This document shows positions 1 to 41,350 of a stretch of 41,350 nucleotides of DNA, in pieces. How positions within the stretch are numbered: the stretch's first letter is position 1; each line of letters begins with the position of its first letter. The position numbers and the translations under genes were made by a program. Location of the stretch: positions 512,438 to 553,787 of the forward strand of contig NZ_LMEA01000010.1 in assembly GCF_001425235.1 (NCBI RefSeq), written 5' to 3'. A model generated the notes under the pieces. That model was given only the letters and a program-made list of their open reading frames with translations, had not been told where the DNA came from and did no database searches. This DNA comes from Devosia sp. Root413D1 (GTDB taxonomy: Bacteria > Pseudomonadota > Alphaproteobacteria > Rhizobiales > Devosiaceae).

Positions 1-47
1 CCCTCACCCCGGCCCTCTCCCCAGAGGGGCGAGGGGGCGGTGGGGCA
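1..47. repeat. GC-rich palindromic intergenic repeat, cut by window edge
   Basis: The sequence is C-rich then G-rich. It holds a small hairpin with arms CCCTCT (13-18) and AGAGGG (23-28), followed by a G-run. It resembles the other palindromic repeats of this window (near 23942, 28256, 37973 and 41304), but only one side is visible, so its true extent and orientation cannot be set. Confidence 0.5.
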
Positions 48-76
48 CCGCCAGCTCAAGACCCGACATAAAGTGC

Positions 77-100
77 GAAGGGCTCCTTCCGGAGCCCTTC
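77..100. terminator. Hairpin terminator downstream of the sugar dehydrogenase
   Basis: A perfect 10-bp stem (GAAGGGCTCC at 77-86, GGAGCCCTTC at 91-100) closes on a TTCC loop. It lies 28 bases past the stop of the minus-strand gene ending at 128. Short T tracts flank it on both strands, so it may work in both directions. Confidence 0.65.
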
Positions 101-127
101 TTACATTTCATCGTCGCAGCCAGTGCC

Positions 128-1984
128 CTACTTCGCGATAATCATCGCCTCGAGCTTGGTCACATCCGTCGGCAGCTCCGTATCCCCTGCCGCGAGGCCG
201 TTGACCGAGAGGATGTAGGCGACGAGGTCGGCGTAGGTTTCGTCGCCCAGTTCGCCCGGCCGCGAGGGCGGCATGCGGTCGTGGACGTGGGTGTAGAGCG
301 CGGCGACGGTCTGGCCCACCCATTTGCCTTCGAAATAGGGGCCGGCCAGCGGCGGGCCGTAATTGGCGCTCACCAGGTCGGGGCCGTGGCAGGAGACGCA
401 GTTGGCATCGTAAGCGGTCTTGCCGCGCGCCGCCTGCGCGGCGGTGAAGGTCGCCGGTTCGCCGGCCGCAGCAGTGGTGGCCGCCTCGGCAGCCGGAGCC
501 GCCTCGGTAGTGGTCGCTGCCGCCGCGCCGTCACCCTCGCCGGTATAGGTGTAGACGAGGATGGCGCCGGGGTTCTTGAGCGTGGTGCCGGCGCCGCCGT
601 CCATGGTGCCGACGAGGCCGCTGACGTCGGTGGCTACGTACATGGTCTTCATGTCGGGGCTCAGCGCCATGTCGCGCAGCCGGTTCTCGGATTGGAAATA
701 GCGCTCGATCGGGCCGGCGGCGGTCTTGCCGTCGGGCCCAAGCGGCACGCGATAGATCGAGCCACGCTTCAGCGTGGTGACCAGCAGCGAGTTCTCCCAG
801 CCCGGGATGCCTTCGCCGGCCTCCGGGAAGTAGGCCTGCATAGAGGACGTGGCGACGGTCGGCCAGCAGATGAAGTCGAGGCCGCCGCAGGCCGGGTCGG
901 TGAAATTCCAGTCGCTGGGGACGGTGAAGAGCGTCGCCAGCGGGTCGTGCTGCTGGTCCGGCCAATCGGTTTCGTTCTCGACCGGCACCGAGGGGTCGAT
1001 GGTGATGTCGGAGAAGGTCAGCTGCGCACAGGGCGTGGTGGCCAGATCCCAGCGGGCCATCTGGTAGGCCTTGTCGTCCTTGAAGCCGACGACATGCGGC
1101 CAGCCATAATTGTCGCCGCCGACCAGAACGTTGACCTCGTCGTCGGTCTTCGGCCCCTGCTCGGAGGCATAGAGCGTGCCGTCCGGGCCGAAGTCGATGC
1201 CCTGCATGTTGCGGTGGCCGTAGGTGAAGACGTGGCTTCTGATGCCGCTGATCTCCGGGTTGTCCTCGGGGATCGAGCCGTCGAGGTTCAGCCTGAGCGA
1301 TTTGCCCTGATAGGCGATCCAGTTGTTGGCGGCGAGCTCATCGGCGGTCGGCAGGCGCTGCGCCTCGATCGGAATGCACCAATTGCCGAGCTGGCCCTTA
1401 CCGCCATCGCCGATGGTGTAATAGAGCTTGCCGTCGGGGCCGAATTTCAGCCGGCCGGAATTGTGGTCGTTCTGGCCGGGCATGCCGGAGATGATCACCT
1501 GCGGATCGCTGAGCGTGCCGGTCGCTTTGTCGTAGGTCAGCCGGACGATCTTGGCGAACAGGAAGGCGTAAGGACTGAACTTGTCCTTGACCCATTCATG
1601 CTGCGGCAGGGATTTGTCGACATAGGTGTAGGCGGCGTAGACATAGTCGTTGCCGGTGCCCTGCAACAGGCCAGGATCGAGCGCCAGGCCGAGCAGGCCG
1701 TCCTGGCCGCCGGGAGCAGAGACCTCGCCAATGTCGATCGCCACCTGCTTGGTGCCGTCGGCCGGGTTGACGCGGGTGATCTTGCCGCCGACGCGCTCGG
1801 TAACCCACAGCCAGTCATCCGGACCCCAGGTGATCTCCCAAGGGCCCTCGAAGCCATTGGCGAGTTCCCTCATCTCGAACTGCTTGGTGCCTGTCACGGC
1901 CGTATCCGGCGCACCCTGGGCCAGGGCAGGGGCCGCGGCGCCCGCGATCAATGCGGCAAGGGCGAACGTTGCGATAAGCTTCAT
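128..1984 (-). CDS. PQQ-type aldose/sugar dehydrogenase fused to C-terminal cytochrome c
   Basis: This is probably a periplasmic quinoprotein that oxidises aldose sugars and passes electrons to its own haem. Residues 1-23 are a Sec signal peptide ending in a PALAQ-type cleavage site. The body is a six-bladed beta-propeller of the glucose/sorbosone dehydrogenase family (GSDH/YliI), shown by GLLGLALDP, GDGG, GHRNMQG and DNYGWP motifs. An Ala/Thr/Glu-rich linker follows. The last 90 residues form a class I cytochrome c with the haem motif CVSCH (529-533) and a likely axial Met in DRMPP. The ATG at 1984 is chosen over an upstream in-frame ATG because it starts the signal peptide and follows a GGAG site. 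The fusion explains the length (618 aa, against about 370 for plain YliI). No PQQ synthesis genes are nearby. Substrate unknown. Confidence 0.88.
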   Translation of the reverse strand: MKLIATFALAALIAGAAAPALAQGAPDTAVTGTKQFEMRELANGFEGPWEITWGPDDWLWVTERVGGKITRVNPADGTKQVAIDIGEVSAPGGQDGLLGLALDPGLLQGTGNDYVYAAYTYVDKSLPQHEWVKDKFSPYAFLFAKIVRLTYDKATGTLSDPQVIISGMPGQNDHNSGRLKFGPDGKLYYTIGDGGKGQLGNWCIPIEAQRLPTADELAANNWIAYQGKSLRLNLDGSIPEDNPEISGIRSHVFTYGHRNMQGIDFGPDGTLYASEQGPKTDDEVNVLVGGDNYGWPHVVGFKDDKAYQMARWDLATTPCAQLTFSDITIDPSVPVENETDWPDQQHDPLATLFTVPSDWNFTDPACGGLDFICWPTVATSSMQAYFPEAGEGIPGWENSLLVTTLKRGSIYRVPLGPDGKTAAGPIERYFQSENRLRDMALSPDMKTMYVATDVSGLVGTMDGGAGTTLKNPGAILVYTYTGEGDGAAAATTTEAAPAAEAATTAAAGEPATFTAAQAARGKTAYDANCVSCHGPDLVSANYGPPLAGPYFEGKWVGQTVAALYTHVHDRMPPSRPGELGDETYADLVAYILSVNGLAAGDTELPTDVTKLEAMIIAK

Positions 1985-2013
1985 TGGCGTTGCTCCAGGG
2001 ATGGACCGGCCGT

Positions 2014-2037
2014 CCAACCCGCGGCGGAGCGGGTTGG
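2014..2037. other. Hairpin upstream of the sugar dehydrogenase
   Basis: A perfect 9-bp stem (CCAACCCGC / GCGGGTTGG) closes on a 6-base loop. It lies 30 to 53 bases before the dehydrogenase start, in its leader. It could be a terminator remnant of the upstream operon or a structure in the 5' untranslated region. Confidence 0.4.
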
Positions 2038-2070
2038 TTCCGGGTTTGGCAGTCTTAGCGAAAGCACCGT

Positions 2071-2091
2071 GTGGCGGGCGTTACCCGCCAC
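2071..2091 (-). terminator. Hairpin after the epimerase gene
   Basis: A perfect 8-bp stem (GTGGCGGG / CCCGCCAC) closes on CGTTA and starts six bases past the epimerase stop. It probably ends or attenuates the upstream operon, which would make the sugar dehydrogenase a separate or reduced transcription unit. There is no strong T tract, so termination may be partial. Confidence 0.5.
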
Positions 2092-2096
2092 GCGCA

Positions 2097-2927
2097 TCAC
2101 GGCTGGTCGTGCTTCCAGCCGAGGATGCGCTCGGCCTTTGACGAGTTGAAGAAGGCTTTGCGACCGCTGAGGTCGCCCTTGATCGGAATGCCGGGGAAGT
2201 ATTTCGCGGCGGCCTCGAGGCTGGGCATGTCGAGGGTGGTGTCGGGGGCGACGATGTAGAACGCCTCGTGCCCCCTGAACTTGCCTTCGAGGCTCAACAG
2301 GCAGGCCCGCGCCGCGGCGTCGAAGCGCGTATAGGCGAAGAGGTGCTTTTTGGGCGAGGCCGAGTTGGGGGTGAAGTTGCGGGCCGCCAGCTCGCGCTCC
2401 GGCACCACCCAGTGGAAGCGCATCGAGGCGATGGAGATATCCTCCCAGCGGCGGGCGAAGGCGTCGGCCTGGGCTTCGCAGATCCATTTCGAGAGGCTGT
2501 AGGGCTCCTCGGAATAGTTGGCGTGCTCCTCGTCGATCGGCAGGTAGTCGTAATGCGGGTCGCGGCTGTAGGAGTGGCCGATGGCATTGACGCTCGAGGC
2601 CTGGCAGATGCGCATGATGCCGTTCTCGACGGCCGCCTGCAGCGCGTTGTAGCTGCCCACCACATTGTTGTTGTGCACGACATGATCGGGGTGCCGGCCC
2701 GGGGAGGGGATGGCGGCCATGTGGATCACCGCGTCGCAGCCGGCAAAGGCTGAAACGAGCTTCTCATACTCATCCATGTCGGCCTGGATGAAATGCAGGT
2801 CTTTGGTTTCTTCGGTCTCGGGCGCCGCGACGCGGTCGATGCAGACCAGGTCGTGGCCTTGCTTGCGCGCTTCGGTGATGATGGCGCGGCCGACGCCGCC
2901 GGACGAACCGGTGAGTGCGATCTTCAT
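2097..2927 (-). CDS. NAD-dependent epimerase/dehydratase family (extended SDR), possibly a uronate dehydrogenase
   Basis: A soluble 276-residue extended short-chain dehydrogenase. The Rossmann cofactor motif TGSSGGVG is at residues 6-13, an acidic residue (D31) after the second strand favours NAD, and the catalytic pair is Y143 and K147 in YSLSK, with a conserved Ser in the SSVNAIG segment. The size and the HMAA and YSLSK contexts resemble uronate dehydrogenase (Udh) as well as nucleotide-sugar epimerases. It lies 11 bp downstream of uxuA in the same operon, which favours a role in hexuronate or aldonate oxidation. The exact substrate cannot be read from the sequence. The ribosome-binding site is weak, so translation is probably coupled to uxuA. 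Confidence 0.82.
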   Translation of the reverse strand: MKIALTGSSGGVGRAIITEARKQGHDLVCIDRVAAPETEETKDLHFIQADMDEYEKLVSAFAGCDAVIHMAAIPSPGRHPDHVVHNNNVVGSYNALQAAVENGIMRICQASSVNAIGHSYSRDPHYDYLPIDEEHANYSEEPYSLSKWICEAQADAFARRWEDISIASMRFHWVVPERELAARNFTPNSASPKKHLFAYTRFDAAARACLLSLEGKFRGHEAFYIVAPDTTLDMPSLEAAAKYFPGIPIKGDLSGRKAFFNSSKAERILGWKHDQP

Positions 2928-2938
2928 TTCGTTTTGTC

Positions 2939-3904
2939 TCAGCTCGAATAGACGGCTTCGTGGAGGCCGCGGATATAGCCGATGGCGTAGAGCCGGCCGA
3001 AGGCGGAATAGCCGGCGTTCTCGTTGCTGTCGCCCTCCACCGTCGGGACATGGTCGGGGCGCAGCACGCCGTCGAAATCGATGTCCTTGTAGGCGCGCAT
3101 GGTGGCGAGCATGTCGGTCTTGCCGGCGTCGTGCCAGGTTTCGTGGAAATTGGTCGGCACGCCCTCGACATCGCGGAAGTGGACGAAGCTGATCTTCTTC
3201 TTGCCGAAGCCGCGGATCACCTTGGGCAGGTCGTCGGTCATCAGGGTGAAGTTGCCCTGGCAGAGCGTGATGGTGTTGTAGTCCGACGGCAGCATGTCGA
3301 CGAGCCGCTGGAAGTTCGGCACCGTGCGCATGATGCGGGAGACGCCCTTGATCGGGGTGATCGGCGGATCATCGGGGTGCATCGAGAGTTTGACGCCGGC
3401 CTTCTCGGCCACCGGCAGCACGCGGCGGAGGAAATATTCCAGCGTCTCCCAGAGCTTTTCCTCCGAGATCGGCGGGTTCGAGGTGATGCTGTCGGGCACG
3501 TCGTTGACGTTGAAGGCGGTGACTACCGAGCCGCCGCGGCTGGGCAGCGCCATGTTGGTGCGCACCCAGTTGAAATCGGTCATCCACTCGTAGCACCAGA
3601 CCGGGATGCCGAGCTTGCCCATATTGGTGATCAGCTCGCAGACCACATCGATCTCGGCGTCGCGGCCCTCTAGGCCACGCTTGGCGAGGTTCAGCGGCGG
3701 CCGGCTCTCGATGACGCGGATCTCGTAGCCACCCTTCTCGTACTCGTCCTTCATCCGCTGCAGCGCCGAGAGCGAGGACACCCGCTCATTCGCCTGCAAG
3801 CTGTCGAAGGGCAGGCCGGCCACGGCGAGATCGACGCCGCACTGCTTGGCGAGCTTCCAGACGGGGGAGTATTTCGGAGGGATGACCTCAGCGATTTCGA
3901 GCAT
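2939..3904 (-). CDS. uxuA: D-mannonate dehydratase
   Basis: Converts D-mannonate to 2-keto-3-deoxy-D-gluconate in the glucuronate branch of hexuronate catabolism; cytoplasmic and metal-dependent. The family's metal-ligand pattern is present: H176 (MHPDDPP), C215 (CQGN), H242 (HFRDV) and D285 (RPDHVP). At 321 residues it is shorter than the Escherichia coli enzyme (about 394) and closer to the compact form seen in other bacteria. A 147-bp gap with several hairpins separates it from the upstream ABC ATPase gene, and the epimerase gene follows after 11 bp. Its placement behind a complete Opp-type importer suggests that the imported compound yields glucuronate or mannonate. Confidence 0.87.
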   Translation of the reverse strand: MLEIAEVIPPKYSPVWKLAKQCGVDLAVAGLPFDSLQANERVSSLSALQRMKDEYEKGGYEIRVIESRPPLNLAKRGLEGRDAEIDVVCELITNMGKLGIPVWCYEWMTDFNWVRTNMALPSRGGSVVTAFNVNDVPDSITSNPPISEEKLWETLEYFLRRVLPVAEKAGVKLSMHPDDPPITPIKGVSRIMRTVPNFQRLVDMLPSDYNTITLCQGNFTLMTDDLPKVIRGFGKKKISFVHFRDVEGVPTNFHETWHDAGKTDMLATMRAYKDIDFDGVLRPDHVPTVEGDSNENAGYSAFGRLYAIGYIRGLHEAVYSS

Positions 3905-3962
3905 GTCGACACGATCTCAAAAGTTGGTGCGGCAAATATCGGGCCGCGGTGGATGTAACTAT

Positions 3963-4017
3963 GCCGGCCGCTGCGAACGGCCGGCGCTGTGGCTTTACAG
4001 CCCCCGCCTTGGCGGGG
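3963..4017. other. Hairpin cluster between transporter and uxuA
   Basis: Two perfect stems lie in the gap between the ATPase and uxuA genes: GCCGGCC/GGCCGGC (3963-3985) and CCCCGCC/GGCGGGG with a TT loop (4002-4017). A third, weaker one follows near 4031-4046. They may protect or attenuate the operon transcript at the switch from transport to catabolic genes. Confidence 0.45.
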
Positions 4018-4051
4018 ACGGGCCTTTGAAGGCGCTCCGGGGCGCCGATGC

Positions 4052-4903
4052 CTAGGCGTGGAACTCGGCTTGCGACTCCTTGGAGCGGACCGAGTGCTGG
4101 CCCCATTTCTGATCGAGGTTGGGCCACGGGATCGAGTCGACCAGGAGCCGGGTGTAGGCGTGTTGCGGGTTGCGGATCACTGTCTCGACGTCGCCCTTTT
4201 CCACCACGTCGCCGCGATAGAGCACCGTGATGGTGTCGGCAACGTGGTAGGCGGTGGTCAGGTCGTGGGTGATGTAGATGATGGTCACGCCATGGTCGCG
4301 GTGCAGGTTCTTCAGCGACTCGAGGATGTTGGCGCGCAACGAGGCGTCCACCATCGATACCGGCTCGTCGGCGATCAGCAGCTTGGGCTTGAGCAGCAGC
4401 GCACGGGCGACGTTGATGCGCTGGCGCTGGCCACCCGAGAGCTGATGCGGGAAGCGGCCGAGCACGTCCTCGGGGCGGAGGCCCACGGCGGTCAGCGCCT
4501 CGTCCATTTTGTTGCGCGCGTCCTTGCCGGATTTGGCCAGCTTGAACTGCTTGATCGGCACGGTCAGCAGGTGGTCGACGGTGTAGAACGGGTTGAACAC
4601 CGCGAACGGATCCTGGAACACCGCCTGCACTTCACGGCGATAGGCCATGCGCTCGGCGCCACGGAGCGTCGTGATGTTCTTGCCGCGATAGAGGATCTCG
4701 CCTGTCGTGGGGGTGATGAAGCCCAGCACCAGCATGGCGAGGGTGGTCTTGCCCGAGCCGGACTCGCCGGCGACGGTCAGAATGGAGGGATCGTTTTCCG
4801 GCAGGATCAGGTTGAACTCTTTGAGCGCAACCTTGGCGTGCGCGGACAACAGCCCGCGCTGGTAGACCTTGGTGACGTTGCGGATTTCCAAGAGGTTGGA
4901 CAC
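4052..4903 (-). CDS. Opp/Dpp-type ABC importer ATPase, second subunit (OppF/DppF-like)
   Basis: Cytoplasmic ATP-hydrolysing subunit of the importer encoded at 4052-9723. It has Walker A (GESGSGKTT), the signature LSGGQRQRINVARAL, Walker B (LLIADEP) and the switch His in THD. The start is taken as GTG at 4903: it lies four bases after the stop of the upstream ATPase gene, an AGGAG precedes it, and the family's usual N-terminus begins there. The track-like extension further upstream would overlap that gene. At 283 residues it lacks the Cys-containing C-terminal extension common in OppF/DppF proteins. It works as a heterodimer with the next protein upstream. Confidence 0.85.
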   Translation of the reverse strand: MSNLLEIRNVTKVYQRGLLSAHAKVALKEFNLILPENDPSILTVAGESGSGKTTLAMLVLGFITPTTGEILYRGKNITTLRGAERMAYRREVQAVFQDPFAVFNPFYTVDHLLTVPIKQFKLAKSGKDARNKMDEALTAVGLRPEDVLGRFPHQLSGGQRQRINVARALLLKPKLLIADEPVSMVDASLRANILESLKNLHRDHGVTIIYITHDLTTAYHVADTITVLYRGDVVEKGDVETVIRNPQHAYTRLLVDSIPWPNLDQKWGQHSVRSKESQAEFHA

Positions 4904-4907
4904 GGGC

Positions 4908-5924
4908 TCAGCTCTCCTGGTCGTAGATATGGCAGGCAACGAGACGCCCGCCCGGAAGCACATTCACTTTGGGCTTTTCGGAGCGCGAGCGATCCGATGC
5001 CAGCGGGCAGCGCGGATGGAAGGCGCAGCCGGACGGCAAGCGGAGCAGCGAGGGGGCGAGCCCCGGGATGCCCTTGAACTGACCGCGGTTTTCGAGGGTG
5101 GGCAGGCTGGAAATCAGCGCCTGCGAGTAGGGGTGCTTGGGATCGGTGAACATCTCGCGCACCGTCGCCACCTCGACCAGCCGGCCGGCATACATCACCG
5201 CTACCCGGTCCATGGTCTGGGCCATCAGGCCCATATCATGGCCGATCAGGATGACGGCCGAGTTCAGCTCGTCCTGCACCTTGTCGATGGTTTCCATCAC
5301 CTGGCGCTGGGTGACCACGTCGAGCGCACTGGTCGGCTCGTCCGCGATGATCACCTCGGGGCGCAGCAGGATGCCGATGGCGATACAGACGCGCTGCTTC
5401 ATGCCGCCCGAGAGCTCGTGGGCGTACATGTGGAAGACGCCGGGATCGAGATCCACCGACTTCAGCGCCCAGACGCAGCGATCGTTGATCGCCTGGCGGC
5501 TCTCGCCCGACAGATGCGACTTGATGGCGTCGACCATCTGCTCGCCGATCCGGGTGACCGGGTTGAGCGAGTTCATGGCGCCCTGCGGGATATAGGCGAT
5601 CTTGCTCAGCCGCGCCTTGCGCATGCCTTCGTCGTTGAGCGATTGCAGGTCGGTGCCGCCGACCCACACATGGCCGCCTTCGATCCGTCCGGGGGGCTTG
5701 ATCATGCGCATCATGGCAAGGGCCAGGGTGGATTTGCCCGAGCCGGACTCGCCCACCATGCCCATCTTCATGCCGGCTTCGAGGGTGAAGCTGACGTTGT
5801 CGAGGGCGCGGGCGCGACCGAGGTCGGTGTAGTAGGTGACCACCAGGTCCTCAACCCGCAGGATGGGGCCCGCCGCCGCGGCCGCGTTGCGGCTCGAGGC
5901 GTTTTCCGTGGTTGCAAGGTTCAT
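4908..5924 (-). CDS. Opp/Dpp-type ABC importer ATPase, first subunit (OppD/DppD-like)
   Basis: Nucleotide-binding subunit with Walker A GESGSGKST (about residues 58-66), signature LSGGMKQRVCIA, Walker B VIIADEPTSALD and GHD switch. The C-terminal extension has the family's cysteine cluster (GCAFHPRCP and a later C), which in relatives can bind an iron-sulfur centre. Two in-frame ATGs compete: 5930, whose A overlaps the stop of the permease gene (TAATG), and 5924. I chose 5924 because the GGAG lies 8 bases before it, against 2 for the other. The protein is 338 aa. It is co-translated with its neighbours in the importer operon. Confidence 0.85.
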   Translation of the reverse strand: MNLATTENASSRNAAAAAGPILRVEDLVVTYYTDLGRARALDNVSFTLEAGMKMGMVGESGSGKSTLALAMMRMIKPPGRIEGGHVWVGGTDLQSLNDEGMRKARLSKIAYIPQGAMNSLNPVTRIGEQMVDAIKSHLSGESRQAINDRCVWALKSVDLDPGVFHMYAHELSGGMKQRVCIAIGILLRPEVIIADEPTSALDVVTQRQVMETIDKVQDELNSAVILIGHDMGLMAQTMDRVAVMYAGRLVEVATVREMFTDPKHPYSQALISSLPTLENRGQFKGIPGLAPSLLRLPSGCAFHPRCPLASDRSRSEKPKVNVLPGGRLVACHIYDQES

Positions 5925-5929
5925 CGTCA

Positions 5930-6844
5930 TTACTCCGTCTTGCGCACGCGCGGATTGGCCAGTTCGTCGAGGCCCATATTGATGAGGGCGAGCGAGGCGA
6001 GGATCAGGATCATCCCGATGGACGGGGCGATCGGCCACCACCACCAGCCGTTAAAGAAGGCGCCCTGCAACTGCGCCGCCCAGATGATGTTGCCGAGCAG
6101 CGGCTCGCGCAGCGGCCCGAGCCCGAGCACGGCGAGGTAGAACGAGGCGAACACCGCCGAGAACACCTGGCCGACGAAGGCCGCAGCGATGAACGGCAAG
6201 AGGTTGGGCAGGATCTCCTTGAAGATGATGGCGATATCGCCGACGCCAGAGAGCTTCGCCACCGAAACGAACTGTCGCTCCTTCATGGTCAGCACCTGGG
6301 CGCGGATCACCAGCGTTGGCCCCATCCAGGCCAGCATCACCACGATCAGCGCCATGGTGAAGATGGTGACGTCGCGCTTGTCGAGCGAACCGGCGACGAC
6401 CACCTGGATCAGCAGCACCGGGATCGGCGTGAGGATTTGGCAGACGGTGCGGATGGTCGAGTCGATCCAACCGCCGAAATAGGCCGAGGTGAAGCCGAGC
6501 ACGACGCCGATCAAAGTGCCCAGCCCGCCGGCGATGACGCCGATGACAGCGGTCTGCCACATGCCGACGACCATCGCCGCCAACAGGTTACGGCCGAAGA
6601 AGTCGGTACCGAAGGGGTATTTCAGGCTGGGCGGTTGCTTCGTCGCCACCGAAAGCGGATAGGCCTGCTTGGGGTTGATGGTGATCAGGCCGATGACGGT
6701 GAACAGCACCAGCGCAATCAGAATGACCACGCCGACGGCGAGACCCCGGTTGCGGTTGAGGTAGCGCAGGAACAGCGTGAGGCCGCTCGGCTGCTCCATC
6801 GAGGTGTCTGCGGTCGCCGGTGAGGTTGCGGTAACGGTCGTCAA
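5930..6844 (-). CDS. Opp/Dpp-type ABC importer permease (OppC/DppC-like)
   Basis: Inner-membrane channel subunit of 304 residues with a cytoplasmic N-terminus and about six membrane segments (first around residues 36-56). The ATPase-coupling EAA loop is the segment with FVSVAKLSGVGD and the following ILPNLLP. The start appears to be TTG at 6844, with AGGA nine bases upstream. An ATG at 6799 is possible but has no ribosome-binding site and would clip the N-terminal tail only. It lies 11 bp after the OppB-like gene and overlaps the next gene's first ATG. Confidence 0.84.
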   Translation of the reverse strand: MTTVTATSPATADTSMEQPSGLTLFLRYLNRNRGLAVGVVILIALVLFTVIGLITINPKQAYPLSVATKQPPSLKYPFGTDFFGRNLLAAMVVGMWQTAVIGVIAGGLGTLIGVVLGFTSAYFGGWIDSTIRTVCQILTPIPVLLIQVVVAGSLDKRDVTIFTMALIVVMLAWMGPTLVIRAQVLTMKERQFVSVAKLSGVGDIAIIFKEILPNLLPFIAAAFVGQVFSAVFASFYLAVLGLGPLREPLLGNIIWAAQLQGAFFNGWWWWPIAPSIGMILILASLALINMGLDELANPRVRKTE

Positions 6845-6855
6845 TTTTCCGGTTC

Positions 6856-7863
6856 CTACTGGTTGCGGACGCGGGGGTCGAGCAGCGGATAGATGAACTC
6901 GAGCACGGCCATCAGCACGGCGATGGCGATGGTGATGAACAGCACGATCCCGTAGATGACAGGGAAGTCATTGGACCGGATGGCGTTGTTGAGCACTTGC
7001 CCCAACCCCGGAAGGCCGAAGAGCTGCTCGACCACCAGCGCCGAGGTGACCAGGGTGCCCAACGCCAGCGCGAGACCGGTAACCTGCGGCAGCAGGGTGT
7101 TCCTGAGGTAGTAGTCGCGGAAGATGCGCCCACCGGTCAGGCCCTTGTGCTCGGCGAAGTTGACATAGTCCTCGCCCTGGATGGTGACGCCCATGCCGCG
7201 CATCGACAGCACCCAGCCGCCGACCGAGCCGAGGATCAGCGCCAGCGCGGGAAGCATCTGGTGGCGCAGCACGTCGAGGGCAAACTCCCAGGACCAGTTG
7301 GGGACGATGCCGATCGAATAGGGGCCGCCGAGCGGCAGGAGCTTCAGACGGAAGCCGATGAAGAACAGCAGCAGCACGCCCATGATGACGGGCGGCACGC
7401 CGGTCAGCAGCACGAAGGGGGTGGCAATACCGCGCAGCCAGCGCGGCGACTTGGGCCAGGCCGAGATGGCGCCCAGGAGGTTGCCGATGATGAAGCTGAG
7501 AATGGTGGTGAACAACAACAGGAAGAAGGTCCAGGGCAGGGCCTGGCTGATGATGTCGGTGACAGTCGCGGGATAGCGGTTCAGCGAATAGCCGAAATCC
7601 ATCCGCACGATGTTGCCGAGATAGGTCCAGTACTGCTCGAGCAGCGGCTTATCGAGGCCGAACTGCTGGTTCATGTTGGCGATGAGTTTTTCGATATCGC
7701 CCGGAGCAAAACCGCCGGAGCGCGCCAGTTCGGCGAAGCGTTCGCGCAGCGCGTTGCGGGGGCTGAGGCGGGGGACGAAGAATACAATCGTGGATGCGGC
7801 CCAGATGACCAGAACCAGGAAGGACAGGCGCTTGGCAATCAGCTTGAAGTTCACTCGGGTCAT
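6856..7863 (-). CDS. Opp/Dpp-type ABC importer permease (OppB/DppB-like)
   Basis: Inner-membrane channel subunit of about 335 residues. The family layout is clear: a first membrane helix at residues 10-28, a periplasmic stretch with a YWTYLGNIVRMDFGYS-like segment, then a hydrophobic core of five helices. The EAA loop is YVNFAEHKGLTGGRIF followed by LRNTLLP. The ATG at 7863 immediately follows GGAG; a GTG three codons upstream (7872) is the alternative. It partners the OppC-like subunit to form the translocation pathway. Confidence 0.85.
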   Translation of the reverse strand: MTRVNFKLIAKRLSFLVLVIWAASTIVFFVPRLSPRNALRERFAELARSGGFAPGDIEKLIANMNQQFGLDKPLLEQYWTYLGNIVRMDFGYSLNRYPATVTDIISQALPWTFFLLLFTTILSFIIGNLLGAISAWPKSPRWLRGIATPFVLLTGVPPVIMGVLLLFFIGFRLKLLPLGGPYSIGIVPNWSWEFALDVLRHQMLPALALILGSVGGWVLSMRGMGVTIQGEDYVNFAEHKGLTGGRIFRDYYLRNTLLPQVTGLALALGTLVTSALVVEQLFGLPGLGQVLNNAIRSNDFPVIYGIVLFITIAIAVLMAVLEFIYPLLDPRVRNQ

Positions 7864-7885
7864 CTCCGGCACGGTGAGTAGTGGA

Positions 7886-7909
7886 GGGATGCGCGCGGAC
7901 GCGCACCCC
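7886..7909 (-). other. Hairpin between binding-protein and permease genes of the Opp-type operon
   Basis: Arms GGGATGCGC (7886-7894) and GCGCACCCC (7901-7909) form a 9-bp stem; on the transcribed RNA the single mismatch becomes a G-U pair. It sits in the 63-bp gap after the binding-protein stop. Such structures commonly stabilise the upstream mRNA or cause partial termination so that the binding protein is made in excess. Confidence 0.6.
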
Positions 7910-7926
7910 GATAGCGGAACTTCAGC

Positions 7927-9723
7927 TTACTGCGCGCCGGACGGCTGCAGCGAGGTGATGACCAGGAGGCCAGTGTGGGCCCAGAACGCGCCGTTGGTGC
8001 CCATTGCGGGGTTCGCGGCGGTCGGCCAGTTCTTCCAGTAGTGCTGGTTGTAGGCGATGCGGTGCAGCCACTGGATGATCGGGATATCGATCTGGTCACG
8101 CCAGTAGATACCCAGAGCCTTGGCGGCGCCTTCCTGGAACTTCGGATCGTCCGACGAGAGCGGGGCGATCGAGTCGAGGATTTCGTCGTACTCGGGGTTC
8201 TTGTAGCGCGAGAACCGGTTGTTGCCGGCCGAGGTGCCGATGGCTTCGCTGTACTTGCCGTGGAAGAGGTTGAGAGCTTCGAACGGGTCGTAGAGCGAGG
8301 CGCCGTGGCCGAACATGTAGAGGCCGGCCTTGCCGTCCGCCATGTTCTGGTACGCATCGGGACCAAAGTTGATCGCGGCGTCGAAGCCGCCCTGGCGGAG
8401 CATTTCAACCAGGATCGGCACGATGTCGGAGTGGATGCCTTCGAAGCCCTGGATGGTGGCGTCGATGGTCTTGCCGTCCTTCTCCCACAGGCCGTCGCCG
8501 TTCAGCGTGAAGCCGGCCTCGCCCATCAGCTTGGCGCTCTCTTCAGTGTCGAACTTGCGCGGCTGGTATTGCTCCTCGAGCGCCTTGACGGCGGGCGAGT
8601 CGGCAAAGGCCTGCAGGTTCGGGTAGAGCGGGAACGGATAGATCGTCGCGATCGGAGCGCCTTCATACAGGATGTCGTTGATGACATCGCGGTTGATGAC
8701 GAGGCTCATCGCGCGACGGACCTTGGGGTCGCTGTAGGGCTCGAGCTGGGTGTTCATCCACAGCGAGTTCGGCCACCAGTCGAGGTAACCAAACGGCGAT
8801 TCCGAACCGGTATGCGTGGTGATTTCCGGGTTCTGGGCAAGGATGTTGCCGATAACCGAGGAACGCATGTCGAGGGCGGAGTCGAACTCGTTGTTCACGA
8901 CGCGCTGGGCGACGGTGTCCATCGAGACGCCGGTGATGTTGGCGATGATGACGCGCTTGACCGCCGGCTCGGCGATACGGCCGGCCTTAACGGCCCACCA
9001 GTCGGGACGGTAGTCGAAGATCTTCTGGTTGCCGTTCCACGCCTTCAGGTCATAGGGACCGGAGTGCGGGATATCGATCGAGCCGGGTTCCATGTTCACG
9101 TCAGGCTTGGACGACAGGTAGTCGGCCGGGACGATCGGGATACCGGTATCGAACTTCTCGGTCAGCACTTCGAACTTGAAGCGCGGCGCCGGGGCCTTGA
9201 AGTTCACCTTCACGGTCAGGTCGTCGACGATATCGGTCGAGGCGACGAACTGGGTGAAGTGCGCGTTGTAGGGCAGCTTGGAATTGTTCAGCTGGCCATC
9301 GAAGGTGAACTTGACGTCCTTGGAGGTGACGGGAGTACCGTCGGACCACTTGGCGTCCTTGTTCAGCTTGATCTCAAGCGCAGTGAAGGTGTCGTCGGTG
9401 TATTCCATGCTGTCGGCCAGCCAAGGAACATACTCGCCCTTGAAGATGGCGAAGTACATCAACGGCTCCCACATGAAGGCGTTGCCTTCCTGGTGGGTGT
9501 AGCCGGGCAGGGCCCACGGGTTGGTGACGCCGATCGGCGAAGACAGCGCAACACCCCAGCCGAGAACGACGGTCTGGTTGCGCGGCACTTCGGGAAGCGG
9601 AGTCGCCGGAGCGATTTCCTTTGGTGCTGTGGCAGCAAGCGGGCTTTGCGCCAGCGCTGCCAGCGGCGATGCCATGACGCCAAGCGCCAGCAGTGCCGCT
9701 GTGATTGTTCTACGTTTGACCAT
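7927..9723 (-). CDS. Extracellular solute-binding protein of Opp/Dpp type (SBP_bac_5)
   Basis: Periplasmic receptor of the importer, 598 aa. A Sec signal peptide (residues 1 to about 25, basic MVKRR then a hydrophobic core ending ALAQ) is followed by the cluster-C binding-protein fold. Family hallmarks include KDVKFTFDG, the VRRAMSLVINRDVIND helix and the ILYEGAP stretch. ATG 9723 is chosen because it starts the signal peptide and follows GGGAG; an in-frame extension upstream has no support. The family carries peptides, but many rhizobial members carry oligosaccharides. The uxuA and SDR genes in the same operon suggest a uronate-containing saccharide here, which is inference. Confidence 0.87.
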   Translation of the reverse strand: MVKRRTITAALLALGVMASPLAALAQSPLAATAPKEIAPATPLPEVPRNQTVVLGWGVALSSPIGVTNPWALPGYTHQEGNAFMWEPLMYFAIFKGEYVPWLADSMEYTDDTFTALEIKLNKDAKWSDGTPVTSKDVKFTFDGQLNNSKLPYNAHFTQFVASTDIVDDLTVKVNFKAPAPRFKFEVLTEKFDTGIPIVPADYLSSKPDVNMEPGSIDIPHSGPYDLKAWNGNQKIFDYRPDWWAVKAGRIAEPAVKRVIIANITGVSMDTVAQRVVNNEFDSALDMRSSVIGNILAQNPEITTHTGSESPFGYLDWWPNSLWMNTQLEPYSDPKVRRAMSLVINRDVINDILYEGAPIATIYPFPLYPNLQAFADSPAVKALEEQYQPRKFDTEESAKLMGEAGFTLNGDGLWEKDGKTIDATIQGFEGIHSDIVPILVEMLRQGGFDAAINFGPDAYQNMADGKAGLYMFGHGASLYDPFEALNLFHGKYSEAIGTSAGNNRFSRYKNPEYDEILDSIAPLSSDDPKFQEGAAKALGIYWRDQIDIPIIQWLHRIAYNQHYWKNWPTAANPAMGTNGAFWAHTGLLVITSLQPSGAQ

Positions 9724-10435
9724 GTGACAGAGTCTCCCTTGACTGTCGACGAAAGCTGAAGGTCGCCTTGAGGCGACAAATGTTTGAATTGTGGGTCCCA
9801 TCGACCCGGTTAAGCCCCCACACCTCCCCAAGATAATCTTGTTATCCTGCGATCGCTCTCTGGGTGGTGAGGTTCGCCGGCCGGCGGATGGCGGGCACCA
9901 GCGGTGCCATCGATCCACGTTGCTGTGCGACAGGGCCCGAATGTTCGCCGATCTCCTTTCTCGGAAGATCGCGGGCCATACGAGCCTTCGCCATGGACGC
10001 CGAGCCGCGATGTCGCGGTTTTCGGCGCGTAGTCGCTCGTCGGCTGCCCGAGGTCAGGAAGCCGTTCCGCCACTCATCGCGTTACGCTGGTACTGCCCAT
10101 CGGACAGTCAGATCTTGCCCTGCGGCATTGGCTTGGCGTCTCCCCCACCAGAGCCGGCAACTCCCTCCAGAGCGCCCGGCTATTTCTCCCAATATTCTCA
10201 AGCGTTAGACGCGCATGGGGGTTGAGTCAACAGCTGGAATGGTAGTTCAGACAGCCCCTGGCGCGGGAAATTCGCTCGACATCTCGAAGCGCTTTGAATG
10301 TGCGGGGTTTTTTGGATCGGCGCAAGCTGTGTATCAATCCGCAAAAATAATGTGCGATCGGCAACAACAGCGTGCATCGAGGTGGGAATCTCGTCGTTTG
10401 CTGATGGTGGGGGGTCAAACGATCGGCAAAACCGG
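9724..10435. other. Long intergenic region without a supported gene
   Basis: These 712 bases separate the 3' end of the GGDEF gene from the start of the binding-protein gene, both on the minus strand. Short open frames exist on both strands, but none has family-like sequence or a convincing start. The stretch near 10213-10430 has lower GC than its surroundings. Near the binding-protein start there is an inverted repeat, GATAA-TCTTG-TTATC (9832-9846), a possible operator. The operon promoter, and perhaps a long leader, must lie here. Confidence 0.5.
9832..9846. promoter_or_regulatory. Candidate operator upstream of the Opp-type operon
   Basis: An AT-rich inverted repeat in GC-rich surroundings: GATAA, a 5-base spacer TCTTG, then TTATC. 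It lies about 110 bases before the binding-protein start. The regulator is unknown and no regulator gene is adjacent. Confidence 0.3.
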
Positions 10436-11677
<1,242 letters not shown>

Positions 11678-11772
11678 AGCGAACCCGTTGCCAGTGACAT
11701 CGTTATCGAAGGGAGGCGGTTAAGCGTTTCCTAACCCTGGCCATGCGGCGTGATCACATTCTCAAACGAAGA

Positions 11773-11795
11773 GGGCGCCGGCTATACCGACGCCC
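11773..11795. terminator. Hairpin terminator after importer A operon
   Basis: Arms GGGCG-C-CGG and CCG-A-CGCCC form an 8-bp stem with one mismatch around a CTATA loop. It starts 26 bases past the stop of the last permease gene. On the minus strand a CTCTTCGTTT stretch follows, consistent with an intrinsic terminator. Confidence 0.6.
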
Positions 11796-11820
11796 CCGTT
11801 ATGCGTACGTGCGGCGAAGG

Positions 11821-12720
11821 TCAGCCCTTGATGCCGGCCGACAGCATGATCGCTTCGGTGACCTTGCGCTGGAAGATCAGGTAGACGATGGCCACCGGCA
11901 GGCCGGCGAGGATGGCGCTGCCGAGGTCGCGCGCATATTTGACGCCGAAGGCATCGGTGACCTGGGTGATGCCAACCGTGACGTTCATCATCTTCTCGTC
12001 GGTGACGGCGAGGAAGGGCCAGAGGAACTGGTTCCAGGCGCCGATGAAGGTGATGATGGCCAGCGCAGTGGTGATGCCCCAGTTCATCGGCAGATAGAGC
12101 TTGAAGAACATCTGGAATTCGTTGGCGTTGTCGATCTTGGCCGCCTCGCGCAGCTCCTTGGGCACCGAGTCGAAGAACTGCTTGTAGATGATGACGGTCA
12201 CCGGCCCATAGACCAGCTGCGGCAGGATCACCCCGAGCCAGGTGTTGAACAACTTGAACTGGCTGATCAGAACGAAGTGGTTCACGATCAGCGCCGGGAT
12301 CGGGATCATGAAGCTGGCGAGAATGATCCACCAGAGGATGCGGCGGCCGGGGAATTTCAGCTGGCTGATGGCGTAGCCGGCGAGCGCCGACATCATCACC
12401 ACCAGCACCGTCACCGACACCGCAGTCACCAGCGAGTTGATGTACCAGGTGCCGATCTTGGTGTTGAACAGCACGTGCGTATAGGCGTCGAGGGTGAAGC
12501 GCCTGGGCCACAGGTCAATGCCCGGCTGCACGATGTCGTTTTCGACCTTCAGCGTCGTGACCACCGCCCAGTAGAGCGGGAAGGCCCAGAAGATAGCGCC
12601 CAGCACGGTGATGACAGTGGCGATCAGCCCGACGATGTCGAGCGTCCTGATGATCCGCCGTTTGCGCGGGCTCATGCCCACGACTTCGCCGGCAGCCGGG
12701 GTGGTGGCGACGGAGCTCAT
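11821..12720 (-). CDS. CUT1-family sugar ABC importer permease (MalG-like), importer A
   Basis: Inner-membrane subunit of 299 aa with six predicted helices; the first (about residues 33-57) follows a basic cytoplasmic tail (SPRKRRIIR). The ATPase-docking EAA loop reads REAAKIDNANEFQMF with a following LPMN. The start overlaps the stop of the upstream permease by four bases (ATGA), so the two are translationally coupled. It forms the channel with the MalF-like subunit and should be energised by the MalK-like ATPase at 15178. Substrate unknown; the GH2 gene of the operon points to a glycoside. Confidence 0.88.
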   Translation of the reverse strand: MSSVATTPAAGEVVGMSPRKRRIIRTLDIVGLIATVITVLGAIFWAFPLYWAVVTTLKVENDIVQPGIDLWPRRFTLDAYTHVLFNTKIGTWYINSLVTAVSVTVLVVMMSALAGYAISQLKFPGRRILWWIILASFMIPIPALIVNHFVLISQFKLFNTWLGVILPQLVYGPVTVIIYKQFFDSVPKELREAAKIDNANEFQMFFKLYLPMNWGITTALAIITFIGAWNQFLWPFLAVTDEKMMNVTVGITQVTDAFGVKYARDLGSAILAGLPVAIVYLIFQRKVTEAIMLSAGIKG

Positions 12721-13640
12721 TTTTCACCTCGGGCGCGGAGCATCTGGAACTGCAGCACGGAGAACACCACGATGATGAGGAACAGCACGACCGCGACGGT
12801 GGCGCCGTAGCCGCCATTGTTCTTCTGGAAGGCGCTGCGATAGATCAGCTGCACCAGCCCCATGGTGGCGTCCGAGCGGCCGCCATTGCCGAACAGGTAG
12901 ACCTGATCGAAGATCTTGAACTGGGCGATCAGCTGGATGGTCAGCACCAGCACGGTCACCGGCCAGATCAGCGGCCAGGTGATGCGGGTGAACTGGCGCC
13001 ACTTCGAGGTGCCGTCGAGCGCCGCCGCCTCGTAGATCTCGGGCGAGATGTTCCTGAGACCGGCGATGAACAACAGGATGTTGAAGCCGATGGTCCACCA
13101 CACGGTGATGAAGGCGACCGTCGGCATGAACAGCGGCAGGGTGCGGAACACCGGCACGTTGTCGCCGGCCACCAGCGCGATCAGCGGCTGCAGCACGCCG
13201 AACTGGCTATCGAACATCCAGCCCCAGACGCGGAACACCACCGAGACCGGCAGGATGTAGGGAATGAAGAAGCAGGCAAGGATCAGCGACTGCATCCAGC
13301 CCTTGAGCCGGTTGACGCCGATGGCGATGGCGAGCGCCGTTAGGGTGGCCGGCACCACGGTGAGCACCACGAAATAGACGGTGTTCCAGAACGCCACGCC
13401 GAACAGCTTGTCCTTGAACAGCTTGGCGTAATTATCCAGGCCGATGAAGGTGCCCGGGCCGATCAGCGGCGCCTTGTGGAAGCTGAGCCAGATCATCTGC
13501 AGCGTCGGGTAGATGAACAGCACGGCATAGACGACGACAAAGGGCAGAACGAAGATCAGCGCCGCCAGCACCTCGTTGCGGTTGAAGCGTTTCTTGCGCG
13601 CCGGTAGCGGCACGTCGGTGGCGGTATCAGTGGCTGACAT
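12717..13640 (-). CDS. CUT1-family sugar ABC importer permease (MalF-like), importer A
   Basis: Inner-membrane subunit of 307 aa. After a basic start (PARKKRFNRN) comes a first helix at about residues 27-48, then five more. The EAA loop is YEAAALDGTSKWRQF with a WPLIWP end. ATG 13640 follows a GGAGG. It sits 65 bp downstream of the binding-protein gene across a strong hairpin and overlaps the MalG-like gene. Confidence 0.88.
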   Translation of the reverse strand: MSATDTATDVPLPARKKRFNRNEVLAALIFVLPFVVVYAVLFIYPTLQMIWLSFHKAPLIGPGTFIGLDNYAKLFKDKLFGVAFWNTVYFVVLTVVPATLTALAIAIGVNRLKGWMQSLILACFFIPYILPVSVVFRVWGWMFDSQFGVLQPLIALVAGDNVPVFRTLPLFMPTVAFITVWWTIGFNILLFIAGLRNISPEIYEAAALDGTSKWRQFTRITWPLIWPVTVLVLTIQLIAQFKIFDQVYLFGNGGRSDATMGLVQLIYRSAFQKNNGGYGATVAVVLFLIIVVFSVLQFQMLRARGEK

Positions 13641-13670
13641 CGGTTCTGGCCTCCCCAGTCAAAACAAGAT

Positions 13671-13700
13671 CCGGCCGGCGCCCGGGTGGGCGCCGGCCGG
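13671..13700 (-). terminator. Strong hairpin between binding protein and permeases of importer A
   Basis: A perfect 13-bp stem (13671-13683 with 13688-13700) closes on a 4-base loop. It begins six bases after the binding-protein stop, and on the minus strand ATCTTGTTTTG follows, as in an intrinsic terminator. Permease genes continue in the same direction, so I read it as an attenuator or mRNA-stabilising structure that raises binding-protein output relative to the channel. Confidence 0.7.
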
Positions 13701-13705
13701 TTGGA

Positions 13706-14989
13706 TTACTCCACCTGACCCTGCAGATCGTCGCGCATCTGTTCCATGGCGGACTGCGGATCGATTTCGCCGTTGACGGCGGGCATCAGGTAGTTGCCGG
13801 CAGCGTCGTAGACCGGGGAGGCAACGCCGGCGAGCACCGACGAGGGGTCGAACACCGCGGTATCGGCGAGGATCGAGTAGGTGGCGTTCGGCTGCTTGGT
13901 CTTGAACTCTTCGCTGTCGCGGACCGGCGAGTAGGCCGGGATGTGGCCGGCATCGGCCCAGGCGAGGGAGTTCTTGTTCATCCAGGCGATGACCTGGAGC
14001 ACGGCGGCGCGCTTTTCGGGCGAGACTTCATTGCCGACGCGGTTCGGGATGGCAAAGGAGTGGGAGTCGGCCCAGGTTGCCGGGTGGTCGAAGAAGGTCG
14101 GCAGGGCAATGGCGCCCCATTCGAAGCCGAGTTCACCCTTGGCGGCGAGGTCGGTCATGGTCGGGACTTCCCACACGCCATTGATGTGCAGCGGCGCCTT
14201 GCCGCCGGTGAACAGCGCGATCGAGGCCGGGTACTCGGTGGCGGCCGGGGCCAGCCCATCCTTCACCCAGTCGGCAACCACGGTGGTCGCCTTGACGGCC
14301 TTGTCGAGGTTGTCGCCCGACAGGAAGTTGCCGTCGGCATCGAGGAACTGACCGTCCTGCTGGCCGAGCAGCGAGTAGAAAATGCGCCACTGGCTGTCGC
14401 CGGCGGCGGAGTGGATCGAGATGCCGTACTCGGAACCACCATCCTTCAGCTTCTGCAGTGCGGCCTTGAAGTTGTCGACGCCGTCGAGGCCGGTGGGCAG
14501 GCCGTTGTCGCCGATCAGACCGGCAGCGGCCAGCTTGTCCTTGTTGTAGTAGAGGACGACCGAGTGAATATCGAACGGCACGGCATACTGCTTGCCGTCG
14601 ACCTGGGCGGCTTTCCAGTTGGACTCGGCGAAGTCAGCGCCCGAGAGACCGGCGGCGGTCAGCTCGTCGGTGGTGATCTCGCTGAGGGCGCCCGAGGAGA
14701 CGCCGAGCGGCAGGCGCGACAGATGATAAGTCATCACGTCGGGGCCTTCGCCGATGGCGGCCGAGGTCTGGACCTTGGTGTAGAACGGGGTGCCCCACTC
14801 GAGCGTGGTAGCCTGGATTTCGATCTTGCCGGCGTTCTCGGCGTTGAACTTTTCGATCAGCGCCTTCATGCGGACGCCGTCGCCGCCGCCGAGGAAGTCC
14901 CACCAAGTCACGACTTCCTGGGCCTGCGCCACGGCCGGCATCAGCAGGGCCGTCGACAGCAGCGCCATCTTCAGAAACGATTTCATCAT
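13706..14989 (-). CDS. Sugar ABC importer substrate-binding protein (SBP_bac_1), importer A
   Basis: Periplasmic receptor of 427 aa. A Sec signal peptide (residues 1 to about 24, ending VAQAQ) precedes the cluster-D sugar-binding fold (VVTWWDFLGGGDG, ALIEKFNAEN, and an APLHINGVWEVP segment late in the chain). A doubled ATG (14989 and 14986) follows GGGAGGAAA at good spacing; I use the first. Aromatic residues in the N-terminal WWDF segment fit sugar stacking. The gap of 188 bp upstream suggests a possible promoter of its own. Confidence 0.88.
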   Translation of the reverse strand: MMKSFLKMALLSTALLMPAVAQAQEVVTWWDFLGGGDGVRMKALIEKFNAENAGKIEIQATTLEWGTPFYTKVQTSAAIGEGPDVMTYHLSRLPLGVSSGALSEITTDELTAAGLSGADFAESNWKAAQVDGKQYAVPFDIHSVVLYYNKDKLAAAGLIGDNGLPTGLDGVDNFKAALQKLKDGGSEYGISIHSAAGDSQWRIFYSLLGQQDGQFLDADGNFLSGDNLDKAVKATTVVADWVKDGLAPAATEYPASIALFTGGKAPLHINGVWEVPTMTDLAAKGELGFEWGAIALPTFFDHPATWADSHSFAIPNRVGNEVSPEKRAAVLQVIAWMNKNSLAWADAGHIPAYSPVRDSEEFKTKQPNATYSILADTAVFDPSSVLAGVASPVYDAAGNYLMPAVNGEIDPQSAMEQMRDDLQGQVE

Positions 14990-15177
14990 TGCATTTCCTC
15001 CCATCGGGTTAGCTCCATGCGCAGGCGTTGCGGATCGGTGCGGACCGTCCCTGTCCCGGGCCCTGCGCATTGAGCAGTGGGGTGGCCGTTCGGGACATTA
15101 TTGCTGACCTATCTAGTGATATGGATCAGAAATTCGGATGCATAAGGGCGTATCTTCCCTATTGATGGATACGAGTT

Positions 15178-16260
<1,083 letters not shown>

Positions 16261-16337
16261 ATCGCGTTCCTCCCGGGTCGTCCCCGGCCCGCGCGTCCCT
16301 TGGGGATCTCGCGGGCCGGTGCTGATGCTATTGCGGC

Positions 16338-16351
16338 TGACAATATTGTCA
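16338..16351. promoter_or_regulatory. Candidate operator before the importer A ATPase gene
   Basis: A perfect 14-bp palindrome, TGACAATATTGTCA, stands in the 209-bp gap between the GH2 stop and the ATPase start. It is AT-rich in GC-rich surroundings and does not match the LacI-gene operators nearby, so a different regulator (for example of the GntR kind) may act here. Confidence 0.5.
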
Positions 16352-16403
16352 ATCCTGTATCAAAAGAAAGCGGAAAATTCATCTTAAGTTTCAGATGGTT
16401 AGA

Positions 16404-16434
16404 GGAAACCGTCATCCGGTGATGACGCGTTTCC
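16404..16434. terminator. Hairpin downstream of the GH2 gene
   Basis: A two-part stem: GGAAAC (16404-16409) pairs with GTTTCC (16429-16434), and inside it GTCATC (16411-16416) pairs with GATGAC (16421-16426). It lies about 36 bases past the GH2 stop. There is no clear T tract, so partial termination is most likely. Confidence 0.45.
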
Positions 16435-16469
16435 TGTGTTTCCTACCCGAAAAGCTGATTCAGTTTCCT

Positions 16470-19214
16470 TCAGTCTGTCTCCAGATTTGCCGTGGTGGTG
16501 ACAAGGCCGTCGAACAGTGCCGCCGCGACCGGATCAACGCCCGGCGCGTCATTGGTCAGGCGGAAGGTGGTGACCACCAGGCCGCCTTTGCCGACGGTGC
16601 GGCGGGCGATAGTGGCGGCTGGCTTGTTGATCCAGCCGATGACCACACCGGCATCGATCAGCCCCTCATATTCCCAGGAGCGGAAGCCGGTCAGCACGTG
16701 GTGCGGCACGACGCGATCGAACGAGATATCAAGCAGCGGGCCGCCGGGCAGGGTGGCGAATGCCCCTGTCCGCTTGATCCAGGAGAAGTTGGCGATCCAG
16801 TCGCCGCGCCACAGCGTGCCATCACGCAGCACCAGCCCGATATTGGGGAGCTGGGTTTCCGAGCCGAGATGACGGGCCCGCTCCTTGCCTGCCGGCATGG
16901 TCGGCGGCTCGGCGCGGGGTGGGTCGGTGCGGAGGTTTCGGTGCGTCTCGACCGAACCGTCGGCCAGCACCAGGTAGCGGGCGCCGTGGCGCATCGCTTC
17001 GATGTCGGCGGCGCCGAGCGCATGGGTGAGCACCAGGTCGGCGGCAGCGGTATCGGTGGTCACCGTATAGCCGAGACCCTTGGCGAAGGCTGCGAGTTCG
17101 GGACTGGCGGCGGCGATCCTTGCCGGGCCGGCCGTGCGCTTCGAATAGACCGAGACCTGCATCTCGTTTTTGGCCAGCAGCTTGCCGCCGGCTTCGAGCT
17201 TCAGCGCAATGCTGGCGACGCGCGTGTCGCCGCCCAGCGTGATCGTGGTGGCGCCGAGGTCGGCGACCGCCAGACCTTCCGTCGCCGGCACGTCGAGCTT
17301 GCCGCTCGTGCCCTCGACCGACCAGGTGAGCGTCGCGCCAGCCGGAACCGCCTTGCCGCCGGTCGCTACCTTGAGGTTCAGCGCGAAGCTATCGCCCGAA
17401 GTGATGGCGTGATGGGCCAGCTGCGGCACGATCACCGTGTCGTTGTTGATCTCGGCGAAGCGATCGTGGAAGGCGCGCGGGTTGCGGTTGATGTCGAGCA
17501 GGCCATTGGCTTCCCAGTGCACGTCCGTCATCTCGGTGATGACGTAGCCCTGGATCGGTGCGTGGGCGCGCATCGACTCGATCTCGTATTTGAGATTGGC
17601 GAACTGGTACCACTGCACGTTGGTGATGAAGTCGCCGAAGCTCTCGAACACCTTGTCGAGGTGGTAGGTGGCGAAGCGGTTCTGGATACCGTGCGGATAG
17701 GCCGCGCCGTCGCCCCAGTTGCCGCCGGTCTCGGCCCACCAGGGCTCGGCGCCGGCAGGGGTCTTCACCTGGTCGGGATGGGGCAGGCCCCAGACGCCGA
17801 ACTCGGACACCACCAGCGGCTCGTCGCCGCGACGCTCGCCATCGCCAAAGGGCGTCCAGGTCCAGTCGGCGGCCCCGGCGAACTCCTCGGTGAGCTTTTC
17901 CCACTCGGCGCGGCGTTCCGGCACTGAGCGGTAATAGTGGTAGTCGTTGATGTCGGTCTTGACGTGGAAGTTCGGGATACAGGCCGAGTTGTCGACGACA
18001 AGCCGGCGCGGGTCCTTCTGCTTCAGCCAGTCATAGGTGTCCTTGAGCCACTGGCGGTGATCGGCGTTCTCGATCAGCCGGGTGCCCCAATCCTCGTTGA
18101 TGATGGTCCAGGCGATGATCGAGGGGTGGTTGCCATCCCTGGCGATGATGCCGGCCATGGTGTCGCGCATGCGTTGCGCGGCGGCGGCAGTGAAGTACTG
18201 GACATTGGGGATTTCGGTCCAGATCAGCACACCCAGCCGGTCGGCGACTTCGTAATAGCGCGGATCCGGCACCTTGATGTGGACGCGCAGCAGGTTGAGG
18301 CCAAGATGCTTGGCCTTCTGCAACTGGTCCTCGAGGAATTCCAGCGAGGGCGGGGTGCAGATGCCATCCGGGTAGTAATCCTGGTCGAGCGCGCCACGCA
18401 GGTAGAGAGGCTGGCCGTTGAGGAAGAACTTGCCGTCGCGGGTCTCGATCTTCCTGAACCCAAAGCTATGCGTGGTGGTGTCGACCACTTCGCCGCCGGC
18501 CATCAGTTCGAGCTTCAGGGAATGCAGGTTCGGCGTCTCGGTCGACCACAGGGCCGGGGCGTTGAGCTTCAAAGTGAGCGAAGCGCCGGTGGTCTCGGAG
18601 GAAACCCCACCCACCGTGGCGCGCACCGTGGCGCCGGCGCCGGCGGCCGAGCGGGTCAGCGTCAGCGCAATTTCGCCGCTGTCCGGGTTGGCGTCGATCG
18701 CCACATGGGCGACGTGCCGCTTATCGCGCGAGAGCAGCTTCACCGACTGCCAGATGCCGCCGAGCGGGCCATACCAGCTCTGCTTGCCGTGCGGGATTTC
18801 ACCGAACGGATAGTCCGGATAGGCCTCGGCGTCGCCGCTGGGCAGGGTCACGTGCACTTCCAGCGCGCTCTCGGCCGGGGTGCCCGCGGGGATGACGAAC
18901 TCGAAGGGCAGGTAGCCGCCTTCATGGGTGCCGAGCACGCGGCCATTGAGGCGGACTTCGGAGAAATAGTTCACCGCGCCGAAGCGGATGGCGATCTCGC
19001 GGCCCTGCCAGGCGGCCGGGATCGACAGCTGGCGGGCGTAGATGGCCTTGCCGGTGGCGTGACGGAGATCGGCGAATTCGGCCTGCCAGGGGCCGGGAAC
19101 GGTAGCATTGCGCCAGTCGCCATGGCCATCGAGCCGGAAGCGCCAAGCGCCGTCGAGCGAGATCTCCTCGCGTGCGTTTGCGCCAGCCTTGGTGGCCGTA
19201 GTCTCGCCGATCAT
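16470..19214 (-). CDS. Glycoside hydrolase family 2 enzyme with extra C-terminal domain
   Basis: Cytoplasmic retaining exo-glycosidase, probably beta-galactosidase, beta-glucuronidase or similar. No signal peptide. Residues 15-165 form the N-terminal sugar-binding domain, about 170-255 the immunoglobulin-like domain (FGFRKIE at its end), and about 260-620 the TIM barrel with acid/base E374 in IINEDWG and nucleophile E471 in VVSEFGVWG. The remainder (about 640-914) holds a second beta domain and a glutamine-amidotransferase-like fold (EAMRHGARYLVLADG, then GKGGLVVTTFRL), which makes the protein longer than a minimal GH2. ATG 19214 follows GGGAGGA. It is first in the importer A operon and divergent from a LacI-type gene, so its substrate is probably released from what that importer brings in. 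Confidence 0.88.
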   Translation of the reverse strand: MIGETTATKAGANAREEISLDGAWRFRLDGHGDWRNATVPGPWQAEFADLRHATGKAIYARQLSIPAAWQGREIAIRFGAVNYFSEVRLNGRVLGTHEGGYLPFEFVIPAGTPAESALEVHVTLPSGDAEAYPDYPFGEIPHGKQSWYGPLGGIWQSVKLLSRDKRHVAHVAIDANPDSGEIALTLTRSAAGAGATVRATVGGVSSETTGASLTLKLNAPALWSTETPNLHSLKLELMAGGEVVDTTTHSFGFRKIETRDGKFFLNGQPLYLRGALDQDYYPDGICTPPSLEFLEDQLQKAKHLGLNLLRVHIKVPDPRYYEVADRLGVLIWTEIPNVQYFTAAAAQRMRDTMAGIIARDGNHPSIIAWTIINEDWGTRLIENADHRQWLKDTYDWLKQKDPRRLVVDNSACIPNFHVKTDINDYHYYRSVPERRAEWEKLTEEFAGAADWTWTPFGDGERRGDEPLVVSEFGVWGLPHPDQVKTPAGAEPWWAETGGNWGDGAAYPHGIQNRFATYHLDKVFESFGDFITNVQWYQFANLKYEIESMRAHAPIQGYVITEMTDVHWEANGLLDINRNPRAFHDRFAEINNDTVIVPQLAHHAITSGDSFALNLKVATGGKAVPAGATLTWSVEGTSGKLDVPATEGLAVADLGATTITLGGDTRVASIALKLEAGGKLLAKNEMQVSVYSKRTAGPARIAAASPELAAFAKGLGYTVTTDTAAADLVLTHALGAADIEAMRHGARYLVLADGSVETHRNLRTDPPRAEPPTMPAGKERARHLGSETQLPNIGLVLRDGTLWRGDWIANFSWIKRTGAFATLPGGPLLDISFDRVVPHHVLTGFRSWEYEGLIDAGVVIGWINKPAATIARRTVGKGGLVVTTFRLTNDAPGVDPVAAALFDGLVTTTANLETD

Positions 19215-19230
19215 ATAGTCCTCCCACCAC

Positions 19231-19246
19231 GCTAATAATTATTAGC
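19231..19246. promoter_or_regulatory. Candidate operator 1 of the GH2 promoter
   Basis: A perfect 16-bp palindrome, GCTAATAATTATTAGC, just upstream of the GH2 ribosome-binding site. It shares the half-site GCTAA/TTAGC with the inverted repeat at 19295-19313. Its place between the likely promoter and the gene suits repression. Confidence 0.55.
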
Positions 19247-19256
19247 AGTTTCGCTA

Positions 19257-19285
19257 TGGCTACCGGCTTTCTAGCGGTCTGGCAA
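19257..19285 (-). promoter_or_regulatory. Possible promoter of the GH2/importer A operon
   Basis: On the minus strand TTGCCA (19285-19280) and TAGCCA (19262-19257) are separated by 17 bases. The match to the -35/-10 consensus is moderate. It is supported mainly by lying between the two GCTAA palindromes. Confidence 0.3.
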
Positions 19286-19294
19286 GCGTTGCGG

Positions 19295-19313
19295 TTGCTA
19301 ATGAGTTTAGCAA
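19295..19313. promoter_or_regulatory. Candidate operator 2 in the GH2/lacI divergent region
   Basis: Arms TTGCTAA and TTAGCAA flank a 5-base spacer (TGAGT). The core half-site is the same GCTAA/TTAGC seen at 19231-19246. It overlaps the upstream edge of both divergent promoters, so one bound repressor could affect both. Confidence 0.5.
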
Positions 19314-19319
19314 GCGAAG

Positions 19320-19347
19320 TTGCGCACACGGCTCGAAGCCTGATAAT
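19320..19347 (+). promoter_or_regulatory. Promoter of the LacI-type gene
   Basis: TTGCGC (19320-19325), a 16-base spacer, then GATAAT (19342-19347), five of six matches to the -10 consensus. Transcription would start near 19354, immediately before the two repeats at 19359-19402. Confidence 0.5.
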
Positions 19348-19358
19348 GCTGCGCTTTG

Positions 19359-19402
19359 AAGACGTTAAACGAACGCTTCGCAAAGACGTTAAGCGAACGC
19401 TT
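19359..19402 (+). promoter_or_regulatory. Tandem 20-bp operator-like direct repeats before the LacI-type gene
   Basis: Two copies of AAGACGTTAARCGAACGCTT (19359-19378 and 19383-19402) differ at one base and are 24 bp apart. The second contains the palindrome AAGCG-AA-CGCTT. They lie between the likely start of transcription and the start codon, the classic place for autorepression by a LacI-family protein. Confidence 0.6.
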
Positions 19403-19422
19403 TAGACGTGTTGGGGGAAGTG

Positions 19423-20451
19423 GTGGCAAAGCGGCCGACCATGATCGAGATCGGTGAGCGTGCGGGGGTCTCGCAGGCCACGGTGTCGCTCGTCTTGAAC
19501 CGGGTGCCGAATGCGCGTGTGGCTGAAGCGACGCGGGCCAGGGTGATCGAGGCGGCTGAGGCGCTGGGCTATCGCAAGGGGCCACAGCACCACGTGCCCG
19601 AGAACAAGACCCTGGTGATCGGCCTGCTCATCGACGAAGTCACCACCACGCCGTTCGCCACGCCGTTCATCGAGGGAGCGCGCGAGGAGGCGGCACTGCA
19701 GGATGTGGTGGTCGCGACCTTCTCGACCCGCTCCGATCCCAAGCTCGAGAGCCTGGCGCTCGACATGCTGCTCAGCAACCAGATCATCGGCGTGCTCTAT
19801 GCCAGCCTCGTCACCCGGCCGGTCGAAGTGCCGGAGCGGCTGCGCGACGTGCCGACCGTGCTGCTCAACTGCTACGACAAGCAGCGCTACTACCCCTCGG
19901 TGGTGCCGGCCGACGTCACCGGCGGCTATGCCGCGACAGAGGCGCTGTTGAAGGCTGGGCACCGCCGCATCGCGCATCTCGCTGGCGAAAGCTGGATCCA
20001 GGCGGCCGACGACCGCGAGCGCGGCTATCGCCAGGCGCTCGCCTCATGGGACGTGCCGGTCGACGAGAACCTGATCATGCGCGGCGGCTGGACCATCCAT
20101 GGCGGGCGCGACCTGACGGCGCGGCTGCTCGATATGCCCAACCCGCCCACCGGCATCTTCGCCTTCAACGACCGCATGGCGGTCGGCGCCTACGGGGCGT
20201 TGCAGGCGCGCGGGCTGCGGGTGCCGGACGATATGTCGGTGGTCGGCTTCGATGACGAAGACACCAGCATGTACATGAATCCGCCGCTCTCGACGGTGGT
20301 GCTGCCGCACGAGGAGATGGCGCGCTGGGCGGTCGGCACGCTGCTCGACGAACAACTCCCCGCCGCCTCGCCGCGGCGGATCAAGATCGAGTGTCCGCTG
20401 ATCAGCCGCGGCTCTATCGGGCCGGTGCCGGTGCGGGCTGCGGCCGAGTAG
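19423..20451 (+). CDS. LacI-family transcriptional regulator of the GH2/importer A operon
   Basis: A 342-residue repressor. The N-terminal helix-turn-helix has TMIEIGERAGVSQATVSLVLN and the hinge helix region is ARVIEAAEALGYR; the rest is a periplasmic-binding-protein-like effector domain (GLLIDEV, a GHRRIAHLAGE segment, GFDDEDTS). The start is set at GTG 19423 because relatives begin with (M/V)AKRPTM and GGGGGAAG lies just upstream; earlier GTG/TTG codons at 19408-19420 are alternatives. It is divergent from GH2 and is expected to release DNA on binding a sugar related to the importer A substrate. Its 3' end overlaps the convergent membrane-protein gene by 38 bp. Confidence 0.87.
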   Translation: MAKRPTMIEIGERAGVSQATVSLVLNRVPNARVAEATRARVIEAAEALGYRKGPQHHVPENKTLVIGLLIDEVTTTPFATPFIEGAREEAALQDVVVATFSTRSDPKLESLALDMLLSNQIIGVLYASLVTRPVEVPERLRDVPTVLLNCYDKQRYYPSVVPADVTGGYAATEALLKAGHRRIAHLAGESWIQAADDRERGYRQALASWDVPVDENLIMRGGWTIHGGRDLTARLLDMPNPPTGIFAFNDRMAVGAYGALQARGLRVPDDMSVVGFDDEDTSMYMNPPLSTVVLPHEEMARWAVGTLLDEQLPAASPRRIKIECPLISRGSIGPVPVRAAAE

Positions 20452-21430
20452 CTTTCCGCAGCCGCTGCCAAGAGTACCAGCCCGCCGACAGCAGCACCAG
20501 CACGCCAACCGTCACCAGCGCCGCGGTCAGCGAGCTGCGCACGGGCTTCCCCATGAAATAGCGGGTGGCGAAGAAGCCGATATTGGAGAGCACCAGGAAG
20601 CTCAGCACGTGCCGCCCGGGCGTCAGCAGCACATTGGGTATGCTGACCCGCGCCGCGATGAAGCGGCAGAGCCAGAGATAGGCGATCAGGATCGCGGCCG
20701 GGCCGACGATCCACAGGATGGTCGGGGGGAAGCGGTTGGGAAACTGTCCGGTCTGGATCGTCACCCAGTAAAGGTAGCCGGTGATCGCCAGCGCTGGCAC
20801 GAAGTGCCAGGCGCGCACCGGATGGCTGCCGTACCAGATGCCGAGGAGGAACCAGGGCAGGTAGGGGAGGAGCGGGAAATTGGCGAAGCCGGTATGGCTG
20901 ACCAGGGTCGGCAGCAGCGGGACGATGGCGCCGGTGGTGTAGAAGGTCGTAGCGAGGCAGGCGAGCGTCGCGACGACCAGCAGCCACGGGTTGCGGCCGA
21001 TGGCGAGCAACGCCGGGCGCGCCACCAGCGTCAGCAGCGACAGCATGAAGAAGGTGGCAAGGAACTCGCTCCAGCCGAACAGCCGCTGCATGGTGACGAC
21101 GTCGAAGATCAGCTGCGGATCGAGCTTCTTGCGATCGACCAGCAAAGCGAAGGCGAAGGACGAGGCATAGACGGCCAGCAACAGCAGCAGCGAGGGCCGC
21201 AGCTGCCGCCAGAGGCTGCGCTTTCGCCCCTCCGGCTTGGGCAGGCCGAGACCGATGCCGAAGGCGAACAGGAAGCCCGGGAAGCTGACGAGGTTGGCAT
21301 ACTCGGCGAAGATCGCCGCCTCGGGCCTGGCCCGGAAGGTGATGAGCTGGACGACATGGGCGCCGACCATGCCGATGACCAAGAGGGTCTTGAGCAGGTC
21401 GAGGTCAGTGGCGCGGTTGGGGGTTTTCAC
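20414..21430 (-). CDS. Acyltransferase-3-like integral membrane protein
   Basis: A 338-residue protein with about ten hydrophobic segments and a short basic C-terminal tail rich in Pro and Ala. The N-terminus (RATDLDLLKTLLVIGMVGAH) matches the start of acyltransferase family 3 / OafA-type and related proteins, where the first helix carries the catalytic His; H25 is the candidate. Such proteins acylate exopolysaccharide, lipid A or other surface glycans. The start is GTG at 21430 with AAGGA upstream. It is a single gene, convergent and overlapping with the LacI-type gene. The specific acceptor cannot be told. Confidence 0.65.
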   Translation of the reverse strand: MKTPNRATDLDLLKTLLVIGMVGAHVVQLITFRARPEAAIFAEYANLVSFPGFLFAFGIGLGLPKPEGRKRSLWRQLRPSLLLLLAVYASSFAFALLVDRKKLDPQLIFDVVTMQRLFGWSEFLATFFMLSLLTLVARPALLAIGRNPWLLVVATLACLATTFYTTGAIVPLLPTLVSHTGFANFPLLPYLPWFLLGIWYGSHPVRAWHFVPALAITGYLYWVTIQTGQFPNRFPPTILWIVGPAAILIAYLWLCRFIAARVSIPNVLLTPGRHVLSFLVLSNIGFFATRYFMGKPVRSSLTAALVTVGVLVLLSAGWYSWQRLRKATRPQPAPAPAR

Positions 21431-21511
21431 GATCGATTCGGTTCCTTGGCAGGCATCAGCCGGTGGGCTTCAGGAGGGGCGCCCGATAGCCTGCCGGCGT
21501 TAGCGGTCCTA

Positions 21512-22507
21512 TTACTCCGGCAATGCATCGAGCTCGGGCCAGCCATCAGCGGTCCATCGGAGGGGCGAGAACTGGAGTTTCGACACGCCGAGGTCGTCAC
21601 CGTCGTAATAGTGGTAGGCGAGCATCTCGCCCTTTGAGGTGACGATGGCTTCCTGCCCGCCGGGACCGATGAAGCGGCCGGTCTTGCCCAGAAGCAGGGT
21701 GCCGCCGCCCGCGAGCATCGGCTTGCCGTCGCGATCGAGATAGGGACCGGTCACTGCGTCGGCGCGGCCGACGCGCATGTTGTAGGTGCTGTCGAGCTGC
21801 TTGCAGCACTGGTCGAACGACACGAACAGGTAGAACCGCCCCTCGTGCTCGAGAATGCTGGCCGCTTCGATGCCGGCGCCCTGGCGTGAGGCGAGGTCAT
21901 GGGTCGGGGTATCCGGCGTGAGCAGCTTGCCAGAGGCCGGATCGAGCTCCCGCATTTTGATGCCGTCCCAGAACGAGCCGTAGGCAAGGAAGGCGCGGCC
22001 GTCGCTGAGGTCGATGCGCCAGGGGTCGATGGCGTTCCAGTTGTCCTTGCCGTTGGATTTGAGCACCAGGCCCTGATCCTCCCAGCCCTCGCCGGGTTTC
22101 TCGGGGTCGAGCGCGGCATTGGTCATCAGCCCGATGGCGCTGGTGTTGATGCCGAACGAGGACACCGAATAGTAGAGGTTCCAGGTCTCGCCGTGCCTGC
22201 TGACCGATGGCGCCCAGATGTTGAGCGACTGGTAGCCGAGTTCCTTCCGCTCCCATTTGGGGACGCCCTTGCCGATCGATCCGGCGTCGGTCCAGGCAAT
22301 GCCATCCGGCGAGGTCTTGGCGCGAATGGCGCCGCGATAGAGCCCGCCCTCCTGTCCGGTCTGGAAGGCGACGAATTTGCCGTCGACCTCGATCACCGTG
22401 GGGTCATGGATCCTGATGTCGCCGGTCAGCGTCGGCTGCACATCGGCGGCCAGCGCCGGCGACACGAGGCCGCAGAGCAGCGTGGCCACCGCAAGGGATC
22501 GAAACAT
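21512..22507 (-). CDS. Secreted GH43 glycosidase, endo-arabinanase-like
   Basis: Periplasmic or exported inverting glycosidase of 331 aa with a Sec signal peptide (residues 1-20, SPALAAD). Five-bladed propeller signatures give the three catalytic carboxylates: D35 in IHDPTV, D161 in AIDPWR and E214 in GIEAAS. The IWAPSV segment is typical of the family. The motif set is closest to arabinan endo-1,5-alpha-L-arabinanases, though arabinofuranosidase or xylosidase activity is possible. The ATG at 22507 (not the upstream one) follows GGAGGAG and begins the signal peptide. It is divergent from the transglycosylase gene. It could act on plant L-arabinan and feed nearby importers. Confidence 0.83.
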   Translation of the reverse strand: MFRSLAVATLLCGLVSPALAADVQPTLTGDIRIHDPTVIEVDGKFVAFQTGQEGGLYRGAIRAKTSPDGIAWTDAGSIGKGVPKWERKELGYQSLNIWAPSVSRHGETWNLYYSVSSFGINTSAIGLMTNAALDPEKPGEGWEDQGLVLKSNGKDNWNAIDPWRIDLSDGRAFLAYGSFWDGIKMRELDPASGKLLTPDTPTHDLASRQGAGIEAASILEHEGRFYLFVSFDQCCKQLDSTYNMRVGRADAVTGPYLDRDGKPMLAGGGTLLLGKTGRFIGPGGQEAIVTSKGEMLAYHYYDGDDLGVSKLQFSPLRWTADGWPELDALPE

Positions 22508-22568
22508 GGCACTCCTCCGACGCGATGAAAGGGGCGAAGGCATCCCAGAGATTGGCGGCGGGTGTCAA

Positions 22569-22584
22569 CCGATCACGCGATCGG
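22569..22584. promoter_or_regulatory. Inverted repeat between GH43 and transglycosylase genes
   Basis: CCGATC-ACGC-GATCGG is a perfect 6-bp inverted repeat with a 4-base centre, in the divergent spacer of about 200 bp. It may be an operator or a small hairpin in the leader of the GH43 gene. Confidence 0.3.
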
Positions 22585-22708
22585 GAACACGTGGGTAACG
22601 CGATCTTAATTTCGTTCAGGAGAATAGACGAGAAACCGTCGGCCAATTGTGCCGGCAGATCGGCCCAGCGTTCTATCCGGGCCGCCCCTCTTGTGCAGAG
22701 GCGCCTTC

Positions 22709-23923
22709 ATGTACCGCGTAAACAAGCCCATCGAATTCTCTGTTTCCCGTCGTAGTTTCGGTATCGGCGCTGCTGCGCTGATCGCTTCGTCGGCGTTCAC
22801 GCCGGCCTTTGCCAGCGTCGGTGGCTTCGTCGACCAGACCTGGCAGCGGGCCAAGGCGCGCGGCGTGTCGAAGCGGGTGTTCGACATCGCGATGGGCGAT
22901 TTCAAGCCGATCGGCTCGGTGCTCGAGCTCAGCAAGAAGCAGCCGGAATTCGTCTCCACCGCCGCCGACTATGTGGTGAAGCGGGTCAGCGACGCGCGCA
23001 TCAGTACCGGTCACGAGATGCGCGGCGAATGGGCCAAGACGCTGAAGGCAGTGAGCGAGCGCTACGGCGTGCAGGGCGAGATCATCCTCGCCATCTGGGG
23101 CATCGAGACCAATTTCGGCGGGTTCCTGGGCGGCACCAACACGGTGCACGCGCTGGCGACGCTGGCCTATGGCGGCTATCGCACCGATTTCTTCGGCTCC
23201 GAGCTCATCACTTCGCTCGAGATCCTCGAGGGCGGGCATGTGCGCGCCAAGGACATGGTCGGCTCGTGGGCCGGCGCCATGGGCCTGCCGCAGTTCATGC
23301 CGTCGAGCTTCATGAAATACGCCGTCGACTTCAAGGGCGATGGCCACAAGGACATCTGGGGCTCGGTGCCCGATGCACAGGCCTCGATCGCCAACTACCT
23401 TAAGTCGTTCGGCTGGCGAGCAGGGGAAACCTGGGGTTACGAGGTAAAGCTCGCGCGCGACTTCAACTACCAGAACGTCTGGCAAGGCCTCACCGCGACC
23501 CTGGGCGACTGGCGCGGCGTCGGCGTTGTCCGCGCCAACGGCAAGCCGTTCCCGCGCGACAGCGATACCGCCCGGCTCTACATGCCGATGGGCGGCAACG
23601 GCCCGGTGTTCGCCGTGCTGCCGAATTTCGGGGTGATCAAGCGCTACAACAACTCCGACAGCTATGCGCTGGCCGTCGGCCACCTCGCGGACCGGATCCT
23701 CGGCGGCAAGGGTTTTTCGGTGGCCTGGCCGAAGGACACTGCGCTCAACGCCGATGGCCGGAAGCAGGTGCAGGCGAAGCTCTTGAAGAAGGGCTACGAG
23801 ATCGGCAAGCCCGATGGCGAGATCGGGCCGAAGACGCGAGCCGCGGTGATCGACTGGCAGACACGCGCCGGGCTGCTGCCGGATGGGCATGTGTCGGGGA
23901 ATCTGCTGAACGCGCTGAGCTGA
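22709..23923 (+). CDS. Lytic murein transglycosylase (MltB-like) with peptidoglycan-binding domain
   Basis: Cleaves the MurNAc-GlcNAc bond of peptidoglycan with formation of 1,6-anhydro-MurNAc. The 404-residue protein has an N-terminal targeting sequence with twin arginines (SRRSFGIG, residues 13-20), so it may use the Tat route, although related soluble MltB proteins often use Sec. The catalytic domain (about 37-335) has the active-site Glu E133 in IWGIETNFG, and a MGLPQFMPSSF segment typical of the family. Residues about 345-404 form a PG_binding_1 domain (QVQAKLLKKGY, IGPKTRAAV). ATG 22709 is chosen because it starts the targeting signal. It is a housekeeping gene, apparently unrelated to the sugar operons. 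Confidence 0.88.
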   Translation: MYRVNKPIEFSVSRRSFGIGAAALIASSAFTPAFASVGGFVDQTWQRAKARGVSKRVFDIAMGDFKPIGSVLELSKKQPEFVSTAADYVVKRVSDARISTGHEMRGEWAKTLKAVSERYGVQGEIILAIWGIETNFGGFLGGTNTVHALATLAYGGYRTDFFGSELITSLEILEGGHVRAKDMVGSWAGAMGLPQFMPSSFMKYAVDFKGDGHKDIWGSVPDAQASIANYLKSFGWRAGETWGYEVKLARDFNYQNVWQGLTATLGDWRGVGVVRANGKPFPRDSDTARLYMPMGGNGPVFAVLPNFGVIKRYNNSDSYALAVGHLADRILGGKGFSVAWPKDTALNADGRKQVQAKLLKKGYEIGKPDGEIGPKTRAAVIDWQTRAGLLPDGHVSGNLLNALS

Positions 23924-23941
23924 GGCGGTTTTCGACTAGAT

Positions 23942-24077
23942 GGCCGGTGCGGGCTGACCCCCACCCCTGTCCCCTCCCCGCAAGGGGGAGGGAGACCAAA
24001 ACACTGATATCGAAGTTATCGTCTCCCTCCCCCTGTTTCAGGGGAGGGGCAGGGGTGGGGGTCAGCCCGCGCCGGCC
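23942..24077. repeat. 136-bp palindromic repeat (long inverted repeat)
   Basis: Outer arms of about 35 bases (from 23942 and ending at 24077) match with one substitution and one single-base gap. Smaller nested hairpins sit inside each arm (TCCCC-GCAA-GGGGGA type). The central part carries GACCAAAACACTG, which reappears in reverse orientation in the copy at 37973-38108. It lies between convergent genes and so could also stop transcription from both sides. No coding capacity or transposase. Confidence 0.85.
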
Positions 24078-24091
24078 TTTCAGTAAACCCC

Positions 24092-25231
24092 TCAAATCAC
24101 CTCAAGATAATCCCGCCCCGGCAGCGCTTCGAACGGCGCCGTCGGCAGGGTCTGGTACCAGAACGCCACCGAGGCGATGTCGTCCTGCAGCGGCAGGTAG
24201 CGGCGGGTGTTGCGGTTCTCGGTGCGCCAGCCGAGCGCCTGGATGGTGACCTTCAGGTCGCTTTCGAAGCGGATGGGGTCGCTCAGGTGCCAGCGATACA
24301 TGCCGAAGCGGGTCTGGCTGCGATAGGTGCCGTCGGGACGCAGCACCTGCGGCAGGCCGGCATAGGGGGTGGAGAACTCGCGATAGCGGCTGTCCATGGT
24401 GGCATCGACCACGCCGCCGTCGAAATTATAGGCGCCGCAGAAATAGTCCTCGGTGCCGGTGCCGCAGATGGTGGGGAACGCCTTGTCCCCATCCATGAAG
24501 AACTTGATCTCGCCTTCACCCCACCAGCCGGAATTGTTCACCCCCCAGGCCATGTAGGTGCCGACATAGTGGCCGCGCCCCTTGATGCCATCGAGGATGG
24601 TGTAATCGGTGCCGTAGGGCAGGGGGTTGGTGCGACGGAACTTGGCGTGGAAATAGGCCGCGTCTTCCGGCACCTCGGTCAGGGTGTAGTTGATCTGGTA
24701 GTAGATGATGCCGAAATCGTCGGGGTCGGTATTCTCGATCTCGATGCGCGCGGCCTTGCGGAACGGCATCTCCCAGTAGCAGTTGAAGGCGCGGCCGGGG
24801 TTGACGCAGACGGCGAGCGAGTTGATCTGGGCGAACTGGCCCCAGCCCATGCAGAAGAAATCGCCGAGCGGCGCCTCGACCGAGGGGTTCTCCTGATCGT
24901 CCCACCACATGCGGATGATGAGGCTCCGCCAGCGCAGGTTCGCCGTGGTCAGCCAGATCTGCTGGATGGCGCCCATGCCCTCGATATCGGCAAGGACGCG
25001 GGTTTCGCCCGGTTCGATCCGGATCGAGGGCGATACCTTCCAGCCCTGGCCATTGCCTTCGGGGCCGAGCCCCTTGGCGTGCACGGCGCCGGTGCCTTCG
25101 GTGGCCATGCCGCCCTTACCCTTCTCGCCGGTGAAATTCTCGGGCGAGATCGAGCGGGTCCTGGCCGGCGACAGCCGGTAGAGGTTCGAGAGGTTGACGC
25201 CAAGTCCGTTGAACGGCGTAGTCATTTTCAT
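24092..25231 (-). CDS. DUF2961 / GH172 family glycosidase, copy 2
   Basis: A 379-residue cytoplasmic protein without signal peptide. DUF2961 is CAZy family GH172, whose characterised members are exo-alpha-D-arabinofuranosidases, alpha-D-fructofuranosidases and difructose-dianhydride enzymes. Hallmarks present: WWDDQENPSVEAPLGDFF (109-126), a GRGHYVGTY segment, GWWGEGE with candidate catalytic E239, MDGD, and GTGTEDYF with candidate E261. It overlaps the first copy by the sequence ATGA; an in-frame ATG at 25225 has better Shine-Dalgarno spacing and is the alternative start. The two copies are clearly diverged paralogs, which suggests different linkages or joint action. It is last in the importer B operon. 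Confidence 0.88.
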   Translation of the reverse strand: MKMTTPFNGLGVNLSNLYRLSPARTRSISPENFTGEKGKGGMATEGTGAVHAKGLGPEGNGQGWKVSPSIRIEPGETRVLADIEGMGAIQQIWLTTANLRWRSLIIRMWWDDQENPSVEAPLGDFFCMGWGQFAQINSLAVCVNPGRAFNCYWEMPFRKAARIEIENTDPDDFGIIYYQINYTLTEVPEDAAYFHAKFRRTNPLPYGTDYTILDGIKGRGHYVGTYMAWGVNNSGWWGEGEIKFFMDGDKAFPTICGTGTEDYFCGAYNFDGGVVDATMDSRYREFSTPYAGLPQVLRPDGTYRSQTRFGMYRWHLSDPIRFESDLKVTIQALGWRTENRNTRRYLPLQDDIASVAFWYQTLPTAPFEALPGRDYLEVI

Positions 25232-26397
25232 TGTCCCTGGAATGGATAGCGGAAATGCGGGATGCGCTCGGCAACCGGCGGTAGCGGATCGAACGGCTTG
25301 TGCGGCTCGGCCTGATACCAGAACGCCACCGACGAGATGTCGTCCGACCGGCCATTGGCGTGGCCGTGCTCGATGCTGACCTTGATGCGCTCCTTGAAGA
25401 TCAAGGGGTCCTCGATGTGCCAGCGATAGAGCGTCACCGGCTCGGTCCAGTTCGGGCCGCCGGCGGCGATGATGCCGTGATAGGGCGCCGAGTACTCCTC
25501 GGTGGGGCACCAGGCGGTGTTGAAATAATCCTCGGTGCCGGTGCCATGCAGGGTCGGCGGCCACTGGTCGTTGGCGCCGGGGGCGCTTTCGGGACGCGGC
25601 TCGATCAGCGCGGCTTTCGGGCCGATGCGCGGATCGGGCTTGCGCACCGTGTCGGGCACCGAGAGGCCGGGGGCGCCGTCGATCCAGATCATGTCGTCGC
25701 CTTCGCCGTACCAATCCCAGGACCGCGACAGGCGCTGCGACTGCACCGAGAACAGCACGCCGACATAGTGGCCGTGGCCTTCGGCATCGAGGATCACGTA
25801 GTTGCGCTTGCCGTCGACATTCTCGCCGCCGAACAGATGCTGCTCGTTGGTCTTATTGGCCTCGCTGACTCCCGCCGGCCGATCCTGCCGATACTGGGCG
25901 TGGAAGCGCCCCATGCCGTCCTCGAGCCGATCATGCAGCTCGAGGTCGACATAGTAGTAGAACAGCAGGTCGACCTCGGACTCGTTGGTGATGGTCAACC
26001 GCATCGAGCTGCCGAACGGCATCGGGAAGTAGCTGTTGAAAGCCTTGCCGTCTTGCGGGCTCGCCTGCACCGGCAGCGAGGCGAAGTTCCGGGTTTTGGC
26101 ATGGCCCATGCCGAAGAAATCGCCGATCGGGCTCTCGACGCTCGGTTCGGTCTCGCCGTCCCAATAGGCGCGCAGCACGATCTTTCTGAGGTAATGGTCG
26201 GCCGACGAGGCTAGGGTGGCCCAGATATGGGTGATGATGCCGGCGCCCTGGTGCTCGGCGATCACGACGGTCTTCCCCGGTTCGATATGCAGCCGGTCGT
26301 CGTTGCCGCCGGTGCGGTCATAGCTCGAAAAGCGCCGGCTCTGCGCCTCGCGCAGTTTTGCTAGTCCCCGTAGCGGCGAGAGGCCCGCATTGGTCAT
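25228..26397 (-). CDS. DUF2961 / GH172 family glycosidase, copy 1
   Basis: A 389-residue cytoplasmic GH172 protein. It shares AYWDGETEPSVESPIGDFF, the GHGHYVGVLF segment, WYGEGDDMIWIDG (candidate E232) and GTGTEDYF (candidate E289). Between these two glutamates it has an insert of about 35 residues (VRKPDPRIGPKAAL and following) that the second copy lacks, so the active-site rim probably differs. It starts at ATG 26397 after AAGGAG. It follows the permease genes of importer B. GH172 proteins form oligomers in characterised cases; a mixed assembly of the two copies is possible but not shown. Confidence 0.88.
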   Translation of the reverse strand: MTNAGLSPLRGLAKLREAQSRRFSSYDRTGGNDDRLHIEPGKTVVIAEHQGAGIITHIWATLASSADHYLRKIVLRAYWDGETEPSVESPIGDFFGMGHAKTRNFASLPVQASPQDGKAFNSYFPMPFGSSMRLTITNESEVDLLFYYYVDLELHDRLEDGMGRFHAQYRQDRPAGVSEANKTNEQHLFGGENVDGKRNYVILDAEGHGHYVGVLFSVQSQRLSRSWDWYGEGDDMIWIDGAPGLSVPDTVRKPDPRIGPKAALIEPRPESAPGANDQWPPTLHGTGTEDYFNTAWCPTEEYSAPYHGIIAAGGPNWTEPVTLYRWHIEDPLIFKERIKVSIEHGHANGRSDDISSVAFWYQAEPHKPFDPLPPVAERIPHFRYPFQGQ

Positions 26398-26421
26398 AGA
26401 AATCTCCTTGGGGGCTCGGGT

Positions 26422-26449
26422 CTATTTCAGGCCGCTGGTTTTTTGCATG
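26422..26449 (-). pseudogene. Vestige of a permease C-terminus
   Basis: The 21 bases at 26422-26442 repeat those at 26456-26476, the very end of the MalG-like gene, with two differences. Read on the minus strand both encode K-T-S-G-L-K-stop, and both differences are synonymous. An ATG-CAA precedes the vestige. It seems to be the tail of a second permease copy left by duplication and deletion, 34 bp from the living one. Confidence 0.5.
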
Positions 26450-26455
26450 GTCGGC

Positions 26456-27292
26456 CTACTTCAGGCCGCTGGTCTTGATGGAGTCCATGATCTGCTTCTG
26501 GAAGATCACGAACAGCACCAGCATCGGCACCGCGACGATGGTCGAGGCGGCCATGGTGTAGTTCCAGCTGGCGGCGTACTGGCTCTTGAAGTTGGCGATG
26601 GCCACCTGCACGACCCACAGGTTCTGGTCAGAGGCGACGGTGAGCGGCCAGAGGAACGAGTTCCAGTTGGCGAGGAAGAACAGGATCGCCAGCGCCGCGA
26701 TGATCGGCCGGCTCAACGGCAGGATCACGCTGGTGTAGATGCGCCAGTAGCCGGCGCCGTCGATCACCGCGGCTTCTTCCAGCTCCTTGGGCAGCGACAG
26801 GTAGTATTGGCGGAGCAGGAAAATGCCGAAGGCGTTGAAGATCGCCGGGACGATCAGCCCGGCATAGGAGTTCAGCATGCCCATCGAGCGCACCAGGATG
26901 AACAGTGGCACGATGATCACCGGCAGCGACACGAGGAAAGTCGAGAACATGGCGAGGAACACTGCCTCGCGACCCGGGAACTTCAGCCGCGCCAAGGCGT
27001 AACCGGCCATGGTGTGGAAGAACAAAGCCACCACCGTCACCACGGCGGAGATGATGAAGGTGTTGATCAGGTAGCGCCAGAACGGCACCTCGGTCAGCAC
27101 GTAGATGAAGTTGTCGAGCACGGGTTTCGATGGAATCAGGTTCGACTTGAACACCTCGGTCGGGCCCTTGAAGGCGATCGACAGCATGTAGAGCAGCGGG
27201 AAGATCGCCATCACGGCGAGCACTATTGTCACCAGCATCCAGACCAGTCGGACGACATTGGCCTGCGAACGGGAAAGGGTTGCGCTACTCAT
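26456..27292 (-). CDS. CUT1-family sugar ABC importer permease (MalG-like), importer B
   Basis: Inner-membrane subunit of 278 aa with six helices; the first is at about residues 13-35. The EAA loop is EEAAVIDGAGYWRIY with ILPLSRP. Its start overlaps the end of the MalF-like gene by eight bases, so the two are coupled. The C-terminus (KTSGLK) is duplicated just downstream as a short vestige. No ATPase gene is present in this operon. Confidence 0.88.
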   Translation of the reverse strand: MSSATLSRSQANVVRLVWMLVTIVLAVMAIFPLLYMLSIAFKGPTEVFKSNLIPSKPVLDNFIYVLTEVPFWRYLINTFIISAVVTVVALFFHTMAGYALARLKFPGREAVFLAMFSTFLVSLPVIIVPLFILVRSMGMLNSYAGLIVPAIFNAFGIFLLRQYYLSLPKELEEAAVIDGAGYWRIYTSVILPLSRPIIAALAILFFLANWNSFLWPLTVASDQNLWVVQVAIANFKSQYAASWNYTMAASTIVAVPMLVLFVIFQKQIMDSIKTSGLK

Positions 27293-28223
27293 AATCGAAC
27301 CGTCCGCCGCGGGTGAGGAAGAAGAAGAACACCGTGACCACCATCAGCAGCACCACGAGGAGCGTCGCCAGCGCCGCGGCATAGCCGAAGGCGGAGTACT
27401 GGAAAGCCTGCTGGTAGATGTAGCTGATCAGCAGCGCCGTCGAATTGGCCGGTCCGCCCTTGGTCATCACGTAGATCAGGTCGAAGGCCTGCGCGCCGGT
27501 GATGGCGGCGACGGCCGAGACCAGCAGTACGAAGAAGCTGGTGGGGCGCAGCAAGGGCAGGGTGATGAACCAGAAGCTCTGCGTGGCGCTCGCGCCATCG
27601 ATGCGCGCCGCCTCGTAATACTCCTTGGGGATGTCCTGCAGGCCGCCCAAAAAGATCAGCATGTAAAAGCCCATCAGGAACCACACCGCGGCGAGCGTCA
27701 CGGTGAACAGCGCCAGGTTCGGGTCGCCGAGGAAAGAGATGCCGCCGAGCCCGATCGAGGCGGCGAAGCGGGTGAGGACGCCGAGCTTGTCGACCACCAT
27801 CAGCTGCCAGACCAAAGCCACGACGACGAGGCTGACCATCTGCGGCGCAAAGAACATCGAGCGCATCACGGTGTTGAACTTGCTGGTGCGCTGCACCAGC
27901 AGCGCCAGGCCCAGCCCGCTGACATAGAGCAGGGGCACCAGCATCAGGGTGAACTGCCCGGTGACGCGCAGCGACGACCAGAACAGCGGGTCACCCCACA
28001 TCTTCAAGTAGTTGGCGAGCCCGACGAACTTGAAGCCGCCGAAGCCGTCGACCTCGAACACCGAGATGCCGAGCGCCAGGAGCATCGGCAGACCGATGAA
28101 CAGCATCAGGCCGATGGCGTCGGGCGCGACGAACAGCACGCCGGCAATGGCCTCGCGCTGCCTCGTGGTGAGCCGGATGGCAGCGGGCTTGTCGCCCGCC
28201 GCCGTAGTTGTGATCTCAGTCAC
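27285..28223 (-). CDS. CUT1-family sugar ABC importer permease (MalF-like), importer B
   Basis: Inner-membrane subunit of 312 aa. A cytoplasmic tail (TTRQREAIAG) leads into the first helix at about residues 27-52. The EAA loop is YEAARIDGASATQSF with ITLPLLRP. The start is GTG at 28223 with GGAG eight bases upstream. It is separated from the binding-protein gene by a repeat-filled gap of 173 bp. Confidence 0.87.
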   Translation of the reverse strand: MTEITTTAAGDKPAAIRLTTRQREAIAGVLFVAPDAIGLMLFIGLPMLLALGISVFEVDGFGGFKFVGLANYLKMWGDPLFWSSLRVTGQFTLMLVPLLYVSGLGLALLVQRTSKFNTVMRSMFFAPQMVSLVVVALVWQLMVVDKLGVLTRFAASIGLGGISFLGDPNLALFTVTLAAVWFLMGFYMLIFLGGLQDIPKEYYEAARIDGASATQSFWFITLPLLRPTSFFVLLVSAVAAITGAQAFDLIYVMTKGGPANSTALLISYIYQQAFQYSAFGYAAALATLLVVLLMVVTVFFFFLTRGGRFDYE

Positions 28224-28255
28224 TGGTCACTCCGAACACAGGATCATGTGGCCGT

Positions 28256-28374
28256 CGCCTCCCTCCCCCCGCGGCGCTACCGCGTCCGCTAGGAGGGGAG
28301 GGATTGAGGGAGGCGGTGGTTCAGTGATCACCGATGGACCCCCACCCCCCACCCCTCCCCTCAAGGGGGAGGGG
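28256..28374. repeat. Palindromic repeat between binding-protein and permease genes of importer B
   Basis: Two units. Unit one has outer arms CGCCTCCCTC (28256-28265) and GAGGGAGGCG (28306-28315). Unit two is a perfect 9-bp hairpin, CCCCTCCCC (28352-28360) with GGGGAGGGG (28366-28374). The base composition and the TCCCCTCAAGGGGG-type core place it in the same family as the repeats at 23942 and 37973, though the copy looks rearranged. It occupies the position where the other importer operons carry a simple hairpin. Confidence 0.65.
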
Positions 28375-28396
28375 AGCGAAGCCGTCGTGGCTTCCC

Positions 28397-29737
28397 TTAC
28401 AGGATCGGTGCGCCGCTATACGACGCGAGGAAGGCGTCGAGCTGCTGGCTGGCGGCGGTGGCCGTTGCCTGCGGGTCGGCGCCGCCGAGCTGGGTCTGCT
28501 GGATGGCGTCGGAGATGATCTTGTAGACCTCGGGCGGCACCCGCGGCTCGGCCCGGGTTCCCGGATGGATCTGGGTGCCGAAGATCCCCATATTGCCCTT
28601 GTTGAAGGCATCGCCACCGGCAGCCAGCGCCGAGTTGCGCGGCGGCATGTCGGATTTCGCCACAGTGCACCAATCGACCACGCGCTGCACCGAATCCGGC
28701 GCCATCGAAGCCAAAGCCCAGGCGATGAACTTCGCCGCGGCTTCCGGGTTCTTGCCCTTGGAATTGGCGACGAAGGCCCAGCCGCCACCGACGGTGACGT
28801 ACTTGCCGCCAGTCGGCACCGGCAGCTTGAAGATGCCGTAGGGGACGTCGGGGGCGTTGTTGTCCATCGCCGAGATGCCCCAGATGCCGACATTCTGCAT
28901 GGCGCAGTAGCCGGAGCCGAGGTTGGCGACGATATCGCCGCCGCCACCGCCGAGCATCTGACGCGGTGCGGCGCCGGAATTGACCGCATCCTGCCAGAGC
29001 TTCAGCGCCTGAACGGTTGCCGGCGAGTCGAAGGCGGACTTGCCTTCAGCCGACTGGAATTCGCCGCCGCCCTGCCACATGAAGGGGTACCAGGTGAAGT
29101 TCTGGTAGTAGCCCGGGTTGGTCTCGAACAGCACGCCATAGCGCTCGGCCGTGGTCAGCTTCTTGCCCACTTCGAGCAACTGGTCCCAGGTGGTGGGCAC
29201 ATCGTTCTCGTTGAGCCCGGCCTCCTCGAAGGCCTTGACCGAGTAGTAGAAGGCCATCGGCTCGACTTCCATCGGCACGCCGAAGATCTTGCCGTCGACC
29301 ATGCGGTTGGCGATGACGCTTTCGGGGAAATCGGCGCGGGCCGCTTCCTCGATCGCCGGGGTCAGGTCCTGCAGCACGCCGCCATTGTAGTAGCGCAGGA
29401 AATCGCCGGGCGAGATGATGAAGATATCCGGGCCCTGGCCCGACGCGAACGAGGTCGCGAGCTTGGTGCCGCCGATATATTCGGAGCCCACCACATATTC
29501 GAGCGCGACCTGCTCGGATTGGGTGGCGTTCCAATCGGCCACCATCTTCACGAACCAGTCGACCTGCGGCTTCACATCGCCGCCGGGGGCATAGAACTGC
29601 CAGAAGCTGAGCGTGTTGTCCTGAGCGAACGCCTTGCCGGCGAACGGCAGGGCAAGGCCGGCAGCGCCCAGTGCGGCGCCGCCCTTGAGGATGGACCGGC
29701 GGGACCATCCCGACGGCATGTTGGACGTAAGAGTCAT
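28397..29737 (-). CDS. Sugar ABC importer substrate-binding protein with Tat signal, importer B
   Basis: Periplasmic receptor of 446 aa in the SBP_bac_1 family. The N-terminus carries a twin-arginine motif SRRSILK (residues 12-18) and a mild hydrophobic stretch ending GKAFAQD, so export is probably by Tat, in folded form. The mature part begins LSFWQFYAPGG, and its C-terminal half has the family's long helices (EAAAKFIAWAL). ATG 29737 follows GGGAGGAG. Two downstream GH172 enzymes suggest a furanoside oligosaccharide as ligand (inference). Confidence 0.87.
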   Translation of the reverse strand: MTLTSNMPSGWSRRSILKGGAALGAAGLALPFAGKAFAQDNTLSFWQFYAPGGDVKPQVDWFVKMVADWNATQSEQVALEYVVGSEYIGGTKLATSFASGQGPDIFIISPGDFLRYYNGGVLQDLTPAIEEAARADFPESVIANRMVDGKIFGVPMEVEPMAFYYSVKAFEEAGLNENDVPTTWDQLLEVGKKLTTAERYGVLFETNPGYYQNFTWYPFMWQGGGEFQSAEGKSAFDSPATVQALKLWQDAVNSGAAPRQMLGGGGGDIVANLGSGYCAMQNVGIWGISAMDNNAPDVPYGIFKLPVPTGGKYVTVGGGWAFVANSKGKNPEAAAKFIAWALASMAPDSVQRVVDWCTVAKSDMPPRNSALAAGGDAFNKGNMGIFGTQIHPGTRAEPRVPPEVYKIISDAIQQTQLGGADPQATATAASQQLDAFLASYSGAPIL

Positions 29738-29823
29738 CTCACTCCTCCCTGGAGCTTTGGTGTTGTCGTCCGGGACGCGGCCACCTCCCCCGAAACGGCC
29801 GCGCTTGGTTATTCTTCGTCCGG

Positions 29824-30828
29824 CTAGGCCGACTCGAAGATGCGCAGCGCACAGGGGATGACCTCGGTGCGCGGCGGGCCGTCGAACTTGCCGTTGAGGC
29901 GGTCGAGCAGCATTTCAACGGCGCGCCGAGCCAGCGCACCTGGATTCTCGCCGGCTCGGGTGAGGTTGGGCCTCACATACTCGAGCTGCGGCAAGTCGCC
30001 GAAAATGGCGACGGCAATATCGTCGGGGACGCGGACGCCCTGATCGTGGAACTCGGCCAGCGCACCCATCGCCATCAGGTAGTTGCCGATGAACACGGCG
30101 CTCGGCTTGTCCTCGCCGCTCAGTTGCGCGATCCACTGCGCCGCCTCGCGACCGGAGGGCGGCAGGTAGGTGCCGGTGTAGCGCTGGGCCTTCTTGACCT
30201 TGACCTTGTGGTCCCTGAGGGCCTGTTCGAAACCATCGGCGCGGGCCATGGCGGACTCGAAATTCTCAGGCCCGGTGATCTGCACCACAGTCTTGTGCCC
30301 GCGTTCGGCGAAGTGCTTGCCGACCATGTAACCGCCGCCGTAATCGTCGACTTTGACGCTGTCGACGGCGTGGCTGGCGAGCTGGCCGATGAACACCGTC
30401 GGGGTGTCGAGCTTCAAGAGCTCCTCGTTGATGCCGTGCAGGGCGAAATCGCCGACCAGCAGGCCATCGACGCGCTTCTTGTTGAGCTGGCGCAGGTAAT
30501 CGCGGCCATGCGTCTGCCAGTTTCCGCCCGGCACGTCGGTATTGTAGATCAGCGCGTCGAGCCCGGCCTCCTCGAGCGCCGCCTGCGCCGCCTTCACCAT
30601 CTCGGTGTAGAACGGGTTGCCGATATCGGGGATCAGCATGGCGATCAGGTTGGTGCGCCCCGTCCGCAAACTCTTGGCCTGCGGATTGGGCGAATAGCCG
30701 AGCTCATCGATCGCCGCCTGCACCTTTTCGCGCAGCGGCTTCGACACCCGATTGGCGTGGTTGATCACATGCGAGACCGTGGTCCGCGACACGCCTGCCC
30801 GTTCGGCAACCTTTGAGATCGTGCTCAT
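29824..30828 (-). CDS. LacI-family transcriptional regulator of importers B and C
   Basis: A 334-residue repressor: helix-turn-helix STISKVAERAGVSRTTVSHV, hinge VQAAIDELGYSPN, then an effector domain (LIAMLIPDIGNPFYTEM, KRVDGLLVGD, a GHKTVVQITGP segment, AVAIFGDLPQLEY). The ATG at 30828 is used; the open frame extends 47 codons further but only through the operator-bearing spacer. It sits between operons B (same strand, downstream of it) and C (divergent), with large palindromes in the spacer at 30863-30900, so it probably controls both and itself. Effector probably a sugar released by the GH172/GH116 enzymes. Confidence 0.88.
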   Translation of the reverse strand: MSTISKVAERAGVSRTTVSHVINHANRVSKPLREKVQAAIDELGYSPNPQAKSLRTGRTNLIAMLIPDIGNPFYTEMVKAAQAALEEAGLDALIYNTDVPGGNWQTHGRDYLRQLNKKRVDGLLVGDFALHGINEELLKLDTPTVFIGQLASHAVDSVKVDDYGGGYMVGKHFAERGHKTVVQITGPENFESAMARADGFEQALRDHKVKVKKAQRYTGTYLPPSGREAAQWIAQLSGEDKPSAVFIGNYLMAMGALAEFHDQGVRVPDDIAVAIFGDLPQLEYVRPNLTRAGENPGALARRAVEMLLDRLNGKFDGPPRTEVIPCALRIFESA

Positions 30829-30862
30829 GGCGGCAACGGCTAGCACCAAACGAAAGACGCAT

Positions 30863-30900
30863 GCAAATGGATTTGTGAATGCATTTGCAAATCCATTCAC
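30863..30900. promoter_or_regulatory. Overlapping operator-like palindromes between lacI-type gene and operon C
   Basis: Bases 30875-30900 form a 26-bp palindrome with a single mismatched pair (arms GTGAATG.ATTTG and CAAAT.CATTCAC). A second, overlapping one spans 30863-30888 with three mismatched pairs. They share half-sites such as GCAAATGGATTTG, offset by 12 bp. AT-rich in a GC-rich spacer and 35-60 bases from the regulator's start codon, they are strong candidates for binding of the LacI-type protein. Confidence 0.65.
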
Positions 30901-31117
30901 AGCTGTTACGTTCGCTCTCGCCAGAAGACGGGGACAACCCCGCGATGGGAGAAATACCTGAACGATCACAATGGTTTAATCAGCGCACTCTGAAGTCGGA
31001 CGCCAGTTTTCGGCGGTTTTCCGGGTGCGGATGGCTTTTCAACAGCGGACGCGGTGAAAAACCCGCGATCCAGCGCCGGCGAAGCTTTGTCGAAACGCCG
31101 GACAGAGGAGGGACGAG

Positions 31118-32371
31118 ATGAAGAAATTACTGGCGGCTCTGCTGCTCACGGCCGGGCTGGTATCGCCTGCGCTGGCCCAGTCCGATGAAGCGGGCAAGCT
31201 GCGGCTGATGACCTTTGGCGGCGAAGCGCAGCTCAAATCGACGCAGGACGCGGTGACCCGCTTCAACGCCAAATACCCCAATGTCGAGGTCGAAATCGGC
31301 GTCGATGCAGTGGGTGGCGGCTGGGGCGATTTCGTGTCTCGCGTCTTGCAGCAATACAATGCCGGCGAGCAGTATGATGTCTACCACACGGCGGTGGAGA
31401 CGCTGCAGAGCTTTGCGGCGCGCGACCTGTTCATTCCGCTCGACGACTATATCGCGACCGGCGACTTCTCCGACTTCGACGCCAAGCTGTTCGACCTGAC
31501 CAAGTACAAGGGGAAGACCTACTTCATCCCCTCGACCTGGAACAACATCATGACGAACTACAACCGGGCGCTGTTCGCTGAGGCCGGTATCGAAGCGCCC
31601 AGCAAGACCTGGACGTGGGACGAGTTCGCCGCCATCGCCGAAAAGCTGACCAAGCGCGACGCCAACGGCAATGTCACCCAGTTCGGCTACGAGGTGCCGG
31701 CCTTCTTCTTCGGGCTGATGCCGTGGTTCCTCTCCAACGGCACCTCGCCGGTGACCGCGGATTGGTCGGCCTCCAACATGAAGGACCCCAAGGTCGCCGA
31801 GACGCTGCAGTTCCTCTACGACCTGATCCACGTCAAGAAGGTGTCGCCGGTGCCGGGGCAGGAGGGCGTCGAGAACCAGTTCTTCGCCGGCCAGATCGCC
31901 ATGATCTCGCGGGGTCACTGGATCGTGCAGAACGCCATCTCGTCAAAGCTCGACATGGATATCGCTGTGCAGCCGGGCAAGGTGAGCAACGACACCGTCA
32001 TCGGCTTCGGCGCCTATGGCATTTCGTCCAAGGCGCAGAACCCGGAACTGGCCAAGGCGCTGGTCACGGAACTCCTGAGCTACGAGACGCAGGTGGCTGA
32101 AGGCGATCTGGGCGGCGCCGTGCCGGGCCGCAAGTCGGCGGCCGAGACCGAGAATTTCCTGAAGTTCCCGCCGTCGGCGCCGCTCTACTACGAGACGCTG
32201 CCGACCACCCATGCGGTGCCGTCGCCCGCCAATTTCCAGGAAGTCGACCAGATTTTCATGCGGTATTTCAACGCCATCATGACCGACGAAATGACCATTC
32301 CTGATGCCGTCGCCAAGGCGGACCAGGAACTGACCCGCTCGTTCGAGCGCATCAAGCGCGTCACCCAGTAG
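31118..32371 (+). CDS. Sugar ABC importer substrate-binding protein, importer C
   Basis: Periplasmic receptor of 417 aa. The Sec signal peptide is residues 1-20 (MKKLLAALLL, SPALAQ). The mature protein has the SBP_bac_1 pattern: LMTFGGEAQL, TRFNAKYPNVEVEIG, GKTYFIPSTWN, and an AMISRGHWIV segment. GGAGG seven bases upstream fixes the start at 31118. It opens operon C (binding protein, two permeases, GH116, ATPase, GH183) and is divergent from the LacI-type gene. Confidence 0.89.
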   Translation: MKKLLAALLLTAGLVSPALAQSDEAGKLRLMTFGGEAQLKSTQDAVTRFNAKYPNVEVEIGVDAVGGGWGDFVSRVLQQYNAGEQYDVYHTAVETLQSFAARDLFIPLDDYIATGDFSDFDAKLFDLTKYKGKTYFIPSTWNNIMTNYNRALFAEAGIEAPSKTWTWDEFAAIAEKLTKRDANGNVTQFGYEVPAFFFGLMPWFLSNGTSPVTADWSASNMKDPKVAETLQFLYDLIHVKKVSPVPGQEGVENQFFAGQIAMISRGHWIVQNAISSKLDMDIAVQPGKVSNDTVIGFGAYGISSKAQNPELAKALVTELLSYETQVAEGDLGGAVPGRKSAAETENFLKFPPSAPLYYETLPTTHAVPSPANFQEVDQIFMRYFNAIMTDEMTIPDAVAKADQELTRSFERIKRVTQ

Positions 32372-32384
32372 TCCTCCCCCGGAC

Positions 32385-32418
32385 TGCCCGCGCCGAACCC
32401 TCGGGTCCGGCGCGGGCA
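32385..32418 (+). other. Strong hairpin between binding protein and permeases of importer C
   Basis: Arms of 16 bases with one mismatch (TGCCCGCGCCG and following; CGGCGCGGGCA) close on a 2-base centre, so the real loop is somewhat larger. It begins 14 bases after the binding-protein stop. No T tract follows; it most likely stabilises the upstream mRNA or attenuates. Confidence 0.65.
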
Positions 32419-32454
32419 CTTTCACCTGAGCGCTCCAGTTTTCTCCGGCCCGAG

Positions 32455-33357
32455 ATGGTTATGGCGAAGCGACGACTATCCGATCTCCGCAAGGCGCAGA
32501 TGCAGGCGGGCTACATCTTCGTGTTGCCCTCGATCCTGCTCTACGCGGCGTTCGTGCTGGCGCCGGTGGCCATCACCATCATCCTCAGCTTCACCTATTA
32601 CGACATCAGCTTCGGGGCCGACTGGGTGGGGTTCGAGAATTATGTGCGCTTCCTCACCGAGCCGCGCTCGCTCGAGATCTTCTGGAACACGCTGCGCTTC
32701 GCTTTCCTCGCGGTGAGCTTCAACGTCGCGGTCGGGCTGATCCTGGCGCTGGCGCTGAACCGGGCGATGCCGAAATTCCTGCTCTACTTCTTCCGCCTCG
32801 CCTTCTTTTTGCCGGTGATCATCTCGGCGGCGTTCGTCGCGGTGGTGTGGAGCTATTTCTACAGCGTCGATTTCGGCGTCATAAACTACTATCTCGGCCA
32901 GATCGGCCTGCCGCAGGTGCCGTGGCTGTCATCGTCGAAATTCGCGATGACCTCGATCGTCATCATGGATGTGTGGAAGAACACCGGTTTCTTCATGATC
33001 ATCCTGATCGCGGCGCTGCAGGGCGTGCCGAGGCCAATCATGGATGCCGCCTCGATGGATGGCGCCTCCGCCTGGCGCCGCTTCGGCCGCATCACGCTGC
33101 CGTTCATCTCGCCGGTGCTGTTCTTCTGCATCGTCTTCGCCTCGATCGGCGCGCTGCAGGTGTTCGAGTCGATCATGATCCTGACCGGCGGCGGCCCCGG
33201 GGATTCCACCCGCTCGCTGTCGATCTACCTGGTCGACGAGGCGTTCGGCAGCTTCGAGCTCGGCTACGCCGCGGCGGTCAGCGTCATCATGATGATCCTC
33301 GTCCTCATCATCACCATCATCCAGATCATCGGCTCGCGCCGCTGGGTGCGGGAGTAG
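32455..33357 (+). CDS. CUT1-family sugar ABC importer permease (MalF-like), importer C
   Basis: Inner-membrane subunit of 300 aa, six helices, the first at about residues 19-41 after a basic tail (AKRRLSDLRKAQ). The EAA loop is MDAASMDGASAWRRF with ITLPFIS. ATG 32455 is used, with another in-frame ATG two codons on; neither has a clear ribosome-binding site, so the hairpin or coupling may matter for its translation. The next permease gene starts three bases after its stop. Confidence 0.87.
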   Translation: MVMAKRRLSDLRKAQMQAGYIFVLPSILLYAAFVLAPVAITIILSFTYYDISFGADWVGFENYVRFLTEPRSLEIFWNTLRFAFLAVSFNVAVGLILALALNRAMPKFLLYFFRLAFFLPVIISAAFVAVVWSYFYSVDFGVINYYLGQIGLPQVPWLSSSKFAMTSIVIMDVWKNTGFFMIILIAALQGVPRPIMDAASMDGASAWRRFGRITLPFISPVLFFCIVFASIGALQVFESIMILTGGGPGDSTRSLSIYLVDEAFGSFELGYAAAVSVIMMILVLIITIIQIIGSRRWVRE

Positions 33358-33360
33358 GCC

Positions 33361-34215
33361 ATGCAAACCAGATCCATGCAGACGCGCCAAGCCAAGAAGT
33401 GGGTCGATCGCGCCATCATCGCGGTGCTGCTGCTGATGGGCATCCTGATGCTGATGCCGTTCTTCTGGCTGTTCTCGATGTCGTTCCGGCCGGCGCCGGA
33501 AGCCTACAAGATGCCGCCGAGCTTCTTTCCGCCCAGCTTTGATCTGAGCAACTACCAGACGGTGCTCGAGTCCTCGGTGCCGTTCCTCAAGATCTACTGG
33601 AACAGCCTTTACGTTGCGGTGCTGGTGACCATCGGCCAGCTCATCACCTGCACGCTCGCCGCCTTCGCTTATGCGCGGCTGAGGTTCCCCGGTCGCGACA
33701 GCCTGTTCTTCGTCATGCTGATCGGGCTGATGTTCCCGGCGCAGGTGACGATCCTGCCGATCTATCTCGGCTACGCCAAGCTCGGGCTGCTCAACAACCC
33801 GCTCGGCCTCGTGCTGATGGGCCTGACCTCGAGCTTCGGGGTGTTCATGCTGCGCCAGTTCCTGCGCTCGCAACCCAAGGAGCTCGAGGAAGCGGCGCTG
33901 ATGGATGGCGCCGGCTACTTCAAGATCTTCTGGCGTATCTCGCTGCCGCAGCTGATGCCGGCGCTCGGCGCCCTCGCCATCATCACCTTCACCGGCGCCT
34001 GGAACTCCTATTTCCAGCCGCGGGCCCTGATCGAGTCGCAGGCGGCGATGACCCTGCCGATCGCGATGGACCTGCTCCGCGGCTACATGAGCCAGGGAAA
34101 CCTGTCGGTGGTCATGGCCGCGATGAGCATGGCCATCCTCCCCGTCGTCCTCCTCTTCCTCGTCGCCCAGAAGATGGTGATCGAGGGCGTCACGTTCTCA
34201 GGCATCCGGGCCTGA
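33361..34215 (+). CDS. CUT1-family sugar ABC importer permease (MalG-like), importer C
   Basis: Inner-membrane subunit of 284 aa with the usual six helices (first about residues 18-40). The EAA loop is EEAALMDGAGYFKIF with ISLPQLMP. ATG 33361 follows GGGAG that lies in the end of the previous gene. GH116 begins three bases after its stop, so transport and hydrolysis are tightly co-expressed. Confidence 0.88.
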   Translation: MQTRSMQTRQAKKWVDRAIIAVLLLMGILMLMPFFWLFSMSFRPAPEAYKMPPSFFPPSFDLSNYQTVLESSVPFLKIYWNSLYVAVLVTIGQLITCTLAAFAYARLRFPGRDSLFFVMLIGLMFPAQVTILPIYLGYAKLGLLNNPLGLVLMGLTSSFGVFMLRQFLRSQPKELEEAALMDGAGYFKIFWRISLPQLMPALGALAIITFTGAWNSYFQPRALIESQAAMTLPIAMDLLRGYMSQGNLSVVMAAMSMAILPVVLLFLVAQKMVIEGVTFSGIRA

Positions 34216-34218
34216 CCC

Positions 34219-36786
34219 ATGGATTTTCAGATGACCAAGACCGATCCGCGTTTCATCTACGAAGGCGACCGTACCCGCCACATCGCTTTCCCGCTCGGCG
34301 GCATCGGCGCCGGCGGGCTGGCGCTGTCGGGCAGCGGGCGGCTGGTCGACTGGTCGATCCGCAACCGGCCGGGGCTGCAGAGTTTCAACGGCTATAGCCA
34401 CTTCGCCATCAAGGCCGAGGCAGGGGGCGAACTGCTCGATGCCCGGGTGCTCAACGGCCCCTATGAGGGACTGCCCACCGGCTCGCCGACGACGCGGAAA
34501 TTCTTCGACGGTTTCGGTTGGGGCGCCAACCGCAACACGCTGGCGGGCGTGCCGCATTTCGAGGCGACGACCTTTACCGGCACTTTCCCGGTGGCTGAGG
34601 TGGCGTTCCATGATGCGAGCTTTCCGGGGCAGGTGAAGCTCACCGCCTGGAGCCCGTTCATCCCGACCAACGAGCGCGATTCCTCGCTGCCGGCGGCGAT
34701 GTTCGAGATCGAGGTGACCAATACCGGCCCGGTGCCGGTCGACTACACCATCGGCGGGACGCTGGGGAACCATGGCTGCCAGAACGGCCGGCACAGCTAT
34801 GCCGAGGCAGGCGGGGTGAAATCACTGCTGCTGACTGCCGCCGATGAGCTGCCGGACTGGCAGACGGGCGACGTCTCGATCGCCACCGACGCCGGGGATG
34901 TCGACCACCTCGACTACCATTTCCGCGGCCAGTGGTTCGACGATCTCAACCTGTTCTGGCGCGAGTTCGCGAGGGCAGGCCGGCTGCCCGAGCGGCACTA
35001 CGACAAGCCGCGGCTCAACCGCAACATGTTCGACCAGCCCGAACACGGCACGCTCGCCGCCCGGATCAGCGTGGCGCCGGGCGAGACGAAGACCGTGCGC
35101 TTCGCCATCGCCTGGCACTTTCCGGTCGGCCAGGTCTATTGGCGGCCGGGGCAGGTGAATGGCGAGACCGGAACCTGGCGCAACTATTATGCCAGCCAGT
35201 GGGCGAACTCCGGCGCGGTGCTCGCCGAAGCGTTCGCGCGCTGGGACGAGCTACGCGCCCCGACCTTCGCCTTCCGCGATACGCTGTTCGGCACCAGCCT
35301 GCCGGTCGACATCATCGATGCGGTGCAGGGCACCATGAGCATCCTCCGCACCGCCACGGTAATGCGGCTCGAAAACGGTGAGCTCTGGGCCTGGGAGGGC
35401 CAGTTCACCAATGAGGGCAGTTGCGAAGGCTCGTGCACCCACGTCTGGAACTACCAGCAGACGCTACCCTACCTGTTTCCCGGGCTCGAGCGCACGCTGC
35501 GCGAGACCGACTACACCTATAACCAGCTGCCCAATGGCGGGCTGACCTTCCGGCAGATCATCCCGCTCGGCTCGGCCTTTTTCCCGCTCAACCCCTGCGC
35601 CGACGGCCAGTTCGGCTCGATCATCAAGACCTTTCGCGATTGGAAGATCTCCGGCGATACGGAGTGGCTGAAGCGCTACTGGCCCAAGGTGAAGGCGGCG
35701 CTCGAATATGCCTGGTCGGCCGACAATCCGGACCAGTGGGATCCGGAACGCACCGGGATCCTGTGGGGGCGACAGCACCATACGCTCGACATGGAACTGT
35801 TCGGCCCGAACTCGTGGCTCTCGACCATGTATGTCGCGGCGCTGAAGGCCGGCGCCGAGATGGGGCGCGCTGCAGGCGATGCGGCATTTGCTGCCGAGCT
35901 CGAGCGGATGGGGCAGGCGGGGGCCGACTATCTCAACGCCGAGCTGTTCAACGGCGACTACTTCATCCAGAAGACCGACCTGGGCGACAAGGCGCTGATC
36001 GAAAAGTTCGATCACGCCAGCGGCAAGGTCGGGGTGATCGCCGACGGTTTCATGGAGACCTACTGGTCGGACGAGTACGGCCAGATGAAGTACCAGTTCA
36101 ACGACGGCTGCGCGACCGACCAGATCCTCGGGCAGTGGCATGCCGACCTTGCCGGGCTCGGCAGCTTCCTCGACCCCGACAAGGTAAAGACGGCGCTCGC
36201 CTCGGCCTATCGCCACAACTATCGCGCTGACCTCAAGGGCCACTTCAACCCCTGCCGGGTCTATGCCTATGAGGACGAAGGCGGCGTGCTGATCGCCACC
36301 TGGCCCGACGGCACCACCAAGCCGGCGGTGCCGGCGCCGTACTCCGAGGAGGTGTGGACGGGGCTCGAATATATGCTCGCTTCACACCTGATCTTCCGCG
36401 GATTGACCGACGAGGGGCTCGCGATCGTCCGCACGGCGCGGGCCCGGCATGACGGGTATCGGCGTAACCCATGGAACGAGATCGAGTGTGGCAGCTATTA
36501 CGCCCGCTCGATGTCGAGCTTCGCGCTGGTCAATGCCTGGTCGGGCCTCAGCTACGATCTCACCAAGGGCGAGATCGGCTTTGCGCCCAAGGACCAGGGC
36601 GACGGCAGCTGGTTCTGGTCGGTAGGCGAGGGCTGGGGCGTCGTCAGCCGCAGCGGCAACCGCGTCCGCCTCGAGGTCCGCTATGGCAGCCTCGATCTCG
36701 GTGCGCTCTCCTTTGCCGGCACCAGTGCCCGCATCGACCGCAAGCTCGGCGCCGGCGACGCCGCAGACCTGACAATCGGAGGCTGA
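34219..36786 (+). CDS. Glycoside hydrolase family 116 enzyme, candidate exo-beta-D-arabinofuranosidase
   Basis: An 855-residue cytoplasmic enzyme (no signal peptide) with an N-terminal beta-sandwich (GGIGAGGLALSGSGRLVDW at 27-45) and a C-terminal (alpha/alpha)6 barrel. The two catalytic residues of GH116 can be placed: nucleophile E403 in EGSCTHVWNY and acid/base D634 in CATDQILGQW. GH116 contains beta-glucosidases, the human bile-acid beta-glucosidase GBA2, and a bacterial exo-beta-D-arabinofuranosidase. Together with GH172 and GH183 in this locus, the last activity is my preferred reading, but beta-glucosidase or xylosidase cannot be excluded by sequence alone. ATG 34219 is used; 34231 is also possible. 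It lies between the permease and ATPase genes of importer C. Confidence 0.87.
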   Translation: MDFQMTKTDPRFIYEGDRTRHIAFPLGGIGAGGLALSGSGRLVDWSIRNRPGLQSFNGYSHFAIKAEAGGELLDARVLNGPYEGLPTGSPTTRKFFDGFGWGANRNTLAGVPHFEATTFTGTFPVAEVAFHDASFPGQVKLTAWSPFIPTNERDSSLPAAMFEIEVTNTGPVPVDYTIGGTLGNHGCQNGRHSYAEAGGVKSLLLTAADELPDWQTGDVSIATDAGDVDHLDYHFRGQWFDDLNLFWREFARAGRLPERHYDKPRLNRNMFDQPEHGTLAARISVAPGETKTVRFAIAWHFPVGQVYWRPGQVNGETGTWRNYYASQWANSGAVLAEAFARWDELRAPTFAFRDTLFGTSLPVDIIDAVQGTMSILRTATVMRLENGELWAWEGQFTNEGSCEGSCTHVWNYQQTLPYLFPGLERTLRETDYTYNQLPNGGLTFRQIIPLGSAFFPLNPCADGQFGSIIKTFRDWKISGDTEWLKRYWPKVKAALEYAWSADNPDQWDPERTGILWGRQHHTLDMELFGPNSWLSTMYVAALKAGAEMGRAAGDAAFAAELERMGQAGADYLNAELFNGDYFIQKTDLGDKALIEKFDHASGKVGVIADGFMETYWSDEYGQMKYQFNDGCATDQILGQWHADLAGLGSFLDPDKVKTALASAYRHNYRADLKGHFNPCRVYAYEDEGGVLIATWPDGTTKPAVPAPYSEEVWTGLEYMLASHLIFRGLTDEGLAIVRTARARHDGYRRNPWNEIECGSYYARSMSSFALVNAWSGLSYDLTKGEIGFAPKDQGDGSWFWSVGEGWGVVSRSGNRVRLEVRYGSLDLGALSFAGTSARIDRKLGAGDAADLTIGG

Positions 36787-36788
36787 GC

Positions 36789-37907
<1,119 letters not shown>

Positions 37908-37972
37908 TGCTTACCTCGAAAGGCCCCCTCACCCGGCTTCGTGGCACCGCTGCCGACAGACTGGTGCGCACA

Positions 37973-38108
37973 GAGTATCCCCACCCCTGTCCCCTCCCCG
38001 CAAGGGGGACGACAAGAGGTCGCCCCGAGGGGAGGGAGACGCTCTCACCAGCGCCAGTGTTTTGGTCTCCTCCCCCCTTGCGGGGGAGGGACAGGGTGGG
38101 GGGTATTC
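37973..38108 (-). repeat. Palindromic repeat within the 5' end of the GH183 gene
   Basis: Left arm from about 37976 (ATCCCCACCCCTGTCCCCTC and on) and right arm to 38106 are complementary at most positions. The core TGTTTTGGTCTCC is the reverse complement of the GGAGACCAAAACA in the copy at 23942-24077, so this is the same element in opposite orientation and of similar length. It has no stop codon in the GH183 frame and reads as PHPCPLPARG...PPPLRGRDRVGG. It separates the overlapping ATG at 37907 from the signal-peptide codons. Confidence 0.8.
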
Positions 38109-39169
38109 TTCCCGCACTGAGCTTGGCACTACTGCTCGCAGCCACCCCAGCCCTAGCCGCCGATTACAGCGTCACCTCCGAAAAGGTGAAGGCCCTGACC
38201 GGGCCCAATGCGCCGGCGCCGATGAAGGGCCCGGATATCTGCGGCACCGATCTCGGCACCATGGCCGAGATCGACGGCAAGATCGTCCTCGCCTTTGGCG
38301 ATACCTTCGGCTGGAACGAGAATGCCTGCATCCGCTTCGGGCCGAACTGGCGCTCCAATGTCGTCGCCTTCACCTCCGATCTCGATGCTTCGGATGGCAT
38401 CGTCATCGATGACTGGGTGACAGATACGGACGGCAAGGCGGTGGAGATCGCCAAGGGGGCGCACCAGGATGCGTTCAAGGGGGAGCAGACCAAGATCCCG
38501 ACCGCCATGGTGACGGTCGGCGACACGCTGTACCTCCACTACATGTCGGTGAATGGCTTCTCCTCGATGGGCGGCGTCTGGCTCTGCAACTGGTCGCGCT
38601 TCATCTCGTCCACCGATGGCGGCAAGACCTGGAGCCCGGGGCCGGACGAATTCGGCAGCTTCAAATCGAGCTTCAACATGCTGGCGCTTTCGGCCCAGCC
38701 GGGCGCCGGCAACGAGGACGGCAAGTATGTCTATGCCGTGGGCACCCCATGTGGCCGCTTTGCCGGCGCGCGGGTGGCGCGCGTCGCCGCCGACAAGCTG
38801 CTCGACACCAAGGCCTGGGAGTATTTCGACGGCAGCGGCTGGGTCAGCGACCGCGCCCAGGCGGCCGAAGTGATCAGGCCGGGCGCCGGCGAGGGCTCGC
38901 TGGTGTGGAACCCAGGGATAAGACTCTGGATGTACACGACGCTCAACGAGCTCTCGGAGGCGATCGAGCTGCGCTTCGCCGAGCGGCCGGAAGGGCCGTG
39001 GTCGGCGCCGGAGGTGCTGGCGCGCGGCTCCGACTATGCCCAGGCCTACGGCGCCTACATGACGCCGTCGTGGATTTCCGAGGATGGGCTCAGCTTCTGG
39101 TTCGTGATGAGCCAGTTCGGGCCGTACAACACCTACGTGATGAAGGCGACGCTAACGCCGGATCAGTAA
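38096..39169 (+). CDS. Secreted DUF4185 / GH183 family protein, candidate endo-D-arabinanase
   Basis: DUF4185 is now CAZy family GH183, whose characterised members are endo-D-arabinanases acting on mycobacterial arabinan. The mature part (DGKIVLAFGDTFGW, NWRSNVVAFTSD, a VGDTLYLHYMSV segment, WSRFISSTDGGKTW, PWSAPEVL) fits its propeller fold. A signal peptide core (LPALSLALLLAATPALA) ends near residue 21. The start is uncertain: the frame stays open back to an ATG at 37907 that overlaps the ATPase stop, but about 60 of those residues come from a palindromic repeat. I chose GTG 38096, which follows GGAGGGACAGG within the repeat and puts the signal peptide at the N-terminus, though without basic residues. 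It would act in the periplasm or outside and supply oligosaccharides to importers B and C. Confidence 0.8.
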   Translation: MGGILPALSLALLLAATPALAADYSVTSEKVKALTGPNAPAPMKGPDICGTDLGTMAEIDGKIVLAFGDTFGWNENACIRFGPNWRSNVVAFTSDLDASDGIVIDDWVTDTDGKAVEIAKGAHQDAFKGEQTKIPTAMVTVGDTLYLHYMSVNGFSSMGGVWLCNWSRFISSTDGGKTWSPGPDEFGSFKSSFNMLALSAQPGAGNEDGKYVYAVGTPCGRFAGARVARVAADKLLDTKAWEYFDGSGWVSDRAQAAEVIRPGAGEGSLVWNPGIRLWMYTTLNELSEAIELRFAERPEGPWSAPEVLARGSDYAQAYGAYMTPSWISEDGLSFWFVMSQFGPYNTYVMKATLTPDQ

Positions 39170-39257
39170 AACTACCGGACTCTGCGCAGTCCTGTTGGGT
39201 CAAGTCGTTAACTCCGGGCCGCGTAGCCTTGGCCCACCATTGTACCCAGGCTGATCC

Positions 39258-41285
39258 ATGCAGAAGCGTGGCGGGCCGTCGCCCACCGACAAGAAGTCGA
39301 GCCTCAGACTTGTTGCCGTTGCGTGGCCCTTCATTGCCATCATTGTCACGCAGGCCATCCTCGCCACCTTCAGTTTGCAGATGGTGACCTCGCTGCGCTC
39401 CTATGTGACCGGCGAGAGCATGTGGTCGAAGGGCCAGCATGACGCGATCTACTTTCTCAGCCGCTACATCGATACCACCCAATCGAGCTACCTCGAGCGT
39501 CACCGGCAGGCGCTCAGCGCGCCGCTGGGCGACCATGAAGCCCGTCTTGCGCTCGAGGCCAACCCGCCGGACCTGGCGGCGGCGGCGGACGGGTTCCGGC
39601 GCGGCGGCAACCACCCGGACGACATTCCCGGGCTGATTTGGCTGTTCCAGAACTTCTCCTGGTTCAGCTACATGAGCGCCGCCATCGAGGACTGGCGCAA
39701 CGCCGAGACGACGCTGTTCCAGATGGAAGACCTGGCCGACGAGATGGCACGGGCAGCGTTGGTGCAGCCCTGGCAGCGCCGCGAATGGGCGGAGCGGCTT
39801 GATGCCATCAACGACCAGGTGACGCCGCTGACTCATGCGTTCTCCAACTCGCTGGGGCAGGGGACGCGCTTTGTTCAGGCAGGCCTGCTCATTGCCAACC
39901 TCGCCATCGCGGCATTGTTCGTGGCGTTGACGCTGTGGCGGCTCAACAGCTTCCTCAGGCATCGGCGCAACATCGAGCACGAACTCTCTTGGCGGGCCTC
40001 GCACGATGCGCTGACCAAGCTGCCCAACCGCGCCAGTTTCGAGCGAGCAGTCGAACAGGCGATTGCCGACAGCTCGGCCACGGCGCTGCTGTTCGTCGAT
40101 CTCGATCAGTTCAAGGTGGTCAACGATTCCGGCGGGCACGCGGCTGGCGACGAGCTGCTGTGCATGCTGGCCGAACGCCTGCCGGCGATCCTCGGGCCTG
40201 GCGTCATGCTGGCGCGCCTCGGCGGCGATGAGTTCGGCGTGCTGCTCAACACCGGCTCGGTCGACGAGGCGCTGATCACCGCGCATCAACTGCGCACCAC
40301 GCTGAGCCAGATGCCGTTCGTGTGGAACGACCAGCATTTCACCGTCAGCGCCAGCGTCGGCTTCGTGCGGCTCGACCGCAGCGTCGGCAGCCTCGCCACA
40401 GCGCTGCGGGCTGCCGATATTGCCTGCTACATGGCCAAGGAGAAGGGCCGCAACCGCGTGCATGTCTACTCCCCCGACGACGCCGAGCAGGCCGAGATGG
40501 CTGGCAATATCGGCTGGGTGCGACGGCTGCAGCGGGCGCTCGACGAAGACAGTTTCGTGCTCTACGCGCAGGAGATCGTGCCGCTGGCCCGCGACGGCAC
40601 GGGCGAGCATTGCGAGATCCTGGTCCGCCTCGCCGATCGCGGCGAACTGATCGGTCCCGGCCGCTTCATTCCGGCCGCCGAGCGCTTCGGGCTGATGCCG
40701 CTGCTCGATCGCTGGGTGGTGCGTCACGCCCTGGAGATCATCGCCACGCGCATTGCGCTCGAGCCCAAGCCGCATCGGCGCACCTATGCGATCAATATCA
40801 GCGCCCCGGCCATCGGCGACGAAACCTTCCTGCCGTTCCTGAAGCAGCAGTTCCAAACGACCGGGGTGCCGCCCGAACTGATCTGCTTCGAGATCACCGA
40901 GACCAGCGCCGTCGCCAATCTCGACCGCGCCGCAGCCTTCATCACCGCCCTCCGGGGCATCGGGTGCAAGTTCGCGCTCGACGATTTCGGCGCCGGCATG
41001 TCGTCGTTCCACTACCTCAAGCGCCTGCCGGTGGATTTCCTGAAGATCGATGGCGGCTACGTCAAAGGCATGCTGCACGATCGCACCGACAGGGCGGTGG
41101 TCGAAACCATCAACCACCTGGGCCATGTCAGCGGCATCAAGACGGTGGCCGAGTTCGTCGAAACGGCGGAGGTGCTCGCCGCGCTCGAGGCGATCGGGGT
41201 CGATTACGCGCAGGGGTATTTCATGGGGATCCCCGGGCCGTTCGTGGCTGAGGTGGCGACGGGGATGGAGCGGTTGTCGGCTTGA
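39258..41285 (+). CDS. Membrane GGDEF-EAL protein, cyclic di-GMP turnover
   Basis: A 675-residue inner-membrane signalling protein. Helices at about 17-40 and 206-228 frame a periplasmic sensor of about 165 residues with no family I recognise. The GGDEF domain (about 240-405) has intact GGDEF (322-326) but no RxxD inhibitory site. The EAL domain (about 420-665) has EIL (453-455) for EAL, N513, E548 in EITET, DDFGAG (575-580), K596, E632 and Q652, all the residues needed for phosphodiesterase activity. It is thus probably bifunctional, or a phosphodiesterase with a GTP-sensing GGDEF. It is monocistronic, 88 bp after the GH183 gene, with a weak ribosome-binding site at ATG 39258. Confidence 0.88.
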   Translation: MQKRGGPSPTDKKSSLRLVAVAWPFIAIIVTQAILATFSLQMVTSLRSYVTGESMWSKGQHDAIYFLSRYIDTTQSSYLERHRQALSAPLGDHEARLALEANPPDLAAAADGFRRGGNHPDDIPGLIWLFQNFSWFSYMSAAIEDWRNAETTLFQMEDLADEMARAALVQPWQRREWAERLDAINDQVTPLTHAFSNSLGQGTRFVQAGLLIANLAIAALFVALTLWRLNSFLRHRRNIEHELSWRASHDALTKLPNRASFERAVEQAIADSSATALLFVDLDQFKVVNDSGGHAAGDELLCMLAERLPAILGPGVMLARLGGDEFGVLLNTGSVDEALITAHQLRTTLSQMPFVWNDQHFTVSASVGFVRLDRSVGSLATALRAADIACYMAKEKGRNRVHVYSPDDAEQAEMAGNIGWVRRLQRALDEDSFVLYAQEIVPLARDGTGEHCEILVRLADRGELIGPGRFIPAAERFGLMPLLDRWVVRHALEIIATRIALEPKPHRRTYAINISAPAIGDETFLPFLKQQFQTTGVPPELICFEITETSAVANLDRAAAFITALRGIGCKFALDDFGAGMSSFHYLKRLPVDFLKIDGGYVKGMLHDRTDRAVVETINHLGHVSGIKTVAEFVETAEVLAALEAIGVDYAQGYFMGIPGPFVAEVATGMERLSA

Positions 41286-41303
41286 GTGGAGGTTGGCAGT
41301 AAT

Positions 41304-41350
41304 CCTCCCCCGCGTGGCGGGGGAGGGGGACCAGCGAAGCTGGTGGAGGG
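41304..41350. repeat. Palindromic repeat and hairpin after the GGDEF-EAL gene, cut by window edge
   Basis: A perfect 10-bp stem (CCTCCCCCGC / GCGGGGGAGG, loop GTG, 41304-41326) is followed by a second stem CCAGC-GAA-GCTGG (41331-41343) and a G-rich end. It belongs in style to the palindromic repeat family of the window and may also end transcription of the upstream gene. Confidence 0.6.

Follow-up and report, generated by a model that had tools for sequence, protein, structure and literature searches.

A candidate D-arabinan scavenging locus of Devosia that resembles two joined modules with an added GH183 gene

D-Arabinan is best known, and has mainly been treated, as a polymer of the mycobacterial cell wall, where it carries β caps. 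Does a 15-kb locus of Devosia encode a system for scavenging this polymer, how was it put together, and whose D-arabinan would it take up? The locus lies at 24092-39169 of the window, the whole stretch of 41,350 nucleotides of Devosia sp. Root413D1 that was analyzed. In literature searches we found no report of a D-arabinan locus in alphaproteobacteria. We consider it likely, judging by sequence, that the locus is a D-arabinan (D-arabinofuranan) scavenging system whose arms were assembled from two modules with the addition of GH183.

The original prediction had listed two DUF2961 proteins, one GH116, one DUF4185 protein, two CUT1 importers and a LacI regulator with no unrelated gene among them in an alphaproteobacterium, and this description stands. 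All these genes were recognized by Pfam (Table 1; E-values 1e-15 to 1e-100), no unrelated gene was seen between 24092 and 39169, and the nearest named relatives of the genome are Devosia. Each importer comprises a binding protein and two permeases, with a single MalK-type ATPase gene for both. Synteny extends to six further genomes within the genus and to D. sediminis (G042), which the taxonomy followed here for genus and family counts places in another genus. Its genes are under purifying selection, with dN/dS of 0.035-0.32 across 20 comparisons (LacI versus locus L020 left out). The Pfam E-values, the synteny and the low dN/dS argue that the locus is not a product of chance.

Table 1 Features of the Devosia locus (positions in the window)
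Feature	Position	Strand	Basis
GH172a, predicted exo-α-D-arabinofuranosidase, ExoMA1 type, export signal not seen	24092..25231	-	Pfam DUF2961
GH172b, predicted second exo-α-furanosidase, DgGH172c/BACUNI_00161 type, export signal not seen	25228..26397	-	DUF2961, tree
CUT1 permease MSDb1, α arm	26456..27292	-	Pfam BPD_transp_1
CUT1 permease MSDb2, α arm	27285..28223	-	Pfam BPD_transp_1
Solute-binding protein SBPb, α arm	28397..29737	-	Pfam SBP_bac_1
LacI-family regulator	29824..30828	-	Pfam LacI, Peripla_BP_3
Near-perfect palindrome TGAATGCATTTGCAAATCCATTCA, putative operator, 11/12 pairs, between LacI and SBPa	30876..30899		Conserved in alignment
Solute-binding protein SBPa, β arm	31118..32371	+	Pfam SBP_bac_8
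CUT1 permease MSDa1, β arm	32455..33357	+	Pfam
CUT1 permease MSDa2, β arm	33361..34215	+	Pfam
GH116, predicted exo-β-D-arabinofuranosidase, export signal not seen	34219..36786	+	Pfam; ExoMA2 similarity
MalK/UgpC-type ATPase	36789..37907	+	Pfam; NCBIfam UgpC over cut-off
GH183, predicted endo-D-arabinanase with export signal	37907..39169	+	Pfam DUF4185, EndoMA1 similarity, catalytic residues
REP-like inverted repeat, in-frame insertion at MalK/GH183 junction	37964..38117		45-nt arms, 80% complementary

The soluble DUF4185 proteins described in PMC10115798 (in excerpt) were active on arabinogalactan or lipoarabinomannan. The GH183 protein scores 259.6 bits against Pfam DUF4185 (cut-off 39.5), and among solved structures only two EndoMA1 entries are related to it in sequence, 8hhv matching at E 1e-40. 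The EndoMA1 catalytic set of D33, D51 and E243, together with R198, is kept at 4/4 positions; the protein retains the nucleophile, acid/base, Glu, Arg and Tyr of EndoMA1, and the corresponding columns D115, D132, E329 and R284 are invariant in an alignment of eight Devosia sequences. The row for G088 was dropped from the residue comparison. The changed EndoMA1 subsite residues W138F, P141G and L292A count against the D-arabinan reading. No relative was found in viral contigs scanned with GH183. Translation from ATG 37907 reads through the REP-like element, which is missing from four of the eight GH183 copies where this could be judged, and GTG 38096 is an equally good start. By hydropathy only, the N-terminus is hydrophobic and export-signal-like and the exo-enzymes have no such signal, which fits the predicted order of endo-cleavage outside and exo-cleavage in the cytoplasm. 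The putative signal indicates crossing of the inner membrane and is equally compatible with cleavage in the periplasm or outside the cell. No outer-membrane receptor gene is present in the locus, a further point against the D-arabinan reading. The genome encodes two secretins, which give no indication whether GH183 passes the outer membrane.

The GH172 family also contains an α-fructofuranosidase (PMC10509167, in excerpt), and in the phylogeny proposed with the original prediction as a check both copies stood apart from the fructofuranosidase clade. The 540-aa open reading frame of GH172a is over-extended; the true protein (25231-24092) has 379 aa. It matches ExoMA1 (8ic8) with 439 bits and 59.6% identity, the next match being 151 bits, falls on the ExoMA1 side of a tree split with support 0.999, and has, like ExoMA1, Asn at the specificity site (position 253), a residue said to exclude fructofuranose (PMC10509167, in excerpt). 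GH172b groups with DgGH172c (support 0.964) and shares with it Cys at the specificity site, which is Gly in αFFase1 and in the fructofuranosidase-clade member of Rhizobium phaseoli, encoded one gene from a GH32-type gene. Among the syntenic loci compared GH172b occurs in the window genome and G042 only; it is approximately 80% identical to Sinorhizobium proteins. On the ExoMA1 side, a GH172 of Parabacteroides lies in a GH28/GH140 cluster and a GH172a on a Devosia plasmid (81%) lies near GH127 genes, so this side of the tree is perhaps not D-arabinan-specific. A role of the locus in the use of plant L-arabinan or fructan is very improbable. Such a role would draw on the fructofuranosidase among GH172 and on a GH43 gene most like endo-α-1,5-L-arabinanase (21512-22543), just outside the locus and adjacent in genome G091 too; against it, the GH43 gene lies beyond a lytic transglycosylase gene on the opposite strand, outside the two divergent arms, the locus has no GH32, and the excerpted texts of PMC10115798 and PMC10509167 report no activity of GH183 on L-arabinan. 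The fructan reading was set aside on the clade placement of GH172a and GH172b.

The assignment of GH116 as an exo-β-D-arabinofuranosidase is weaker, and here the original prediction held only in part. The protein scores 422 bits against ExoMA2 (8ic6) versus 78 bits against β-glucosidases, and E393, H408, R445 and D524 correspond to residues of the ExoMA2 site, namely the catalytic Glu/Asp pair and the substrate-contacting His446/Arg483 (ExoMA2 numbering was aligned manually with the printed chain, which has an offset of 4). His and Arg of ExoMA2 replace Asp and His of β-glucosidase (PMC10509167, in excerpt). The catalytic and the two substrate residues are thus kept, but identity to ExoMA2 is only 37% and the operon also occurs without the other enzymes. 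The arm may handle another β-glycoside, such as a gluco- or xylo-oligosaccharide, with only GH172 and GH183 acting on D-Araf and the common promoter region being accidental. The β module (importer-GH116-ATPase) lacked GH172 and GH183 in the flank examined at 16 of 80 GH116 loci (the best 80 of 574 relatives), in Rhizobium, Kaistia, Mesorhizobium, Pleomorphomonas, three Devosia MAGs (loci L063, L065 and L066, without GH172) and others, and a LacI near these operons, where found, was 26-31% identical. In a midpoint-rooted tree, from which the 8/91 sequences of ≤700 aa were left out and in which ExoMA2 is the sole characterized member, ExoMA2 falls outside a clade of 81 GH116s, and the protein from the window is not nearer to it than many GH116s with no GH172 or GH183 nearby. 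Three points make this other role unlikely: His and Arg of the β-D-Araf site are kept in 83/83 GH116s (the loci were retrieved through one of two motifs, of which one includes His and neither Arg); ExoMA2 is inactive on pNP-β-D-glucose (PMC10509167, in excerpt); and all seven complete close relatives (L020-L026), as well as D. epidermidihirudinis (L053), retain the arm alongside a GH172. The D. epidermidihirudinis locus has no GH183 in the flank examined, which implies that the two arms can exist without the endo-enzyme.

SBPb has a twin-arginine-like N-terminus (SRRSILKG) and SBPa a Sec-like one; the ATPase, whose start was placed at 36789, is probably common to both importers. The start of LacI is most likely ATG 30828 and not 30969. 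The putative operator occurs once per genome in 7/7 genomes of the genus searched, a reversed control giving none, which supports a LacI dedicated to the locus. Once exported, GH183 would release oligosaccharides from D-arabinan, either in the periplasm or outside the cell, and the two importers, served by the one ATPase, would bring these into the cytoplasm, where GH172a and GH172b would take off α-linked D-Araf and GH116 the β-linked caps, yielding D-arabinose. LacI would silence both divergent arms through the single palindrome until released by an oligosaccharide or D-arabinose.

Among the closest known systems is the D-arabinan PUL of Microbacterium arabinogalactanolyticum (EndoMA1/2, ExoMA1, ExoMA2), likewise a compact cluster with an SBP_bac_8 sugar ABC importer and a signal sequence on GH183 and none on GH172 and GH116 (PMC10509167, in excerpt). 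Its combination of GH183, GH172, GH116 and a sugar ABC importer in one cluster was found in Devosia as well. Devosia differs in having one GH183 instead of four, with no room for the C-terminal CBM-like domain of EndoMA1, two copies of GH172, a single ATPase gene for its two importers, a predicted LacI operator and a Gram-negative host. Another, PUL42 of Dysgonomonas gadei, contains the DgGH172c that GH172b resembles. Bacteroidota PULs use another type of uptake, unlike the CUT1 ABC importers of Devosia. PUL42 (DgGH172a-c, DgGH4185a/b, putative GH116) likewise combines GH172, GH183 and GH116 in a Gram-negative (PMC10115798, PMC10509167, both in excerpt), so that the claim of novelty in a Gram-negative was too wide.

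GH183 was found in 8/19 sampled genomes of the genus and in few others of the class, and each arm has relatives that stand alone. The α module (LacI-importer-GH172) occurs by itself in Sinorhizobium (three loci read of 51 records) and in genome G117, where it carries the same operator. The S. meliloti pSymB-type operon LacI-SBP-permeases-GH172-UgpC (SMb20231 region; gene number deduced from position and an excerpt of PMC12542648) shows identities of 60% for LacI, 76% for SBPb, 69-79% for the permeases and 80% for GH172b. It keeps its own ATPase; its 19-kb stretch yielded no GH116, no GH183 and no exact copy of the operator core ATTTGCAAAT. The GH116-CUT1 operon of Rhizobium, Kaistia and Mesorhizobium has the gene order of the β arm, with identities of 54-61% for SBPa, 60-65% for GH116 and 63-70% for MalK, and differs in its distant LacI and in its flank, which as far as examined carries neither GH172 nor GH183. 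The locus has the appearance of a fusion of older parts, in which an α module of the Sinorhizobium type would have been combined with a Rhizobium/Kaistia-type β module and GH183 added.

Debris of actinobacteria, the food named in the original prediction, is only one candidate. Devosia submarina synthesizes a linear D-arabinan in which α-1,2 and α-1,5 D-Araf alternate (PMC8707391), and the class harbours DprE1-like genes fairly often: matches of ≥300 bits were found in 16/136 genomes of the family and of ≥314 bits in at least 43/385 of the class (a lower bound, at most four candidates being scored per genome), none of which reaches the curated 500-bit cut-off. DprE2 adjoins DprE1 in 16/16 loci read. 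Neither the window genome nor any other carrier of GH183 has a match of this strength, which speaks against turnover of their own wall; for this genome that explanation was set aside, its best match being a partial one of 49.5 bits. The same enzymes may instead feed on D-arabinan capsules or D-Araf glycans of Gram-negative neighbours, Devosia included, a real possibility that we place somewhat short of even. The D. submarina polymer and the DprE1-like genes, missing from the GH183 carriers, favour it; weighing against it are the sub-threshold scores and the fact that the lack of any genome among the 136 with both DprE1 (16 carriers) and GH183 (9 carriers) is about what chance allows (~1 expected). 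On the all-α polymer an exo-β-enzyme would also be idle, whereas mycobacterial arabinan is β-capped. More tentatively still, one may picture a Gram-negative D-arabinan cycle in which coats made through DprE1/DprE2 on some Devosiaceae and other alphaproteobacteria are eaten by non-producing sister Devosia by means of the fused rhizobial α- and β-arm locus under one LacI operator.

No D-arabinose isomerase or kinase, present in the Microbacterium PUL (PMC10509167, in excerpt), occurs in the locus, and FucI-type isomerase (PF02952), the most abundant carbohydrate enzyme of D. gadei on D-arabinan (PMC10115798, PMC10509167, both in excerpt), has 0 matches in the genome; both absences count against the D-arabinan reading. 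Five IlvD/EDD proteins are encoded there; one is Edd and another resembles pentonate dehydratases, below the cut-off of the L-arabinonate model.

A dedicated and regulated locus in Devosia would extend D-arabinan use to alphaproteobacteria and provide D-arabinan analysis with new enzymes and binding proteins. It would also suggest what the stand-alone GH172 and GH116 operons of rhizobia do. If the Gram-negative cycle were true, the Sinorhizobium GH172 and Rhizobium GH116 operons would be unrecognized D-Araf uptake systems in plant symbionts. The frequency of DprE1-like genes in alphaproteobacteria raises the question whether D-Araf glycans are common in Gram-negatives. With the locus conserved in Devosia and D-arabinan made by some Gram-negatives, the organisms that consume this polymer and those that supply it may both go beyond the known cases.

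All genes named in the original prediction (two GH172, GH116, GH183, two importers and LacI) were found in the window (G000:C10:512438-553787) by gene calling and profile search. The source genome (5.85 Mb, 14 contigs) has Devosia as its nearest named relatives, judged by GH116 relatives (97% in D. insulae), and the right edge of the window is the contig end. The reading frames of GH172a and GH172b overlap by 4 bases, and a single ATPase gene is present for two importers. Given the likely LacI start, the palindrome lies upstream of both arms.

Features of the proposed D-arabinan locus and of compared loci (window positions unless a locus is named)
Feature	Coordinates	Description
Alpha arm		from LacI, leftward: SBPb, two permeases, GH172b, GH172a
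Beta arm		rightward: SBPa, two permeases, GH116, MalK-type ATPase, GH183
LacI start	30828	likely ATG
Palindrome	30876-30899	conserved; LacI-SBPa interval
REP-like inverted repeat	37964-38117	in frame, between MalK stop and GH183 signal peptide
GTG start	38096	provided, with Shine-Dalgarno-like GGGGGAGG, by end of REP-like repeat
CCCCTCCCCGCAAGGGG matches	23971, 28352, 37991, 38074	up to 3 mismatches; 0.32 expected in window
Second glycan island	11821-22543	outside the locus: CUT1 importer, MalK, GH2, LacI, acyltransferase-like protein, GH43 (closest to endo-1,5-alpha-L-arabinanase)
Genome G117	L030:13242-14551	LacI, operator, 53-residue GH183 piece
Tateyamaria omphalii plasmid	L132:3676-13017	DUF4185 amid DprE1, DprE2, UbiA, GtrA and glycosyltransferase genes
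Devosia sp. A8/3-2 plasmid (root nodule)	L134:13577-24812	GH172a (81%); LacI and ABC genes with fragmented annotation; GH127 genes near GH172a
Parabacteroides distasonis	L136:9125-13110	GH172 of ExoMA1 side adjoins GH28-related and GH140 genes
Sinorhizobium meliloti	L165:4710-11290	LacI-CUT1-GH172 operon close to glycosyltransferase genes

DUF4185 (GH183) is encoded in 10 of 136 family genomes, comprising 8 of 19 genus genomes (source included), G042, placed in another genus, and G117, which holds a fragment only; even samples of the class and the order gave 6 of 385 and 4 of 397 genomes, respectively (in each, three over the cut-off, source included). The locus is syntenic in six more genus genomes (L020-L024, L026) and in G042 (L025), and the eighth GH183 carrier of the genus, G086 (L027), shows GH183 and the next gene only, on a 3.2-kb contig. 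The second importer is absent from L024 and L025, and among syntenic loci GH172b is confined to the window and L025, where it replaces GH172a. dN/dS ranged from 0.035 to 0.32 in 20 of 21 comparisons. The near-perfect palindrome is conserved across relatives: with up to 3 mismatches in nine genomes it occurred once, with no second site, in each of seven genus genomes; G117 had two sites, G042 had none, and the reversed control gave no match. Since it occurs once per genome in these seven, LacI looks local and dedicated to the locus, and the palindrome is a putative operator.

The only PDB relatives of GH183 by sequence are two entries of EndoMA1 (best E 1e-40), an endo-D-arabinanase of Microbacterium arabinogalactanolyticum. 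Residues D33, D51, E243, R198 and Y293 of EndoMA1 (roles as given in the portion of PMC10509167 consulted) are conserved, and W138, P141 and L292 are replaced by F, G and A. An export signal is predicted from hydropathy, with periplasm or cell exterior as the possible destination. The REP-like repeat at the MalK/GH183 junction is found in four of eight judgeable copies (a different element in L020; L027 not judgeable and left out) and missing from the other four; pieces resembling the translated CCCCTCCCCGCAAGGGG element lie between the permease genes of L020 and L022.

A grouping of the GH172 copies with fructofuranosidases would have spoken against D-arabinan, and the unrooted tree of 26 sequences placed neither copy there. 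GH172a (439 bits to ExoMA1, 151 to the next hit) falls on the ExoMA1 side of a split supported at 0.999, alongside Paenibacillus and Parabacteroides proteins, and GH172b groups with DgGH172c of Dysgonomonas gadei and BACUNI_00161 (support 0.964). The specificity site holds Asn in GH172a, said in the part of PMC10509167 consulted to block fructofuranose, Cys in GH172b and Gly in the clade of the fructofuranosidase alphaFFase1; a Rhizobium phaseoli member of that clade, one gene from a GH32-type gene, is a useful control. The surroundings of the Parabacteroides distasonis GH172 hint at a use other than D-arabinan.

For GH116 the proposed beta-D-arabinofuranosidase assignment is weaker. The protein matches ExoMA2 at 422 bits, with beta-glucosidases reaching 78; its nucleophile and acid/base are retained, as are the His and Arg that belong to the beta-D-Araf site. 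ExoMA2, however, shares only 37% identity with it and lies outside a clade of 81 GH116s in a midpoint-rooted tree of 83 sequences, so that the best-PDB-hit argument is weak for this enzyme.

Among the loci of the best 80 of 574 GH116 relatives, 16 carry SBPa-permeases-GH116-MalK, or the part covered by the contig, with SBPa at least 54% identical, and GH172 and GH183 are absent from their covered flanks, some contigs being short. These lone operons occur in Rhizobium, Kaistia, Mesorhizobium, Pleomorphomonas, three Devosia MAGs, other Hyphomicrobiales and MAGs labelled Burkholderiales or Verrucomicrobiota; any LacI found with them shares 26-31% identity with that of the window. Within the same 80, GH172 occurs only in L052, L053 and L055 and GH183 only in L052 and L055, all of them Devosia loci; the contigs of L054 and L058, also Devosia, are truncated. 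On four Verrucomicrobiota- or Burkholderiales-labelled MAG contigs (L057, L059, L061, L089) the GH116 operon is 60-65% identical, through either horizontal transfer or misbinning. GH172b matched 131 plasmid records, 51 from Sinorhizobium (best about 82%), and three Sinorhizobium loci share the order LacI (60-63%), SBPb (74-76%), permeases (69-79%), GH172b, ATPase. No functional report on the S. meliloti operon was found under its gene numbers. G117 has a similar lone module in which GH172a (84%) follows a LacI and an operator of its own; the LacI, operator and GH183 piece at its other site are apparently a remnant left by loss of the beta arm. As the simplest account, we infer that Devosia would have fused an alpha module, bringing its LacI, with a beta module, gained GH183 and lost one ATPase.

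In its predicted working the locus resembles the Microbacterium cluster; what is new is the phylum, the two importers, the one putative operator and the probable modular origin. In the open-access literature we found no report of D-arabinan use by Devosia or of GH183 in Proteobacteria, and no study of alphaproteobacterial D-arabinan use, judged by title among the matches listed. Only an Azorhizobium genome paper matched alphaproteobacterial D-arabinofuranosyl polysaccharide, and of the papers naming GH183 the two known ones concern the enzyme, another being a Streptomyces genome paper. The searched text of PMC10509167 (whose Fig. 9 covers related clusters) and of PMC10115798 does not mention proteobacteria. 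Unlike D. gadei, for which the part of PMC10115798 consulted describes a FucI-type isomerase, the Devosia genome yielded none in a profile search.

Debris of actinobacteria, as originally proposed, may be the food, but Gram-negative D-arabinan is also a candidate, since Devosia submarina produces a D-arabinan, linear and alpha-1,2/alpha-1,5-linked (PMC8707391, consulted in part), and homologues of DprE1/DprE2 have been tied to Araf in Gram-negative glycans (PMC11127046, likewise in part). DprE1 matches, all under the curated cut-off of 500 bits, were found in 16 of 136 family genomes (at least 300 bits; none in GH183 carriers) and at least 43 of 385 class genomes (314 bits or more). DprE2 adjoins DprE1 in all 16 loci read (L144-L159, eight of the window's own family), with a UbiA match close by in 12. 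The T. omphalii plasmid region, with DprE1 and DprE2 below curated cut-offs and the UbiA-type protein above its own, is apparently a D-Araf glycan cluster in an alphaproteobacterium. Exo-beta activity of GH116, if real, would favour beta-capped, actinobacterial arabinan as the substrate, because the D. submarina polymer is all-alpha.
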